DNA of 64,000 nucleotides from Cyclobacterium xiamenense (GTDB lineage Bacteria > Bacteroidota > Bacteroidia > Cytophagales > Cyclobacteriaceae), in the NCBI RefSeq assembly GCF_009467825.1, contig NZ_WIOK01000004.1:1-64000 (forward strand), in the 5' to 3' direction. Shown piece after piece: positions 1 through 64,000 of this stretch. The position numbers and the translations under genes are program-made. The notes below the pieces were generated by a model. It was not told the DNA's origin. It searched no databases and saw only the letters and a program-made list of their open reading frames with translations. Each line of letters opens with the position of its first letter. Within the stretch, counting starts at the first letter, position 1.

Positions 1-28
1 TTAAGACAACATAATTTACCTAAAGTAG

Positions 29-62
29 GCCGGTTTTCATAAGGAAAATCGGCTTATTTTGT
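29..62 (+). terminator. Rho-independent terminator of an upstream gene
   Basis: The arms GCCGGTTTTC (29-38) and GAAAATCGGC (44-53) pair over 10 bp with one G-T wobble around a 5-nt loop, followed by the T-rich run TTATTTTGT. It would end a plus-strand transcript entering from outside the window. Confidence 0.75.
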
Positions 63-354
63 CTCAAGAGGCCATTTTTTTCTTAACTTAATAGCATTGA
101 GTCCGGATTGGAGCCAGCACGGAGCCCGGCTGCATGTTAACTTACCGCCCGTTCGGGTAACAGTTATGCCGGTTGCTGTTGTTTTTGAGTGGTTGGTTTT
201 CCTGCTAAAAAAAAGGGTAGTTGTCTCCCAAAGAAAGCCGGGAAAAAGACCTACGTTTATGTGGCGAACTGGCTGCCCGAAGGACGATTAAGGGGTAATT
301 GTATAAGGGCTTGGTTAGGACTAAGAAAGGTGCGCAGAGAAATTATACGTATTA

Positions 355-395
355 CCTTATCTTAAGAAAAGCTATCGGTACTTTCTTAGATAAGG
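355..395. repeat. Inverted repeat with TTATCTAAGAAA arms
   Basis: The left arm CCTTATCTTAAGAAA (355-369) pairs with TTTCTTAGATAAGG (382-395), with one bulged T. The arm sequence TTATCTAAGAAA recurs at 744-755, so copies flank the small cysteine-protein gene at 482-709 on both sides. Function is unknown; a regulatory site or a mobile-element trace are both possible. Confidence 0.5.
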
Positions 396-435
396 AGAAA
401 AATTTATAGTTGGATTAATTCTAAATACCAGCACA

Positions 436-473
436 AAAGAAACGCTACAGTCTATTTTATAACCATAGCGTTT
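436..473 (-). terminator. Terminator of the small cysteine-protein gene
   Basis: The arms AAACGCTA (440-447) and TAGCGTTT (466-473) pair perfectly over 8 bp. Read on the minus strand, the stem is followed by CTTTTG, a T-rich tail. It lies just past the stop codon of the gene at 482-709, which supports that gene being transcribed as its own unit. Confidence 0.6.
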
Positions 474-481
474 ACCTTTTC

Positions 482-709
482 TTAGGCGGTTGCAAATTGA
501 TTACAGCCAAAACCGGCTCCGGTAATAAATTCTATTGACTTGGCATTCTGGTCAATAGGTCGGCCGTCGTTTAACACCGGGATGATGTAATCCGGGTCCA
601 TTTTTGACTCCAGGTGACTTAACTTATTGCACTCACCGTAATTCTCCTTGTTGGCAACTACGGGTGCCGTTGGCTCCCAATGGTTGCAATTCGAACAAAC
701 TTTTTCCAT
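482..709 (-). CDS. Small cysteine-containing protein, function unknown
   Basis: This 75-residue protein opens with MEKVCSNCNHW, giving a CxxC pair at residues 5 and 8. Two more cysteines follow, one in YGECNKL near residue 27 and one in GFGCNQF near residue 70. Four cysteines in so short a chain suggest a bound metal, probably zinc, but no family was recognised. There is no signal peptide, so it is probably cytosolic. It stands alone, with a terminator directly downstream (436-473) and an inverted repeat in its upstream region (744-764). The dedicated terminator and the cysteine pattern are the main reasons to treat it as real rather than as a chance frame. Confidence 0.6.
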   Translation of the reverse strand: MEKVCSNCNHWEPTAPVVANKENYGECNKLSHLESKMDPDYIIPVLNDGRPIDQNAKSIEFITGAGFGCNQFATA

Positions 710-1035
710 AGCTTTTTATCCTTAGTTACCCTCAATATACCAGTTATCTAAGAAAATGTTTCTTATCGGCTATATAAATAGCTAGTTTGTAATTAAACTA
801 AATTAAAAAGACTGGTTGCTTTGTTGTTTTAATGGAAATAGGCAGGATTTTGGAAAGATCTTGCGCCCGGGATTTAATGCCTACCGGGCCAATAAATCGG
901 AGTCCCCGAAGTACGCGGTCTCGGTTGGCTACAGGGCTTCCGAAGGGACACCAATAACGCTGTTCTGCGGTCGGGATCGTCTCTGGGTATCCGGTTGCTG
1001 CCGCCCGCAAGCTGCGGGCAGCAACCCGAAGAGGC
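710..1035. other. Intergenic region with inverted repeats
   Basis: No gene is supported here. On the small-gene side it has a second copy of the TTATCTAAGAAA motif (744-755) that overlaps the inverted repeat AAGAAA-atg-TTTCTT (750-764). Close to the PepSY gene it has a strong GC-rich hairpin (993-1026). Frames on both strands have a biased, non-protein-like composition. Confidence 0.5.
993..1026. repeat. GC-rich hairpin downstream of the PepSY gene
   Basis: The arm GGTTGCTGCCGCCCGCA (993-1009) pairs with TGCGGGCAGCAACC (1013-1026) around the loop AGC, with a 3-nt bulge. There is no T-run, so it is more likely a REP-like palindrome or transcript-end stabiliser than a classical terminator. It lies 10 bp beyond the stop codon of the minus-strand gene at 1036-2325. 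Confidence 0.5.
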
Positions 1036-2325
1036 CTATCGGGCCTGTCTCATTTTTGTTACAAATACGTACCAGGCCAGCCAGCCTACACTTGCGAGGA
1101 TGGTCGCGACGAGCAGTATGGGTTCCCAAGACAGGCCATACCGAAAATGCATAAAGAAGAAAAGGTAGGCGAAAATCGGCGCCGCAAGCAGCCAGTTGAT
1201 GTACTTCCAAGCCCCCATCACCGCATTTTTTTTCGTTCCTGATTTTTTAAGCTGCCTTCGCAGGGCAATCCAAATTCCGGTAAGCACCAGTCCGGAAATT
1301 CCCAGGCCGCTGATAAACCAAATGATTTTGGATGTCAAGCCGCCCCAATTGCCAAAATGAAGGGGGTCGGCTATATCGTTCAGGTACATGATCGTTGGAA
1401 TATCTTCCGCTTTTTGCACGCCTACGGCTTCGTAATCGAGGGGATCCACATATACCCGATTGGCTCGGTTTCTAACCAGTGGTACCTGGCTTTTTCCCCG
1501 TAAATAGATGGTGCTGGATGGCTGTCTGGGGGGAACAATGCCCCTGATTTCCAGTCCGGGTATGGTATGGAGGGCAACCTTAGCGGCCATGTCGTAATCC
1601 CACCGGTACGGAAAGGGCGTCTGGTCTGCGGAATCAAGGGCTACTTCTCTGTCCAGTTTTGGTGCGGCAGGGTTGGATATATCGGAAACCTTGCCCAGGT
1701 TGGTTCGCTCGGTAAAATACCATATCCCTGTCAGCGAAAATACCATTACAAAAGGAATGGACCATAGCCCTACCAGGCGGTGCAAGCTGCGGAACAGTAC
1801 CAGCTTTCCGCTACTCCGTTTCAGCTCCAGGAACTTACGCCACCATTTTTTGTAGAAGAGTAGCGCAGTACCCAGGGATATTGCCAGCAGAAAGGCAAAG
1901 ACCAACACCATGAAGTAGCCGATCTGGTAAAAGGGCATAAACAGGTAATAATGAAAATCACGAAAAAATCGTTGAAACGTCACTTTTGTCGCTCCGGTTA
2001 CCTTTCCGGTAAAGGGATCGGCGAAAACATAGGTACGGTATCCGTCTTTTTCCAGATACAGGATATCGTTTAGATAGGGCTCTTTCGGCATGAGCCAGTA
2101 ACTGAGTGTATGGTTGGGGTAGGCCTGTTGTACTTCCTGCACAATGGTATTGTAGGGCACCCGGTCCCCGCTGCCAGTGGCGCGTAGGCCCGGGTGAAAA
2201 AGCCAATCCATTTCGTTGCTCAGGGTAGCCAGTGTGCCCGAAAAGCAAACGATAAAAAAGAGAAGACTTAGTTTGATGCCAATCCAGCTATGCAGCTGAA
2301 ACAATGTGCGTTTGTTCACCCTCAC
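1036..2325 (-). CDS. PepSY-associated membrane protein (PiuB family)
   Basis: This 429-residue integral membrane protein belongs to the PepSY_TM or iron-regulated membrane protein family. The N-terminus has the conserved FQLHSWIGIKLSL start followed by a first membrane segment at about residues 16-36. Further segments lie at about 140-165, 190-210, 335-357, 375-395 and 400-420. Soluble PepSY-like stretches between them contain the FADPFTGKV motif near residue 100. Family members accompany siderophore receptors and are thought to reduce or move ferric-siderophore iron at the inner membrane. The gene follows the TonB receptor by only 12 bp on the same strand, so the two form an operon and this one is translated second. 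It is probably controlled by the operator at 4869-4885. Confidence 0.88.
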   Translation of the reverse strand: MRVNKRTLFQLHSWIGIKLSLLFFIVCFSGTLATLSNEMDWLFHPGLRATGSGDRVPYNTIVQEVQQAYPNHTLSYWLMPKEPYLNDILYLEKDGYRTYVFADPFTGKVTGATKVTFQRFFRDFHYYLFMPFYQIGYFMVLVFAFLLAISLGTALLFYKKWWRKFLELKRSSGKLVLFRSLHRLVGLWSIPFVMVFSLTGIWYFTERTNLGKVSDISNPAAPKLDREVALDSADQTPFPYRWDYDMAAKVALHTIPGLEIRGIVPPRQPSSTIYLRGKSQVPLVRNRANRVYVDPLDYEAVGVQKAEDIPTIMYLNDIADPLHFGNWGGLTSKIIWFISGLGISGLVLTGIWIALRRQLKKSGTKKNAVMGAWKYINWLLAAPIFAYLFFFMHFRYGLSWEPILLVATILASVGWLAWYVFVTKMRQAR

Positions 2326-2337
2326 GTGCGTAATAAG

Positions 2338-4803
2338 TTAAAAGGAGTAGGAAACGGTGGTTAGGATGTTTCGTGGACTTCCGGGAAACGCCCGAATCAC
2401 GTCGTAGCCTCCTACCCAGTGAGTTTCGTCAAATACGTTATTGATGTTGATTTGAAACTGCACCTTGTCCAGTTTGTAAAACAAAGCCGTATCAACTATG
2501 CCATAGGACGGAAACACGTCGGGTTCCTCAGCGGAGACGATGGAGCCAAACCGCTCGGAAACGTGGTTGTAACCCAGGCCTATCCCCAGGTCTTTAAATA
2601 CTCCCCCTTCGAAGATGTATTTGGTCCAGACATTTGCAGTATGTCGGGGGGCATTCGGTTTTTGCCGGCCGATCACTGATTCCTCGTCGGCAGCCGTGAT
2701 TTTTGCGTCGTTAAAGGCATAGCCCGCGACAATGGACCAATTTGGAAGGATATTTCCGCTCAGGTTCAATTCAAAACCCCGGGCTTCCTCTTCCCCCAGT
2801 TGTACCAGCCTTTCGGGGTTTGTCGGATCATTGGCATTATACAGGCCCCCTCGCTCTACGATTTGATAGAAGGCGAGGGTTGCACTTAGCTGATCGTTAA
2901 ACAAGTTGGATTTCGATCCGAATTCCAGCATTTCGCTGGTTAGGGGATCGAATGGGCCGCCAGCCTCGGGGTTGATAAAAGCGGCCGCAGTTTGGGGTTG
3001 GTATCCCTGAACCCAGGTACCGTACAGGTTGGTGGTGGGATGAATGCTGTACACCAGCCCTACCCGGGGCAACAGGGCCTGCTGGTCCACCGTTTCTTCG
3101 GCTGGGCTGTTGTAATTCAGGTAATCATTAAAATATTCCTGGCGAAGCCCAAGCAGCACTTTCAAGGGTCCGAATTCAGATTGGTTTTGCAGGTAGATAC
3201 CGTGGGACTCCTGCATAAATTGGTTGAAGGTGCGCTGTATGTAGCGGTAGCCGCTCATGTCCCGCATGCCGTTAGCAATGGGAGAGGTAAGGTCAAAATG
3301 TCCCACATTGGTGGCCGGGTTTCCATTGGCATCCATGACATAATTGGCTGCATTCGCCGGATTGAATACATTGGATGTGCCTCCGTTCTGTAGGAGATAG
3401 GACCGGGCCTCCAGTTGTGATCCTCCGGGCAATTGCTCTTGTCGAAAATAGTCGTATCCTGCCAGCAGGGTATGGCGGGTCGCTCCCAGTTGGTAGTCTA
3501 CGTTCAGGTAATTGTTAAACGAATTGTTGTTCCAGGAACGTTTGCGGATAAAAACCCGCATGGCTACCTTGGTATCGTCGATGGATCCGTCCCCCAGCGA
3601 AGCAAAGCGGTTGGAAGTCCGGTGTTCCAACAGGTCCTCGTTGTAGCTGGAGAGTTGGTAGCTGCTGTTAAAACTGACCTGATCTGAAAACTGGTGCCGC
3701 AAGGAAACGGTGGCATTGATGGTGGTTTCATCCAGGAAGTCGTTGATGGCGCTCAGGGAGGTGGTAATGGGCGTGGTAAACAGGTTCCGGTTGCCAAAGG
3801 CTGCTTGTCCCCGGTCCAGGCGGCCCTTCGAGTCCTGGTAAACGATGTCGAAGTTAAGGCTGGTATTGTCCGTTGGTAAAAAAGCAAAAGAGGGGGCCAC
3901 GACGAGGTTTCGGCTAAACTGCAGGTCCCGGAAGCCGTCCGAGTTTTCGAAGCCGATGTTGAGGCGATACAATAGTTTTTTATCTTCGGTCATGGTGCCG
4001 GTAAAATCAGCGAGGGTGCGCAAGGTATTGAAGCTACCCACCGTGGTAGAGATGGATTTACGGGATTCTGCCAGGGGTTTTTTGGTCACCCGGTTGATGG
4101 CACCGCCCGGGGATGCATTTCCAAACAGGGCAGAAGCCGGCCCCTTAATCACCTCTACCCGCTCTATATGGGGAATCAATTGCGGTTTCCAAAAGCTGGT
4201 AAAGGTGCGCATGCCATTCAGCAATGTGCCAAAATTGCGCTGGCCCTGTACACGAAAACCTCGAATGGTGATGTCGTTGTAAAAACTAAATTGATTCACA
4301 CCAGCTACATTTTTCACCACATCGTTGACCGTAAAGGCTACCTGATCCAGCATAAGTTCTTTTGTGACAAAATTGATCGTTGCCGGAACATCCTTTATCA
4401 AGGAGGCAGTTTTTGTTGCCGAATAGGTTTCCTTGTTGTCGTAGCCAACTTCTCGTCGGCCGGTGATTTCTACCGTCTGCAAGGCATAAAGCCCCTGTGT
4501 GAGCGATACATTGACCTGAGTCACTTCTCCGGCGTTTATCGTTACCACCCGAGACTGGCTTTCGTATCCAATAGAGGACGCCATCAGGGTATAGCTACCC
4601 GGTGCCAGGTTTGGTAGGGAAAACGAACCGTCCGCACCGGTTACGGTTCCGGTAGCGGAACTTTTCAACGCGATGGAGGCGAAGGGGAGGGGTTCCCCAG
4701 TAGCATTGGTAACCTTACCGGTAAGGGTTCCGGTCTGTGCCTTCAGGGGCTGTGCTGCTAAAAGAACCTGAAGAAAAAAGACGAAGAGTAGGTATCGGGA
4801 CAT
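2338..4803 (-). CDS. TonB-dependent siderophore receptor
   Basis: This 821-residue outer-membrane receptor carries a signal peptide (residues 1-22, ending LKAQ). A carboxypeptidase-regulatory-like domain typical of Bacteroidota follows (about 24-110), then a TonB plug (about 130-240, with IERVEVIKGPASALFGNASP and GGAINRVTKKP) and a beta-barrel ending in the aromatic C-terminus TVSYSF. The plug motif and length match the ferrichrome/ferric-siderophore subgroup rather than SusC. It imports an iron chelate using energy from the inner-membrane TonB complex, which is not in this window. The PepSY gene follows 12 bp downstream. A perfect palindrome 66 bp upstream of the start suggests iron-dependent repression. 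The exact siderophore cannot be told. Confidence 0.93.
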   Translation of the reverse strand: MSRYLLFVFFLQVLLAAQPLKAQTGTLTGKVTNATGEPLPFASIALKSSATGTVTGADGSFSLPNLAPGSYTLMASSIGYESQSRVVTINAGEVTQVNVSLTQGLYALQTVEITGRREVGYDNKETYSATKTASLIKDVPATINFVTKELMLDQVAFTVNDVVKNVAGVNQFSFYNDITIRGFRVQGQRNFGTLLNGMRTFTSFWKPQLIPHIERVEVIKGPASALFGNASPGGAINRVTKKPLAESRKSISTTVGSFNTLRTLADFTGTMTEDKKLLYRLNIGFENSDGFRDLQFSRNLVVAPSFAFLPTDNTSLNFDIVYQDSKGRLDRGQAAFGNRNLFTTPITTSLSAINDFLDETTINATVSLRHQFSDQVSFNSSYQLSSYNEDLLEHRTSNRFASLGDGSIDDTKVAMRVFIRKRSWNNNSFNNYLNVDYQLGATRHTLLAGYDYFRQEQLPGGSQLEARSYLLQNGGTSNVFNPANAANYVMDANGNPATNVGHFDLTSPIANGMRDMSGYRYIQRTFNQFMQESHGIYLQNQSEFGPLKVLLGLRQEYFNDYLNYNSPAEETVDQQALLPRVGLVYSIHPTTNLYGTWVQGYQPQTAAAFINPEAGGPFDPLTSEMLEFGSKSNLFNDQLSATLAFYQIVERGGLYNANDPTNPERLVQLGEEEARGFELNLSGNILPNWSIVAGYAFNDAKITAADEESVIGRQKPNAPRHTANVWTKYIFEGGVFKDLGIGLGYNHVSERFGSIVSAEEPDVFPSYGIVDTALFYKLDKVQFQININNVFDETHWVGGYDVIRAFPGSPRNILTTVSYSF

Positions 4804-4810
4804 CTTATAT

Positions 4811-4885
4811 TTATTTAGATTGATTTAAAATAATAGCAAATATGCAACATACCTTCAGAAGCTAAAAATTATTTAGACTAAATAA
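4811..4885 (-). promoter_or_regulatory. Putative metal-repressor operator of the siderophore receptor
   Basis: TTATTTAGACTAAATAA (4869-4885) is a perfect palindrome with 8-bp arms around a single A. A second, weaker copy starts with the same half-site TTATTTAG at 4811-4818 and ends in TTTAAAATAA (4824-4833). Both lie between the receptor start codon at 4803 and the AT-rich upstream region. On the minus strand a -7-like TATGTTGC lies just downstream of the perfect copy. The TTAG-n-CTAA core resembles boxes of metal-dependent repressors of the DtxR/MntR type, but Fur cannot be excluded. Confidence 0.5.
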
Positions 4886-5258
4886 ATATTGATTTTTTCT
4901 ATGGATTTCACATTCCCTATTCGCTAATCCAATTGGCCGTCTGAATAGCCCACAGAGTGAAAGAGGCGGCTAAGTTTCGGAAACCCGAGCCTGGGATAGG
5001 CCATTCCCTGAGCAGGCTATTGCCTGCTTTCCCTTATGGGAATTGCGAAAGGACACCAGTGGATTGTCCGCTGGAGTTCGGCGGACCTGCCGACTCCGGG
5101 GTTCCTGATTCGACTCAGACCAGCCGCGAAACTACGGGTGTATTCTTTAGAAAAATAGCTGCAAGCCAGTTAGCCAGTGGCAGGGAATACAGGCAGCGAT
5201 CGGGGAAAAGATCAGCGGCGCTTACGTGCGCATCCCAAAAAGGGGAAGGAATCGTGAC
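4886..5258. other. Intergenic region, no supported gene
   Basis: This gap separates the iron-uptake operon from the GH140-like gene. It contains short inverted repeats (GAGCAGGC/GCCTGCTT near 5011-5030 and GTCCGC/GGCGGAC near 5067-5087) but no T-runs. A 101-codon plus-strand frame at 4957-5262 has no signal peptide, no motif and no matching neighbour on that strand, so it is not called. Confidence 0.5.
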
Positions 5259-6635
5259 TTAGTCCATAAACGCCGAAAAATCGTACCCGGCCGCTTTATC
5301 CACCAGCAGCAGTAGGAAATCGCTGCCCCAGCCACTGGCCCAGGGGGTAAAGCGGTGTGCTGAGCTGGTCTTCAGGTCGCCAATCGCCTTGACCCGGCCG
5401 TTTCGGGGATTGAACCAGTACGCGCTGACGGTTTCCGCATCCAGTTTTGGTAAATCCAGGTGCAGGGGCATACCGGTAGGGGTATAGGCAAGTAACAGGT
5501 CGCCCCTTTCCGTTCGGGCAAGTAAGCGGTGAGAGGTGTCCTCGGGATTGTCTCCCAGCAGTAAGCGTTGATCCAGTTGCAGTTCCTGCCAGGGCAGCGC
5601 TGAAAGGATGTTTTTCAGGTAGCCCATTTGCTTCGAACCGGGTAGGTCTAGCGCCTCCTGCCATCCCGTGCGCGCATTGATTACGGGTTCGTGCTTGCTG
5701 CTGTACATTTGCCAGATATCGTTGCAGCCGTAGGTGTAGCCGGCGGCTCCCGATAGCATGGTCCAGTATCCGGCCACCCGCACATCGGCATCGTCTAGCC
5801 AGCCATACGCTTTGTCTTCCCAAAACCGATCGCGAATGTTTTCGTAGCGGGGCTCCCCGTTGATTACCGGCCGGGTGGGCCTTAGGTTTCGCGCGTCCAG
5901 TACGTATTGGTAGTCCTTTGCCAGGCGGCTGTGCCCGCTTTGAAACATGTCCAGCTGCAGCCAGGTATCCTCGCTAAAAAAGTCCGTCGCTTTCTTTCCA
6001 CCGACCGGATGGAAGGTCAGCAGGTGGCGTTGGTCATGGGCCCGAATGCCTTGGGCCATGGCGCGAATGATTTCGTAATGAGTTTCGTTCTCCATCGCCC
6101 GGTCTCCTCCCAGTATCCACACCAGGTTGCTGTGGTTGTGGTAGCGTTTGGCCAGTAACTCGCCATAGGTGGCGGCATTCTCCGGGGTAAAGATCTCCGG
6201 GCCAGCCCCCCACCGTCGGTTAAACTTATCTCCCCAGGTGGGCAAAAGTCCCACATATAGCCCCAGCTCCGAAGCCTTTTCCATCAGGTAATCTACGTGT
6301 TCAAAATAGGCTTCGTTTAGCTTTTCGGGGTTGTTGTCGATCAATGGGGTAGCTCCCTGCGCATTGGGACTGTTCAATCCATCCAGTTCGGCCAGGATCA
6401 CGGTTTGGATAAGGGTAAAACCCTTATCGGCCCGGTCCTGTAGGTACCGGTCTATTTCTGCTTTGTTCAGGCGGTGGAGCAGTTCCCAGGCGGTATCTCC
6501 CAACCAGAAAAAGGGTTGCCCGTCCGCTGTTTCCAGATACCGTTGATTATCGGAGATTTTCAGCAGGGGGAGCTGCTGTCCGGTGGTGAAAAGGGTCAAA
6601 AAAAGCAGGGGTGCCAGCATTGCAAAGGGTTTCAT
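5259..6635 (-). CDS. Secreted GH140-like glycoside hydrolase (DUF4038 + C-terminal beta domain)
   Basis: The ATG at 6635 gives a 458-residue protein that starts MKPFAMLAPLLFLTLFTTGQ, a clear signal peptide; the longer frame from 6677 adds 14 polar residues that would hide it. The body matches the DUF4038/apiosidase-like (beta/alpha)8 family: FFWLGDTAWELLHRL, YVGLLPTWGDK, NLVWILGGDR, HLLTFHPVGG and VINGEPRYE follow in order. The C-terminal 90 residues resemble the putative collagen-binding beta domain usually paired with it (LLARTERGDLLLAYTP, YWFNPRNGR). Characterised relatives in GH140 remove apiose-linked branches from rhamnogalacturonan II, but the family is broad and the substrate here is not established. 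Some distance upstream on the same strand is an FAD oxidoreductase. Confidence 0.85.
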   Translation of the reverse strand: MKPFAMLAPLLFLTLFTTGQQLPLLKISDNQRYLETADGQPFFWLGDTAWELLHRLNKAEIDRYLQDRADKGFTLIQTVILAELDGLNSPNAQGATPLIDNNPEKLNEAYFEHVDYLMEKASELGLYVGLLPTWGDKFNRRWGAGPEIFTPENAATYGELLAKRYHNHSNLVWILGGDRAMENETHYEIIRAMAQGIRAHDQRHLLTFHPVGGKKATDFFSEDTWLQLDMFQSGHSRLAKDYQYVLDARNLRPTRPVINGEPRYENIRDRFWEDKAYGWLDDADVRVAGYWTMLSGAAGYTYGCNDIWQMYSSKHEPVINARTGWQEALDLPGSKQMGYLKNILSALPWQELQLDQRLLLGDNPEDTSHRLLARTERGDLLLAYTPTGMPLHLDLPKLDAETVSAYWFNPRNGRVKAIGDLKTSSAHRFTPWASGWGSDFLLLLVDKAAGYDFSAFMD

Positions 6636-6792
6636 GTTGATTTTCGGTTTAGGTTTGACAAGAGGTGCACATTCCACTGACGGACAAACAGGCTGCTTTT
6701 CCTGGGATGAACCTCCTAAGTAAATATCCTTTAAATTAGAAGAAGTTGCAACAATAGCAGGAAAAACCTGCTGTGGGTTTAGTGATCAGGGC

Positions 6793-6948
6793 CTACTTTT
6801 GGGGCGAAACTAAGATAGAAATTGGATCGCTCTCTACGTCTACATCGTTGCTTATTGGTACTTCACGTATTCATGCCCGGTAGTCGGCGTCCTCTGTGCC
6901 TTCTGGATTGCATAAAAGCTGTAGCAGTGCCTCGCCGATCACATCCAT
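6793..6948 (-). pseudogene. Possible remnant reading frame with one in-frame TGA
   Basis: An ATG at 6948 on the minus strand opens MDVIGEALLQLLCNPEGTED and reaches TGA at 6871-6873 after 25 codons. The same frame then continues with a protein-like stretch of 25 more codons (IREVPISNDVDVESDPISIL and so on) to a TAG near 6793. The acidic composition and codon choice look like coding sequence. No family was recognised. It may be a decayed fragment of a mobile or phage gene, or chance. Confidence 0.25.
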
Positions 6949-6996
6949 TTATGCATTCCGATAACGACGAGTAAAGGAATTGAATAAACCCTCAGG

Positions 6997-7022
6997 AAAA
7001 AGGCGCATTGGCGGGATTCGAA
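6997..7022 (-). other. tRNA 3'-end-like fragment (possible attachment-site scar)
   Basis: On the minus strand, TTCGAAT (7022-7016) is a canonical T-loop. It is followed by CCCGC (3' half of a T-stem), CAATGCG (length of an acceptor 3' strand), CC, and a run of five T. The 5' half of the T-stem and the rest of the tRNA are absent. A piece ending exactly like a tRNA gene is what integrases leave at attachment sites, but the match is short and may be fortuitous. Confidence 0.3.
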
Positions 7023-7057
7023 TTAATGGGCTTTTTTCCGGATTGTCCTGGCGCTGT

Positions 7058-8692
7058 TTAACGTAAGGTGATAACGGTCCGGTTAGCTTCCAGGCGTTCT
7101 TTCAATTCGGAATAGGGCAGCTGTTGCACGGATGTGTTCGTTTCCAGGCACAGGTCGGCCGCGATGCCCGCCGCTTCCCCCAACAGCATAAAGGTCCATT
7201 CCAGCCGGATGGCTCCATAGGCGATGTGGCTGGCAGAAAGACAGGTGGGTGTCAGCAAGTTGTTGCATTCGGATTCCCGGGGAACAAGGCTGCTGTAGGG
7301 AATAGGAAAGGGCTTCCAATTGTCCCCACCAAAAACAAAGCCTTCGTTGTAGGCCTTGCCTTCCCGCACAATGCGCCGCACGTGGTGCACATCCGGAGGC
7401 CAAAAGGCAATGGCTACCGGATCCTCGATACGAATACTGGTATCTTTGCGGGTATGGTGCTCGGTAATGACGTAATCGGATTGCATTCTCCGGCCGTCGC
7501 GGATATACAGCATGCGGGGCCAGCCCTGGTTGTCGGTAAATTCGTCTTTCGTGGTACCCCACTGACGCCATTCCTGGCGGACGTTTTTGGGAACTTCCGG
7601 GTCGTTGGCCAGAAACCAAAACAGGCCACGGGTAAAATCCAGGTGGTATTGGTAAATCTCGGCCCGTTGCTCGTAGTCCCCTTCCGGGTAGGCGTGGTTC
7701 ATGCCATACAGGTTGTGCGACAGGTCGTGCCAGGCCCCCAGATCGGTTTTGTTGCCCGGAATGGAGTAGGAAGGCTTGTACAGGGTACCGCCGGCGTCGA
7801 GGTAGCGCAGGTAGATCTCGTACCAATCGCGTTGGTAGTTTTCGGGCTTTGCAAAGGGTATGCGGTTGGATGGGTCTTTGGTCAGGCAGGCGCGGAAGCA
7901 GTAGGCCTGAATGCGCCCATCGCCCGCGCCGGGTTGACCCAGGGCTTCGTCCTGAATGGTATGAATCAACCCGCTCTGCGGATTGCCGGGCTCTACATAG
8001 GGATCCACAGCTACCTCGAAATTCCGGTAGGTATTCGATTCGCGGATGCCGTTTTTGGTTTCTCCGTAGCGGCTATTTGGCTCCCTACCTACGATCGTGG
8101 ATATCCCGGCATAGTGCAGTAGGTCACCTTCGTAGGAGGCATCGATAAAGAGGGAAGCCCGAAACGTTTTCCCGTTACGTGTTTCAATGGACACGATTTT
8201 TTCGCCCTCTTTGGTTACCGCATCGAAGGCAAGGCGTAGCCTGGATTCCGTATAGACCGGGATTTCCAGCTCGGCCAGCCAGCGATCAAAAATACCCTTG
8301 GCCACATGCGGCTCAAAGCGCCAGGTGCGGGCCTGGGCTCGTGCCGAATCGAAGTTGGTAACCCCATAATGCCGGGCCACGTCTTTGTAAAACTCCAGGG
8401 TAAGCCCACCGATCACGGAATCGTTTTTAAAGCCGGAGTGATTGTTGATATCCGATCCACCCAGGCCTTCGATCGTCATGCCTCCGATATATGTATCCGG
8501 GCTGACGATCACTACCTCCCGACCACGCTTTTTTAATTGTACGGCCGCCAGGATCGAAGCACTGGAATTGCCGTAGATGCATACCTCGGATTCGATGAGC
8601 TGTTCCGGATGATGGCAGGCCCATCCGAGTACCAACACCAGCAATACGGATTGGGGGATTTTTCCGAAAGCGGAGTTAAGGGCGGTTTTCAT
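7058..8692 (-). CDS. FAD-dependent oxidoreductase, lipoprotein
   Basis: This 544-residue protein has a lipoprotein signal (VLLVLVLGWAC; lipobox cysteine near residue 26), so it is probably anchored in an envelope membrane. A dinucleotide-binding start follows (CIYGNSSASILAAVQLKKRG, about 38-58), then the GGMTIEGLGGSD motif characteristic of the FAD_oxidored (PF12831) family. Family members are often annotated loosely as xanthan lyase-associated or glucose-inhibited-division-like flavoproteins and occur in polysaccharide loci of Bacteroidota. The late LSASHIAYGAIRLEWTFMLL segment is the usual family C-terminal signature. The substrate is unknown. The GH140-like gene lies 422 bp downstream on the same strand, too far to assert one operon. 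Confidence 0.8.
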   Translation of the reverse strand: MKTALNSAFGKIPQSVLLVLVLGWACHHPEQLIESEVCIYGNSSASILAAVQLKKRGREVVIVSPDTYIGGMTIEGLGGSDINNHSGFKNDSVIGGLTLEFYKDVARHYGVTNFDSARAQARTWRFEPHVAKGIFDRWLAELEIPVYTESRLRLAFDAVTKEGEKIVSIETRNGKTFRASLFIDASYEGDLLHYAGISTIVGREPNSRYGETKNGIRESNTYRNFEVAVDPYVEPGNPQSGLIHTIQDEALGQPGAGDGRIQAYCFRACLTKDPSNRIPFAKPENYQRDWYEIYLRYLDAGGTLYKPSYSIPGNKTDLGAWHDLSHNLYGMNHAYPEGDYEQRAEIYQYHLDFTRGLFWFLANDPEVPKNVRQEWRQWGTTKDEFTDNQGWPRMLYIRDGRRMQSDYVITEHHTRKDTSIRIEDPVAIAFWPPDVHHVRRIVREGKAYNEGFVFGGDNWKPFPIPYSSLVPRESECNNLLTPTCLSASHIAYGAIRLEWTFMLLGEAAGIAADLCLETNTSVQQLPYSELKERLEANRTVITLR

Positions 8693-8821
8693 GGTTTCTT
8701 AGTAACAAGGTTGTCGCGTTTCAATATACGACCTCTCACGAAAGGAGTCAAAACCTGCCGCAAAATCAGTTCCTTTCTTCAAAGGAATACGGATTTTGAA
8801 ATGAGATGTCCGCGGGCAGCC

Positions 8822-9625
8822 TTAGCGCTGCGCCCATTCATCCAGGAAGAGTTCGCCGATGAGGTAAAGTTTGGCGGTTCCGCTAATGGCTACACGCTCG
8901 CCCTCGCAGCGGCAGTGCAGGTAGCCTTTGCGGGAAGAAAGCTGGGCAGCACGCAGGGTCGGTTTGCCCAGCTGCTCCGCCCAGTAGGGTGCCAGGGTGG
9001 TATGCGCCGAACCCGTTACCGGATCCTCGCTTATCCCCGCTCCTGGTGCAAAGAATCGGGACACAAAATCCAATTGTGTACCTTTGGCGGTGACGATTAT
9101 CCCCCGGGCAGGAAGTGCTGCGATCCGCTCAAAATGTGGCTGCAGATTTTGTATGGCTGCTTCAGAGTCGTAGACCAGCAGGTAATCCGATTTGCCAGCA
9201 AAGGCTTTTGTGGGAGACAGGTCGAAGCAATTGCGGAGTTTTTCGGTTACCGGAATTTCCCGAACGGGGTCCGCCGGAAAATTCAGGGTTAGCTGATCGC
9301 CATCCTTGCAAACCGTCAGGTCTCCGCTCCGGGCAGAATAAAAGTGAATACTGCTGCCCGCATGCTTTTCGAAGGAGAACAGGACAAAGGCGGCAGCCAG
9401 GGTAGCGTGCCCGCACAGGTCCACTTCCACCCGCGGGGTAAACCAGCGGATCTGGTAGCGATCTCTTTCTTTTACGTAAAACGCCGTTTCGGACAGGTTG
9501 TTTTCCATGGCGATCTGCTGCAGTAGCGAATCCGGCAGCCACTCCTGCAGGGGGCAAACAGCTGCCGGATTTCCTGCAAAAACCCGGTCGGCGAAGGCGT
9601 CGATTTGATAGATTTTTTGTTGCAT
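8822..9625 (-). CDS. PhzF family isomerase/epimerase-like protein
   Basis: The ATG at 9625 gives 267 residues beginning MQQKIYQIDAFADRVFAGNP, the standard PhzF start; the longer frame from 9658 adds 11 residues encoded in low-complexity DNA. The family fold is two diaminopimelate-epimerase-like halves. NNLSETAF (residues about 43-50) carries the conserved glutamate, VDLCGHATLAAA (about 70-81) is the first-half motif, and GISEDPVTGSAHTTLAPYW is the second-half motif with the conserved DPVTGSAH. PhzF itself acts in phenazine synthesis, but most family members are metabolic enzymes of unknown substrate, and no phenazine genes are present. It is cytosolic and appears to be a single-gene unit. Confidence 0.9.
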   Translation of the reverse strand: MQQKIYQIDAFADRVFAGNPAAVCPLQEWLPDSLLQQIAMENNLSETAFYVKERDRYQIRWFTPRVEVDLCGHATLAAAFVLFSFEKHAGSSIHFYSARSGDLTVCKDGDQLTLNFPADPVREIPVTEKLRNCFDLSPTKAFAGKSDYLLVYDSEAAIQNLQPHFERIAALPARGIIVTAKGTQLDFVSRFFAPGAGISEDPVTGSAHTTLAPYWAEQLGKPTLRAAQLSSRKGYLHCRCEGERVAISGTAKLYLIGELFLDEWAQR

Positions 9626-10011
9626 GTGTGTGTACGTATGCGAATGTAGGAATTCCATCTTAAAAATGGGCGGTAAGCAAGCTCATTTTCCTGCTAACCT
9701 GCAGCGATTGAAGGGCTTGAAGGTGCCTGGCCACCGGGGAATTTCTGGTCTGGAGGGCGCCGTTTTGCCCAGGTTGGTTGCGCGAAAGCATTCCCGATGT
9801 CTGCACCGCTGACAGTGAAAATCGGCAAAAGGGACCGGTTCCCGTTGGTACGATCGTTTTTTTCGCCTATATTCACCCGCGGATTCGTTAGAATACGAAA
9901 ACAAACCGATGGCAATCAAATTGGAGAATGCAGTGGTCGGTCTGTTTGGTGTATCCGGTGCGTTTCCAGACAGTATTCACCAAATAATCCACGATATACC
10001 CGGTAGTTACC
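9626..10011. other. Divergent intergenic region, nothing recognised
   Basis: This region separates the minus-strand PhzF gene from the plus-strand ThuA-like gene. Open frames on both strands are short, overlap each other and lack any domain signature. No hairpin terminator or clear -7 box was found. Confidence 0.4.
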
Positions 10012-10926
10012 ATGAGAAAAAGCATCTACACCTTACTTTTATTTTTTATTGCGGGCGGCCTGTTTGCGCAGAGTATGAAAGATATTCCGGTCAACGAGGA
10101 ATGGCTGGAAAAAATTGAGTCCCTGGCCCCTTCCGACACCAGAATTGAGGCCCCGGTAAAGAACATCCTGGTTTTTTCCCAGCATACGGGCTTTTACCAT
10201 TGGACCATCCCCCACAACGACGAACTACTTAAAATTCTTGCAAAAAAGACCGGTGCCTTTGAGATTACCATCGCCCGGGATATCGATACGTTTGAAAAAG
10301 AGAACCTAAAGCAGTACGACGCGGTTGTGCTGAATAATTCCAACCCTTCCGGTCCGGATCGGGACCTGTTCGCAGATTTGCTAAAGAAAAATTCCAGTCT
10401 GGATGATGCCCGCATTGCAGAATTGGCCAGCCAATACGAAACCAATCTGATGGAATACGTGGAGGAGGGCGGTGGCCTGTTTATCATGCACGGTGCCATT
10501 ACCGTGCAAAACAATTCCCAAAAATTCAGCTCCATGGTGGGTGGAAGCTTTGACTACCACCCCAAGCAACAGGAAATGCACTTAAAGGAAGTAGACCCAG
10601 GCCATCCCCTGGTACAGGCATTTGATGGCAAGGGGTTCGTTCATACGGATGAGCCTTACTTCTTTAAAAACGCCTATTTTGACTACAACTTCCGCCCGCT
10701 CTTATACATCGAAGCCGATAAACTAGAGGGTGTCAGAGGGGAAGTGAGCAACAATACCATCTACGTGGCCTGGATCAAGCGGCACGGAAAAGGCCGGGTG
10801 TTTTACAGTTCCCCTTCCCACAATGCCCAAAGTTTGGAGCAGCCGGAGTTGCTGCAATTTTTTGTGGATGGGCTCCAGTACGTGGTTGGGGACTTGCCGG
10901 CAGACGATAGCCCGATGAAGAACTAA
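10012..10926 (+). CDS. Secreted ThuA-like domain protein
   Basis: This 304-residue protein begins with a signal peptide (MRKSIYTLLLFFIAGGLFAQ). The mature part is a ThuA/glutamine-amidotransferase-like domain: NILVFSQHTGFYHWTIPHND (about 46-65), YDAVVLNNSNP, a GGGLFIMHGAI core (about 153-163), a GGSFDYHP segment and a final WIKRHGKGRVFYSSPSHN. Related domains in trehalose-utilisation and glycan loci of Bacteroidota are thought to bind or process sugars, but no reaction is established and the classical amidotransferase nucleophile is not obvious. It faces topA convergently and shares a bidirectional terminator with it. Confidence 0.85.
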   Translation: MRKSIYTLLLFFIAGGLFAQSMKDIPVNEEWLEKIESLAPSDTRIEAPVKNILVFSQHTGFYHWTIPHNDELLKILAKKTGAFEITIARDIDTFEKENLKQYDAVVLNNSNPSGPDRDLFADLLKKNSSLDDARIAELASQYETNLMEYVEEGGGLFIMHGAITVQNNSQKFSSMVGGSFDYHPKQQEMHLKEVDPGHPLVQAFDGKGFVHTDEPYFFKNAYFDYNFRPLLYIEADKLEGVRGEVSNNTIYVAWIKRHGKGRVFYSSPSHNAQSLEQPELLQFFVDGLQYVVGDLPADDSPMKN

Positions 10927-11003
10927 GCAGGGTCCTTAGTGGGAGTTTGCCCCACCCATCTTTATGCGGTAAATTCACACTTTCCTTGCCTGTTTCTACA
11001 TAT

Positions 11004-11043
11004 AAAAAATCCGGATAAACGCATGTGTGTATCCGGATTTTTT
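11004..11043. terminator. Bidirectional terminator between thuA-like gene and topA
   Basis: The arms AAAAAATCCGGATA (11004-11017) and TATCCGGATTTTTT (11030-11043) are perfectly complementary over 14 bp. The A-run and T-run at the ends serve as U-tracts for either strand, as expected between two convergent genes. Confidence 0.9.
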
Positions 11044-11063
11044 GTTGAAACCGGGGAACAAAC

Positions 11064-13409
11064 TTATTTTTTCGTTTTCTTCTTCGCAGGAGCGGCTTTC
11101 TTGGGTTTGGCTTTCCCTTTTTTACTGTCTCCCTGGCTTTCGATGATTTCCATGGTTTCAGCAAAGGTCAGCGATTCGGCCTCCTTATCTTTGGGGATCT
11201 TGAAATTGTTTCTACCCATCTTGATATAGGGTCCCCAACGACCGTTCAGTATTTGTAATTCGGGGTTTTCGTCAAAGGATTTGATATGCTTTTTGGCATC
11301 CGCCTCCCGCTTGGCCTTGATCAGTTCGATGGCTTCCTCTTCGGTGACCGATAGGGGATCGTACTCTTTGCCCAAGGATACAAACTTGCCGTCGTGCCGG
11401 ATGTAGGGTCCGAATCGCCCCACGGCGGCCACAATTTTCTTGTCCTCAAAATGGCCCACGTCCCGTGGCAATTTGAACAGTTCCAGCGCATCTTCGAGGG
11501 TCATGCTTTCGATAAACTGCCCTTTCAACAGGCTGGCAAATTGTTTTTCCTCGTCTTCCTGATCCCCGATTTGCACCAATGGTCCAAATTTCCCCAGTCG
11601 GGCAATGACCTTTTTACCGGTTTTGGGATCGATACCCAGCTCCTTGGAGCTGTTGACATCGGTGCGTTTGATGTTTTCCGTTTGCTCTACCTTGGTATGG
11701 AAAGCCCCGTAAAAATTTTGGATCATTTCCTCCCAGGGTTGCTCTCCATGGGCAATGTGGTCAAACTCTTTTTCCACCTTGGCAGTAAAAGAAAAATCGA
11801 TCACGTTTGGAAAGTGCTCGACCAGGAAGTCGTTCACCACCATGGCAATGTTGGTGGGGAAAAGCTTGTTTTTTTCCGTGCCAGTGGTTTCGGTTTTCTC
11901 GGCGGATACAAATGCCCCATCCTTGATTACCATTTCGGTATACTTTCTGGGCGTTCCGTCCCTGGATTCCTTGAGTACGTAGTTTCGTTTCTGTATGGTG
12001 GAGATGGTGGGCGCATAGGTGGACGGGCGACCGATGCCCATCTCTTCCAATTTTTTCACCAGGGAAGCTTCCGTGTACCGGGCCGGTGGCCGGGTGAAGG
12101 ATTGCCGGCCCTTCATTTCGATCAGCTGCAATTCCTGTCCCACGGTTAGGGGAGGGAGCAAGCCTTTGGCAGTGGACTCTTCCTCCTCGTCCTCGTCGGT
12201 GCTTTCCAGGTATACCTTCAAAAATCCCTGAAATTTGATTACTTCCCCGCTTGCGCTCAGCGTTTGATCGGCGTTGGAAATGGCTATGGAAACGTTGGTT
12301 TTTTCCAATTGGGCATCGGCCATTTGCGAGGCGATGGCACGTTTCCAGATTAATTCGTACAGCCGCTGCTCGTTGCGATCGTTTCCGGCCTCGGTAACCG
12401 AGAATTCCGTAGGGCGGATGGCTTCGTGGGCCTCCTGCGCTCCTTCCGATTTGGCAGTGAATTTTCGTTGGTGGTGGTATTCTTTTCCAAAGGCCGACGT
12501 TATTTCGGCTTCTGCACTTTTTAGTGCATCATCCGAGAGATTTACGCTGTCGGTACGCATGTAGGTGATCCTGCCGGATTCGTAGAGTTTCTGGGCGATA
12601 TTCATGGTCTGGGCCACGGAGAAATACAGCTTTCTACTTGCCTCTTGTTGCAGGGTGGAGGTAGTAAAGGGCGCAGCCGGGGTCTTTTTCGCCGGTTTGG
12701 TTTCCAGGGATTTGATGGAAAAATCAGCTTCCAGGCAGTTTTTCAAAAAGGCTTCTGCCTCTTCTTTGGTATCGAACTTCTTGGGCAGTTCCGCTTGCAG
12801 CTGCTTTCCTTCTACGTCAAAAAGCGCGGTGATCTTGTAGGAAGAGGTAGCGTCGAATTTTTCGATTTCCCGCTCCCGGTCTACAATGAAACGTACCGCC
12901 ACGGATTGTACCCGGCCTGCGGACAGCCCGGCTTTTATTTTTTTCCACAAGACCGGTGAAAGTTCAAAACCCACCAATCGGTCTAGAATTCGTCGGGCTT
13001 GCTGCGCATTGACCAGGTCCAGGTCGATTTTGCGGGGAGATTCCAGGGCCTTGATGATGGCGGATTTGGTGATTTCCCGGAACACAATGCGTTTGGTATT
13101 TTCGTCTTTCAGGTTGAGAACCTCCTTTAGGTGCCAGGAAATGGCCTCGCCTTCGCGGTCGTCGTCACTTGCCAGAAAGATGGTCTCTGCCTCCTTAACT
13201 AATTTTTTTAATTCCCGGATTACCTCCTTTTTATCGGGGCTGACCTCGTACGTTGGTTTGAATTTATTTTTTATGTCAATGGCATTTTCCCCTTTGGGAA
13301 GATCCCGCACATGCCCGTAACTGGAAGTAACTTTGAAGTCCTTTCCAAGGTAACCTTCTATGGTCTTGGCTTTTGCAGGGGACTCGACAATGACTAAATT
13401 TTTTGGCAT
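11064..13409 (-). CDS. topA: DNA topoisomerase I
   Basis: This 781-residue type IA topoisomerase relaxes negative supercoils by a 5'-phosphotyrosine intermediate. The TOPRIM domain opens with LVIVESPAKAKTIEGYLG (residues 5-22) and has the acidic DDDREGEAI motif near residue 84. SAGRVQSVAVRFIVDRER (about 167-184) and the active-site GRITYMRTDSVNLS follow, with the catalytic tyrosine at about residue 283. The C-terminus holds repeated GRFGPYI/GRWGPYI units in place of zinc fingers, then a lysine-rich tail ending KKKTKK, as in other Bacteroidota enzymes. It is essential housekeeping. The gene is monocistronic and convergent with the ThuA-like gene. Confidence 0.97.
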   Translation of the reverse strand: MPKNLVIVESPAKAKTIEGYLGKDFKVTSSYGHVRDLPKGENAIDIKNKFKPTYEVSPDKKEVIRELKKLVKEAETIFLASDDDREGEAISWHLKEVLNLKDENTKRIVFREITKSAIIKALESPRKIDLDLVNAQQARRILDRLVGFELSPVLWKKIKAGLSAGRVQSVAVRFIVDREREIEKFDATSSYKITALFDVEGKQLQAELPKKFDTKEEAEAFLKNCLEADFSIKSLETKPAKKTPAAPFTTSTLQQEASRKLYFSVAQTMNIAQKLYESGRITYMRTDSVNLSDDALKSAEAEITSAFGKEYHHQRKFTAKSEGAQEAHEAIRPTEFSVTEAGNDRNEQRLYELIWKRAIASQMADAQLEKTNVSIAISNADQTLSASGEVIKFQGFLKVYLESTDEDEEEESTAKGLLPPLTVGQELQLIEMKGRQSFTRPPARYTEASLVKKLEEMGIGRPSTYAPTISTIQKRNYVLKESRDGTPRKYTEMVIKDGAFVSAEKTETTGTEKNKLFPTNIAMVVNDFLVEHFPNVIDFSFTAKVEKEFDHIAHGEQPWEEMIQNFYGAFHTKVEQTENIKRTDVNSSKELGIDPKTGKKVIARLGKFGPLVQIGDQEDEEKQFASLLKGQFIESMTLEDALELFKLPRDVGHFEDKKIVAAVGRFGPYIRHDGKFVSLGKEYDPLSVTEEEAIELIKAKREADAKKHIKSFDENPELQILNGRWGPYIKMGRNNFKIPKDKEAESLTFAETMEIIESQGDSKKGKAKPKKAAPAKKKTKK

Positions 13410-13578
13410 GGTTTACGTAGTTAAAGATAAAAATACATGGGATCCGGTTACTATCCGCTAAATTTGGCCTAAAAATAGATGTCATATACTTGTCTTCCAA
13501 ATATTCCTCCCCCGCAATTTTTATTGCCGGGGTAAAATCTACATATTTAATTTTCAAAGCAACGACCAACGACAGCTT

Positions 13579-14055
13579 ATGGTGAAGGAATTACTACTGG
13601 CCCGACACGGAGAAGCAACGGCACCTTCTTTTGCAGTGGAAGACATGCAACGGAGCCTCACGCCCGCTGGTTCCCAGCAGGTGGAACGATTGGGAAGGAC
13701 GCTGGCCATAAACGGCCAAACCTGCGATTATTTGATCCACAGCCCCGCCAAACGATGCAGCCAAACTGCGGCCATTCTTGCCCAACAATTGTCGGTGAAA
13801 ACCTGCAATGCTCACCGATCCATTTATCAGGCCAGCCGGGAGCAGCTTTTTCGGCAGTTAACGCAGTTTCCGAAAGAAGCCAATCAGGTGCTGTTGGTGG
13901 GACACAATCCGGCCGTCAGCCAGCTTGCTGCCTACCTTACCGGAGAGTCTCACCTGGTGTTTTCCCCGGGTATGATGGCTCGGATTCATTTCACCGACCA
14001 GGAATGGGAGGCCGTGTCCAAAGGAACCGGAACCCTGGAGGAAATCCTGCAATAG
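13579..14055 (+). CDS. SixA-type histidine phosphatase
   Basis: This 158-residue protein has the LLLARHGEA signature (residues 5-13) whose histidine is the phosphate acceptor of the histidine phosphatase superfamily. A second part, LLVGHNPAVSQLAAYLTG, supplies the other active-site histidine. Length and order match SixA, which removes phosphate from histidine phosphotransfer proteins; the general RHG-phosphatase role cannot be excluded. It is cytosolic. The arginase-family gene starts 54 bp downstream in the same direction, so co-transcription is likely. Confidence 0.85.
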   Translation: MVKELLLARHGEATAPSFAVEDMQRSLTPAGSQQVERLGRTLAINGQTCDYLIHSPAKRCSQTAAILAQQLSVKTCNAHRSIYQASREQLFRQLTQFPKEANQVLLVGHNPAVSQLAAYLTGESHLVFSPGMMARIHFTDQEWEAVSKGTGTLEEILQ

Positions 14056-14108
14056 GATTCATTTCCTTTCCCAACCTGAGTTTATTCGTACGCAAAAACC
14101 TTTTTTTT

Positions 14109-15176
14109 ATGTCAGCCAACCCTACTTCCATTACCAATTTTGATCCAAACGGTCTGGGCTACGCCGGCAAGCTCTTTGGCCTTCCCTTTGAACCCGAAAA
14201 CAGTCAGCTGCTGATCCTTCCCGTTCCCTGGGAAGTGACGGTGTCTTACCGGTCGGGCACGGCCGGTGGACCTGCAGCCATCCTTGAGGCCTCCGTACAG
14301 GTTGACTTGTTTCAAGAGGACATACGGGATGCCTGGAAGCTTGGTCTGTCCATGCTGCCCCTGAACCCGGCACTAAAGGCGGATAATGATAACTACCGCT
14401 TGTTGGCGGATAAATACATCCAATGGCTGCAGAAGGGATCTCCGGAGGCCGACCACGAACGTTTCGCTGCCGTGCCAGACATTATCAATGCTGCCTGCCG
14501 AAAAATGAACGATTGGGTAACCGAACAGGCCGAGAAGCAATTAGACCAGGGCAAACTGGTCGGTTTGCTGGGTGGCGATCACAGTACGCCTTTGGGACTG
14601 GTGCAGGCGATTGCCAAAAAACACGAATCGTTCGGCATTCTGCAAATCGATGCCCATGCAGATTTGCGCCCGGCTTACGAGGGGTTCGACTTTTCTCATG
14701 CTTCCATTGCCTATAATTTCCTGAAAATTCCCCAGGTGCAGCGCCTGGTACAGGTGGGCGTTCGGGATGTATGCGAACAAGAATGGAACCTTGGTCAATC
14801 CGATACGCGTTGCCAGCTTTTTACCGACGGAAACCTGAAGGAGCAATTGTACGGAGGCAACACCTGGGAGGCGCTTTGCCGGGAGATCCTTGCGGCCCTG
14901 CCGGAGCAGGTCTACCTAAGCATCGATATCGATGGCCTGATTCCACAGCTATGCCCACATACCGGTACGCCGGTACCCGGAGGATTGGATTACCAGCAAC
15001 TCATGTTTTTGATCAAAATGCTCGTACGGTCCGGCAGGAAACTGATTGGCTTTGACCTGGTAGAGGTGGCGCCTGGTAGCGACGGGGGCGAATGGGATGC
15101 CAACGTAGGCGCCCGTATCTTGTACCGGATCGCAAATCTGACCGCTGTCTCCCAGGGAAAACTACACTGGGGATAG
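14109..15176 (+). CDS. Arginase-superfamily hydrolase, probable formimidoylglutamase
   Basis: The ATG at 14109 gives 355 residues starting MSANPTSITNFDPNGLGYAG. An open frame reaches back to 13755 but overlaps sixA and has no family similarity there. Ureohydrolase metal motifs are all present: LLGGDHS, IDAHADLRP and LSIDIDGLIP, with the TGTPVPGGL substrate-loop sequence after them. Members cleave guanidino or formimino groups with a dimanganese centre. The long N-terminus and GGDHSTPLG context fit the Bacteroidota formimidoylglutamase-like branch, but agmatinase or arginase activity is not excluded because no histidine-utilisation genes are adjacent. It is cytosolic. Confidence 0.8.
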   Translation: MSANPTSITNFDPNGLGYAGKLFGLPFEPENSQLLILPVPWEVTVSYRSGTAGGPAAILEASVQVDLFQEDIRDAWKLGLSMLPLNPALKADNDNYRLLADKYIQWLQKGSPEADHERFAAVPDIINAACRKMNDWVTEQAEKQLDQGKLVGLLGGDHSTPLGLVQAIAKKHESFGILQIDAHADLRPAYEGFDFSHASIAYNFLKIPQVQRLVQVGVRDVCEQEWNLGQSDTRCQLFTDGNLKEQLYGGNTWEALCREILAALPEQVYLSIDIDGLIPQLCPHTGTPVPGGLDYQQLMFLIKMLVRSGRKLIGFDLVEVAPGSDGGEWDANVGARILYRIANLTAVSQGKLHWG

Positions 15177-15415
15177 GTTGGGTTAGTCGGTACTTCCGGT
15201 TAGGTTATGCGGGCTTACGGGAGCAAATTGGCGCGAAAGAGTACTTCATGGCCTGGCGGGCGTGGATTGCCGGTGATTTTTTAGCCCCGGTAGTTTTTCC
15301 CCCCTTCTTTTGCTGATTTTGTGCAGGAACGGGCCGTATCCCCAGAAAAAGTCCCAAGCTTCCAAAAAGTGTCATTTTTTATTAACCTGCTCCTCTTTCC
15401 AGGGGCGATTCCGGA

Positions 15416-15449
15416 TTTTGGATAAGATACCATATTTTTTGGTTAAGAT
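15416..15449 (+). promoter_or_regulatory. AraC-type direct-repeat operator before susC
   Basis: TTTTGGATAAGAT (15416-15428) and TTTTGGTTAAGAT (15437-15449) differ at one base and start exactly 21 bp apart, two turns of the helix. The same arrangement precedes the DPP-IV gene (29538-29571). The element ends 65 bp before the susC start codon. The 21-bp direct repeat is the classical spacing of AraC half-sites, so an AraC-type protein is the likely binder. Confidence 0.65.
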
Positions 15450-15477
15450 GTAGCACAGGTTTGGGGAAGTACTAGTC

Positions 15478-15485
15478 TAACTTAG
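15478..15485 (+). promoter_or_regulatory. Putative -7 box of the susC promoter
   Basis: TAACTTAG matches the Bacteroidota TAnnTTTG box at all but one fixed position and starts 29 bp after the second half-site. A comparable box sits 30 bp after the second half-site at the DPP-IV promoter. No good -33 box is visible, as expected for an activator-dependent promoter. Confidence 0.4.
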
Positions 15486-15513
15486 CCTATCCTTTCATAC
15501 CTAATCAACGCAT

Positions 15514-18500
15514 ATGAAAAAATCTACCCTACATCTCCCTTGCCACAGGGCCTCCCTGTGCCTGGGCTTGCTGCTGTTTCTAGGGCTATTTGCCTCGGAA
15601 GCGAACGCACAAAACCGGGTCAGTGGTACCGTTCGCAACGAGTCGAACGAGGTCCTGCCCGGTGTCAGCATTCTGGTGGTCGGTACCACCATTGGTACAG
15701 TTACGGATATTGACGGCCAATACCAACTCGCCGTTCCCGAAGGCTCCGAACGTCTTTCTTTTTCCTTTATCGGTTTCGAATCCCAAACCGTCGACGTTAA
15801 CGGACGTAGCACCCTCGATGTGGTCATGCGGGAAGATTCTCAGGACCTGGGCGAGGTGGTCGTGACGGCCTTTGGCGTCCAACGTGAGCGAAAAGAACTG
15901 GGCTACACCGTACAGGCACTGAAACCCGAGGACCTGACCAGTGCCAACGATTTCAACCTGGTCAATTCCCTTAGTGGAAAAATTGCCGGGGTACAGGTAA
16001 CCAATAGCGGTTCTCAGGTGGGCGCCTCCTCCCGAATCGTCATTCGGGGAAATGCTTCGTTCTCCGGAAACCAACCCCTGTTTGTCGTAGACGGAATCCC
16101 AATCGATAATTCCAGCAGCAACCTGGGAGGTGCCGGCGGTCTGGATTATGGCAATACCGCCGCAGACATTGATCCGGAAAACATTGCCTCACTTACCGTA
16201 TTAAAAGGCGCCAATGCGGCGGCCCTGTACGGCAACCGGGCCACGCATGGGGTCATCCTGATCGAAACCAAAAAAGGGCAGCAGGGCAAACAGGGACTGG
16301 GTGTGGAACTGAACTCCTCCCTGGTGTTTGATGTACCCAGCTTTTTTATGGATTTTCAGAACGACTACGGACCCGGGCAACGGGGCGGAGAGTACGATTG
16401 GCAGCAATACCTGCAAAATAATCCCGGTTCCAACCTGAGCTATAATGAATACGCGAAACAAAACAGCTACAACTATGTGAACGGAATCGGCGGTGGTATC
16501 AACGAAAACGCAACTTCCTGGGGACCGCGTTACGATGCCGGCTTGCTCCTGGATCAGTGGGTGAAGGGCCCCAATAGCCCCTGGGAGTCCATCCCAAATA
16601 ACATCCACGACCACTATTTTCAGACTGGAAGTAACCTGATCAATCAGGTAGCTGTGACCGCACGAGGCAAAGAAGCCTATGGGCGTGTTGCCTTTTCAAA
16701 CCGTCAGATGACGGGGACCTTTTTCAATACCGACCAGACGGTCAATACCTTCAATGCCAGTCTCACCCTGCTGCCCACCGATAAATTAAAAGTGAGTACA
16801 GATTTCAATTACGTCAACCGATTTAGTGACAACATCCCAGTAGTTAGTTATGGCTCCATGACCAAACTGGCCTGGGGTGCTTTTCGAAACATTCCGCTGG
16901 ATGAGGTGAAAAAGGTCTATCGGGAGCATGGCAACGAAATGGGCAGCGGCTACAACCAAAATGCCAACAATTTCTATTATGACCTGGAAAACACCAACAG
17001 CATGGACCGAAAACGTTTCTTTGGAAACGTCAATATAGATTACCAGCTTAACGACTGGCTTTCTGCCAATATGGTAACGGGCCTCGATTACTATACGGAA
17101 GAGAGAAAATCCATCACCCTCTCCCGTACACGGGCCAATATCAACAACAACCGCGGAGGGCAGTTTTCCCTTACCAACCTCAGCAGGCAGGAATTTAACA
17201 GCGATATCCGCTTGAACATCAACAAGCAATTTCTGAATGACTTTTCCCTGGTGGCCCTGGTGGGCGGAAACTTCCGGCAAAATACCGCCGATTTCCTTTC
17301 CCTCAGCGCACCCGACCTGGCGGTTCCGGACCTGTTTAATATTTCCAATGTGCGCGGAACACCGGGTACAAGCATGTCCGAAAGTCAGCGGGAAACCTAT
17401 AGTATCTATTCTTCCGCTACCTTGGGTTACAAAGGGTACCTGTTTCTGGGGGCGACCGGAAGAAATGACTGGAGTTCTACGCTGCCGGAGGAGAATCGCT
17501 CCTATTTCTACCCTTCCGTTAACCTGGCCTTGACCCTATCCGAAGCGCTGAACATGACTTCCAGGACCCTGAGTCATGCACAGGTCCGGGCCAGTTTGGC
17601 GCAGGTGGGTTCGGATACCGATCCGTACCAACTGATGGGAACTTATGGAACAACTACCTTTAACAATATTTCTTTATTTACTCCCACTGCTGTAAAGCCG
17701 CCCACCAACCTGCTGCCGGAAATGACCACCTCCTTTGAAGTGGGGGCTGATCTGCGCTTTTTCTCGGATCGCTTATCGCTGGATGCAACCTATTACCGGC
17801 AGGTGACCGAAAACATGATCTTGCAGGTGCCGACCGCCCGGTCCACGGGTTACGCTTCCCAATTGATCAATGCCGCAGAAATTGAAAACAAGGGCATTGA
17901 AATCATTTTGCGAGGTAGCCTGGTTCAACGGGGAGACTTTTCCTGGGACGCGACCGTAAACTGGGCCAAAAACACCAGTACGGTGGAATCGCTGTACCAG
18001 GGGCTGGAAAACATTACCATCAGTTCCGGTTTTGGCGGGGTTCGGCTGGTCGGCACGCCCGGGCAGCCCTGGGGGGACCTGAGTGGCCTGCCCTACGTGC
18101 GAGACGATAGTGGCAACATCATGATCAATCCAAACGGGACACCCATGACCACCAACCAACAGGTGATTTTGGGAAATGTTACCCCGGATTGGATCGGAGG
18201 GATACAGAACAGCTTCCGGTACAAGAATGTTACCTTCGGAGGATTGTTTGACTTCCGCATGGGGGGAGATTTCTTCAGCACCACGTATTGGCATTCGTAT
18301 CCCACAGGAGCTTTTGAAAACAGCGTCCAAAACAACGTGCGGGCCGAGGGGATTGTGGTCGAGGGTGTTCAGGGAGATGGCTCACCAAACGATGTTCGCA
18401 TCTCGGCGCAAGACTATTACAATGGATCCTGGGTGTGGAACAACCATGAGTACTCCATCATCGATGGGTCCTTTATAAAACTGCGGGAGCTCACGCTGGG

Positions 18501-18714
18501 CTACCGATTTTCGGTTTGGAAGTTGCAAAACGTCAACGTTTCGGTGTTCGGTCGTAACCTCGCGATCCTGCACCGAAGCGCCAAAGCAAAGGAGCTGGGC
18601 CTGGATCCCGAATCCGCTTCCCAGATGGGAGGGGGTGAGGCCGGTACCGGCTTTGAAAACTTCATGCCGCCCACCAATCGGTCCTATGGATTCAATCTAC
18701 GGATCGCCCTATGA
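15514..18714 (+). CDS. SusC/RagA-type TonB-linked outer-membrane transporter
   Basis: This 1066-residue protein has a signal peptide (about 1-33, ending EANAQ), a carboxypeptidase-regulatory-like beta domain (about 35-125, starting RVSGTVRNESNEVLPGVSIL), and a SusC-type plug (about 130-240, with GVQVTNSGSQVGASSRIVIR and the GNQPLFVVDGIPID signature). The barrel ends with aromatic FNLRIAL. SusC proteins form the outer-membrane channel for oligomers captured by a paired SusD lipoprotein. The SusD gene follows 52 bp downstream. The locus also has a sulfatase, so a sulfated glycan or glycoconjugate is a reasonable guess for the cargo. Expression is probably driven from the operator and -7 box just upstream. 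Confidence 0.95.
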   Translation: MKKSTLHLPCHRASLCLGLLLFLGLFASEANAQNRVSGTVRNESNEVLPGVSILVVGTTIGTVTDIDGQYQLAVPEGSERLSFSFIGFESQTVDVNGRSTLDVVMREDSQDLGEVVVTAFGVQRERKELGYTVQALKPEDLTSANDFNLVNSLSGKIAGVQVTNSGSQVGASSRIVIRGNASFSGNQPLFVVDGIPIDNSSSNLGGAGGLDYGNTAADIDPENIASLTVLKGANAAALYGNRATHGVILIETKKGQQGKQGLGVELNSSLVFDVPSFFMDFQNDYGPGQRGGEYDWQQYLQNNPGSNLSYNEYAKQNSYNYVNGIGGGINENATSWGPRYDAGLLLDQWVKGPNSPWESIPNNIHDHYFQTGSNLINQVAVTARGKEAYGRVAFSNRQMTGTFFNTDQTVNTFNASLTLLPTDKLKVSTDFNYVNRFSDNIPVVSYGSMTKLAWGAFRNIPLDEVKKVYREHGNEMGSGYNQNANNFYYDLENTNSMDRKRFFGNVNIDYQLNDWLSANMVTGLDYYTEERKSITLSRTRANINNNRGGQFSLTNLSRQEFNSDIRLNINKQFLNDFSLVALVGGNFRQNTADFLSLSAPDLAVPDLFNISNVRGTPGTSMSESQRETYSIYSSATLGYKGYLFLGATGRNDWSSTLPEENRSYFYPSVNLALTLSEALNMTSRTLSHAQVRASLAQVGSDTDPYQLMGTYGTTTFNNISLFTPTAVKPPTNLLPEMTTSFEVGADLRFFSDRLSLDATYYRQVTENMILQVPTARSTGYASQLINAAEIENKGIEIILRGSLVQRGDFSWDATVNWAKNTSTVESLYQGLENITISSGFGGVRLVGTPGQPWGDLSGLPYVRDDSGNIMINPNGTPMTTNQQVILGNVTPDWIGGIQNSFRYKNVTFGGLFDFRMGGDFFSTTYWHSYPTGAFENSVQNNVRAEGIVVEGVQGDGSPNDVRISAQDYYNGSWVWNNHEYSIIDGSFIKLRELTLGYRFSVWKLQNVNVSVFGRNLAILHRSAKAKELGLDPESASQMGGGEAGTGFENFMPPTNRSYGFNLRIAL

Positions 18715-18766
18715 GAGGGAATTGTACGAGTCAGGTAAACCAATATTTCGCTAAAATGTGCTCCAA

Positions 18767-20245
18767 ATGAAACATACCATCAACTATAAACTCACCGGGT
18801 TCGTGCTCGCTTCCGCCCTGATTTTCGCTTCTTGTACAGAAGATTGGAACGAGATGAATGTCAACCCCAATCAGCCGTCGGAAGTACCTGCCAGCAACGT
18901 GCTGGGTGCCGGCATGACCGTAGTAGCCGGACAACTGTTCGGCGAACGCATCGGTATTTATTACGCGGGCACCTGGTCCGGTCAACTGGCAGCTATTGGT
19001 GCCGGGGATTACGAATTCCGGGTGGATATCAATAACAGCCAATGGGACAACCTGTACCGGGGCATGGCCTATTTTGTGGATGCAGCGGAAATCGCCCGGG
19101 AGGAAGGAAACCAAAACCTGGAAGCAGTTTCCCTGATCATGAAAGCGTATACGGCCCATCAGGTTTCGGACATGTGGGGAGATATTCCCTACACACAAGC
19201 CTTTTTACTGGATAAAGAGGGGATTTTGAGTCCGGAATTTGACACGCAGGCAGTGGTGTATGACACAATTCTGGAAGAACTGGAAGCAGCTAATTCCATG
19301 CTGGATCCAAGTGGTCCGGCAATCGGAGTAGGCGATTTTATCTATGGAGGGGATATTGCAAAGTGGCAAAAATTCGCCAATTCCATCCGGTTGCGGGTGG
19401 CCATGCGCATGTCGTCCGTGGTCCCTCAGGATGCGGCGTCGGTCTTGAACCAAATTCTGGGCAATCCTTCCACCTACCCGGTATTTGAAGACCACAGCGA
19501 TAATGCCTACTTGCACTGGCCGGGGATCAGTTCCAATATCGAACCCTGGCGGCAGCGCCTGGGCACACCCACCAACAAAAACGATCAATACCGCACCAAT
19601 TACGACCTGATCGAACGGCTCAAGGACATGGACGATCCGAGATTACCGGTCTATGCCGATGAGAACCTAAATGGGTTCTTCAATGGGTACAAAATGGGAA
19701 TCGGACAGACCAGCGATCCCATGAATGCCCAGGCAAATGTATCGCATATCGGAGACCGATTTGGATACGATGACGAGGGTTTTTCTCCCTTTATGAATGC
19801 GGCCCAGGTTTGGTTTATCAAAGCCGAAGCGTTTGAAAGAAACCTCGTTGCTGGAGGCAATAGCCAGGAAGCCTACGAAACAGGCATTACTGTATCCCTT
19901 CAGGAAAACGGTATCTCCCAGGACCTGATCGACGATTACTTGCAACGTCCGGGCGTTGCCTGGGATTCCGGTACGTCCACTAACCTGGAAAAAATCCGAC
20001 TGCAGAACTGGATCGCTCTGTATAAGCAAAGTGTGGAAGCCTGGGCGGAGGTACGCAGAACGGATGTGCCCCTGCTGGACAAGGTTTCCAACGACTACGC
20101 CGCCAACCACAACCGACCGCCGTTCCGCATGGCCTATCCAGCCAATGAAATTGCCCACAACCAACGTTTCCCGACCGATGTTGTCGAGGAAGATATTTTC
20201 TATGGAATACAGGTATGGTGGGATACCCGGACCGGGGTAGAATAG
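18767..20245 (+). CDS. SusD/RagB-like outer-membrane lipoprotein
   Basis: The ATG at 18767 gives 492 residues; a GTG three codons earlier is less likely. The start MKHTINYKLTGFVLASALIF is a lipoprotein signal, with the lipobox cysteine in FASCTED. WNEMNVNPNQPSEVP is the N-terminal signature of the SusD-like_2 subgroup. Helical TPR-like stretches follow, for example YFVDAAEIAREEGN and KAYTAHQVSDMWGDIPYTQ. The protein caps the SusC barrel and binds the incoming oligomer at the cell surface. It pairs with the preceding susC gene. A strong hairpin lies between it and the next gene. Confidence 0.94.
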   Translation: MKHTINYKLTGFVLASALIFASCTEDWNEMNVNPNQPSEVPASNVLGAGMTVVAGQLFGERIGIYYAGTWSGQLAAIGAGDYEFRVDINNSQWDNLYRGMAYFVDAAEIAREEGNQNLEAVSLIMKAYTAHQVSDMWGDIPYTQAFLLDKEGILSPEFDTQAVVYDTILEELEAANSMLDPSGPAIGVGDFIYGGDIAKWQKFANSIRLRVAMRMSSVVPQDAASVLNQILGNPSTYPVFEDHSDNAYLHWPGISSNIEPWRQRLGTPTNKNDQYRTNYDLIERLKDMDDPRLPVYADENLNGFFNGYKMGIGQTSDPMNAQANVSHIGDRFGYDDEGFSPFMNAAQVWFIKAEAFERNLVAGGNSQEAYETGITVSLQENGISQDLIDDYLQRPGVAWDSGTSTNLEKIRLQNWIALYKQSVEAWAEVRRTDVPLLDKVSNDYAANHNRPPFRMAYPANEIAHNQRFPTDVVEEDIFYGIQVWWDTRTGVE

Positions 20246-20323
20246 GTGACCTTGCAAATGCCTGCCGACACGGTCAATCGGCTGCGAGCAGCGTTCGGTT
20301 GCCCTATTTGGCTACCATGACCA

Positions 20324-20380
20324 GGGGTGTTGTGCTGCACCAGTGCCACTAGCGAGGCACCGTCCGGAGTACAACACCCC
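20324..20380 (+). promoter_or_regulatory. Intercistronic hairpin after susD
   Basis: The outer arms GGGGTGTTGTGCT (20324-20336) and AGTACAACACCCC (20368-20380) pair over 13 bp with one G-T wobble. Inside, GTGCC (20343-20347) pairs with GGCAC (20356-20360). There is no T-run, so this is more likely an RNA processing or stability element, or a partial attenuator, than a full terminator. It could lower expression of the enzymes relative to susCD. Confidence 0.55.
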
Positions 20381-20477
20381 ATGCATCCCGTTCCGCCTTA
20401 CACATGCCGAAGGATGGGGCCGTGTTGCTCCACGGTACACAGACTGCAAAACTTCAACCATGTAATCAAAAAGTGCT

Positions 20478-22238
20478 ATGTATGTACGACTCTTTGTCAG
20501 TGGCTTATTGCTTGGGATTAGCGGTCTGCTGATCCATGCCACCACTCCTCAGCCGAAAAATTCGGCCCTTGCGACCAATGAAATTTCCCAGCGGGCAAAC
20601 GGACTGCACGGCTACATCGGCTACAGTTCGCCAAGGCGGCCGGAAGGATTCGGTGCGGGCATAGGCTTTTACACAGCGGTATGGCCGCTGGTAGAAAAGC
20701 CCCTTGCCGGATTTCAAATCGGACTCCCCGGCAATTGGATCATTCCGGATAATCCGGACAACAAGGACATGCCCTGCTGTCCCGAAGGTACCATCGCCCG
20801 TACCTGGGAACCCCGGGGACCTACCTGGGCCAGTGTGTTTCAAACCCAGGAAGGGGGCCTGGGCTACTGGCGGGGAAACCGCTACCACTACGGACCACCC
20901 AAATTCAGCATGAACGGGGTACCCGATTGCTACAATTCGGAAATTGCCTCTCCCGGTTGGCCCTTTTTTTACCGGGCGGCTGCCTTGCCGGAAGACCAGC
21001 TGGGGATCGCTCAGCTTAGCAACCGTATACTGGTGCCACCCGATGGAATCACCTTTGTGGAAGACCTGGAAGGAAAGTTTTTGGGCTATACGCACATGAT
21101 GCTGCCACTTACCGAAAAGCGCGAAGGACCACCACCTACTGGCGACCAAAGCTGGACCCTGTTTCTCAATTCCGCGAATTTTAAGGGACCCGTGGCGTTT
21201 TATATTCCCGAAATGTGGAGTCGCCTTTCCAAAGAGTACCCCGCCATCGAAGGCATGGGGTTGGACGCCCGGGAAGGAACCATGGGCGGAGGAGGTGCCA
21301 TGGAAATCAATACCGTACCCTCCTTCGAAATGAAAACACCGGAAGGGGAATTGTACATTAAAATCCCCCAATTGCAATTTCCCGTCGATGCGCAGGGACG
21401 TTCGTTACTCGTGCAGGACGTTACCTATTACTCCAAAGACGCCTTGTTTAATCCCGTAAAGGCCTGGAAAAACGGAGGCGAAGCGGTTTCCGGAGCCTTT
21501 CGCGAAGCCCATTCCTGGAAACCTGATATCAGTCCCAGGAAAATTTCTCTCGATGGGGGTGCTCAACTTAATGCCGGAGGCACCAAGCTGGGCGGCCTGG
21601 AATCGGTCGTGGAAGCCATCGTAACCGATTCCAACGCCTTCGGTTTGCAGTGGCAGGAAAACCCCTTTGGAAAGCAGGGTCGTTTTCCGGAGTACTTCAA
21701 GCAAGTGGGAGACCTGCGGGTGCCCATACCGGAAGCGGAGGCCCCGGAAGAGTTAACAGAAAGTACGTTCGCTCTGGCAGGTACCGAGAAGGAATACATC
21801 AACTGGCGGGATGGAAACGAGATCGTTTCGGGAAATTTTCGGATTGACAAAGAGCTTCCCTATTCTACGCCCACTACGGGTGCCTGGGCGCATCCGGGAC
21901 CTGCTTCCGAAGCTTATTCCGTAGACCTAAAGGATGGATCAACGGTTACCTACAAGTGGTACCGCTTTATTGACCAGCCTTCTTTTCAGCAATTTAACTG
22001 GAGCACCGAAGAAAAAGCCGCGCTGCAGGCCCTGGTAGAAAAGATCCACCGAAACTGGACCATTGACAAAACCTACATGGCACCGCCCAGTTCCGGCGGG
22101 CTGGTCGCCATTGACCCGGTGTTGATCCTCAGTCCTCCGGCCGGCATGGAAGTGGGGTATGTTCCCATCGTGGTCCGTCAGGAGCGGAAATTGGTTGCGG
22201 AATCGGATCGGTCGACTTCGGCACTTGCTAGAAGATGA
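20478..22238 (+). CDS. Secreted protein of unknown function in the SusCD-sulfatase locus
   Basis: This 586-residue protein starts with a signal peptide (MYVRLFVSGLLLGISGLLIHA). It is rich in tryptophan, glycine and proline, with runs such as GYIGYSSPRRPEGFGAGIGF, NKDMPCCPEGTIARTWEPRG and EGGLGYWRGNRYHYGPPKF. The CC pair near residue 96 and cysteine in PDCYNSEI could form disulfides. Later segments (ISLDGGAQLNAGG, GAWAHPGPASEAYSVDLKDG) look beta-rich. I recognise no catalytic family. Its position between susD and a sulfatase suggests that it binds or acts on the same polymer in the periplasm or at the surface. A protein-like second frame over its end (22159-22428) leaves the exact C-terminus slightly uncertain. 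Confidence 0.8.
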   Translation: MYVRLFVSGLLLGISGLLIHATTPQPKNSALATNEISQRANGLHGYIGYSSPRRPEGFGAGIGFYTAVWPLVEKPLAGFQIGLPGNWIIPDNPDNKDMPCCPEGTIARTWEPRGPTWASVFQTQEGGLGYWRGNRYHYGPPKFSMNGVPDCYNSEIASPGWPFFYRAAALPEDQLGIAQLSNRILVPPDGITFVEDLEGKFLGYTHMMLPLTEKREGPPPTGDQSWTLFLNSANFKGPVAFYIPEMWSRLSKEYPAIEGMGLDAREGTMGGGGAMEINTVPSFEMKTPEGELYIKIPQLQFPVDAQGRSLLVQDVTYYSKDALFNPVKAWKNGGEAVSGAFREAHSWKPDISPRKISLDGGAQLNAGGTKLGGLESVVEAIVTDSNAFGLQWQENPFGKQGRFPEYFKQVGDLRVPIPEAEAPEELTESTFALAGTEKEYINWRDGNEIVSGNFRIDKELPYSTPTTGAWAHPGPASEAYSVDLKDGSTVTYKWYRFIDQPSFQQFNWSTEEKAALQALVEKIHRNWTIDKTYMAPPSSGGLVAIDPVLILSPPAGMEVGYVPIVVRQERKLVAESDRSTSALARR

Positions 22239-22390
22239 CCCGGTGATTTCCGTGAATATACGGGCTGTTTGTAATCCGGAGGATTGGGCAAAAGAAGCTT
22301 CAGGAAGCCAATACCGTATCGGTGCAGTGGCCTTTGGGGCTTCGGTTTACAAAAAAATAATTGGCAATCTATGGTTGGTTGCCCTAGCTA

Positions 22391-23956
22391 ATGATATTTT
22401 CGATGCAGGAAACGTTGTTTTTCGATAAAAAATGGATGCTTGGATTGCTAATTTCCTGGAACAGTATGTGCCACCATTCGATGGCCGCAAGCCCGCAGGC
22501 GCCCCGCCCCAACATTATTCTATTCCTATCGGATGATTTGGGTTATGGAGACCTGGGATGCTATGGGAATTCCATCATCCAAACCCCACACCTGGATCAA
22601 TTTGCCAGGGAAGGGGTGCGCATGACCGACATGCATTCCGCCGCATCGGTTTGTTCCCCTTCAAGGGCCGCAATTCTCACCGGAAGGAACGGGTACCGAA
22701 GCGGTTTCTACAACATTGCCGGCTTTTTCGGAACGACCCTCAGCAAAGACGAAATCACCCTGCCCCAACTGCTGCAGGAAGTGGGCTATGAAACCGCATT
22801 TTTTGGCAAATGGCACCTATCGAAGCTGGAATCGCCGGAAGAAGTATCCGTAAACGAAATGGGTTTTGACTATTCCCTGGCCACTTCCGTCAATGCCTTT
22901 GGAACAGGACCGAAAAACCCGGAAAAATTCGTCAGAAACGGGGTTCCCGAAGGTCCGATGGAGGGCTGGTACGTGGACATCGTTACCCGGGAAGCAAGCA
23001 GCTGGATCGCTGGGAGAGGGAATTCCGACAACCCTTTTTTCCTGATCGTTTCGACCAACGAGCCGCACACCCCGCTGGATCCGCCGAAAAGCTTCGCAAG
23101 CGCTTATGATACGGAGGAGGTGCGGAAACTATCCGGGCAGGTTTCTTACGGAGGCGTACCGCGGCCTACCAAAGATTTGACGCACCATTCAAAGGAATAC
23201 TACGGAACGGTAGCGCAGCTAGACCATTCTTTTGGCACGTTTATGCGCTTTATTGATGAGCAAGGATTGCGCGAATCCACCCTGGTCATTTTCACCAGCG
23301 ATAATGGTCCGGAATATCCCGTTACCCTGGAAGAGTCCAAAGGCGAATGGGAAGACCCCATTCGGGACAACTGTTTTGGTACCCCCGGAATACTGCGGGG
23401 CATGAAGCGGTATCCCTACGAGGGGGGGCATCGCGTTCCCGGCTTGATTCGATGGCCCGGACAGATTCCCGCCGGGACGGAGAGCGATCGGCTCTTTAAC
23501 GGGACCGATTTCCTCCCCACGCTGTGCACACTGGCCGGCACCGCCATACCGAAGGACCGAACCATCGATGGTACGGATGCTTTTCAGGCGTTTCTCGGAA
23601 AAGACTACGAACGTGAAGTTTTACCTATCTGGTTTTTTCTGTTGAATGCTTCTGACATGCCTGGAATGGCCCAAATGGCCATGCGCGATTCGGAGTACGT
23701 GTTGGTGGGCAGACTGGGCCCTGCCCGTGGAGACTTTATTGGTCTGCCAGGTCCGGGAACCTATCCGGCTGTGGATTGGCTGAAAACTGCCGTTCCCGAC
23801 TCCTTTGAACTGTACAACATTAAAAAAGATCCAGGTCAAACCCGGGATATTTCGCAGCAGGAATACGGGCGGTTGCTGGATTTGATTCCCAAAATGCAAC
23901 AACTTTGGCTGGACATCCGGGACGAAGGCCCCTGGTGGGGACGGATTCCCGATTAA
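22391..23956 (+). CDS. Type I (formylglycine) sulfatase
   Basis: This 521-residue arylsulfatase-family enzyme hydrolyses sulfate esters. [20 protein letters not shown] (about 38-57) provides the first metal-binding aspartates. The maturation motif [13 protein letters not shown] places the cysteine that becomes formylglycine at residue 88. FGKWHLSK carries the conserved lysine and histidine, and TSDNGPE the later metal-site Asp-Asn. The CxPSR form is processed by an aerobic-type or anaerobic-type maturase that must be encoded elsewhere. The N-terminus has a weak hydrophobic segment ([10 protein letters not shown]), and ATG codons at 22391, 22403 and 22436 are all possible starts. It sits in the SusCD locus and implies a sulfated substrate. 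Confidence 0.92.
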
Positions 23957-24025
23957 ACCCATCTCTGTTGTTTTTTTATTAGGTGTATTTCATTTATCTT
24001 TTGAACAGAATCGTTGACAAAACCC

Positions 24026-26761
24026 ATGAAGTTAAAATTTAATGCAAAACAGGCGCTTGTTTTCTTATTTATTGCCTTGGCTTGCGAAAACAATTCCGAC
24101 AAGAAGACCACCATGGAAATCTCGCCTGATGGTTTTATCCTTCAGGAATCCGATCTACCGGCTTACGAAAAAAACATCGATCATAGAGGATTACTGGAAG
24201 CCCTTGGCGACAGGCACGGGGAGTCCATGCGTACCGGAGAACACATCTATACGAATACCTGCGCCACGTGCCATGGGGATCCGGAACAGCAGGGATCCTT
24301 GCCGACGGCATTTAAATTTTGGGAGGGCACGTTTAAGGTGGGAAACGATCCCTATTCCATCTACCAGACCCTTACCCGCGGTCACGGTGCCATGCCTCCC
24401 CAGGTAAACCTGACGCCTGTGGAAAAATACGACGTTATTCACTACATACGCGAAACGTTTGTGGCCCCGGAAAACCCCACCCAATACCTTGCCCTGAACG
24501 AAGCGTACCTGGCAGGTTTGCCTGCTGGCAGCAGCATGGGGCCGGAACCCCGGGAATACAAGCCCTGGGCGGAGATGGATTACGGTAATTTTCTGATCAA
24601 CACCTACGAACTGGTACCGGCGGATGCAGCCCCCAGGCAGCGGTCCACCGGGCCGGTGCAGCCGCTCCCGGATGAGGATTTTAGCAAGGCTAATTTTGCC
24701 TATAAAGGCATTGCCGTTCGACTGGACGAAGGAAGCGGGGGCGTGGCTGCAGGAAATGCCTGGATGCTATTTGATCACGACCTGATGCGGGTAGCCGGCG
24801 GCTGGACAGGAGAGGGTTTTATCGACTGGGAAGCCATTCTTTTCAACGAAAAACACAACATTTCGCCGAGAACGATCGGAGAACTTCACTTCGAAAACGA
24901 AACCGGCCCCGGCTGGGCGCATCCTCGAAGCGGAACGTTTGAGGATCCCCGGTTTCAGGCCCGGGACGGACGCAGATTCGGCCCCCTTCCCCGGGATTGG
25001 GCACAGTACAAAGGGCTGTATGCGTACGAAGACCGGACAATCGTTTCTTATACCGTAGGCGATACACCTGTTTTGGAGACATTCGGTGTTGCGTATTCTG
25101 GCGATCGACCCGTTTTTACCCGAACGTTGAACCTCAGCCCTTCGGGTGAATTACTTAAAATGCGGGTGGCTCCAGTGGGAACAGAAGTAGCCCTGAGGGG
25201 GTCAGGAGCGGAGCTGGTAGAGGAAAACGGCTACCAGCTACTGCATGTCACGGATACTGACCCAATCAAGATCAAGCTATTTCTGGCGGCACCGGGCTTT
25301 ACAGGCCTGCAGGAGTACGTCCGTAATGCCGCTCCCGCCGAATCGTTATCGGCGTTTATCAGTGGAGGGCCCGCCCGCTATCCGCAACTTCTGGAGACGG
25401 CCATAATACCGGGGGAGCAGGAGGGTGCTTTTCAGGTAGATATTTTGAATCCACCGTTTAACAGTCCCTGGAAAAACCAGCTGCGCTTGAGTGGGCTGGA
25501 TTTTTTCAAAGACCGAAACAAAGGCGTGGTTTGTGCCACGGATGGAGACGTTTGGCTGGTGGAAGGATTTACCGAAAACGAGGGAAAACTAACCTGGCAG
25601 CGAATCGCTTCCGGGCTATTCCAGCCCCTGGGAATCAAGGTAATTAACGAAGAAATTTTTGTAACCTGCCGGGACCAAATCGTCCGGCTGCAGGATTACA
25701 ATGGGGATGGAGAAACCGACTTTTACGAAAGCTTCAACAGCGATCATCAGGTGACCGACCATTTTCATGAGTTTGCCATGGGCTTGCAAGCCGATGCAGA
25801 AGGGAATCTGTACTATGCCAAGAGTGCCCGTCATGCCCGAGAACCCCTGGTACCGCAGCACGGGACCTTGCTACGTGTCAGTCCCGATGGGGAGCGCACG
25901 GACATTATTGCTACGGGATTTCGGGCGGCCAATGGGGTCTGCCTCAATCCGGACGGTACCTTTATTGTCACCGATCAGGAGGGGCACTGGAACCCCATGA
26001 ACCGCATCAACTGGGTGGAAGAGGGCGGTTTTTATGGGAACATGTTTGGGTTTAATCCACCGGCGGATAGCACCGACTCCGGAATGGAACAGCCGCTGGT
26101 GTGGGTAGAGCGGGAGCGGGATCGATCGCCCTCCGAATTGCTTTGGGTGGATAGTAAAAAATGGGGAGCCTTGAACGGTAAACTGCTCAGTTTCTCGTAT
26201 GGTTACGGAAAGATCTATCTGGTTCCATTTGAAAAACTGGACGGTCAGGTACAGGGAGGGATTGTAGAGCTTCCCTTACCTCGTTTTGCCACCGGCGTGA
26301 TGCGGGGTCGGTTCAATCCGGAAGACGGTCATTTGTATCTTTGTGGGCTATCTGCCTGGGGTTCGACGCAGCCCCAATTGGGAGGACTCTACCGCATTCG
26401 CATGACCGATACCCCGGTGAATCTGCCGGTAGGAATTCAGGCCCAGGAAGATGGGGTGCTACTAACCTTTACCGAAAAACTGGATGAAAACAGCGTAGAA
26501 AATTTGGGCAATTTTACCGTTGCTACCTGGGATTTACTGCGGTCAAGAAAGTACGGATCCAAGCATTACAACGAACAGGAATTGCCCCTGGAGGCGGCCG
26601 AATTGGGTCGGGATGGAAAATCGGTAAAGCTAAAAATCCCTGGTATTCAACCCACATGGGTGATGGAGATCCACTATTCGTTGGAAAGCGAAAGCGGCGA
26701 AGCCGTGGAAGGATTGATTCAAAACACCATTCACAAGCTGGGAGAGGCATCTTCCTTGTAA
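24026..26761 (+). CDS. Lipoprotein with cytochrome c domain fused to a propeller-type dehydrogenase-like module
   Basis: The ATG at 24026 gives 911 residues; a TTG four codons earlier is less likely. The start is a lipoprotein signal (ALVFLFIALACENN). A class I cytochrome c lies at about residues 65-145 with CATCH (Cys79, Cys82, His83) and a GAMPP methionine-ligand region. The middle (about 200-480) resembles the DUF6797 type (AWMLFDHDLMRVAGGWTGEG). The last part is a beta-propeller like PQQ or sorbosone dehydrogenases (GLQADAEGNLYYAKSARHAR, GFRAANGVCLNPDGTFIVTD). A surface or periplasmic oxidoreductase that passes electrons to its own heme is the natural reading, but the cofactor and substrate are not proven. 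It is the last gene of the SusCD run. Confidence 0.8.
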   Translation: MKLKFNAKQALVFLFIALACENNSDKKTTMEISPDGFILQESDLPAYEKNIDHRGLLEALGDRHGESMRTGEHIYTNTCATCHGDPEQQGSLPTAFKFWEGTFKVGNDPYSIYQTLTRGHGAMPPQVNLTPVEKYDVIHYIRETFVAPENPTQYLALNEAYLAGLPAGSSMGPEPREYKPWAEMDYGNFLINTYELVPADAAPRQRSTGPVQPLPDEDFSKANFAYKGIAVRLDEGSGGVAAGNAWMLFDHDLMRVAGGWTGEGFIDWEAILFNEKHNISPRTIGELHFENETGPGWAHPRSGTFEDPRFQARDGRRFGPLPRDWAQYKGLYAYEDRTIVSYTVGDTPVLETFGVAYSGDRPVFTRTLNLSPSGELLKMRVAPVGTEVALRGSGAELVEENGYQLLHVTDTDPIKIKLFLAAPGFTGLQEYVRNAAPAESLSAFISGGPARYPQLLETAIIPGEQEGAFQVDILNPPFNSPWKNQLRLSGLDFFKDRNKGVVCATDGDVWLVEGFTENEGKLTWQRIASGLFQPLGIKVINEEIFVTCRDQIVRLQDYNGDGETDFYESFNSDHQVTDHFHEFAMGLQADAEGNLYYAKSARHAREPLVPQHGTLLRVSPDGERTDIIATGFRAANGVCLNPDGTFIVTDQEGHWNPMNRINWVEEGGFYGNMFGFNPPADSTDSGMEQPLVWVERERDRSPSELLWVDSKKWGALNGKLLSFSYGYGKIYLVPFEKLDGQVQGGIVELPLPRFATGVMRGRFNPEDGHLYLCGLSAWGSTQPQLGGLYRIRMTDTPVNLPVGIQAQEDGVLLTFTEKLDENSVENLGNFTVATWDLLRSRKYGSKHYNEQELPLEAAELGRDGKSVKLKIPGIQPTWVMEIHYSLESESGEAVEGLIQNTIHKLGEASSL

Positions 26762-26765
26762 CAGA

Positions 26766-26800
26766 AACCCCTCCAGTCACATACCTGGGCTGGAGGGGTT
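26766..26800. terminator. Bidirectional terminator between the cytochrome gene and sdaA
   Basis: The arms AACCCCTCCAG (26766-26776) and CTGGAGGGGTT (26790-26800) pair perfectly over 11 bp between two convergent genes. The T-runs are short on both sides, but the position 4 bp after the upstream stop codon supports terminator function. Confidence 0.75.
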
Positions 26801-26823
26801 AATTCGCTATTTTGTATGAATTT

Positions 26824-28395
26824 TTAACAGCTTTTATAAAATTGGCCTTGTCCGAGTTTTCGTTCGATTTCTTTTGCGGCCTTCGTAATGGATAGCCCAC
26901 CCAGGTTGGTGCAGCGCAGGGTATTGGGAATGCTTTTGCCCACCTCGTACATGGTTTCGATGACTTCGTCGAGGGGAATCAAATGGTCGTAATCTGCCAG
27001 TGCCATGTTGGCGCAGGAAAGGGCATTGGAGGCGGCCATCACGTTTTTGTTTAGGCAGGGGGCTTCCACCCGGTTGCCTATGGGATCGCAGATCATGCCC
27101 AGGGAGCTTTGCAAGGCCATGGAAGCCGCGGAAATACTTTGGGGTAGCTGGCCCCCGGCCAGGTATACCAGCGCGGCAGCAGCCATGGAAGAGCCCGAGC
27201 CGCATTCTGCCTGGCAGCCTCCCACTTCTGCAGCAAAGGTAGAATGGGCCGCAATAAATACACCGATCAGGCCTGCAATTAGCAGGGCTTTTACCGTTTC
27301 CTCTTCCGATAAGCCCAAGGAGTCCGAAACTCCCAGTACAGCACCGGGCATGGCCCCGCAGGAGCCGGCGGTTGGTGCGGCCACGATTACTCCCATGGAG
27401 CTTTTTACTTCCATGATTGCGGACACATACATGATGATTCGGTTCAGCACGTCTCCATCCACAAGCTTTTTGCTTTCCATCAGCGATTTGAATTTCACGG
27501 ATTGTGGACCCAGGATCCGGTCCTGGTATTCGGTCCCTTTCAGGCCGGTGCTCACCGCATCCTTGAGGATTTTCCGGATGTCGTCCATTTTGTCCAGTAC
27601 CTCTTGTTCCGAAATGTTACCACGCATGCTTTCGTACCGAAGGGCCAGCTCCCAAAGCGATAAGTCCTTGCCTTCGTTATAGGCCAACATTTCCTCGCAG
27701 GTAATAAAGGGAACTTGTTGATTTTTGGCGGTGAGCACGGGCAAAACGGGCCGTATTCGTTTGACCTGGGACACGTTTTCAAGTTGTTCCAGTTCCCCTA
27801 GGACCGCTTCCTCCGGAAATTGTTGTGCTTTTAGTTCAATATAGGATGGCTCGCCGGTCCGTATTTCCAGACCATCTACCTCCGGTAAGGCATGACTTAA
27901 GTAGTTTATTGTGCCAGCTGGATCGTTGGTGTAGATCAGCGTCAGGTAGCAGTCACCTGCAAAAGAAACCGCGGCCCCGTCGATCTCAATCACCTCAATC
28001 ATGCCTCCGCCGGTAGAAATGGCCGTTACCTGATGCGTCTCCCAGGGATTTGTCAGGGTGATTTTGTAGGTATTGGGGTGGTCGGCCTGTATATCGCGGA
28101 TGGAAATGGTAACTTGAATACCGGCAGCGCCCATGTGCTGCTCGGCCTGAACCAGGCGCTCGTCGTACGCCTCCCATCCCAGAAAGCCGCCAAACAATCC
28201 CATATCCGATCCCTGTTCCTTGTGGGTAGTGGCCAGGGAGCCCTCCGGATCAAATTCTATTTCAATGGAGGAGATGCGCCCGCCCATTAGGTCGTGGCAG
28301 ATCCTTCCGATTCGAAGCGAAGCGGCACAGTGAGAGCTCGAAGGTCCCCGCATCACCGGGCCTACGACGTCGTTAAATATACTTGGATAGTTCAT
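26824..28395 (-). CDS. sdaA: L-serine ammonia-lyase, single-chain iron-sulfur type
   Basis: This 523-residue enzyme converts L-serine to pyruvate and ammonia. The beta domain comes first (FNDVVGPVMRGPSSSHCAAS at about 7-26), followed by an ACT-like stretch and then the alpha domain (about 225-523) with GSCGAMPGAVLGVSD, GGCQAECGSGSSMAAAAL and CDPIGNRVEAPC. The cysteines in the alpha domain bind the 4Fe-4S cluster. The chain ends in YKSC; in characterised bacterial enzymes of this kind a C-terminal cysteine plugs the active site and ligates the cluster, so the last residue is probably functional. It is cytosolic and divergent from an AraC-family gene, which may regulate it. Confidence 0.95.
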   Translation of the reverse strand: MNYPSIFNDVVGPVMRGPSSSHCAASLRIGRICHDLMGGRISSIEIEFDPEGSLATTHKEQGSDMGLFGGFLGWEAYDERLVQAEQHMGAAGIQVTISIRDIQADHPNTYKITLTNPWETHQVTAISTGGGMIEVIEIDGAAVSFAGDCYLTLIYTNDPAGTINYLSHALPEVDGLEIRTGEPSYIELKAQQFPEEAVLGELEQLENVSQVKRIRPVLPVLTAKNQQVPFITCEEMLAYNEGKDLSLWELALRYESMRGNISEQEVLDKMDDIRKILKDAVSTGLKGTEYQDRILGPQSVKFKSLMESKKLVDGDVLNRIIMYVSAIMEVKSSMGVIVAAPTAGSCGAMPGAVLGVSDSLGLSEEETVKALLIAGLIGVFIAAHSTFAAEVGGCQAECGSGSSMAAAALVYLAGGQLPQSISAASMALQSSLGMICDPIGNRVEAPCLNKNVMAASNALSCANMALADYDHLIPLDEVIETMYEVGKSIPNTLRCTNLGGLSITKAAKEIERKLGQGQFYKSC

Positions 28396-28453
28396 GGTTG
28401 CTATTGTTTTGGTCTGTAGTTAAATGTAGTGGTATTTGCCGCCGATCCATTTT

Positions 28454-28471
28454 CAAATTTTAGCTAATTTG
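28454..28471. promoter_or_regulatory. Palindromic site between sdaA and the AraC gene
   Basis: CAAATTTTAGCTAATTTG has the outer arms CAAATT and AATTTG and an internal TTAGCTAA palindrome offset by one base. It lies in the 176-bp divergent promoter region, 58 bp upstream of sdaA and 100 bp upstream of the AraC gene. It may be an operator serving one or both genes. Confidence 0.35.
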
Positions 28472-28571
28472 TATACTATCTTAGCAATTCGCTGATTATT
28501 TGTATGCTTTTTTGCTTTCTATCTGCATTTGGTCTAAATTAATCGAGTGAGTAACCATTGTTCCTTAAGCC

Positions 28572-29447
28572 ATGCAGCCATTACACTTTAAAGTACCCCG
28601 ATTAAAAGAAGAGACCATCCGGGTGGAATGTTGGGACCTGGATAATTTTTTCGAACCCATCCATTACCACGAAGAGTTTCAGATTTCATTGATCCGGGAA
28701 GGGGAGGGTTCCCTGTTTGTTGCGGAAAGCGTCATCCCCTTTAAGAAAGGGGAGATTTACCTTTTTGGCAAGAATCTTCCACACGTATTTCGAAACAAAA
28801 ACTTTGCCTATGCCGGTAGCGGGCATCCTAAGGCAAAGGCCGTCTCGGTATTCTTTAATCAGGATGTGCTTAAAAGTTCCCTAAGTGATATACCGGAAGC
28901 CTATGCCATACAGCGATTGATTGATTTTTCGGTGTATGGGGTGAAGGTTTCCGATTCCAAACAAACAGAACTCAGCCGAAAACTGGCCGTGCTTCCCGAA
29001 AAAAATTCGTTTGAACGATTTCTGGGGCTGTTGGATATCCTTGAATGCATATCTAAAGACAACAACCTCCATTTTATTTCATCTCTGGGCATTCCCTTAC
29101 ATTCCGTACAGGAGAATTTACCCAAGATAAACCTGGTTTTTGATTACGTAAGGAAAAATTTCAGCGAAAAGATCAGCCTCAAACAAGTAGCGGCATTGGT
29201 AAACATGTCGCCGACGGCCTTTTGCCGGTATTTTAAGTACAAAAGCCAAAAGACCTTTTCCCGGTTTTTGATAGAAGTTCGGATAGCCAATGCCTGCCGC
29301 CTCTTGTACCAGGATGATTTCAATACCTCCGAATGTTGCTACAGTTCCGGCTACAACAACCTTTCCAACTTCCACAAACATTTTAAAAGTGTCACCGGTA
29401 TGACGCCGCTTGAATACAGAAACAATATCCTGAAACAATCGAATTGA
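28572..29447 (+). CDS. AraC-family transcriptional regulator with cupin domain
   Basis: This 291-residue protein begins with an AraC-type cupin (FEPIHYHEEFQISLIREGEG, about 27-46; FKKGEIYLFGKNLPHVF, about 57-73) that should bind a small effector. The C-terminal 100 residues are the double helix-turn-helix (KINLVFDYVRKNFSEKISLK, VNMSPTAFCRYFKYKSQKTF, then SGYNNLSNFHKHFKSVTGMT). It is transcribed toward the DPP-IV gene, and a direct-repeat operator lies 91-124 bp past its stop codon. A matching operator precedes susC. It is therefore the prime candidate regulator of both operons; the hybrid sensor at 57900 is the alternative. Confidence 0.9.
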   Translation: MQPLHFKVPRLKEETIRVECWDLDNFFEPIHYHEEFQISLIREGEGSLFVAESVIPFKKGEIYLFGKNLPHVFRNKNFAYAGSGHPKAKAVSVFFNQDVLKSSLSDIPEAYAIQRLIDFSVYGVKVSDSKQTELSRKLAVLPEKNSFERFLGLLDILECISKDNNLHFISSLGIPLHSVQENLPKINLVFDYVRKNFSEKISLKQVAALVNMSPTAFCRYFKYKSQKTFSRFLIEVRIANACRLLYQDDFNTSECCYSSGYNNLSNFHKHFKSVTGMTPLEYRNNILKQSN

Positions 29448-29537
29448 TTTCCGATGGATTGCTTGTGCCGAATACCGAGAAGCAGGCAAATAAAAATTAC
29501 TGCCTGGCGAAGGGTTGCATCGGCGTGAGTTTCCTGT

Positions 29538-29571
29538 TTTTCGTTAAAATACCATACCCTTTGGATAAAAT
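29538..29571 (+). promoter_or_regulatory. AraC-type direct-repeat operator before the DPP-IV gene
   Basis: TTTTCGTTAAAAT (29538-29550) and CTTTGGATAAAAT (29559-29571) start 21 bp apart, the same period and half-site type as before susC. The spacer ACCATA is identical at both loci. The -7-like TATCTTTA (29601-29608) follows 29 bp later. The start codon at 29702 is about 90 bp further, so the leader here is longer than at susC. Confidence 0.65.
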
Positions 29572-29701
29572 GATGGAATAGTAAATCTATTGGAAGCGCC
29601 TATCTTTATGCCTGTAGTTAGCGAGCGGTATTCCAGGAGATTGGAATGCATAGGCGTATACGCTGACTGGGTTTAGGTGTGCAACTAGTTCGTGTCTGCA
29701 A

Positions 29702-31930
29702 ATGAATAAGATCGTCTTTCTTTCGGTGTATTTTTTTATCCTTTCAGGAGTCGGTTTCTCCCAACGCAGTTTTAGCCTGGAGGATATCTACCGGGACAAT
29801 GCATTTGCTGCTGCCAAATTCGGCCCCATTCGATGGATGCGGGATTCGAAGGGCTATTCAAGTATTGAAAAGAATGCAGACGTAGACGGGGACGACCTGG
29901 TTCGGTACGATGCAGCCTCAGGCCGGCGAAGCCTTCTTGTGTCTGCGGAAGAATTGATTCCGGAAGGTCAGACAGCACCTTTGCAGATAGCCGATTACCA
30001 CTGGTCGGCGGATAACCGGAAGTTGCTGCTTTTTACCAACACGCGAAAGGTATGGCGGTACCATACCCGGGGTGACTATTGGGTATTGGATCGGGAAACA
30101 AAAGCATTGAGGCAGCTTGGTAGGGGACTCCCGGGGTCCAGTCTGATGTTTGCCAAGTTCTCTCCGGACGGTTCCCGCGTCGCCTATGTAAGCAAAAACA
30201 ATATTTTCGTTGAATTCCTGGAAAGTGGAGCGATCATTCCACTCACCAACGATGGAGGAGAAAATACCATCAACGGTACCTTTGATTGGGTATACGAGGA
30301 GGAGTTGGGATGTCGCGATGGCTTTCGCTGGAGTCCCGACGGGGAGCACATCGCCTACTGGCATTCCGATACGCGCGACATTGGGACTTTTTACCTGATA
30401 AATAACATTGACTCGGTGTATTCCCAACCCATTCCCTTACCCTATCCCAAAGTCGGAAGCAAGCTATCAACCGTCAAAATCGGTGTGGTTTCTGCTGAGG
30501 GAGGAGACAGCAGGTGGTTTGCAGTTCCGGGCGACCCAAAAAACAATTACCTGGCCCGGATGGATTTTATTCCGGATTCTGACGAGGTGCTGATCCAACA
30601 GCTAAACCGGCGGCAGAATACCAATACCGTTTGGGTGGGGGATATCACTACCATGTCGCTTTCCCGGGTGCTGGAAGAAAAAGAAGAAACCTTTTTGGAC
30701 ATTCACGACAACTTAATTTGGCTGGATGGACAGCAGTACTTTACCTGGACCAGTGAGCGGGACGGATGGAGGCATTTGTATAAGGTATCCCGCGATGGAT
30801 CTTCCATTACCTTACTCACCCAGGGGGATTTCGACGTGGAACGAATCAGTCACATCGATCCCGAGGGAGGGTATGTGTATTACATCGCCTCTCCTGATAA
30901 TTTCACCCAACGGTACCTGTACCGAAGCCCGATAGACCGACCGGGGCCGGCTGAGCGAATTACACCTACCGATCTTCCCGGACAGCATGCCTATCAGCTT
31001 TCGGGCGACTCACGCTTTGCTATACACACCTATCACAATGCGGTCAGACCCCCGCGTATTTCGCTGGTAGCACTTCCTACCCATCGCGAATTACGGATAT
31101 TGGAAGAAAATCGGGCGCTTAAGGAAAAATACGATGCTCTCGGACTGCGTCCGAAGGAGTTTATCAAAGTGGATATTGGTGAGCTGGTCCTGGATGCATT
31201 TATGATCAAGCCCATTGCGTTTGACCCGACCAAGAAGTATCCGTTGTTACTCTACGTGTACGGCGAGCCCGCGGGATCTACTGTGCAGGACAGCTGGATG
31301 AACGGGGATCTTTGGCACCAGTACCTGGCGCAGCTGGGTTACGTGATCGTGAGTATTGACAACCGGGGAACCAAAACTCCACGCGGCAGGGATTGGCGAA
31401 AGTCCATTTATGGGCAGATAGGCATTCTGGCCGCGGAGGAGCAGCATGCAGCCGCTCAAAAGATCCTCTCCTCCCATGACTTTATCGATGCATCCCGCGT
31501 GGGAATTTGGGGATGGAGCGGTGGAGGTCAGATGACCTTAAACTGTATGTTCCGCTACCCAGACGTGTACAAAACTGGTATTGCGGTATCCTTCGTATCC
31601 GATCAGCGCCTGTACGATGCCACGTATCAGGAACGCTACATGGGGCTCCTGGAGGACAATCCGGAGGGATACCGGGATGGTTCTCCCATTCATCACGCCC
31701 AGCACCTGCAGGGCGATCTGCTTATCATGCACGGCACGGCCGATGACAACGTACACTACCAAAGTTTTGAAATGTTGGTAGATCGTTTGATTCAGTATAA
31801 CAAGCAGTTTTCCATGATGGTATACCCGATGCGGGCGCATGGGATCAATGAACGAGAAAACACCTCCCTTCACGTGCGAGAGACCATGAAAAAATTCTGG
31901 ATAGAACATTTGGAACCGGGACCCCGTTAG
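29702..31930 (+). CDS. Secreted dipeptidyl-peptidase IV (S9B)
   Basis: This 742-residue serine exopeptidase releases X-Pro or X-Ala dipeptides from peptide N-termini. A signal peptide ends in SGVGFSQ. The propeller domain (about 30-490) includes the paired glutamates in FDWVYEEELGCRDG that hold the substrate N-terminus. The hydrolase domain has GWSGGG with Ser606, GTADDNVH with Asp681 and MRAHGIN with His713; the Asp-to-His spacing equals that of mammalian DPP4. It should act in the periplasm or at the surface. It leads a run with a DapA-like lyase and an Xaa-Pro peptidase, which fits breakdown of proline-rich peptides. Confidence 0.95.
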   Translation: MNKIVFLSVYFFILSGVGFSQRSFSLEDIYRDNAFAAAKFGPIRWMRDSKGYSSIEKNADVDGDDLVRYDAASGRRSLLVSAEELIPEGQTAPLQIADYHWSADNRKLLLFTNTRKVWRYHTRGDYWVLDRETKALRQLGRGLPGSSLMFAKFSPDGSRVAYVSKNNIFVEFLESGAIIPLTNDGGENTINGTFDWVYEEELGCRDGFRWSPDGEHIAYWHSDTRDIGTFYLINNIDSVYSQPIPLPYPKVGSKLSTVKIGVVSAEGGDSRWFAVPGDPKNNYLARMDFIPDSDEVLIQQLNRRQNTNTVWVGDITTMSLSRVLEEKEETFLDIHDNLIWLDGQQYFTWTSERDGWRHLYKVSRDGSSITLLTQGDFDVERISHIDPEGGYVYYIASPDNFTQRYLYRSPIDRPGPAERITPTDLPGQHAYQLSGDSRFAIHTYHNAVRPPRISLVALPTHRELRILEENRALKEKYDALGLRPKEFIKVDIGELVLDAFMIKPIAFDPTKKYPLLLYVYGEPAGSTVQDSWMNGDLWHQYLAQLGYVIVSIDNRGTKTPRGRDWRKSIYGQIGILAAEEQHAAAQKILSSHDFIDASRVGIWGWSGGGQMTLNCMFRYPDVYKTGIAVSFVSDQRLYDATYQERYMGLLEDNPEGYRDGSPIHHAQHLQGDLLIMHGTADDNVHYQSFEMLVDRLIQYNKQFSMMVYPMRAHGINERENTSLHVRETMKKFWIEHLEPGPR

Positions 31931-32008
31931 GCGGAGCCCTGAAAATGCGTTTATACTAACCCTGAATGCAAAACAGTAGGCTATGTTGAAACTCTTAAAT
32001 AAAAAGCT

Positions 32009-32926
32009 ATGATAAAATGGAAAGGAGTATTTCCAGCGATTACCACCAAATTTACTTCGGATGACAAGCTTGATTTAAACGCTTTTCATGCCAATATCAA
32101 GGTACAACTAAAAGCGGGAATCGATGGAATCATCATCGGCGGTAGTCTGGGTGAGGCAAGTACGCTCAGCGACCGGGAAAAAGAGGTACTGGTACAATCC
32201 ACCGTGGAACTGGTATCTGATAAAATTCCAGTAGTACTGACCATAGCTGAGCAATCCACGAAAAAAGCGGTGGAGTTGGCACAGGCCGCGCAGGAAAGTG
32301 GCATCAAGGGCTTGATGGTTTTGCCGCCCATGCGGTACTACGCGGATTCGCGCGAAACGCTTGCATTTTTCAAGGAAGTTGCGGCTGCCACCGACCTTTC
32401 CATCATGGTTTACAACAATCCCATCGATTATAAGATTTTGGTAACCCCGGACATGTTTGAGGAATTGGCATCGTGTAAGAATATACAAGCTGTCAAAGAC
32501 TCATCCAGAGACCTCACGCTGATTACCAAGATGATCAACCGTTTTGGAGATAGGTTCAAAATCCTGGCAGGTGTAGATCCATTGGCCCTGGAAAGCCTGG
32601 TACTCGGGGCGCATGGCTGGGTAGCCGGCCTGGTATGTGCGTTTCCTTACGAGACTGTGGCCATTTATCGCCTTGTAAAGGAAGGGCGAATTGCAGAGGC
32701 ATTGGAAATCTACCGTTGGTTTTTCCCACTTTTGGAATTGGATATTCACCCAAAACTGGTGCAATATATCAAGTTGGCAGAGGTCGCCACCGGTTTGGGA
32801 ACGGAATACGTACGGGCACCGCGGCTGATGCTGTCCGGGGAAGAACGGAAGCAAATTTGGAAAATTATCGAAGATTCGCTTGCTGTACGGCCCGATCTAC
32901 CGACCTGGCAAAAAATGACCCTGTGA
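32009..32926 (+). CDS. DapA-like class I aldolase/lyase
   Basis: This 305-residue protein belongs to the dihydrodipicolinate synthase/N-acetylneuraminate lyase superfamily. GGSLGEASTLSDREKEVL (about 44-61) is the phosphate- or carboxylate-binding loop region, the tyrosine in MVYNNPIDY is the proton relay, and the lysine in QAVKDSSRD (Lys163) forms the Schiff base. It is not necessarily the lysine-pathway enzyme: its place between DPP-IV and an Xaa-Pro peptidase suggests a catabolic role. One member of the superfamily deaminates pyrroline-4-hydroxy-2-carboxylate in hydroxyproline breakdown; that activity is possible here but unproven, since other hydroxyproline genes are not present. Confidence 0.85.
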   Translation: MIKWKGVFPAITTKFTSDDKLDLNAFHANIKVQLKAGIDGIIIGGSLGEASTLSDREKEVLVQSTVELVSDKIPVVLTIAEQSTKKAVELAQAAQESGIKGLMVLPPMRYYADSRETLAFFKEVAAATDLSIMVYNNPIDYKILVTPDMFEELASCKNIQAVKDSSRDLTLITKMINRFGDRFKILAGVDPLALESLVLGAHGWVAGLVCAFPYETVAIYRLVKEGRIAEALEIYRWFFPLLELDIHPKLVQYIKLAEVATGLGTEYVRAPRLMLSGEERKQIWKIIEDSLAVRPDLPTWQKMTL

Positions 32927-33018
32927 GCGTTGGGTAAGCCAGGAAATTTTATAGAGATTTACACACGGGTATTTCTACCCGCACCGGCTTGGTGCACCCA
33001 AACTGTATGGAACGAACC

Positions 33019-34413
33019 ATGGATTTATTTTCAAAAGAAACCTACCAGGAACGACGACGCAACTTGATGAAATCCGTCTCAGGCGGGGTTTTATTGTTTT
33101 TAGGTAATGAAGAAAGTAGTAGTAATTTTAAAGACAACTGGTATCCCTTCCGGCAGGATAGTTCCTTTTTGTATTTTTTTGGGCTGGACTTGCCGGGTCT
33201 GGTAGCAGTGGCGGACCTGGAGGAGGACCAAGTGATCCTCTTTGGAGACGAGCTGTCTACCGAAGAGCTGGTATGGCATGGAGAAAAGCCCAAATTGGTA
33301 GATTTGGCGGCCTTGGTCGGGGTACAAGAAGTGAGACCATCCAAAGATATTGGCAGCTTCCTGGCCAAATCCGCCCAGTGTAGAATTCATTTTCTACCCC
33401 CTTACCGGCCGGAAAATACCCTGAAGCTGATGGACTGGCTGGGCCTTGCAGCCGCCCAAATTAAGGACCGGGTTTCTGTGGAATTCATCAAGGCCGTTGC
33501 GGCGTTACGATCGATTAAATCAGCCGAGGAAGTCCGTGAGATTACCAAAGCAGTGAACCATACCGTAAACGTGCATCGCAAGGTCATGCAAAGCACCCAA
33601 GCGGGCATGTACGAATACGAATTGCTAGGAATGGTCTCCGGGGAAACATTGTCGGGAAGAGGTAGCCTTTCGTTTCCGCCCATCATTACCACCGATGGGC
33701 AGACCTTGCACAACCACCGGTATGCCAACCGCCTGGAGCGGGGAAAAATGCTACTCGGTGACTTTGGTACCGAGACAGCCATGCATTATGCCGGCGATAT
33801 TACCCGCACGATTCCGGTCGGTAAGCGGTTTTCAGCAGTACAGCGAGAGGTATATGAGATCGTATGGCTGGCGCACCGTTCGGCAATTGCCGCGTTGAGG
33901 CCAGGCGTACGTTTTCTGGATGTACACCTCCTGGCCTGTCGGAAGATTACCGAAGGGCTCAAAACCATGGGGCTTATGAAGGGTGATGTAGAGGAGGCCG
34001 TACGACAAGGAGCGCACGCCATGTTCTTTCCCTGCGGCCTGGGTCATCTGATGGGATTGGACGTACACGACATGGAAGATTTGGGTGAGTCGTACGTAGG
34101 ATACACGGATCAATTGCAGAAAAGCAGCCAATTTGGCCTAAAATCCTTGCGATTTGGCAAGGAACTGGAAGCAGGGCAGGTGCTCACAGTGGAGCCGGGT
34201 ATTTATTTTATTCCCCAACTAATGGATTCCTGGAATGCCCAAAACCTGCATCGGGACTTTATCAATTTCGAAAAATTGGCCGATTTTCGTGATTTTGGTG
34301 GTATTCGGATCGAGGATGATTTTCTGATTACGTCTAATGGTTCGGAGCTTTTGGGTATGCCACTGGAAACTTCCCCCGACGAAGTTGAATCCCTTCGTAG
34401 CAACGCGGGTTAA
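33019..34413 (+). CDS. M24 aminopeptidase P / Xaa-Pro dipeptidase
   Basis: The ATG at 33019 gives 464 residues starting MDLFSKETYQERRRNLMKSV; an ATG at 33007 and a TTG at 32989 are alternatives. The N-terminal half is the creatinase-like domain. The C-terminal pita-bread domain has the metal ligands LLGDFGTETAMHYAGDITRT (two aspartates), GLGHLMGLDVHDMED (histidine), TVEPGIYF and GGIRIEDDFLI (glutamates). It splits X-Pro bonds in the cytosol, so it can finish dipeptides released by the upstream DPP-IV. Spacing of under 100 bp to the DapA-like gene suggests one transcript. Confidence 0.92.
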   Translation: MDLFSKETYQERRRNLMKSVSGGVLLFLGNEESSSNFKDNWYPFRQDSSFLYFFGLDLPGLVAVADLEEDQVILFGDELSTEELVWHGEKPKLVDLAALVGVQEVRPSKDIGSFLAKSAQCRIHFLPPYRPENTLKLMDWLGLAAAQIKDRVSVEFIKAVAALRSIKSAEEVREITKAVNHTVNVHRKVMQSTQAGMYEYELLGMVSGETLSGRGSLSFPPIITTDGQTLHNHRYANRLERGKMLLGDFGTETAMHYAGDITRTIPVGKRFSAVQREVYEIVWLAHRSAIAALRPGVRFLDVHLLACRKITEGLKTMGLMKGDVEEAVRQGAHAMFFPCGLGHLMGLDVHDMEDLGESYVGYTDQLQKSSQFGLKSLRFGKELEAGQVLTVEPGIYFIPQLMDSWNAQNLHRDFINFEKLADFRDFGGIRIEDDFLITSNGSELLGMPLETSPDEVESLRSNAG

Positions 34414-34415
34414 GG

Positions 34416-34431
34416 TGGCTCCCGGGAGCCA
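34416..34431. terminator. Short palindrome after the M24 gene
   Basis: TGGCTCCCGGGAGCCA is a perfect 16-bp palindrome that starts 2 bp after the stop codon of the M24 gene. With no loop and no T-run it would form only a short stem in RNA. It may be an inefficient terminator or a protein site; either call is weak. Confidence 0.3.
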
Positions 34432-34655
34432 TTTGCATACTCCTGCGCGCTGTGCGGATCCCCGGTAGGCTACCATTTTTCCCTAATCCCGGGCGTTTCA
34501 TTAGGTTATTTTTTTTTAAATCCCGAACTTCTGTTTCATTTAGCAGCTTCCACGACAAACGAAGGGGTCCCGGTCAGGTTGGCCGGTAAGCGCATTGGCT
34601 CCTCCGATTTTCCGTGCGGTGAGTGGCGGTATTCTGGAACAAAAAAAGCAAGGAC

Positions 34656-36140
34656 ATGCAAAAGATACTTTCGGGTAATGAGGTAAAATCACTGGATCAA
34701 CAGTACGTTGCAGGGGAAGGAATTTGCTCGTACCAACTGATGGAACGAGCGGCGCGGGTTTTCTGTGCGTGGTTTGTTCAAGAGGTACCAATGGAGAAAC
34801 CCGTTTCCATTTACTGCGGGACAGGAAACAATGGAGGAGATGGGCTGGCCATCGCACGAATACTCAATCAGGCAGGATATAGGGTACATGTAGGGCTGAT
34901 AGGGGATCCGGATTCCGGTTCGTCCGATTTCCGGCAAAACCTTCAGGTTTTGCCGGAAAGGGTTTCCCTGGATAGCTGGGAAAAATGTCCTTCCGGGCAG
35001 GTGATTGTTGATGCGATTTTTGGCGTGGGTATCAATCGACCATTGGGCGGTGATTACCAAAGCCTGGTGCAGGAGTTAAATGCCCGTGCTGCATTAAAAA
35101 TAAGTGTGGACATGCCGTCGGGCCTGCCTTCCGATGGGCCTGCCGAGGGGGATGTGTTTCGAGCCGATTATACGGTGAGTTTCCAATTTCCAAAGCTTTC
35201 TTTATTGGCACCGGAACACGCGGTATTCACCGGCAAGCTAGTGGTTAAAAGCATCGGTATCGACAGAGGTTATTTTGAATCCTTTGATTCCAGACGGTTT
35301 TTTTATTCGGGTGAAGCCCTGGAAACCCTGCACAAGACTTTTCCAAATTCAAGCCACAAGGGTGATTTTGGGAGAATCATTTTGGCAGGAGGAAGTTATG
35401 GCAAAATGGGATCCATCGGCCTGAGTACCCGTGCCGCTTTGCGTACCGGGTCGGGCCTGGTTTTTTGCAAGGTTCCTGCTTGTGGCGTAGACATCCTACA
35501 AACCAGCATACCGGAAGCCATGGTACTGCCACCCGGGGGAGAAACCGAAGTGGGCGGTAGCCTGGAAACCGAGGGGATCGATGCGGTGGGCATGGGTCCC
35601 GGGCTTGGCAAGGGCAAAGGTGCGGTGGAATTGGTGCATGAGTTGCTGCGCCGTTACACCGGCCCCGCCGTTTTGGATGCCGATGCCATCAATATTTTGG
35701 GAGATCATCCGGAATGGCTGTCGTTTTTGCATGCCAAGGTGGTGCTAACCCCCCACCTCAAGGAGTTTGAACGGCTCACGGGCATTGAAGCGAAAAATCA
35801 CTTTCACCGGATGGATCTTGCCAGGGATTTCGTAGTGAAATACGGCTGCGTGCTGGTGCTAAAAGGGGCCTATACGCTGATTAGTTTTCCGGATGGGCAA
35901 CAGGTATTCAATAATTCGGGCTCCGTACACATGGCTACTGGCGGTTCGGGAGACGTATTGACCGGCATACTCACCTCGTTTCTTGGGCAGGGATATTCCA
36001 TGAAAAACGCCGTTTTATGTGGTGTATTTCATCACGGACACGCCGGGGAATTGGCAGGGTCCCAATTCGGAAGGGGGACCCTGGCCAGTGATATCCTTGA
36101 AAAAATACCCGAGAGTTTTCGGCATTTCGGTATCGTCTGA
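34656..36140 (+). CDS. nnr: Bifunctional NAD(P)HX epimerase / ADP-dependent dehydratase
   Basis: The ATG at 34656 gives 494 residues; a GTG 11 codons earlier is less likely. The N-terminal YjeF-type epimerase has YCGTGNNGGDGLAIARIL (about 60-77) and the VDMPSGLPSDGP loop. The C-terminal kinase-like domain has GDFGRIILAGGSYGKMGS, MGPGLGKGKGA, LDADAINILG and the nucleotide-binding GGSGDVLTGIL. The protein repairs hydrated, damaged NADH and NADPH. This is a housekeeping function not obviously tied to its neighbours. It ends 2 bp from the convergent sugar dehydrogenase gene. Confidence 0.95.
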   Translation: MQKILSGNEVKSLDQQYVAGEGICSYQLMERAARVFCAWFVQEVPMEKPVSIYCGTGNNGGDGLAIARILNQAGYRVHVGLIGDPDSGSSDFRQNLQVLPERVSLDSWEKCPSGQVIVDAIFGVGINRPLGGDYQSLVQELNARAALKISVDMPSGLPSDGPAEGDVFRADYTVSFQFPKLSLLAPEHAVFTGKLVVKSIGIDRGYFESFDSRRFFYSGEALETLHKTFPNSSHKGDFGRIILAGGSYGKMGSIGLSTRAALRTGSGLVFCKVPACGVDILQTSIPEAMVLPPGGETEVGGSLETEGIDAVGMGPGLGKGKGAVELVHELLRRYTGPAVLDADAINILGDHPEWLSFLHAKVVLTPHLKEFERLTGIEAKNHFHRMDLARDFVVKYGCVLVLKGAYTLISFPDGQQVFNNSGSVHMATGGSGDVLTGILTSFLGQGYSMKNAVLCGVFHHGHAGELAGSQFGRGTLASDILEKIPESFRHFGIV

Positions 36141-36142
36141 TT

Positions 36143-37324
36143 TTACTCGAACGTCAGTTTCAAAATTTTATCATCATGCAGACGCAACGCTGCCCGCCCG
36201 TCAGTATTGCTGGTGGTCACGTACAGATTTCCATCGGGCCCAACGGTGACGTCCCGCATTCGTCCGTAAATCCCTTTGGAAGGGGCATAGGAAAACCAGC
36301 GTTCGACCCGCTTCACTTCGTACTCGTTTTCCTTATCGACTACCAATCGGATCAGTGCTTGCCCTCCAAGGGAGGCCACATACAAATCCCCTTTGTAGAA
36401 AGTCATGCCGGCCGGAGGGACGGCCGCTTTGTTCCAGGAGGCTTTGGGATCCACATAGGCTTGCATCCCGGGAGCTCCGACAACGATGGGCCACCCATGG
36501 TTACCTCCTTTTTCCACCATATTTATTTCGTCCCGGTAGCGCACACTTCCCTCTACTTCAGCGCCCGAAGGACCGTGTTCAGAGTTAAAGAAAGCGCCGG
36601 TCTCCGGATCCCAGGCGAATCCCTGCACCACCCGATGCCCGTAGGAATAGACCGGTGAGTTGGGAAAGGGATTGTCAGAGGGAATTGCCCCTTCGTCGGT
36701 TAGTCGCAGTATTTTGGAGGCCAGGTTTTTGGTATCCTGTGCCACAAAGGGCTGGGACATGTCGCCGGTTCCAATGTACAGCATGCCGTCAGGGCCGAAC
36801 GCAATCCGACCACCCAGGTGGATTGCATAGGCCGGTATTTTGTCCAAAATCACCTTGTCTACTTGGGCAGTAGTGCCGGTATCTTTTAGCCGAACCACTT
36901 TACTTAAAAGCCGATCTTCCGCATCCCGGTAGGCATGCATGACGTAAATCCACTGATTGGTTTCAAAATTCGGATGTACTGCCATACCCATCAGGCCGGC
37001 ATCCACTTCGTGAATGGTACCGGGAACATCCAGGTAGGGGACTGGTTCGGAATGCCCGGCGGGGATACGGACGATCGTTCCGGGTCGCTGTGCTACCAGG
37101 GCGTCGCCATTAGGCAGAAACCGGAGGGACCAGGGTATGGTCAGGCTATCCACCCAGACTTCAACTTTTACACCGGGTACCTCCGGGAGAAATACGTCTT
37201 CTGTTTTCTGTGGTACTTCGCCCAAAATGGGCTGGGCTTTTTGCACAGGGGTTTGCGCCTGCAAGCCAAGGGACAGGAAGAGGAAAAGGAGTAGGTAAAA
37301 AACAGGTGTGGGATTCATATGCAT
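36143..37324 (-). CDS. Secreted PQQ-dependent sugar dehydrogenase family protein
   Basis: This 393-residue protein begins with a signal peptide (about 1-23, ending LGLQAQ; ATG codons at 37324 and 37318 are both possible). The rest is the six-bladed propeller of soluble glucose/sorbosone dehydrogenases: WSLRFLPNGDALVAQRPGTI, GLMGMAVHPNFETNQWIYVM, LHLGGRIAFGPDGMLYIG-type blades, YSYGHRVVQGFAWDP and EVEGSVRYRDEINMVEKGGN. Family members oxidise aldoses with PQQ in the periplasm; some Bacteroidota members may use no cofactor. The gene stands at the 3' end of a minus-strand run. Confidence 0.88.
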   Translation of the reverse strand: MHMNPTPVFYLLLFLFLSLGLQAQTPVQKAQPILGEVPQKTEDVFLPEVPGVKVEVWVDSLTIPWSLRFLPNGDALVAQRPGTIVRIPAGHSEPVPYLDVPGTIHEVDAGLMGMAVHPNFETNQWIYVMHAYRDAEDRLLSKVVRLKDTGTTAQVDKVILDKIPAYAIHLGGRIAFGPDGMLYIGTGDMSQPFVAQDTKNLASKILRLTDEGAIPSDNPFPNSPVYSYGHRVVQGFAWDPETGAFFNSEHGPSGAEVEGSVRYRDEINMVEKGGNHGWPIVVGAPGMQAYVDPKASWNKAAVPPAGMTFYKGDLYVASLGGQALIRLVVDKENEYEVKRVERWFSYAPSKGIYGRMRDVTVGPDGNLYVTTSNTDGRAALRLHDDKILKLTFE

Positions 37325-37391
37325 TCGGTTATTTTTATTTGTTTAAACCCTCTTGGAACAGCATTCGTTCCAGCCCAGACCGGATCTTCGC

Positions 37392-37991
37392 TTACAGGTC
37401 GATTTTCAACTGCTCCGGTAAGAGCCGGAAGGATTTGCGGTGTAGGGGACTGGGGCCCAGTTTCCGAATGCCTTCCCGGTGTTCTCGGGTAGGGTAACCC
37501 ACGTTTCGTTCCCAGCCATAGCCCGGATAGTCCCGGGAAAGCCTGGCCATGAGTTCGTCCCGGTAGGTTTTTGCCAGGATGGAGGCGGCTGCAATGCTGG
37601 CAAATTTCCCATCTCCTTTTACGACACAATCAAAGCTGATGTCTCGTACCGATTTGAATCTGTTTCCGTCGATCAGCAAATGATCGGGTGATACATCCAA
37701 CGCATCTACAGCCCGATTCATGGCCAGAAAGGAGGCGTTCAGAATATTCAATTCGTCGATTTCGGCTACCGTAGCGCTTCCTATGGCCCAGCTCAAAGCC
37801 TGGGATTTAATCTCTTCTGCTAGCGATTCCCGGCGGGATTTGATGATCTTTTTGGAGTCGTTGATCCATTCATTGGCGTAGTCGGGGGCAAGGATCACCG
37901 CTGCTGCCACCACCGGCCCGCACAAGCATCCCCTGCCTACCTCGTCGCAGCCGGCCTCTTTTCGGTTAGCTTTTAAATAAGGTAGCAGCAT
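37392..37991 (-). CDS. rnhB: Ribonuclease HII
   Basis: This 199-residue enzyme cleaves RNA in RNA-DNA hybrids and single ribonucleotides in DNA. It has the family start AGCDEVGRGCLCGPVVAAAV (about 13-32, containing the catalytic Asp and Glu), the later LLIDGNRF with another catalytic aspartate, and GDGKFASIAAASILAKTYRD. Its start codon lies 26 bp inside the end of the GH63-like gene on the same strand, so the two are translationally coupled or at least co-transcribed. Confidence 0.96.
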   Translation of the reverse strand: MLLPYLKANRKEAGCDEVGRGCLCGPVVAAAVILAPDYANEWINDSKKIIKSRRESLAEEIKSQALSWAIGSATVAEIDELNILNASFLAMNRAVDALDVSPDHLLIDGNRFKSVRDISFDCVVKGDGKFASIAAASILAKTYRDELMARLSRDYPGYGWERNVGYPTREHREGIRKLGPSPLHRKSFRLLPEQLKIDL

Positions 37992-40638
37992 TGGGATAAA
38001 ACTGTTTCTCCTTGTAGTACTTGTGGATCAGTTCCGCCACCAGACCTGTCCAGCCGGTCTGATGGGAGGCCCCGAGGCCCCGGCCATTGTCCCCATGGAA
38101 ATACTCGTAAAACAAGATCAGATCCTGGAAGTGCGGGTCTTCCTGCATTTTTTTGTTGTCTGCGTAGATGGGGCGGTAGCCGCTGGAATCCTTGCGAAAC
38201 AGGTTGATTAGCCGAAGTGATAGTTCCTTTGCGATCAAGTCCAGGGTCATAAACTTTCCGGAACCGGTGGGATATTCGATGGAAAAAGTACCCCCGTAAT
38301 AAAAATCAAATTTTTTCAGGGATTCGATGATGAGGTAATTGATAGGAAACCAGATGGGGCCTCTCCAGTTACTGTTGCCGCCAAACATGGTGGTCTCCGA
38401 TTCACCGGGCGCGTAGCTGACCGAAAACCGGCTGCCATTGATCTGCACCGAATAGGGATTTTTGAGGTGGTCTTTGGACAAGGAACGGATACCGTATTCG
38501 GATAGAAATTCGGTTTCATCCAGCATTTTGTACAGAATGCTTTTCATGCGGTGCCCGCGGAGGAGCGAAAAAAGCCTTCTTTTTTCCTGACCGGGATGTA
38601 TCCAATTGGAAACCAGCGCGGCCAACTTTGGTTTTTCCTTAAAAAAGAAATCCAGACGTTTTTTGAATTCGGGAAGGTCGTCGAAAAGCTCTTCCCGTAT
38701 GGGTTCCACTGCAAATAGCGGAATGATCCCCACTATGGACTTCACCTTCATCAACTTAGGTTCTTCTCCCGACAAGTGCAGCACATCAAAAAAGAAATTG
38801 TCTTCGTCATCCCAAAGGCTGATATTTTCTTTGGAGATATTGCTCATGGCCCCTGCGATGTATAAAAAATGCTCCAAAAATTTGGTCGCTGTATGCTGGT
38901 ATACCTTGTTGAATTCACACAAATCCAGGGAAATTCGCAGCATGTTCAAACAAAACATCGCCATCCAGGAGGTAGCATCTGCCTGCTCGAGTTTCCCGAA
39001 GAGTTTGTCCACATGGCTTCTATCAAAAACGCTGATATTATCCAGCCCCAAAAACCCACCTTCAAAGATGTTTTTACCCTCCTCGTCTTTTTGGTTGACC
39101 CACCAGGTAAAATTAAGTAGTAATTTGTGAAAGGCCCGTTCCAGGAACTCCTGGTCGCCTTTATTCTGTCCGTTGTATTTTTTGTCAATTTGATACACCC
39201 GTTGAACCGCATAGGCATGTACGGGAGGGTTGACATCGTTGAAATTCCATTCGTAGGCAGGCATCTGCCCGTTTGGGTGCATGTACCAATCGTTTAACAG
39301 GACCAAAAGCTGGTCTTTTGCAAAATCCGGGTCCAGTCTGGCCAGGGGTATGCAGTGAAAGGCCAGGTCCCAGGCGGCATACCAGGGGTATTCCCATTTG
39401 TCCGGCATGGAAATAATGTCGTAGTTTTGCAAATGGCGCCAATTGCTGTTTCTGCCTGACTTTCGTTCCTGCGGAGGTTGGTACCTGCCCGGATCTCCTT
39501 CCAGCCAGCGCTCCACGTTGTAGTAGTAGAACTGTTTGCTCCATAGCATGCCGGCAAAAGCCTGTCGTTGTATCAGCTTCATTTCCGCGTCCTTCACCCG
39601 CTCCTGCAGGCCCCCGTAGAAGGATTCCGTATCTGCTATTCGGTCCTGAAAGGTTTTTTCTGCAGACTCCAGGGGTGTTTCCGTTGCTGCGTGTTGCATC
39701 CGAAAAACAACTTCCGCTTTTTCTCCTGCCGGGATGCAGATTTTGTAGATGGCCGCTGCTTTGGTTCCGGTAAATTTGGGGTTGAGGTGTTTCTTATCTC
39801 CCTGTACGACGTAATCATTGATGGCATCCTTCAGGTATTTCTTTTGGTTGCCGATGTGGTACAGCCGCTCCCGGTTGGTTTCGTTGTCGCAAAACTGTAA
39901 ATCCGGTTCCCCTGAAAAGGTGAAGGTGTAGTTTCCGGATTTTGGAGAAAAAGCGGTCATTTTTGCAGGTCCGCTTTTCCTTAAGCTGGGCATAAAGGGT
40001 TCATCCCCGGTAAACCAGGTTTTTCTAAACCAAATGGTGGGCATTACCCAAATAGTGGCTTCTTCCGAACCGCGGTTATGAATGGTAGCCCGGGCAAAGA
40101 TATCTTCCACATCGGCTTTGGCGTACTCAAGAAAAATATCAAAATAGGCATTCTTGTCAAATACACCGGTATCCAGTATTTCGTATTCTTTTTCGTTTTT
40201 CCCCCGCAATTGGTTTTGTTCCAACAGCTGCTGGTAAGGGAATGCTTCCTGGGGATACTTGTACAGCATTTTCATGTAGCTGTGCGTAGGAGAGGAGTCC
40301 AGGTAGTAGTACAACTCCTTCACGTCTTCTCCGTGATTGCCCTCGTTTCCCGTAAGCCCGTAAAAACGCTCCTTTATTAGGGGATCTTTTCCATTCCAAA
40401 AGGCCCATGCAAGACAAAGCTTCTGTTTGTGATCGCTGATTCCCCCGATCCCTTCCTCTCCCCATCGATAGGCCTTACTCCGGGCATCGTCGTGGGTGAC
40501 GTTTTCCCAGGCAGCTCCATCCGGACTGTAATCCTCTCTAACAGTGCCCCATTGTCGTTCGGTGAGGTAGGGCCCCCATTTTTTCCAATGACGGATTTTT
40601 TCGCGGTTTTCCTTTAGTCGTTCTAACTCTTTATTCAT
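37966..40638 (-). CDS. GH63-like (MGH1-type) alpha-glycosidase
   Basis: This 890-residue protein belongs to the mannosyl-oligosaccharide-glucosidase-like family with an (alpha/alpha)6 catalytic barrel. The N-terminal part has the family pattern YLTERQWGTVREDYSPDG and AWENVTHDDARSKAYRWGE. The catalytic region contains KWEYPWYAAWDLAFHCIPLA, NGQMPAYEWNFNDVNPPVHA and, late, FGGNSNWRGPIWFPINYLI. There is no signal peptide, so it is probably cytosolic; bacterial relatives act on glucosylglycerate, mannosylglycerate or related small glycosides. The substrate cannot be chosen from sequence. It overlaps rnhB by 26 bp at its 3' end. Confidence 0.88.
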   Translation of the reverse strand: MNKELERLKENREKIRHWKKWGPYLTERQWGTVREDYSPDGAAWENVTHDDARSKAYRWGEEGIGGISDHKQKLCLAWAFWNGKDPLIKERFYGLTGNEGNHGEDVKELYYYLDSSPTHSYMKMLYKYPQEAFPYQQLLEQNQLRGKNEKEYEILDTGVFDKNAYFDIFLEYAKADVEDIFARATIHNRGSEEATIWVMPTIWFRKTWFTGDEPFMPSLRKSGPAKMTAFSPKSGNYTFTFSGEPDLQFCDNETNRERLYHIGNQKKYLKDAINDYVVQGDKKHLNPKFTGTKAAAIYKICIPAGEKAEVVFRMQHAATETPLESAEKTFQDRIADTESFYGGLQERVKDAEMKLIQRQAFAGMLWSKQFYYYNVERWLEGDPGRYQPPQERKSGRNSNWRHLQNYDIISMPDKWEYPWYAAWDLAFHCIPLARLDPDFAKDQLLVLLNDWYMHPNGQMPAYEWNFNDVNPPVHAYAVQRVYQIDKKYNGQNKGDQEFLERAFHKLLLNFTWWVNQKDEEGKNIFEGGFLGLDNISVFDRSHVDKLFGKLEQADATSWMAMFCLNMLRISLDLCEFNKVYQHTATKFLEHFLYIAGAMSNISKENISLWDDEDNFFFDVLHLSGEEPKLMKVKSIVGIIPLFAVEPIREELFDDLPEFKKRLDFFFKEKPKLAALVSNWIHPGQEKRRLFSLLRGHRMKSILYKMLDETEFLSEYGIRSLSKDHLKNPYSVQINGSRFSVSYAPGESETTMFGGNSNWRGPIWFPINYLIIESLKKFDFYYGGTFSIEYPTGSGKFMTLDLIAKELSLRLINLFRKDSSGYRPIYADNKKMQEDPHFQDLILFYEYFHGDNGRGLGASHQTGWTGLVAELIHKYYKEKQFYPNAATLFKS

Positions 40639-40856
40639 GGGTATAGCTGGCCGTCCGTATAAAGGGCGAATTTAAACCATTTACCGTTCTAATTGCCAAC
40701 TTATCCCGGATGTATTTCTATTTTTTTGTAACGAGGTTAAATTTTGTACGTTCTTGTTGGCAGTAAGCCATACAAGCAGCCGATAGGTGTTTTTTTTTGA
40801 CCTGTTTTTTTCACGTCAGACTGAAAAATCGGGAATGGATCGGCAGTGGGTATGTA

Positions 40857-41978
40857 TCAAGGGGTTACGGGAACCTCCTCCGCGACAGGCAGGCGTTTCA
40901 GAAAGTCGGCAAATGCTGTCTCCAGCCCGTGTTGCCATTGGTAAAATTCCTTGCCTGACTGGCTACTGTCGGTTTCTTCCTCCAATAGTTTGTCCAGAAA
41001 TTCAGCCGCAAAGCGATCGGCCGCCATTCCTGCTCCAGCCTTTTCCGCGTCGCATGCATTGCATTGCTGTTCGTATTGTCCTTTCACCGGAACCATCAGG
41101 GCCTTTTTTCCCAGATACATGGCTTCTGCTATGGATTCAAAGCCCGCGGTGGACAGGTAGGCCTTGCATTGACTCAGTTTTTCAACGAACAGCCGGTCGT
41201 CAATGTGATGAAACGTTAGGTTGGGCAGCGCCTGATAACCCGGGGGCATTTTTTGGGCATCCCAAAAGGCCTCTATGCAAATACTTGGATGGTTCGCCGC
41301 AATGGTGTATACCTCCTTTGCATAGCCCGAATTGACGATGTATACGAGAAAAAAATCCCGGGTAGCGGGACTGGCTTGACGGACGCCATTGCGAATCAGG
41401 GGAGGCCACACAACCAGGTTTTTCTTCTTTCCCACCCGGCGGGGTTCCCATAGGGAGAGCGCAATGATTTGGGAGGAATTCCAGCAGGTAATGCGTGTAT
41501 TTAGTTTGAATAATAGCTTTTGAACGCCTCCCGGTTGGGCAAAAGTAAAATCCGGATGGTACATCAGGTATTGGTGTCCGATGGCGAGGTAAGTGGCCCG
41601 CTGAGGGTAGCACATGGCATAAATCCCTCCCAGTATATCGTAAAAATTCAAGATGCAATCCGGTCGATGCGCCTGTACCCAACGATCCAGCTGTCGAATG
41701 CTGCGGATATACAGCGGTAGCTTTTTTAGGTTTTCAAGAATGGTCGAACCCATCTTGATAGCTTTTTGCTCCTTATCGGTGACAAAATTGGGGCTTTGTA
41801 CCCGGTAAACAGGGCAAGAAAATGCTTGGAGAAAGTAGGCGGGGGTTTTTCTACGTGTGCTGCTGCCTACCACCACTGCTGCTACTTCATGGCCCTGATT
41901 TCGAAGCAGTTCGCTGACGACCATGGCCTGCGTCATGTGTCCCCTACCTTCGCCCTGAACGATGAATAGAAATTTCAT
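40857..41978 (-). CDS. GT-B glycosyltransferase family protein
   Basis: This 373-residue protein starts MKFLFIVQGEGRGHMTQAMV, the GHxxQA motif of MurG/GT28-like and GT1-like enzymes. Its C-terminal half holds AYLSTAGFESIAEAMYLGKK and VPVKGQYEQQCNA, the usual sugar-nucleotide donor site. There is no membrane segment, so it is cytosolic or peripheral. It follows a metallophosphoesterase gene by 5 bp, so the two form an operon that may modify an envelope lipid or glycan. The acceptor and the sugar are unknown. Confidence 0.85.
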   Translation of the reverse strand: MKFLFIVQGEGRGHMTQAMVVSELLRNQGHEVAAVVVGSSTRRKTPAYFLQAFSCPVYRVQSPNFVTDKEQKAIKMGSTILENLKKLPLYIRSIRQLDRWVQAHRPDCILNFYDILGGIYAMCYPQRATYLAIGHQYLMYHPDFTFAQPGGVQKLLFKLNTRITCWNSSQIIALSLWEPRRVGKKKNLVVWPPLIRNGVRQASPATRDFFLVYIVNSGYAKEVYTIAANHPSICIEAFWDAQKMPPGYQALPNLTFHHIDDRLFVEKLSQCKAYLSTAGFESIAEAMYLGKKALMVPVKGQYEQQCNACDAEKAGAGMAADRFAAEFLDKLLEEETDSSQSGKEFYQWQHGLETAFADFLKRLPVAEEVPVTP

Positions 41979-41983
41979 AACAG

Positions 41984-42868
41984 TCAGGAAAATTTATCTA
42001 TCCGGGAAACGGTCGGCTCCCGGAGGGGAATTACCTTGCTTTCCTCTTGCAGACCTTTTCCAAAGTCCAGCTCGTTGTAATAGATCAGCTGCCAATTACC
42101 CTCATGGTCTTCTGCGAGTGCGCTTAGCGATTCCACCCAATCGCCGGAGTTGAGGTAGTCGATGCCGTCAATAGTCCGTATTTCTGCTTTGTGGATGTGT
42201 CCGCAGATGATGCCGTCACAGCCTTTGGACCGGGCGATTTTGCAGAGTTCGGTTTCAAATCCGTCAATGTAGGACACAGCAGATTTCACCTTGGATTTTA
42301 CATACTGGGAAAGGGAGTAATAGGGAAGGCCCTTTTTACGCCGGTAATGATTGACCCGGGTGTTGAGCCAGAGTAAAAAGGTGTAACCCATATCGCCGAG
42401 GTAGGCGATCCAACGCAGGTTTGTCGTGATGTTGTCAAATACGTCACCGTGAGTAATGAAGTATTTTTTACCCTGGCTTTCGTATACCAGGTCTTTTTGT
42501 ATCGACAGATTGCCGATTTCGAGCGGCAGCACCTGGTCTAAAAAATCGTCGTGGTTTCCCCGGAGGTAAACCACCTTTGTTCGGTCACAGTCGATCATTT
42601 TTAGCACCCGGTTGAATACCCGTGTATGCTTTCGTTTCCAACTACCGGATTTTTTCAACTGCCACCCGTCGATAATGTCTCCATTGAGAATGAGGTTTTC
42701 GCATTGGTACTGCTTGAGAAACCGCACCACCTCTTTGGCTTTGGAGCCTTTTGTTCCCAGATGTATATCGGAAAGAACAATGGTTTTAAAGTTTGTTTCC
42801 AAAACGTTGTTGTTTTGGAAGCAATGTAGCTGGATAAGATAAACTGGTGATGAAGAATCGTTTATCAA
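41984..42868 (-). CDS. UDP-2,3-diacylglucosamine hydrolase-like metallophosphoesterase
   Basis: The calcineurin-like fold has all metal motifs in order: LSDIHLG, NGDIIDGW, LRGNHDDFLD, FITHGDVFD and CGHIHKAEI. The sequence belongs to the LpxH-like branch, but it is distinct from the closer LpxH at 47756-48541, so it may act on another lipid. No ATG precedes the domain: the frame starts at TTG 42868, and a TTG at 42802 directly before ETNFKTIVLS gives a more typical length of about 272 residues. It is followed 5 bp later by a glycosyltransferase gene and lies 77 bp after the histidine kinase. Confidence 0.85.
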   Translation of the reverse strand: MINDSSSPVYLIQLHCFQNNNVLETNFKTIVLSDIHLGTKGSKAKEVVRFLKQYQCENLILNGDIIDGWQLKKSGSWKRKHTRVFNRVLKMIDCDRTKVVYLRGNHDDFLDQVLPLEIGNLSIQKDLVYESQGKKYFITHGDVFDNITTNLRWIAYLGDMGYTFLLWLNTRVNHYRRKKGLPYYSLSQYVKSKVKSAVSYIDGFETELCKIARSKGCDGIICGHIHKAEIRTIDGIDYLNSGDWVESLSALAEDHEGNWQLIYYNELDFGKGLQEESKVIPLREPTVSRIDKFS

Positions 42869-42945
42869 AATGCTATTAAAGTAGCTGATCTACCGAAAGG
42901 TGTGAATGAATTGTTACCTACCGGTTATACGGGTGTTGGCCTACC

Positions 42946-44289
42946 TCATGCATTGAAGATAAGTTTGAAGATCGTCCCCTTGTTTCGGGACGACTTCACT
43001 TGAATATTGCCCTTATGTCTGCGCATGATTTGCTTGGAAAGGCTCAATCCGATGCCCGATCCCCTCTTTTTGGTGGTAAAGAAGGGAATAAATATTTTAC
43101 TTAGGGCTTCTTCTTCAATGCCCTTGCCGCTGTCCTCCACTTCGATAATAATTTTGCCTTGATCATCGATAAAGGCCCGTAGGTATAGGTTTTTTTCAGG
43201 TGCATCCTCCAGGGCATGGATGGCGTTTTGGGTAAGGTTGATCAGTACCTGTTCGATCTGTGAACAATCTGCAAATAAAAGAAGGTCTTCCGGAGTGATC
43301 TGTTTGTGCAGGTTGACCTTCTGAGTTTCGAGCTGATTTTGCAGGAGCATGTCCATCTGGTCGAATAAGTCGCGGATCTTAATTGCCGAAAATTTTGGTG
43401 CCGGTATATGGGCGAGACTTCGGAAATCACTGACAAAATTGATCAGCCCCTCGCTGCGTTTTTCAATAGTGGACAGGCCCATCTGGTAATCCTGAAGTTC
43501 CTCGGTATCCACCGCTGCCTGCTGATTCAGTTTTTGGTTAATATCCATGCTGATGGTAGCCGCTAGTGAGGATATGGGCGCAATGGAGTTCATGATTTCA
43601 TGGGTCAGCACCCGAATCAGGTTTTGCCAGGCCTCCATTTCCTTTTCTTCCAGTTCACTTTGGATGTTTTGCAGGGAGACCAATTTGAATTTAACATCCC
43701 GAAGTACCAACTCGATGGCATAGACGGAGAGCTGCATGATCCCGTCCGGATGGGCGATTTTTATCAATTCGCTTCCACCCGTACGCAGGTTTTCGATGGC
43801 ATGATGGAGTTCTTTGTTGATGGAAGCGATTTCCTGGATATGGGAAAGCTTTTCAATGTTTAACATGCGTTTGGCGGCCGTGTTAAGGATCTGCACGCTG
43901 CCGTCTGCCTCGAAGGTAATCAGACCGATGCTGAGGTGCTGAAAGACCGTCCGAAAATAGTGGAAGTTGGCTTCTTTTTCCATCTGATCTTCCTTGAGTT
44001 TTGCCAAAATGGCATTGAATTCGATATGCAGGTCGTCGGTTTCTGTCCCGTCGAATTTCACCGGATAGACCGTGGAATAGTTGTTTTGTTTGATATTGTC
44101 CAAAAACTGACGTACTTTATTAAAGCTGCTTTCCGCATAGCGGATTAGGAGTATCAGCTGTACAAATGTCAAAATAATGAATAAGGAGATGGCAAATACA
44201 CCCGCCTCCGTTAGGATCATGTAAGCAAACAAAAATAAGGTCAGGGTGAGCACAAAAATCCTACCCAGTAAGCCGATTTTATAATCCAT
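42946..44289 (-). CDS. Membrane sensor histidine kinase (NtrB-like)
   Basis: This 447-residue kinase has two adjacent membrane segments (about 10-30 and 33-52, around LTLFLFAYMIL and ISLFIILTFVQLIL). A HAMP/PAS-like region follows (about 55-200). The HisKA helix has LTHEIMNSIAPISSLAAT with the phospho-acceptor His230. The ATPase domain has NLTQNAIHAL, EVEDSGKGI and GSGIGLSLSKQIM. Its gene overlaps the preceding response regulator gene by 11 bp, so the two are a cognate pair. The absence of a large periplasmic domain suggests that it senses an internal or membrane cue. Confidence 0.93.
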   Translation of the reverse strand: MDYKIGLLGRIFVLTLTLFLFAYMILTEAGVFAISLFIILTFVQLILLIRYAESSFNKVRQFLDNIKQNNYSTVYPVKFDGTETDDLHIEFNAILAKLKEDQMEKEANFHYFRTVFQHLSIGLITFEADGSVQILNTAAKRMLNIEKLSHIQEIASINKELHHAIENLRTGGSELIKIAHPDGIMQLSVYAIELVLRDVKFKLVSLQNIQSELEEKEMEAWQNLIRVLTHEIMNSIAPISSLAATISMDINQKLNQQAAVDTEELQDYQMGLSTIEKRSEGLINFVSDFRSLAHIPAPKFSAIKIRDLFDQMDMLLQNQLETQKVNLHKQITPEDLLLFADCSQIEQVLINLTQNAIHALEDAPEKNLYLRAFIDDQGKIIIEVEDSGKGIEEEALSKIFIPFFTTKKRGSGIGLSLSKQIMRRHKGNIQVKSSRNKGTIFKLIFNA

Positions 44290-45658
44290 ATTTTTCCAAC
44301 CTTCGGTACAGGGAGGCCCGCGTCAATCCCAGCGCTTTTGCTGCTTTGGAAATGTTGCCTCCGTTTTTGTCTATGGCTTTCTGAATCAGGGTTTTTTCGA
44401 CCTCGTCCAGATTATAGGTATTGGTGCTGACTTTATCGGTGGCAGGCTTTCCAGAAAGAAAGAAGAAATCCCGGCTATCCAGCTCGTTTCCTTCCGCCAT
44501 GATAATGGCCCGTTCGATGGCATGCTGCAGTTCCCGGATGTTTCCCGGCCAACTATACCGTTGCAGCAGTTGCAGGGCATTTTGCTTCAGGCCTTTGAAT
44601 TGCTTCCGGTATTTGGCAGAATAGACCTTTAGGAAATGGGCGGCTAAAATGGGGATGTCGTCTTGCCTGTCCCGAAGTGGCGGAAGAAAAATTTCCACCG
44701 TATTGATTCGGTATAACAGGTCCTGCCGGAAACTGTTTTCCAGAATCATTTCGTGCACCGGCATGTTGGTGGCACATATGAGTCGAATATCTACCGGGAT
44801 GGATTTATTGGTACCGATCCGGGTTACTTCCCGCTTTTGCAGTACGGTAAGTAGCTTGGATTGTAGCGGCATGCTCAGGTTGCCGATCTCGTCCAGGAAC
44901 AAGGTCCCCTTATCCGCCACTTCAAACCTTCCGGCCCGGTCTTCCTTAGCGTCGGTATAGGCTCCTCGTTTGTGGCCGAAGAGTTCGCTCTCAAACAAAC
45001 TCTCCGTAATGGCACCCATGTCCACGCCTACGAAAATCTCGTCTTTCCGCTCCGAACGATCGTGAATAGCCCGGGCGATCAGCTCTTTTCCCGTCCCATT
45101 TTCCCCAAGAATCAGGATGTTGGCATCCGTTCGGGCCACTTTCTCGATGATGGAAAAAACGTTTTTCATGGAGGCACTCTGCCCGATGATATCGGAAAAG
45201 GGTTTTTTCAGATCCGCCTGCAACTGCCGTTGTTTACTGGATAGCTTGTCGACCTCGTTGTAGCTTTCCTTTAATTTGATAGCTGCGGACAACGTGGCCA
45301 ATAATTTTTCGTTTTGCCAGGGCTTTAAAATAAAGTCCGTAGCCCCTTCCTTAAGTGCCTGCACGGCCATCTCCACATCGCCAAAAGCGGTAATCAGGAT
45401 AACCACCGCTTTTGGATCGATTTCCTTGATCTGACGAAGCCAATGAAACCCTTCTTTTCCGGAGGTGGTATCTTCCGTAAAATTCATGTCCAAAAGGATC
45501 ACGTCAAAACTATTATTCGTAACCAAAAAAGGGATCCGTCGGGGATCTTTTTCGATATGTACCTCTTTTGCATGCTTTTTTAATAACATTTTGGCGGCAA
45601 ACAAAAGGTCTTCGTTGTCGTCAATTATCAACAATTTGCCTAAATTCTTATCTTCCAT
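44279..45658 (-). CDS. Sigma-54-dependent response regulator
   Basis: This 459-residue NtrC-type activator has a receiver domain (about 8-125; IIDDNEDLL, phospho-acceptor aspartate in VILLDMNF). Its AAA+ domain (about 150-385) has Walker A LGENGTGKELIA and Walker B GTLFLDEIGNL. A Fis-type helix-turn-helix closes the chain (NGGNISKAAKALGLTRASLY). The sigma-54 contact loop is GAYTDA rather than the classical GAFTGA; this variant is seen in Bacteroidota members. It is the first gene of its operon and probably regulates itself: a TGT-N10-ACA dyad and a GG-N10-GC promoter candidate lie just upstream. Confidence 0.94.
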   Translation of the reverse strand: MEDKNLGKLLIIDDNEDLLFAAKMLLKKHAKEVHIEKDPRRIPFLVTNNSFDVILLDMNFTEDTTSGKEGFHWLRQIKEIDPKAVVILITAFGDVEMAVQALKEGATDFILKPWQNEKLLATLSAAIKLKESYNEVDKLSSKQRQLQADLKKPFSDIIGQSASMKNVFSIIEKVARTDANILILGENGTGKELIARAIHDRSERKDEIFVGVDMGAITESLFESELFGHKRGAYTDAKEDRAGRFEVADKGTLFLDEIGNLSMPLQSKLLTVLQKREVTRIGTNKSIPVDIRLICATNMPVHEMILENSFRQDLLYRINTVEIFLPPLRDRQDDIPILAAHFLKVYSAKYRKQFKGLKQNALQLLQRYSWPGNIRELQHAIERAIIMAEGNELDSRDFFFLSGKPATDKVSTNTYNLDEVEKTLIQKAIDKNGGNISKAAKALGLTRASLYRRLEKYGL

Positions 45659-45676
45659 CCTTTTTTAACCGATTAG

Positions 45677-45694
45677 TGCTGAAATAATGCCAAT
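45677..45694 (-). promoter_or_regulatory. Candidate sigma-54 promoter of the two-component operon
   Basis: On the minus strand TTGGCATTATTTCAGCA has GG and GC separated by exactly 10 bp, the invariant geometry of -24/-12 promoters. The -24 side is a good match (TTGGCA); the -12 side (CAGCA for TTGCA) is weaker. It ends about 20 bp upstream of the regulator start codon. Confidence 0.4.
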
Positions 45695-45743
45695 GTTAAA
45701 TCCTGCCAATTTACAAAGAAAATGCCGATTCACCTACTTGTGT

Positions 45744-45759
45744 TGTCCGTAATTGGACA
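45744..45759. promoter_or_regulatory. Enhancer-like dyad TGTCC-N6-GGACA
   Basis: TGTCCGTAATTGGACA is a perfect 5-bp inverted repeat with 6-bp spacer, which also fits TGT-N10-ACA. Its centre is about 60 bp upstream of the -24 element of the sigma-54 operon, a normal enhancer distance, and about 110 bp upstream of the FKBP start codon on the other strand. Confidence 0.5.
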
Positions 45760-45828
45760 TAATTGGTACGAAAATGAACAAGTAGGGATTGATATTCCTT
45801 TGGTTTTTAATCCCTTGATAAAAGTGCT

Positions 45829-45837
45829 ATCTTTGCT
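45829..45837 (+). promoter_or_regulatory. -7 box of the FKBP gene
   Basis: TATCTTTGC is an exact match to the Bacteroidota TAnnTTTGC box, 24 bp before the start codon at 45862. A TTTG at 45800-45803 could be the -33 element, though the 25-bp gap is longer than usual. Confidence 0.6.
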
Positions 45838-45861
45838 ATTTAAACAAAAAAATACATACAT

Positions 45862-46290
45862 ATGTCTGTAGCAACTAAAGGAAATACCGTAAAGGTACAC
45901 TACACAGGAAAACTAAAGGACGGAACGATATTTGACTCCTCCCAGGATAGGGAGCCGTTGGAATTTATTTTGGGAGACGGGAAAATGATCAAGGGATTTG
46001 ACGTGGCCGTTCAGGGCATGCAGGTAGGAGACGATAAGAGTGTGACCATTCCTGCCGACGAGGCTTATGGCCAAAAACGAGAGGACATGATGTTAGACGT
46101 ACCCATCGAACAGGTTCCTGCGGATATCAAACCGGAAGTAGGAATGGATCTTTCCATCCAAAATCAGCAGGGACAACCAACCCCCGTAAAGGTAGTTCAC
46201 GTTGACGAGGTTAAAATCACCCTGGATGCCAACCATCCCCTGGCAGGGCAGGACCTGGTATTTGATATCAAACTTGTCGAAGTATCGTAA
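45862..46290 (+). CDS. FKBP-type peptidyl-prolyl isomerase, SlyD-like
   Basis: This 142-residue cytosolic protein starts MSVATKGNTVKVHYTGKLKD and has the FKBP core GTIFDSSQDREPLEFILGDG, followed by MIKGFDVAVQGMQVGDDKSV. The inserted flap domain (about 70-125) and the return strand DLVFDIKLVEV give the SlyD layout. It catalyses prolyl isomerisation and probably has chaperone activity. The histidine-rich metal-binding tail of some SlyD proteins is missing. It is a single-gene unit with its own promoter and terminator. Confidence 0.93.
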   Translation: MSVATKGNTVKVHYTGKLKDGTIFDSSQDREPLEFILGDGKMIKGFDVAVQGMQVGDDKSVTIPADEAYGQKREDMMLDVPIEQVPADIKPEVGMDLSIQNQQGQPTPVKVVHVDEVKITLDANHPLAGQDLVFDIKLVEVS

Positions 46291-46308
46291 GGTATGCATT
46301 AGGTAAAG

Positions 46309-46345
46309 GAAAGGGGGGAGACCATGCGCTGCAAGGGTCTCCCTT
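46309..46345. terminator. Terminator after the FKBP gene
   Basis: AAAGGGGGGAGACC near 46310-46323 pairs with GGGTCTCCCTTT near 46335-46346 around a short loop. A T-rich tail follows on the plus strand and an A-rich lead allows use from the minus-strand gene that ends at 46349. Confidence 0.75.
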
Positions 46346-46348
46346 TAC

Positions 46349-46783
46349 TTATTTATCCAATGCCGAGCTTTTTTCGAGGTTTCCCTGCGGATTGGCATAG
46401 ATACTTTTTGTTTTGTTGTATTTGGCATTGCCTACCTCTACTACAAAAATCTTGCTGTTTAAATGGGTGAAATCGTAATTTTTTTGCTTTCCGTCCGCTG
46501 GCCGGAGTCGGTCATGCAAGATAAGGTTACCCAGTATGTCGTATATTTTGACATCGGTGAGTTGGTTATTGGGTTTTTCCAAAACCAATTTAAATTTTTT
46601 ATTTCCCAGCGACTGAAGGTCAAAATTAACAATGGGAGTACTCAGGTCTTTTGGAAAAGAAATGGTTGTCTCAACTGGCCGTCCGACATTTTGTGCCCGA
46701 ACCAATAGGCTGCCTGCATAAAAAAAGGCCATCAGGAGAATGACCGAAAATAGGAGTCTGTGGGTATTCGTTTCTTCATCCAT
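46349..46783 (-). CDS. Small exported protein resembling a type IX sorting domain
   Basis: This 144-residue protein has an N-terminal hydrophobic export segment (about 9-30, LLFSVILLMAFFYAGSLLVR). The rest resembles the C-terminal beta domain that directs cargo to the type IX secretion system: LVLEKPNNQLTDVKIYDILG, NLILHDRL, then KIFVVEVGNAKYNKTKSIYA. Normally this domain follows a large cargo region; here it stands almost alone. It could be a small secreted or surface protein or a degenerate copy. It lies at the end of a minus-strand run and shares the FKBP terminator. Confidence 0.6.
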   Translation of the reverse strand: MDEETNTHRLLFSVILLMAFFYAGSLLVRAQNVGRPVETTISFPKDLSTPIVNFDLQSLGNKKFKLVLEKPNNQLTDVKIYDILGNLILHDRLRPADGKQKNYDFTHLNSKIFVVEVGNAKYNKTKSIYANPQGNLEKSSALDK

Positions 46784-46941
46784 TGATGTGCAAATTGCAA
46801 AAATCGAATTGAAAAATTTTAATTTTTCACCTATAATTACTATTAATTAACAAAATTATAATTTATATCGGAATACAATACCCCGAAAGGAATCAAATTG
46901 TTTGGTTTTATGTAAGTGGTACGGTGACGTGGGCTTTCCCA

Positions 46942-47775
46942 TCAATAGTTATCCGGGCGGTCATAGGCGTAGAGCTTGGATGAAGTCAACAATAGGATTT
47001 GGTTTTTGGTCAATGCCAAACCGATGATTGGGGGTAGTGCCGGTAGGGCAAGACTCCTGCGGTCCCCGGTCAGAAAATTGGTTCTTACCAATTGCTGGGT
47101 TTCCAGATGGTAGGTGTGTTCGTTGTCCACAAAGGCGGGAATACTCCCCGCTAGCGGAAGTTTTTTGATTAGGTTTGCCTGATTGTCAAAAAGGTACATG
47201 CCTTCATCGACTATTTGTAGAAATAGGATGTTTTTCCGTTCCAGCAACTGCAGCACCCGCAGGCTACTGTTCGGTAGCAGGATGTTTAGGGGTTGTTCCT
47301 GCAACAGTTGCCCCGTGGAAAAATCAGTTTTTTTCAGGCTCAGGTCTGTTTCGTCGTATAGCCAGAGGCCATGGTTGTTACCCAGCGTGGCCTGACTAAT
47401 ATAGCCCCCAAAGCCCAAATCCGCCATTGAGTTTCTGCTGAGTGGGTTCAGGAAGCGATCCAGGATTTCGATTACCTGCTGACCCGCAGAAAAAAGAAAC
47501 AGATTTACCGTCCAGTATGCCTCTAACTGATTCAGTTCCGTGCTGATAGCCGGTGCATAGAGGTTTAGCGAATCTCCCCCTGCGTCAAACTGACGCAAAT
47601 AGCCGCTTCGGTCGCTGACAAAGATCGCACCGTTTCGGTCTACGGAAATTCGGGAGGCCTCGCTCAGGTCCAATTGCCATCGTTCTCCGGACAGCTGTAT
47701 ATCCTGAGCCAATCCTGGAAGGGCGGCGAGGAGAAAGGAAAAGAATAGTAGGCTGCTAATCGGATTTGATGGCAT
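46942..47775 (-). CDS. Secreted propeller-like protein, unknown function
   Basis: The ATG at 47775 gives 277 residues starting MPSNPISSLLFFSFLLAALP, a clear signal peptide; the longer frame from 47850 lies inside lpxH. The body has repeated short strands such as ISVDRNGAIFVSDRSGYLRQ, GLWLYDETDLSLKKTDFSTG and GMYLFDNQANLIKKL, which look like a beta-propeller. No family was recognised. Its start overlaps the end of lpxH by 20 bp, so it is translated from the same transcript and may take part in envelope assembly. Confidence 0.7.
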   Translation of the reverse strand: MPSNPISSLLFFSFLLAALPGLAQDIQLSGERWQLDLSEASRISVDRNGAIFVSDRSGYLRQFDAGGDSLNLYAPAISTELNQLEAYWTVNLFLFSAGQQVIEILDRFLNPLSRNSMADLGFGGYISQATLGNNHGLWLYDETDLSLKKTDFSTGQLLQEQPLNILLPNSSLRVLQLLERKNILFLQIVDEGMYLFDNQANLIKKLPLAGSIPAFVDNEHTYHLETQQLVRTNFLTGDRRSLALPALPPIIGLALTKNQILLLTSSKLYAYDRPDNY

Positions 47776-48541
47776 ATCCGTTGTAGGATTTGAGTTGGAA
47801 GGCCCATCCATCGAATTCCCCATAATGGCACTGATGTACCCATTCACCAAGATTAAAATAGGTGGATTCGCTGGAAACCGAAAGGTTTAGTGGAAGGTGC
47901 CGGTGCCCAAAAACGTAATAGTCAAAATGCATTTTCTTTTCAATCTCCAGGCAATATTGGTACAACCACTCGTTCTCCTTTCCTTTGAATTCCCCTTCGT
48001 TTTTTTGATCGTTCGTTAAGCGACTGTTTTGGGACCAGCGGTGAGCAATGGCCATGCCAATATCGGGGTGAATCCATTTAAATAGCCATTGGCAGGTTTT
48101 GCTCGTGAAAAATCGTTTGAGTATCTTGTATTTGCGGTCCCCTGGCCCCAGTCCGTCTCCATGGCCCACCAAAAATTTTTTCTCATTGATTTCCATTTCC
48201 TGGGGATGGTGAAATACCGGAATATCCAGCTCACTGGTGAAATAGTCTTTCATCCACAAGTCGTGGTTTCCGGTAAAGAAGAATAAAGGAATGCCCTTTT
48301 CTCTCATGGCAGTAATCTTGGAGATAAATCGCACGAATCCCTTGGGTATGACTTTGTCGTATTCAAACCAAAAGTCAAATATATCTCCTACAAAGAAAAC
48401 CGCAGCCGCATCCTTTTCGATGTCACTTAGCCAGTTAATGATTTTCTTCTCCCTTTTTCTGCTGGATTCCGCATCGGGTGTTCCCAGATGAAAGTCTGAG
48501 ACAAAATAGACTTTTTGGTGATCCAATAACCGAATTTTCAT
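47756..48541 (-). CDS. lpxH: UDP-2,3-diacylglucosamine diphosphatase
   Basis: The ATG at 48541 gives 261 residues starting MKIRLLDHQKVYFVSDFHLG; the frame to 48613 lacks family similarity. Metal motifs DFHLG, FFVGDIFDFWFEYD, FFTGNHDLWMKD, VGHGDGLGPGDRKYK and VFGHRHLPLN match the lipid A enzyme that splits UDP-diacylglucosamine to lipid X. It acts at the cytosolic face of the inner membrane. The next gene starts within its last 20 bp. A second, more distant relative lies at 41984-42868. Confidence 0.9.
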   Translation of the reverse strand: MKIRLLDHQKVYFVSDFHLGTPDAESSRKREKKIINWLSDIEKDAAAVFFVGDIFDFWFEYDKVIPKGFVRFISKITAMREKGIPLFFFTGNHDLWMKDYFTSELDIPVFHHPQEMEINEKKFLVGHGDGLGPGDRKYKILKRFFTSKTCQWLFKWIHPDIGMAIAHRWSQNSRLTNDQKNEGEFKGKENEWLYQYCLEIEKKMHFDYYVFGHRHLPLNLSVSSESTYFNLGEWVHQCHYGEFDGWAFQLKSYNGYAIKSD

Positions 48542-48776
48542 TTTTGGTGTAACATGCGTATCGTTTCCGAAGGATGACATATCTGGAGTACTAGTTATTG
48601 CACCATCGTACACACGAGGCTTCCATTGCTACGGGAAAGGGGCTGAACCGACCAACCCCACCGCAAGTTAAAAACAATCGCCTAAAAAAAGAGCAATAGC
48701 GCCTGGAAAGCCTCCTGTGCCAGGCAATTTTGCCGCTGACTGTTGGGCATGGGGTCCGTGTTGCCTCCAAAAGCAA

Positions 48777-48815
48777 TTCCAGAGCAGTAGCGGGTTTTGC
48801 CGCTTTTGCTCTGGA
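48777..48815 (-). terminator. Hairpin downstream of ftsH
   Basis: TTCCAGAGCA with AGCGG (48777-48793) pairs with CCGCT and TGCTCTGGAA (48800-48817), leaving small mismatches. It lies 30 bp past the ftsH stop. The tail is only weakly T-rich, so it may be a moderate terminator or stabiliser. Confidence 0.5.
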
Positions 48816-48843
48816 AAACTGGGGTCATCGTCGAGGTCGGGTA

Positions 48844-50895
48844 TCAGTCCTTGTTTTCTACTACGTCTTCTTTGGATTCCTCTGGCTCTTCGGTGGCTTC
48901 GTCTGCATCTTTTTTGACCTCAGCTTCGATCTTTTTGCCGTCTACGACTTTGGTGAATTTCTCATAGGTGGTCTCTTTGTCAAAAGGTCTTTTTCCTATA
49001 AGGCTTTCCAAATCGGATTGAAAAAGGATCTCCTTTTCCAATAACTCCTTGGCAATTATCTCGAGTTCGTTCCTTCTGTCGTTCAGTAAGGTAATGGTTT
49101 TGCCGTAGGAAAACTCGATTAACTTTCTCACTTCCTCGTCAATGGTTTGTGCAGTACTTTCCGAATACGGTTTATCAAATTTGTATTCGCTCCCCTTGCT
49201 ATCGTAAAAGGATACGTTCCCAATTTTTTCATTCATCCCGTAAATGGAAACAATCGAATACGCCATCTTGGTGATGCGTTCCAAATCACTCAATGCTCCG
49301 GTAGAGATTTTACCGAAAATGATCTGTTCTGCGGCTCGTCCTCCAAGGGCCATACACATCTCGTCGATCAATTGCTCGGTTTGGTAGAGAAATTGTTCCT
49401 TGGGAAGGTATTGTGCATAGCCCAAGGCGGCTATACCTCTTGGTACGATACTCACCTTCACCAAGGGATCGGCATGCTCCAGAAACCAACCGGCTACGGC
49501 ATGACCGGCCTCGTGGTAGGCAACGATTTTTTTCTCCTCCGGAGAGATGATTTTATTTTTCTTTTCCAAACCACCAATGACCCGGTCGACGGCGTCCTGA
49601 AAGTCCTGCATGTCTACCGCGTTTTTATTTCGTCTTGCAGCAATCAAGGCAGCTTCATTGCAGACATTGGCTATCTCTGCTCCGGCAAAACCGGGAGTTT
49701 GAGCCGCGAGTTTTTTGGGTTCTACGTCATCCGACGTCTTGATTGGCTCCAAATGGACCTTAAAGATGGCCTCCCTTCCCACAATGTCCGGCTTGTCAAT
49801 ACTGATTTGACGGTCAAATCTACCAGCGCGTAAGAGCGCGCTATCCAGCACATCCGGTCGGTTTGTTGCCGCCAACACGATTACTCCGGAGTCGGTGCCA
49901 AATCCATCCATCTCCACAAGGAGCGAGTTCAGCGTATTTTCACGCTCGTCATTGGAACCAGGCATTTGCCCTTTTCCCCGTGAGCGTCCAATGGCGTCTA
50001 TTTCATCAATAAAGATGATGCAAGGTGCTTTTTCTTTGGCCTGTTTGAAGAGGTCCCGTACACGGGCAGCTCCCACACCGACGAACATTTCCACAAAATC
50101 TGACCCGGATAGGGTAAAGAAAGGTACCCCCGCTTCACCGGCCACTGCCTTGGCCAGCAGGGTTTTACCGGTACCGGGAGGACCAATCAATAGCGCACCC
50201 TTGGGTATTTTTCCACCAAGTTTGGTGAATTTCCCGGGGTTTTTAAGAAATTCAACGATCTCTTCCACTTCTTCTTTCGCCTCATCCAGGCCTGCCACGT
50301 TGTCAAATGTAATTTTGACCTTGTTCTCTGCATCAAACAATTGGGCTTTGGATTTGCCCACATTGAATATTTGACCTCCCGGACCGCTTGGCCCGGACAT
50401 GCGACGCATCATCATCCAAAAAAGGAAAAATATCAAAATCAGAAAGCCGAAACTCGAGATCCAATTTCCCCAACTTTCCTGTTCTTTGGCCGAATAGCCG
50501 ATGCGTTCTTCCTCGGGGAGTTGCTCTTCCAGGCGGGTATAATTTTCAATAAAATTGTCTACGGAAGCGATGTTGATTCGGTAGTGAGGTCCTGTTGGAT
50601 TGTAAAATCGGTTTTGGGCTTCCAATTCGTCTTTGTACCGTTGGTTTTCGAGTGCCTCTTCCCGAAGGGTGACCTCTACGTAATTCTGATTGTAAATCAC
50701 CGTAACCTTCCGGACATCGCTGCTTAGCACCATGTCCTCAAACCGTTTCATTGTGATTTCTACCGTAGCTGAATTTTGGTTGAACCAAGTGACACCGATC
50801 AGGACAATAACCGCGGTTATGATCAACCAAATTTGAAAATTAGGTTTCTGAGGTGGTTTTGGAACAAATTTTTTCGATTTATTTTTATCACTCAT
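48844..50895 (-). CDS. ftsH: ATP-dependent zinc metalloprotease FtsH
   Basis: This 683-residue membrane AAA protease degrades misfolded membrane proteins and some regulators. Two membrane segments flank the periplasmic domain (about 19-38, [16 protein letters not shown]; about 143-163, [17 protein letters not shown]). The AAA domain has Walker [20 protein letters not shown], Walker [13 protein letters not shown] and the second-region-of-homology [19 protein letters not shown]. The zinc site is HEAGH with His461 and His465. The acidic tail ([15 protein letters not shown]) is typical of Bacteroidota. rsfS lies 70 bp upstream on the same strand. Confidence 0.98.
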
Positions 50896-50965
50896 GTTGA
50901 TTTTTTTATTTCTATAAACTTTTTGTACAACGAAATTAAAAAATGAAAGTTTAAATCCAGTTGAT

Positions 50966-51319
50966 TTAGTGACTGTTTATTTTGGTGACCTTGGCATCTC
51001 CCCAAAGCTCTTCTAACTGATAAAATTCTCTTTTTTCTTTTAAGAATATGTGAACCACCACATTAACGTAATCCATCAGTACCCATTGCCGGTTTGTTTT
51101 TCCCTCGCTCCGCCAGGGACGTTCGTTGCTTCGTTTGAAGACGGTTTCTTCCACGGCGTTGGAGATACCCTCTACCTGCGTGTCAGAGGAGCCCGAACAA
51201 ATCACAAAAAAATCGGTCATCGTACTCGTGATGTCCCGCAAATCCATTACTACAATATCGGATGCTTTTTTGTCTTCCATCCCGGTCACGATCACTTTGC
51301 TCAACTCCTCTGCCGTCAT
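50966..51319 (-). CDS. rsfS: Ribosome silencing factor RsfS
   Basis: This 117-residue protein of the RsfS/Iojap family binds ribosomal protein L14 and blocks joining of the subunits when nutrients are scarce. The family pattern [20 protein letters not shown] (about 21-40) and [20 protein letters not shown] are both present. It is divergent from birA and is followed by ftsH, with which it is probably co-transcribed. Confidence 0.95.
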
Positions 51320-51419
51320 AGGTGCTTTTTTCTGTGGTTTTTTAGTTAAAATTTATTTTATTCCTACATTTAACCTGATTTTAAATATCCAGATTATCGA
51401 ATAAAATAACTAATTATAA

Positions 51420-52175
51420 ATGCATAAAATCCTTGCCAATACGGTTTTTTTAGGAAAAGATTTGCAAATACTGACAGACTGTCATTCTACTAACGAAACG
51501 GCCCTTTCATTGGTTCGTTCCGGGAAGGCCGCAGAGGGAACGGTTGTGCTAGCCCTAAACCAGACCCGAGGCAAAGGACAACGAGGCCGGCAGTGGTACG
51601 CGGCCCCTGGATTGAACCTCACCTTTTCCATCGTACTCCGGCCTGAATTTATTGCTGTAAGCCAGCAGTTTGTGTTGAACATGGCCGTTGCCCTTGGGGT
51701 TCACAAGGGGTTGTCAGAATTTGTATCGGGCCTTTCCATCAAGTGGCCGAACGATTTTCTGTACGAAGGGGGAAAAAAGGTGGGTGGCATGCTCCTGGAA
51801 AATAGTGTGAGGGGAAAGCAGCTGGTGCTTCAGGTGGCAGGAATCGGCATCAATGTGAATCAGCTGGAGTTTCCGGTACCGCAGGCGGTCTCCCTGGCGG
51901 GGATTTCTGGTAACACGTTTTCGCTGGATGAGGTGCTGTCGGCCATTCTACAATCGGTGGAGGTTTATTACCTTCGGCTGAAGGCCGGCGAATGGGAGGC
52001 CATCCATAAGGAATACCTTGGACAGTTGTACCGGTTTGGAAGCTGGGCTACCTACAACGACGGGGAGCTATTTACCGGAAAGATTACCGGCGTGGGCGAA
52101 GACGGCCGGCTACAAGTACGCAAACAAAACGGTAGGGTAGCCTGTTATGACCTGAAACAAATAGCATTCGTTTAG
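51420..52175 (+). CDS. birA: Biotin-[acetyl-CoA-carboxylase] ligase
   Basis: This 251-residue protein has the biotin protein ligase core: LTDCHSTNETALSL, then GTVVLALNQTRGKGQRGRQW with the GRGRxG-type adenylate loop, and LSIKWPNDFLYEGGKKVGGM. A short C-terminal SH3-like domain follows. The N-terminal DNA-binding domain of the repressor form is missing, so it is a plain ligase that attaches biotin to carboxylases. It is divergent from rsfS. Confidence 0.95.
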   Translation: MHKILANTVFLGKDLQILTDCHSTNETALSLVRSGKAAEGTVVLALNQTRGKGQRGRQWYAAPGLNLTFSIVLRPEFIAVSQQFVLNMAVALGVHKGLSEFVSGLSIKWPNDFLYEGGKKVGGMLLENSVRGKQLVLQVAGIGINVNQLEFPVPQAVSLAGISGNTFSLDEVLSAILQSVEVYYLRLKAGEWEAIHKEYLGQLYRFGSWATYNDGELFTGKITGVGEDGRLQVRKQNGRVACYDLKQIAFV

Positions 52176-52206
52176 TTCAGCATTTTCTTTTGTGTCCCTG
52201 AATTCC

Positions 52207-52214
52207 TAAATTTG
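52207..52214 (+). promoter_or_regulatory. -7 box of ahcY
   Basis: TAAATTTG is an exact TAnnTTTG match located 33 bp before the ahcY start codon at 52248. No well-spaced -33 box was found. Confidence 0.5.
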
Positions 52215-52247
52215 TCAAAAATTAATTTAAACCATAGCTTCGTTAAC

Positions 52248-53567
52248 ATGTCAACAACCAAATCACAGAAATATATTCAATATAAGGTGAAAGATATTTC
52301 ATTGGCCGCATACGGAAGAAAAGAAATCCGTCTTGCGGAGAGTGAAATGCCGGGTCTAATGGCCCTGCGAGAAGAGTACGGTGCCACCCAACCGCTAAAG
52401 GGCGCCCGGATTGCGGGCTGTTTGCACATGACCATCCAAACCGCAGTGCTGATCGAAACGCTAGTGGCCCTGGGGGCAGAGGTGACCTGGTCGTCCTGTA
52501 ATATTTTCTCTACACAAGACCATGCCGCTGCTGCGGTGGCTGCAGCTGGTATCAGCGTGTACGCCTGGAAAGGGTTGACCGCTGAAGAGTTCGATTGGTG
52601 CATCGAGCAAACACTTTTCTTCGGAGAGGAGCGCAAGCCGTTAAACATGATTCTCGACGATGGAGGAGACTTAACGAATATGGTGTTGGATCAGTACCCG
52701 GAATTGGTTTCCGGTATCAAGGGACTGTCGGAAGAGACCACCACGGGTGTTCACCGACTCTATGAGCGAATGAAGAACGGAACGCTTACCATTCCCGCGA
52801 TCAATGTCAACGATTCGGTCACCAAATCAAAATTTGATAACAAATACGGATGTAAGGAATCACTAGTTGATGCAATTCGCCGGGCTACCGATATCATGAT
52901 GGCAGGTAAAGTGGCTGCGGTAGCCGGTTATGGTGATGTAGGCAAGGGTTCTGCTGCCTCCCTTAGGGGTGCCGGAGCCCGGGTCATTGTTTCCGAAATC
53001 GATCCCATCTGCGCCCTGCAGGCAGCAATGGATGGATTTGAGGTGAAAAAAATGATGGATGCCGTAAAGGAAGCGGATATTGTGGTTACGGCAACCGGCA
53101 ACAAAGACATCATCGGTGAGGCACATTTTCGCGCGATGAAAGACAAAGCCATTGTTTGCAATATTGGCCACTTCGACAACGAAATTGACATGGCCTGGCT
53201 GAACGAACAATACGGACATACCAAAGACGAAATCAAACCGCAGGTGGACCTGTACCATTTGGATGGCAAAGACATCATCCTGCTTGCGGAAGGCCGGTTG
53301 GTGAATCTGGGTTGTGCTACGGGACATCCTTCGTTTGTGATGTCCAACTCCTTTACCAATCAGACCCTTGCCCAGATGGAATTGTGGAACAATACCGATC
53401 AGTACGAGGCGGGTGTGTACATGCTTCCCAAGCACCTGGACGAGAAGGTAGCAGCCTTGCACCTGAAAAAACTCGGTGTGGAACTGGATGAACTGTCGCC
53501 CGATCAGGCGTCGTACATCGGTGTCAACCAACAGGGACCTTACAAACCGGATTACTACCGGTATTAA
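52248..53567 (+). CDS. ahcY: Adenosylhomocysteinase
   Basis: The ATG at 52248 gives 439 residues starting [20 protein letters not shown]; the frame to 52212 includes 12 residues of promoter DNA. The enzyme splits S-adenosylhomocysteine to adenosine and homocysteine with tightly bound NAD. Typical segments are [40 protein letters not shown], the NAD loop [20 protein letters not shown] and the C-terminal KPDYYRY, whose lysine and tyrosine contact the neighbouring subunit's NAD. It belongs to the methyl cycle and is cytosolic. A strong terminator follows. Confidence 0.98.
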
Positions 53568-53596
53568 TTGTTGGAAACATATCCCTATACGAAAAG

Positions 53597-53630
53597 AAAA
53601 CCCGGACCCAAGGTTCGGGTTTTTTTTTAA
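53597..53630 (+). terminator. Terminator of ahcY
   Basis: AACCCGGACC pairs with GGTTCGGGTT (one mismatch) around the loop CAA and is followed by nine T, a strong rho-independent signal 30 bp past the ahcY stop codon. Confidence 0.9.
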
Positions 53631-53826
53631 CGTTTTTTACAACAGATAGGGGGTTCTAAAATCTTTACAAATTGGCCTGCGGCAAACCGTTGGTCTCTGA
53701 GTGAAGAAAAGGGTAGGGCAGTGTTTGCATGGACGGGTTGTATTTTTCTTTTTGAACATGAGCGAGGTCATGATTTTGATTGCTAAAATTGGGTAACTTA
53801 CTCTTTGTAACCAAATTAGCCCGAAA

Positions 53827-56187
53827 ATGACCAAATATTGTATTCCATTTGAGCAAATCCGGCACACGGACCTTTCGCGTGTGGGAGGAAAAAATGCTTC
53901 CCTGGGAGAAATGATTCGAAAAATGACGCCGCTGGGAATACAGGTGCCTGGCGGATTTGCGGTGACCGCTGCCGCGTACCGGGAGTATATCGAAGCTTCA
54001 GACTTACTCGAACCGCTGAAAAAGAGTCTGGACTCCCTTGACACGAAAACGCTGAAAAATTTAGACAAGGTAGGAAGTAGCTGTCGAAAGTTGATTTTGT
54101 CGGCAGAAATACCGGATTCCGTGCAGGAAGAAGTGGTGAAATTCTATCAGCAGCTGGGTGAAAAGAAGGCCGTAGCGGTCCGAAGTAGTGCCACTGCGGA
54201 AGATCTTCCCACGGCCAGTTTTGCCGGACAGCACGATAGTTTTTTGAATATCAGGGGTTCTTCCGCATTGTTGGCTTCGATCCGGAATTGCTATGCTTCT
54301 CTTTTCAACGATCGAGCCATAAAATACCGGTTGGATAAGGGATTTGATCACCTGGAAGTGGCCCTTTCTGTGGGGGTGCAATACATGGTCCGATCCGACA
54401 AGGGCAGCGCGGGAGTCGCGTTTACCTTGGACCCCGAATCGGGTTTTGACAAGGTGGTCTACCTTACCTCCGCCTGGGGCCTGGGTGAACTGGTCGTTCA
54501 GGGAGCGGTAAACCCGGATGAGTTTTACCTGTTCAAACCTGCGCTTGAAAAGGGATCACCACAGCCGTTATTGGAAAAGAAACTCGGGGAAAAGGAACAC
54601 AAAATGGTCTACACCAAGGACCGGAAAAATCCTGTAAAAAAAATCCCGACCTCCGATAGGGAACAAAAGGAATTTTCCCTGAGCGAAACGGAGGTCGTAC
54701 AATTGGGTAAATGGTGTCTGGAAATCGAAAAACTGTACCAGCGGCCCATGGACATTGAATGGGCCAAAGATGGGAAAACAGGGGAGTTGACTATTGTTCA
54801 GGCCCGCCCGGAGACGGTGCACCAACAACAGCCGCTGACATTAAAGACCTATCACCTACAGTCTGAAACGAAACCGATTTGCCAGGGAAAAGCCGTCGGT
54901 AAGGCCATTGCAAGTGGCAAGGTAGTCATCGTCAATTCCCTCGCAGATGGTCCTAAAGTTAAAATGGGGGATATTATCGTCGCGGACAGTACGAATCCTG
55001 ACTGGAATGCATTGCTGAAAAAAGCCGTTTGTATAGTTACGAACAAGGGTGGTAGAACCAGCCACGCGTCCATCGTGGCCAGGGAATTGGGCATTCACGC
55101 CGTGGTAGGAACGGGCAATGCCACGCAAAAACTGCAGGACGGGCAGCTGGTGACCGTGTCTTGCGCTGATGGAGATCGGGGTAGCGTATTTGAGGGAAAG
55201 TTGGATTGGGAGGAAAAGGAAGTGTCACTGAAAGGGCTCCGGACGACAAAGACCGCGGCCAAGCTGATTCTTGCAGACCCGGGACGGGCCTTCCAGCTGG
55301 CCATGTATCCCCAACAGGGAGTGGGGCTGCTACGCATGGAATTTATCATTTCCACAGCCATTCGGATCCATCCGATGGCACTGGTGAAGTTCGACGAGAT
55401 GGTGGAAAGTCACGAAAAGAAAGCCATACAGGCCATGACAATGGATTATGCGGACAAACAGCAGTACTTTGTGGAAAAATTGGCAGCTTCCGTGGGCATG
55501 GTAGCCGCCGCCTTTTACCCCAAGGAAGTGATTGTACGCATGAGCGATTTCAAATCCAACGAATACCGGGAATTGATCGGCGGCAAGTACTTCGAACCCG
55601 AGGAGGAAAATCCCATGTTGGGATTTCGGGGTGCATCCAGGTATTCCCACGAGCTGTATCGGGAGGGATTCGGCCTGGAATGCAAGGCTATGAAACGGGT
55701 TCGGGAAGAGATGGGCTTGGATAATGTGAAACTCATGGTCCCCTTTTGCCGGACGGTGGATGAGGGCGTGCGTGTCCTGGAATGCATGCAGTCGTTTGGT
55801 CTGGAACGGAAAAAAAACAAACTGGAAATCTACATGATGGTGGAAATCCCCAGCAATGTCATCCTTGCGGAGTCTTTTGCTGACTTATTTGACGGGTTCT
55901 CCATCGGGTCCAACGACCTGACTCAGCTAGTGCTCGGGGTGGACCGGGATTCGGCCATGGTGAGCGGATTGTTTGATGAAAATAACCCTGCCGTAAAAGA
56001 GATGTTAACAAAGGTCATCCGGGCCATTAAGAAAAAGGGAAAAAAGATCGGATTATGTGGACAAGCTCCCAGTGATTACCCGGAGTTTGCCGGTTTTCTC
56101 GTCGGGTTGGGGATCGATAGCATTTCATTTAATGCCGATGCCCTGCTAGCAGGGATTAAAAACATCCAAAAAGCAGAAAAAAAATAG
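53827..56187 (+). CDS. ppsA: Phosphoenolpyruvate synthase
   Basis: This 786-residue enzyme converts pyruvate and ATP to phosphoenolpyruvate. The N-terminal ATP-binding domain has VGGKNASLGEMIRKM, AVRSSATAEDLPTASFAGQH and LDPESGFDKVVYLTSAWGLG. The swivel domain has GGRTSHASIVARELG with the phospho-carrier His413. The C-terminal PEP barrel has GFRGASRYSHELYREGF, MVEIPSNVILAESFADLFDG, SIGSNDLTQLVLGVDRD and LCGQAPSDYP with the catalytic cysteine. It is the gluconeogenic entry point when the cell lives on amino acids or pyruvate, which fits the nearby serine and peptide catabolism. Confidence 0.97.
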   Translation: MTKYCIPFEQIRHTDLSRVGGKNASLGEMIRKMTPLGIQVPGGFAVTAAAYREYIEASDLLEPLKKSLDSLDTKTLKNLDKVGSSCRKLILSAEIPDSVQEEVVKFYQQLGEKKAVAVRSSATAEDLPTASFAGQHDSFLNIRGSSALLASIRNCYASLFNDRAIKYRLDKGFDHLEVALSVGVQYMVRSDKGSAGVAFTLDPESGFDKVVYLTSAWGLGELVVQGAVNPDEFYLFKPALEKGSPQPLLEKKLGEKEHKMVYTKDRKNPVKKIPTSDREQKEFSLSETEVVQLGKWCLEIEKLYQRPMDIEWAKDGKTGELTIVQARPETVHQQQPLTLKTYHLQSETKPICQGKAVGKAIASGKVVIVNSLADGPKVKMGDIIVADSTNPDWNALLKKAVCIVTNKGGRTSHASIVARELGIHAVVGTGNATQKLQDGQLVTVSCADGDRGSVFEGKLDWEEKEVSLKGLRTTKTAAKLILADPGRAFQLAMYPQQGVGLLRMEFIISTAIRIHPMALVKFDEMVESHEKKAIQAMTMDYADKQQYFVEKLAASVGMVAAAFYPKEVIVRMSDFKSNEYRELIGGKYFEPEEENPMLGFRGASRYSHELYREGFGLECKAMKRVREEMGLDNVKLMVPFCRTVDEGVRVLECMQSFGLERKKNKLEIYMMVEIPSNVILAESFADLFDGFSIGSNDLTQLVLGVDRDSAMVSGLFDENNPAVKEMLTKVIRAIKKKGKKIGLCGQAPSDYPEFAGFLVGLGIDSISFNADALLAGIKNIQKAEKK

Positions 56188-56712
56188 AAAAGAGACATAT
56201 TGGCAGGCAAACACTTGGTGGGAACGGCGGGAACGATTAATTTTAACCGATAAAAAACTGAAATCGTGCTTGCCTGAGGCGGAAATTCCTGACAAATACG
56301 CCTCGCGGGGTAATATCCCGATAACATCCCCTCGCCGATAAGCGTCGGGAGGAGAGACATGCGACCTGCTTGCCGGTAGGCAGGAATTCTTCCGAAGGTT
56401 ATGACAGGCCTATGGCCTAAAAAAAAGAGTACTAACAGATTCCATGTGACCACTAAAAGACAGTTTTAAACACATGAAATCGAGCCTGCCTCGGACAGGC
56501 AGGCATGACGAAAACGTCACACAGTGGGATGATTATCAATCATGCGAGATTCCATCTGACCGTTGAAAAAAAATATAAACAGATGAAATCGATCCTTCCT
56601 TAAGTAGACATGCATAGCGCAAGCGGTACATGGAAGAATGATTAGTAATCATGCGAGATCCTCCCGATGTGATCGGGACATGCATCTGACCATTAAAGAC
56701 AATTATAAATAG
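56188..56712 (+). other. Gene-poor region with REP-like palindromes and tandem leader copies
   Basis: No real gene lies between ppsA and doxX. The first part has REP-like palindromes (CCTGCTTGCCGGTAGGCAGG near 56364-56383, GCCTGCCTCGGACAGGCAGG near 56485-56505). The second part holds three related leader units, described separately. Minus-strand frames read through the REP sequences give the PAYRQAG-type artefact and are not genes. Confidence 0.6.
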
Positions 56713-56720
56713 ATGAAACC
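56434..56720 (+). repeat. Three tandem copies of a leader ending in ATGAAA
   Basis: Each unit has a CATSTGACC core, an A-rich stretch, and ATGAAA. The ATGs lie at 56474, 56583 and 56713, giving periods of 109 and 130 bp. The third ATG is the doxX start codon. After the first two, GATTA-nn-AATCATGCGAGAT links to the next unit (56530-56550 and 56639-56659). The first unit contains a REP palindrome and the third an added CCCGAT/ATCGGG hairpin. The first two ATGs open frames of 29 and 6 codons. This looks like duplication of a 5' leader or a repeated small element. Confidence 0.65.
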
Positions 56721-57111
56721 CGTATCCTTTGTTTTTATCCGGTTGGGAATCGGCATCAGTATGCTCGGCCATGGTTTGGTTAGAATCCCGAAGCTGTCTG
56801 CCTTCAGTGCCGGGATGGTGGGCAATTTTAGCGAATCCATTTTGCCCGAACTTTTGGTGACTCCTTTTAGTCTGGTGCTGCCCTTTCTGGAGTTGATGCT
56901 GGGACTGGCGCTTATTTTGGGCTGGAAGACGCGAATTGCAGGTATCAGCGGTGCTTTATTGATGCTTTTGCTTATGTTTGGTACTTCAATGATTGAAAAT
57001 TGGTCCGCCCTGCCCTCGCAAATGATTCATTTGTTGTTTTTTGTGTTGGTATATGAGTTTAATGAGGTGAATACCTTTTCGTTGGACGCGTCCAACCCAT
57101 CCGCTAAATAA
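56713..57111 (+). CDS. DoxX family membrane protein
   Basis: This 132-residue protein has four predicted membrane helices (about 5-25, 45-70, 75-95 and 100-120). The N-terminal RLGIGISMLGHGLVRIPKL and PFLELMLGLALILGWKTR segments match the DoxX/DUF417-like group. Members are small membrane proteins linked in some bacteria with redox or sulfur chemistry; their biochemical role is not settled. The Crp-family gene starts 6 bp after its stop, so the two are an operon. Its leader is the last of three tandem copies. Confidence 0.8.
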   Translation: MKPVSFVFIRLGIGISMLGHGLVRIPKLSAFSAGMVGNFSESILPELLVTPFSLVLPFLELMLGLALILGWKTRIAGISGALLMLLLMFGTSMIENWSALPSQMIHLLFFVLVYEFNEVNTFSLDASNPSAK

Positions 57112-57117
57112 GTTCCT

Positions 57118-57786
57118 ATGATCGACAAGATTGATATCGAAGTTTTAAAAACAAACCTACCCTTTATCACCGATTCCCGACTTCGGGAGGCCCTGGCAAA
57201 AGAAGGCAAGGTCATGGAAATTCCCAAGGGAAAGACCATCATGGAACCCGGCCAGTTTGTGAAAATGGTGCCGATCGTTTTGGAGGGAAGCATCAAGGTG
57301 CTACGTATGGACGAGGAAGGAAGGGAATTGTTTCTGTATTACCTGGAGCCCGGCGAAACCTGCGCCCTGTCGCTCACCTGCTGTTCGGCTTCCAAACCCA
57401 GTGAAATCAAGGCCGTAGCCGAAGAAGATACCCTCATTTTGGCCGTTCCGGTGCATACCCACGAGCAATGGTCGGACGAATTCAAACAATGGAAAGACTA
57501 CGTTTCCACCACCTATCAATCCAGATTTCAGGAAATGCTTGAGACACTCGATGCGGTGGCTTTTAAGCGAATGGATGAGCGATTGATGCGTTACATTGTA
57601 ACCAAAATGAAGCAGGCAAAGGCTAATGAATTGCACACCACCCATCAGGAAATAGCTTCGGAACTGGGTACCTCCCGCGAGGTAATCTCCAGGTTGCTCA
57701 AGCAGTTGGAAAAGAAAAAGTGGATCGAGCTGGGTAGAAACGTGATCTACATTCGCGATGATTTTGAGGAATTGATTAGTAAATAA
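57118..57786 (+). CDS. Crp/Fnr-family transcriptional regulator
   Basis: This 222-residue regulator has a cyclic-nucleotide-type beta-roll (about 30-130; IVLEGSIKVLRMDEEGRELF) and a C-terminal winged helix with HTTHQEIASELGTSREVISR (about 168-187). The beta-roll carries a cysteine cluster, GETCALSLTCCSAS (about 80-93), where many Crp proteins bind cAMP. The cAMP arginine is not obvious, so a redox or metal signal is more likely. It forms an operon with DoxX. Targets are unknown. Confidence 0.9.
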   Translation: MIDKIDIEVLKTNLPFITDSRLREALAKEGKVMEIPKGKTIMEPGQFVKMVPIVLEGSIKVLRMDEEGRELFLYYLEPGETCALSLTCCSASKPSEIKAVAEEDTLILAVPVHTHEQWSDEFKQWKDYVSTTYQSRFQEMLETLDAVAFKRMDERLMRYIVTKMKQAKANELHTTHQEIASELGTSREVISRLLKQLEKKKWIELGRNVIYIRDDFEELISK

Positions 57787-57899
57787 ATGCCCCTTAGAAA
57801 CCCGTTTGTGCGTGTGAAAAAATCCAACCGCTTACGGGAACCATAGGAGTCACCCAATGCCAGTCGCGGGCAACGAAGGTTCAAGAAATGAAGTAGTCT

Positions 57900-60800
57900 A
57901 TGGGAAAAGGCTTCCTTTTTTTTAGGTTGATTTGTATGGTGATGGTGTGCCTACCAACGCTTCAAGCGCAGGAGGCCTTATCGTTCCGGTTTAAAAAGCT
58001 GGATACCGGTCAAAGCCTTTCCAGCGGAGACATACAGGCTATTTTTCAGGATGTGGATGGCTACATGTGGCTGGGCACCAGCAATGGGCTGAATCGGTTT
58101 GATGGATCCAGGTTGCGCAGGTATTTTGCAGATGAGCATGATTCCAGTACGATCAGTAGTAATTCCATCAGCAAAATCTACCCGGGACCTGCGGGTAATT
58201 TATGGTTTAAGGATGCCGAGAGGATTGTCAACGTGTACCTAAAGGACAAGGAAATCTTTGCACGAGACATGGAAGAGTTTGCAGCCCGGTACCAGCTGAG
58301 AAGTGCAGTGCTAACCAAGGTCTTCGAAGATTCCAAAAAACGGTATTGGTTTTTGCACCCCTTCGAAGGCATTACGCTCCTTGACAGCAGCTTGCAGGAG
58401 GCACGGTATTTTTTTTCCAAAACATCGGAGGATGGAACCATAGGTAGCAATTTGGTCACGGATATTCAGGAAGATTCGGAAGGTAATTTCTGGCTGGTTC
58501 ACGCAAATGGTTGGATTGATATTCTCTCCGGGGCGAATTTACGGGTTAAAAAAAGGCTGGCATTACTCGATGAGTCGGAGATTCTTCAGAACTATATTTT
58601 TGAATTGGTGCTGGATCAATCGGGGGATGCCTGGGTTTTTTGTCCGGATTTTCCGCTTGGTTTGTTTCATATTTCTGGTAAAACCTGGCAGGTGCAGGCC
58701 ATTCGCGAGGATTCCGAGGGGATTCGTCTTAACAATCCCTTGGTTAAATCCGTATTGGAATACGCCCCAGGAGAAATTTGGGTAGGTACGGATCACGGGG
58801 GGATTAATATTATTGACACCCAAAGCAACAACGTTCATTATGTGCTCAACAGGCCGGAAAGTAGCCTGGCCTTATCCCACAATGCGGTCTACGCTCTGTT
58901 TAAGGATGCATCCGGAGTGGTATGGGTGGGTACGCACAAAAGGGGAGTAGACTTGTACCATCCCAATTTGGATCGATTTGGGCTGCTTAGGAGGGATATT
59001 GATCCGGAAAACCCCTTGCCTATAAATGACGTCAATGCGATCGAGGAGGATCCCTCGGGGAGCCTTATAGTGGGATCAAACGGTGGAGGCTTGTGGCGGT
59101 ACGATTCCAAATCCGGCACTTACCTGGATGTATCGCAGTGGCCAAACGATACAGGACCCGTGCCTGATTCCGATGTAGTAGTGGTTGATTTGTACAGCGA
59201 CCGGTCCGGTACCTTGTGGATCGGTACCTACCAACGAGGCTTGTATGCATACGATGGAAAAAATTTTACCCACTATGAGGCCCAAATAGGCAAGCCGGAT
59301 GCATTACAGGATAACAATATTTGGAAGATTTTTGAAGATAGTGCCGGAAGGTTTTGGATAGGTACGCTCCGGAAAGGGCTCTTTCTATTCGACAAAGCCT
59401 CGGGTAACTTTACGCAGTGCAGCACGGAAGAAATGGGTATCGCATTGAATAACCAATACATCACTGCCATTACCGAAGACAATACCGGAAATATCTGGGT
59501 GGGGGGAAGCCTTGGGATTGACATTTTTCATCCCGAAAAAGGCTACCAACGGTATTTTCCTGGAAATTCTGCCGATCCCTCCGGATTTAGCCACTCAAAC
59601 GTTTCGGACATGTTTCGGGATCGCTATGGAATCATTTGGATAAGCACAGGCCAGGGCTTGTTCTATGTTGACGAAACAATGGATTCCTTTCATGTATTTG
59701 ACCAGTCCAACGGGTTGAAAAACGATTTTCTGGTAAGTCTGGTACCGGATAAGCAAGGGAATCTGTGGTTGAGTTCCAATGACGGCTTGATTCAGGCCGA
59801 AGTGGACCGTAGTGCTACAGCGCTTTCTCTCTCGTTTCGATTTTTCACTAGTGGGGATGGCTTACAAGGTGATAGGTTTAACAAAAATGCCGCCTACGTA
59901 TCCAGCGATGGTAGGGTATACTTCGGCGGAGTGGATGGGATAACCTACTTGCATCCTGAAACCTTTCCTTTTTTTGACGCCGAGCCACAGGTGGTTTTTT
60001 CGGATTTTCGCCTGTTCAACCAAACCGTAGCGGTGAACGAACGGGTAAACGGCCGGGTGTTGCTGGACAAACCCCTGAACGTAAGTCGATCGGTACAACT
60101 AACGCACCATGAAAATATTTTTTCCGTTTCTTTTTCTTCCCTGAATTACCTAAACCCGGAAAAAAGCAGCTTTTTGTATCGGCTAGAGGGGTTCAGTAAG
60201 GAGTGGATTGCTGTGGAGACTTCCCCTTTTGAAGTCACTTTTACTAACCTTGACCCTGGAAATTACACCTTACAGGTGAAAGCTTCCTCCATCGACGGAG
60301 CCTGGGGAGCGAGAGTGGCCAACCTTGATATAGAGATTTTGGCTCCTTTCTGGCAAACACCCCTGGCATTTGGTATGTATGGCCTGGTGCTAGTTATATG
60401 TATTGCCTCTTCCTGGCAGTGGTTTGTGTACCGGGAACGTCAACGGCTTAGCCGACTGGAGGAAATTAAGGAGAACAAACGTCTGGCTGAACTGGACCAG
60501 ATGAAAAGCAGGTTTTTCACGAACGTGAGCCATGAGTTTCGGACACCACTGACACTTATTCTGGCACCGGTAGAAAAACTGGTAGCCGACACCCCGGATG
60601 GTCCCGTGCGGTTTCAGCTGCAAACTGTCCAGAAAAATGCCCGAAAGCTGCTGACCCTGGTCAACCAACTCCTGGAAATCCGAAAGGTGGAAAACGAGCA
60701 ACTGGAATTGCAAACGGCAGAAGCAGATTTGGTCACTTTTTTGGAAGAGCAGGTTCACGCTTTTCGGAGTTTGGCTATACAAAGGCAAATTGGTCTCACC

Positions 60801-62030
60801 TTTAGCTCCAATGTACGGAATATTCCGACCGTTTTTGATGGAGAAAAGATGGAGCGAATCCTGTACAATTTACTCTCCAACGCCTTTAAATTTACGCCAG
60901 CAGAAGGAGAAATCAATGTAAGCCTGGATTTCAAACAACACAGCTTGTCCGGGGGCTGGGCAGCTATTTGCGTTCGGGATTCGGGACCGGGAATTGCTCG
61001 GGATCAACTGGACCGCATCTTTGAGCGTTATGTGACGCTTAGTTCTTCCGAAAACCAGGGTACAGGTATCGGGCTTTCTTTGGTACAAGAATACGCAAAA
61101 CTACACGGAGGCAGTGCCAGGGCCGAGAGCATCCCGGGCCAGGGAGCGGCGATTATTGTTTCGCTTCCGCTTATCCTTCGGGAGGGCTACCTGGTCTGGG
61201 AGGAATTTTTCATGGATACAGGAAAGGAAGAGCTGATTTCCTCTGGTTCGGGGCAGGCCGAACAGGACCGCCCCAGCCTGTTATTGGTAGAAGACAACCC
61301 AGACTTGCGGGAATACCTTGCGGAGGTGCTCCGTGATTCTTATATCATCGATCAGGCAGCCAACGGCAAAGAGGCCCTTGCTATTGCGCTTCGGAAAATC
61401 CCGGATATCATTCTTTCCGATGTGCTGATGCCGGAAATGGATGGGGTGGCTCTTTGTCAGGCGATCAAGACCACCATTAAGACTTCCCATGTACCGGTAG
61501 TTTTACTCACCGCCAAAACTGCCGAAGAAGATCATTTGCTTGGCTTGCAATCCGGCTGCAACCTCTACCTGGAAAAACCTTTTAATCTCGAAATCGTGCG
61601 TTCATCACTGGCCAACTTACTACGGGAAAGGGAACGGCTGCAGCAACATTACCGCAAACTCATCACGGTGAAAACAAGCGAAGCCGAGCTGGAATCACTG
61701 GATGACCGGCTGATACGAAACGCCGTACTGCAGGTCGAAAAGGAAATTGATAATCCGGACTTTTCGGTAGAGACACTCAGTAAGCTTCTTGGAATGAGCC
61801 GGGTGCACCTGTACAAAAAAATTAACTCACTTACCGGACAGACGCCCCTGGAGTTCATCCGATCCATTCGCCTGCAGCGTGCAGCCCAATTGTTGGTTAC
61901 CAATCGGTTTACCGTATCGGAAGTCGCCTACAAGGTAGGTTACAACAATGCCAAATATTTCTCCAAACACTTTAAAGCCAATTATGGAAAAATCCCCTCT
62001 CATTACCAAAAAGAAAACGAGGATAACTAG
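57900..62030 (+). CDS. Hybrid two-component system sensor/regulator (HTCS)
   Basis: This 1376-residue one-protein signalling system has a signal peptide (about 1-23), a periplasmic sensor of Reg_prop repeats (about 30-700; DVDGYMWLGTSNGLNRFDG is the first) and a Y_Y_Y domain (about 735-810). One membrane helix follows (about 820-842). The kinase has VSHEFRTPL with His878 and an ATPase domain (about 975-1095). The receiver (about 1124-1240) has its phospho-acceptor in ILSDVLMPEMDG (Asp1174). An AraC-type helix-turn-helix (about 1280-1375) ends the chain. HTCS proteins sense an oligosaccharide and activate the matching locus, here apparently beginning with the overlapping fucosidase gene. Confidence 0.95.
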   Translation: MGKGFLFFRLICMVMVCLPTLQAQEALSFRFKKLDTGQSLSSGDIQAIFQDVDGYMWLGTSNGLNRFDGSRLRRYFADEHDSSTISSNSISKIYPGPAGNLWFKDAERIVNVYLKDKEIFARDMEEFAARYQLRSAVLTKVFEDSKKRYWFLHPFEGITLLDSSLQEARYFFSKTSEDGTIGSNLVTDIQEDSEGNFWLVHANGWIDILSGANLRVKKRLALLDESEILQNYIFELVLDQSGDAWVFCPDFPLGLFHISGKTWQVQAIREDSEGIRLNNPLVKSVLEYAPGEIWVGTDHGGINIIDTQSNNVHYVLNRPESSLALSHNAVYALFKDASGVVWVGTHKRGVDLYHPNLDRFGLLRRDIDPENPLPINDVNAIEEDPSGSLIVGSNGGGLWRYDSKSGTYLDVSQWPNDTGPVPDSDVVVVDLYSDRSGTLWIGTYQRGLYAYDGKNFTHYEAQIGKPDALQDNNIWKIFEDSAGRFWIGTLRKGLFLFDKASGNFTQCSTEEMGIALNNQYITAITEDNTGNIWVGGSLGIDIFHPEKGYQRYFPGNSADPSGFSHSNVSDMFRDRYGIIWISTGQGLFYVDETMDSFHVFDQSNGLKNDFLVSLVPDKQGNLWLSSNDGLIQAEVDRSATALSLSFRFFTSGDGLQGDRFNKNAAYVSSDGRVYFGGVDGITYLHPETFPFFDAEPQVVFSDFRLFNQTVAVNERVNGRVLLDKPLNVSRSVQLTHHENIFSVSFSSLNYLNPEKSSFLYRLEGFSKEWIAVETSPFEVTFTNLDPGNYTLQVKASSIDGAWGARVANLDIEILAPFWQTPLAFGMYGLVLVICIASSWQWFVYRERQRLSRLEEIKENKRLAELDQMKSRFFTNVSHEFRTPLTLILAPVEKLVADTPDGPVRFQLQTVQKNARKLLTLVNQLLEIRKVENEQLELQTAEADLVTFLEEQVHAFRSLAIQRQIGLTFSSNVRNIPTVFDGEKMERILYNLLSNAFKFTPAEGEINVSLDFKQHSLSGGWAAICVRDSGPGIARDQLDRIFERYVTLSSSENQGTGIGLSLVQEYAKLHGGSARAESIPGQGAAIIVSLPLILREGYLVWEEFFMDTGKEELISSGSGQAEQDRPSLLLVEDNPDLREYLAEVLRDSYIIDQAANGKEALAIALRKIPDIILSDVLMPEMDGVALCQAIKTTIKTSHVPVVLLTAKTAEEDHLLGLQSGCNLYLEKPFNLEIVRSSLANLLRERERLQQHYRKLITVKTSEAELESLDDRLIRNAVLQVEKEIDNPDFSVETLSKLLGMSRVHLYKKINSLTGQTPLEFIRSIRLQRAAQLLVTNRFTVSEVAYKVGYNNAKYFSKHFKANYGKIPSHYQKENEDN

Positions 62031-64000
62031 CTTGTACTACCTCCTGTTAGCGCTCTTATTGTCAGGTGGTGCCTGTTCCGGGCCTTCGGCGACCCCACCG
62101 GAACCCGTGATGCCCATTCCCCACGAACGGCAGCTGGAATGGCAGGACATGGAATTTTACGCATTTGCCCATTTTAATATGAACACCTTTACCAATCGGG
62201 AATGGGGCATGGGCGACGAGGATCCTGCCTTGTTTAACCCAACCGATTTTGACCCCTCGCAGTGGGCGAAAATTTGCAGGGAGGCAGGTATGAAAGGAAT
62301 CATCCTAACGGCCAAACACCACGACGGGTTCTGCCTTTGGCCTACCGAAACCACCTCCCATTCCGTAAAAAACGCCACCTGGAAGGATGGGAAGGGAGAT
62401 ATCGTTCGGGAGGTTTCCGAAGCGTTTCGGGCGGAAGGTCTCAAATTTGGGGTGTACCTTTCTCCCTGGGATAGAAATCATCCCGATTATGGAAAGCCGG
62501 AGTACATCGATGTCTTTCGGCAGCAACTCCGGGAATTGCTCACCAACTACGGAGAAATTTTTGAAGTATGGTTTGATGGTGCAAACGGCGGGACTGGATA
62601 CTATGGCGGAGCCAATGAAGAGCGGCGGGTGGACAAAAAAAGCTACTACGACTGGGCTACCACCATTGACTTGATTCGTGAATTGCAGCCCAATGCCGTC
62701 ATTTTTGGGGATGCTGGACCGGACGTACGTTGGGTAGGTAACGAGCACGGTTTTGCCTACGAGACCACCTGGTCTAATCTGATGCGGGATTCGGTGTACG
62801 GTGGTATGCCGGAATATGCCAAAGTCTACGCTCCCGGCCAGGAAAATGGAACCCACTGGGTGCCCGCGGAAGCGGATGTTTCCATCCGGCCAGGCTGGTA
62901 TTACCATCCCTATGAAGACCATAAGGTTAAATCCCTGCCACAGTTACTGGATATTTACTACCACAGTATCGGACGAAATAGTTCCCTTTTGCTGAATTTT
63001 CCCATTGATAGAAGGGGCTTGATTCACGAAAATGATCAGGCCCAACTGATGAAATTGGTCCATAAAATTCGGGAGGACTTTTCTGTACCGCTGCCGCTGG
63101 ATAAGGCCAGCATTACGGCTACTTCCACTTTGGGAAAGGGATACGAAGTGTCGGCCATATTGGAAGAAAAGGGCCGCTATTGGGCGGCAGCGGAAGGAAC
63201 CATTGCAGCCACCATTCAGCTGGAGTTTCCCGATCCGGTCCGGTTCAACCGGTTTCTCGTCCAGGAAAATATTGAGCTGGGGCAACGAATCAAGGCATTT
63301 GATGTCGAAATCAGGACAGAGGAGGGAAGCTGGACGCCTCTTGCCTCCGGCACCACCGTGGGCTTTAAGCGGATCTTACGCCTGCCGGATACGGAAACCA
63401 CGGCCATTCGTTTCGCCATTACGGATGCAAAAGCAAGCCCCACGGTGCAACACCTGGCGTTTTACCTGGCTCCCAAGTTACTGCTTCCTCCCAGCATCAC
63501 CCGGGATAAATCCGGCATGGTAAGCCTGAAAGCACCGGAAGAGGGGCTGGAGATCTGGTACACGCTGGATGGCTCCGACCCGGCGCAGCAAGGCAAGCGG
63601 TATACCGAGCCCTTCCCCGTACTGGATCCAACTGCGATTCGGGTGCTTTCAAAAGATCCGGGGACTGGAGAAATTAGCGAGGTTGCACTCAAGGCATTGC
63701 AACTTGCCCGAAAAGATTGGACCGTCTTGGGTGATGGCGAACAGTCCGAACACCTGATCGACGAAGACCCGACGACAAACTATTTTACAGATACGGACCG
63801 TGTTTCCATCGACTTGGGAAAAAGCTATGCATTGACCGGATTTACCTATTTCCCCATGCAAAACAGGTACCTATCCGGCCTGATTACCCGGTACGCATTC
63901 GCAGTTAGCGAAGACGGGCGACAGTGGACGCAGGTGAATGAGGGCGAATTTGGAAACATTGTGAACAGCCCTATCGAGCAACGGGTTACTTTTCCTACCG
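61984..64000 (+). CDS. GH29 alpha-L-fucosidase lipoprotein (partial, runs off the window)
   Basis: The ATG at 61984 lies 47 bp inside the end of the HTCS gene in another frame. It gives a lipoprotein signal with basic residues, a LLLALLLS core and the lipobox cysteine in GGACSG. The catalytic domain includes HFNMNTFTNREWG, TAKHHDGFCLWPT and YLSPWDRNHPDYGKPEYIDV. The nucleophile is the aspartate of EVWFDGANGG (Asp198). The end of the barrel is NSSLLLNFPIDRRG. A chitobiase-like IWYTLDGSDP domain follows, then the start of an F5/8 type C (CBM32-like) domain. It removes alpha-fucose at the cell surface. The C-terminus is outside the window; no stop occurs up to base 64000. Confidence 0.92.
   Translation, partial: MEKSPLITKKKTRITSLYYLLLALLLSGGACSGPSATPPEPVMPIPHERQLEWQDMEFYAFAHFNMNTFTNREWGMGDEDPALFNPTDFDPSQWAKICREAGMKGIILTAKHHDGFCLWPTETTSHSVKNATWKDGKGDIVREVSEAFRAEGLKFGVYLSPWDRNHPDYGKPEYIDVFRQQLRELLTNYGEIFEVWFDGANGGTGYYGGANEERRVDKKSYYDWATTIDLIRELQPNAVIFGDAGPDVRWVGNEHGFAYETTWSNLMRDSVYGGMPEYAKVYAPGQENGTHWVPAEADVSIRPGWYYHPYEDHKVKSLPQLLDIYYHSIGRNSSLLLNFPIDRRGLIHENDQAQLMKLVHKIREDFSVPLPLDKASITATSTLGKGYEVSAILEEKGRYWAAAEGTIAATIQLEFPDPVRFNRFLVQENIELGQRIKAFDVEIRTEEGSWTPLASGTTVGFKRILRLPDTETTAIRFAITDAKASPTVQHLAFYLAPKLLLPPSITRDKSGMVSLKAPEEGLEIWYTLDGSDPAQQGKRYTEPFPVLDPTAIRVLSKDPGTGEISEVALKALQLARKDWTVLGDGEQSEHLIDEDPTTNYFTDTDRVSIDLGKSYALTGFTYFPMQNRYLSGLITRYAFAVSEDGRQWTQVNEGEFGNIVNSPIEQRVTFPT

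Follow-up and report, generated by a model that had tools for sequence, protein, structure and literature searches.

Introduction

The araI1-I2 operator of Escherichia coli AraC, at araBAD, consists of two direct half-sites 21 bp apart that are read by a regulator with a cupin domain and two HTH motifs, and its proximal half-site lies next to the -35 region. XylS, at the Pm promoter, is another AraC-family activator that acts on direct repeats beside the core promoter. Promoters of Bacteroidota carry a box at -7, a position that we use below to place a TAnnTTT box. To our knowledge, few operators of this kind have been worked out in Cytophagia.

For Bacteroides thetaiotaomicron, the accessible part of Ravcheev et al. 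2013 (PMC3878776) predicts that 16 HTCS regulators use direct repeats with a mean spacing of 21 bp, so that the 21-bp geometry is already known. Our literature search found no description of the regulator, operator or regulon presented here in Cyclobacterium, and the accessible portions of PMC11253607 and PMC12125979 contain nothing on this operator.

Here we analyse a 64,000-nucleotide stretch of Cyclobacterium xiamenense DNA (the window) in which 21-bp direct repeats precede a susC gene and a dipeptidyl peptidase IV (DPP-IV) gene. This signal very probably marks where a neighbouring AraC-type protein switches on a scattered gene set, perhaps a regulon for the breakdown of a sulfated sugar-and-protein food source.

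Results

Operators in the window

Operators 1 and 2 lie 14.1 kb apart, upstream of the ORF starts of susC (15514) and DPP-IV (29702). Operator 3, before the serine ammonia-lyase gene, is a third, weaker copy that is absent from the earlier sequence-only reading of this DNA.

15416-15449, + strand: operator 1, half-sites 15416-15428 (TTTTGGATAAGAT) and 15437-15449 (TTTTGGTTAAGAT), 21-bp period, 5' of susC
15478-15485, + strand: -7-like box TAACTTAG of the susC promoter, 28 bp after the second half-site of operator 1
29538-29571, + strand: operator 2, half-sites 29538-29550 and 29559-29571 (TTTTCGTTAAAAT/CTTTGGATAAAAT), spacer ACCATA, 5' of DPP-IV
29601-29608, + strand: -7-like box TATCTTTA of the DPP-IV promoter, 18-nt spacing, one base further off than at susC
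28446-28489, - strand: operator 3 (weak), 5' of the serine ammonia-lyase gene, in the divergent region common with the AraC gene
28421-28428, - strand: -7-like box TACATTTA of operator 3, 17-nt spacing, as at susC

The sequence-only reading had described half-sites exactly 21 bp apart before susC with a box 28 bp further on, and the same layout, ACCATA spacer included, before the DPP-IV gene about 14 kb away. Both descriptions agree with the coordinates above, apart from the extra base before the DPP-IV box. Allowing up to three mismatches, the 21-bp pair occurs twice in the window and in none of 100 dinucleotide shuffles, which argues against chance; the same search of the whole 5.78-Mb genome returned just operators 1 and 2, and a backwards control pattern gave one match. 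Single half-sites (up to two mismatches) are mildly enriched, with 16 in the window against a shuffle mean of 8.5 and 1 of 100 shuffles reaching 16.

Operator 3 scores 10.4 bits with a PWM that omits the -7 box and 24.0 bits with one that includes it; its second half-site by itself scores 1.0 in half-site scoring, and with model R2 (see below) the site reaches 17.8 bits, at E 0.013 in its own genome. Its half-site TAAGATAGTATA is similar to the Flavobacteriia form.

Genes of the module

The operators flank the following genes.

15514-18714, + strand: susC, SusC/RagA TonB-linked outer membrane protein (TIGR04056 595 bits, cut-off 368)
18758-20245, + strand: susD-like lipoprotein (PF12771, E 2e-91)
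20478-22238, + strand: conserved 586-aa protein of unknown family, co-conserved with the operon
22391-23956, + strand: sulfatase (PF00884, E 2e-59)
24014-26761, + strand: cytochrome c plus DUF6797 protein (PF13442, PF20601)
26824-28395, - strand: L-serine ammonia-lyase, fused alpha/beta (PF03313; TIGR00718 237.1 bits, just below the cut-off of 243.2)
28572-29447, + strand: predicted AraC-type regulator, cupin-like N-terminal domain and two HTH (PF12833, PF00165, AraC_binding, fold, co-distribution)
29702-31930, + strand: dipeptidyl peptidase IV family protein (PF00930, E 1e-84)
32009-32926, + strand: DHDPS-family enzyme (PF00701; below every NCBIfam cut-off)
32989-34413, + strand: Xaa-Pro aminopeptidase-like protein (M24 and AMP_N; below NCBIfam cut-offs)

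In 16 of 17 named loci (from Cyclobacterium, Algoriphagus, Lunatimonas, Cecembia and two further MAGs), the serine ammonia-lyase gene is a neighbour of the AraC gene, although truncated in one of them; the DPP-IV gene is likewise a neighbour in 16, as a fragment in Cecembia, and the miss is a contig end in both cases. The 586-aa protein is 71-84% identical across 12 orthologues and has no match in Pfam, NCBIfam or PDB sequence searches, and its structure prediction has a mean pLDDT of 33, which makes the model unusable. A relative of this protein with 34% identity sits 3' of another operator site (locus L153). For the DHDPS-like protein, a PDB sequence search returned generic family members.

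By family and fold, the predicted product of 28572-29447 is an AraC/XylS family regulator. Its C-terminal AraC-type HTH pair is recognised by PF12833 (70 bits, cut-off 33.6) and, in two stretches, by PF00165 (51 bits, cut-off 26.6), and the structure model places helices at 184-290 in the C-terminal part. The cupin-like N-terminal sensor/dimer domain is matched by AraC_binding (23.8 bits, cut-off 21.1), with Cupin_2 falling under its cut-off. Foldseek matched the predicted fold to full-length ToxT, Rns and CsvR and to the regulatory domains of AraC and RhaR, at 9-15% identity, whole-chain TM-scores of about 0.4-0.5 and large rmsd. A PDB sequence search found relatives of the C-terminal part only. 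The window's own genome holds 14 matches to this protein.

Conservation and architecture of the sites

The susC-upstream site is kept in all eight aligned Cyclobacterium sequences and in five orthologues from other genera, and a DPP-IV-upstream footprint is seen in 16 of 17 loci; both stand out amid poorly alignable intergenic DNA. The exception, Algoriphagus lacus (L056, left out of alignment A1), has the regulator and no site before DPP-IV. Upstream of the serine ammonia-lyase gene, a site of the form GnTAAGATAGTAtA...GcTAAnAT, mostly with a TAnnTTT-like box, could be followed by eye through 18 of 18 aligned loci.

When 29 sites of the susC and DPP-IV classes are aligned, G5, T7, A8, A9, A11 and A18 are invariant, as are their partners 21 columns on (G26, T28, A29, A30, A32 and A39); T12 is invariant too, and its partner T33 nearly so. 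Among strong half-sites on the same strand and 5-60 bp apart, 45 of 46 pairs are spaced at 21 bp, as counted with a matrix that itself derives from 21-bp pairs.

The position of the box is equally strict. A matrix lacking the -7 box found 36 distinct second-region sites, in 34 of which TAnnTTT starts exactly at column 62; the background rate of this motif elsewhere, taken over 27 of these sites, is about 0.0006 per position. The 27-site subset, which drops three sites of at most 17 bits and six of G007 that nearly repeat those of G008, has the box in 26. TTTG is missing from columns 35-48 of all 27 sites, 11 of which have TTG at columns 35-36. Two direct half-sites 21 bp apart, in a fixed position beside a predicted core promoter, together with the domain plan of the regulator, agree with the araI1-I2-type geometry to which the sequence-only reading had compared the repeats.

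Counterparts in Flavobacteriia

Arenibacter, Algibacter, Cellulophaga and Flavivirga encode an AraC homologue that is 41-48% identical and has similar neighbour genes. By ORF listing, four of eight loci (L063, L065, L069 and L070, at about 9000-11800) have two tandem AraC-like genes between serine ammonia-lyase and DPP-IV, the first of which is confirmed by Pfam in L065; Cyclobacteriaceae have a single gene at this place.

A predicted, diverged form of the 21-bp operator is present before both DPP-IV and susC in these genomes. At the DPP-IV promoters, all eight loci can be aligned over a TAnTATTG box and a second half-site, TTnGCTAA. Lying 21 bp upstream of that half-site, the first one, TAAAATAGTAT, is clear in L064-L067; the other four loci (L063, L068, L069, L070) have an altered version. 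A repeat of 21-bp period, GTTAAnATAGTA...nTAAnATA, appears ahead of the susC position in six of the eight, with susC itself identified by ORF listing in L065, L069 and L070. These diverged sites were recognised by alignment and half-site matrix; the Cyclobacteriaceae model gave no significant match in five Flavobacteriia genomes with 41-48% homologues (best E 0.03).

The sites occur with the AraC gene

We computed the co-distribution of the operators and the AraC gene directly. The plain window pattern (up to two mismatches, ACCATA spacer) is found in all eight Cyclobacterium genomes with an AraC orthologue and in none of the four without; three-mismatch matches lacking the ACCATA spacer occur in G004, G009 and G011, of which G004 and G011 are non-carriers with one each. 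For a wider comparison we used model R2, which includes the -7 box and was built from 41 of 53 aligned sites, the 12 DPP-IV sites with 18-nt spacing being left out. Over 99 relatives, R2 sites at E <= 1e-8 were present in all nine genomes with an orthologue of at least 75% identity and in one of 90 others (Fisher p 6e-12, uncorrected for kinship). R2 also found sites, at E <= 7.2e-9, in every one of eight more carriers, which comprise Algoriphagus, Cecembia and Lunatimonas genomes and a Cytophagales MAG. The training sites of R2 came from the nine carriers and five of these eight; G099, G100 and G103, none of which contributed to training, still score 3e-14, 3e-11 and 7e-9.

The one exception, G045, which supplied no training site, matches only the last 38 codons (254-291) of the AraC gene and has no site of at least 17 bits before its DPP-IV. 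Its module (G045:C24, L211) is decayed: DHDPS is a short match, and within the 12 kb fetched there is no susC-susD match. A susC-type operator now precedes the cytochrome-DUF6797 gene there. Fifteen non-carriers have one to three weak R2 matches each (E 5e-5 to 0.01), and we read the lowest of these, in G053 (E 5e-5), as chance.

Part of this co-distribution reflects module inheritance, because the regulator gene and its window target operons form one conserved module, and since the genomes are related, sites found in different species cannot be counted as independent events. The susC operon of C. jeungdonense, C. salsum and C. roseum lies on a different contig from the AraC gene and not within its flank, yet keeps the site, as expected for a trans-acting regulator.

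Further sites point to a scattered regulon

A first, sequence-only model of a 44-bp site, trained without second-cluster sites, found strong sites in other regions of seven of the eight Cyclobacterium genomes with the AraC gene; in C. lianum (G003), just the two known sites scored high. In the four Cyclobacterium genomes that lack the gene, the best scores were 15.6 to 18.9 bits. Within the window's own genome, further sites on contig C24 precede a GH78-like gene, a second susC, GH127 and GH106, and targets in other genomes include TauE, sulfatases, an M24 Xaa-Pro peptidase and other SusC genes. The final scan of fetched loci gave 113 sites, of which 97 stand before a gene like an annotated seed, nine before another ORF and seven before no called ORF; most downstream genes were named by BLAST to annotated seeds rather than by profile search. 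The sequence-only reading had proposed that a genome scan with an operator matrix should reveal further 21-bp pairs in promoter regions of this and related genomes, and that an AraC-type 21-bp operator joins the SusCD-sulfatase-cytochrome locus to the peptide locus. The scan did reveal such pairs, and the regulon gains support from the footprints and the co-distribution as well.

R2 scores of second-cluster sites spread widely, from 22 to 60 bits. A tblastn search of the second cluster's fetched stretches found two weak histidine-kinase matches, and neither an AraC gene nor the HTH part of an HTCS. We considered a 1230-aa ORF of this cluster as a possible HTCS and rejected it, its Pfam content being F5/F8-type C and a secretion tail. 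Close to the GH78-like gene, at G000:C24:21853-24066 (L138), there is a second DPP-IV paralogue (about 40% identical).

Which regulator reads the sites?

We assign a probability of about 0.87 to the reading that the predicted operator pairs are operators of the AraC-family protein 28572-29447, coupling the window operons to the distant cluster.

Some chance is left that this protein reads the window sites while the second cluster answers to a different AraC-type regulator, encoded elsewhere, whose site is similar. Such a division could explain why second-cluster sites form subtypes (for example TAATATACCACACATTTTGG) and why they scored lower in the first model, which had been trained without them. 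However, the second-cluster sites have the same invariant columns and the same -7 spacing as the window sites, and no site reaches E <= 1e-8 in the four Cyclobacterium genomes that lack the AraC gene. C. lianum, in which the window sites are kept and R2 finds just two weaker further sites, fits one or two regulators alike.

It is considerably less probable that the operator is bound by the output domain of an HTCS, whether that of 57900-62030 or another, even though these proteins also carry an AraC-type HTH that is predicted to act on 21-bp direct repeats. One HTCS is encoded within the window, and the motifs predicted for Bacteroides HTCS regulators in the accessible text of PMC3878776 are direct repeats averaging 21 bp apart. 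Against this, orthologues of HTCS 57900-62030 occur in G004 and G011, with a broken copy in G006, all genomes without a strong site; eight of the nine non-Cyclobacterium genomes with sites have no orthologue at E <= 1e-200; and the second cluster's fetched stretches lack an HTCS HTH part, as noted above. The sequence-only reading had named both proteins as candidates: the AraC protein is favoured by its co-distribution with the sites, and the HTCS of 57900-62030, whose distribution does not follow them, we reject as the regulator, a rejection that applies to this HTCS only.

That the operator instead marks SusC promoters throughout the genus, which the sequence-only reading had offered as a fallback, or housekeeping promoters, is very improbable and we reject it. 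SusC genes are the targets of 37 of the 113 final-scan sites (several species pooled) and nearly all sites have a TAnnTTT-like box. The majority of the 113 targets, however, are not SusC genes; the sites found account for only 2 of the 53 SusC genes in the genome; and 4 of the 12 Cyclobacterium genomes lack any site at E <= 1e-8.

Discussion

A proposed mechanism

Under regulation by the AraC protein of the window, a dimer would bind two direct-repeat half-sites, approximately GnTAAnATAnCATA and TTTGGnTAAnATGnnGGA, which at 21 bp, or two helical turns, would face the same side of the DNA. A TAnnTTTA-like -7 box follows at a fixed distance, and the promoters have no recognisable TTTG -33 element; this combination makes a polymerase-recruiting activator the most likely role, probably ligand-dependent and acting in the manner of AraC at araI1-I2. 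If the TAnnTTT box is set at -7, the proximal half-site presumably falls at about -51 to -35, close to araI2, and the placement of the box and the missing -33 element suggest a class-II-type activator. Computation shows the operators and how they are conserved, the constant -7 spacing, the genes downstream and the co-distribution with the AraC gene; from there, binding by the 28572-29447 protein, activation, the dimer mode and a ligand are inferred. The regulator would tie a distant cluster of rhamnosidases, sulfatases and a second SusCD to the SusCD-sulfatase-cytochrome operon, to the DPP-IV/DHDPS/Xaa-Pro peptidase operon and to the serine ammonia-lyase gene.

What the regulon may degrade

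The targets include rhamnosidases, a beta-L-arabinofuranosidase family, sulfatases, a sulfite-exporter family protein, proline-specific peptidases and serine ammonia-lyase. A decorated proline-/hydroxyproline-rich glycoprotein would explain this mix, and GH127 is linked to hydroxyproline-bound arabinose. It is tempting to speculate, though we consider it rather doubtful, that a single soluble AraC protein, which has its counterparts in Flavobacteriia as well as in Cytophagia, runs a scattered regulon that dismantles a sulfated, rhamnose-/arabinofuranose-decorated, proline/hydroxyproline/serine-rich glycoprotein of algal or plant cell-wall type. On this tentative scheme, GH78, GH106, GH127 and the sulfatases might remove glycans, TauE might deal with the released sulfur, SusCD might serve uptake, DPP-IV and Xaa-Pro peptidases might cleave the peptide, and serine ammonia-lyase and the DHDPS-family enzyme might act in amino-acid catabolism.

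In Algibacter lectus, a gene near that for a 4-hydroxyproline epimerase encodes a protein sharing 63% identity with the DHDPS-family enzyme; the epimerase itself scores 575 bits with NF010578 (cut-off 376). There (L069:16753-20436) the module runs on into DHDPS, aldehyde dehydrogenase and 4-hydroxyproline epimerase genes. These neighbours suggested 4-hydroxyproline catabolism as the purpose of the system, but none of the 12 Cyclobacterium genomes matches NF010578 at E <= 0.001, and the hydroxyproline part of the proposal is therefore weak. Ulvan degradation was considered as well, and a literature search on it brought up a biosensor paper. In L034 and L042, distant AraC homologues (33-34%) adjoin partly fetched epimerase-like genes (70-80% over 78-91 residues), which hints that the connection between hydroxyproline use and this AraC clade may be an older one.

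The analysis yields a testable regulon with a precise predicted operator, a fixed promoter geometry, a named regulator and targets in 17 carrier genomes. It links glycan and peptide use under one proposed regulator, and it offers a way to approach the substrate of a SusCD system to which the unknown-family protein 20478-22238 belongs. Once the ligand is known, the operator-promoter pair could serve as an inducible system.

Comparison with known systems

In predicted fold, the regulator resembles the known structures of ToxT, Rns, CsvR and RhaR, at the low identities given above. XylS at Pm offers a parallel in its direct repeats beside a core promoter, with half-site sequences and a core promoter that differ from ours. 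The HTCS regulons of B. thetaiotaomicron, as presented in the accessible text of PMC3878776, share with our system an AraC-type HTH and the susCD operons of polysaccharide loci as targets. Unlike the HTCS regulators, the AraC protein proposed here is soluble and has neither a histidine kinase nor a receiver, and its regulon takes in proline-specific peptidases and serine ammonia-lyase. With araI1-I2, the Cyclobacterium sites have in common two direct half-sites 21 bp apart, of which the proximal one is predicted to lie near the -35/-33 region, and a cupin-plus-two-HTH regulator, whereas the half-site sequence is another one, the promoter has a Bacteroidota -7 box and no TTTG -33 element, and the predicted targets are many.
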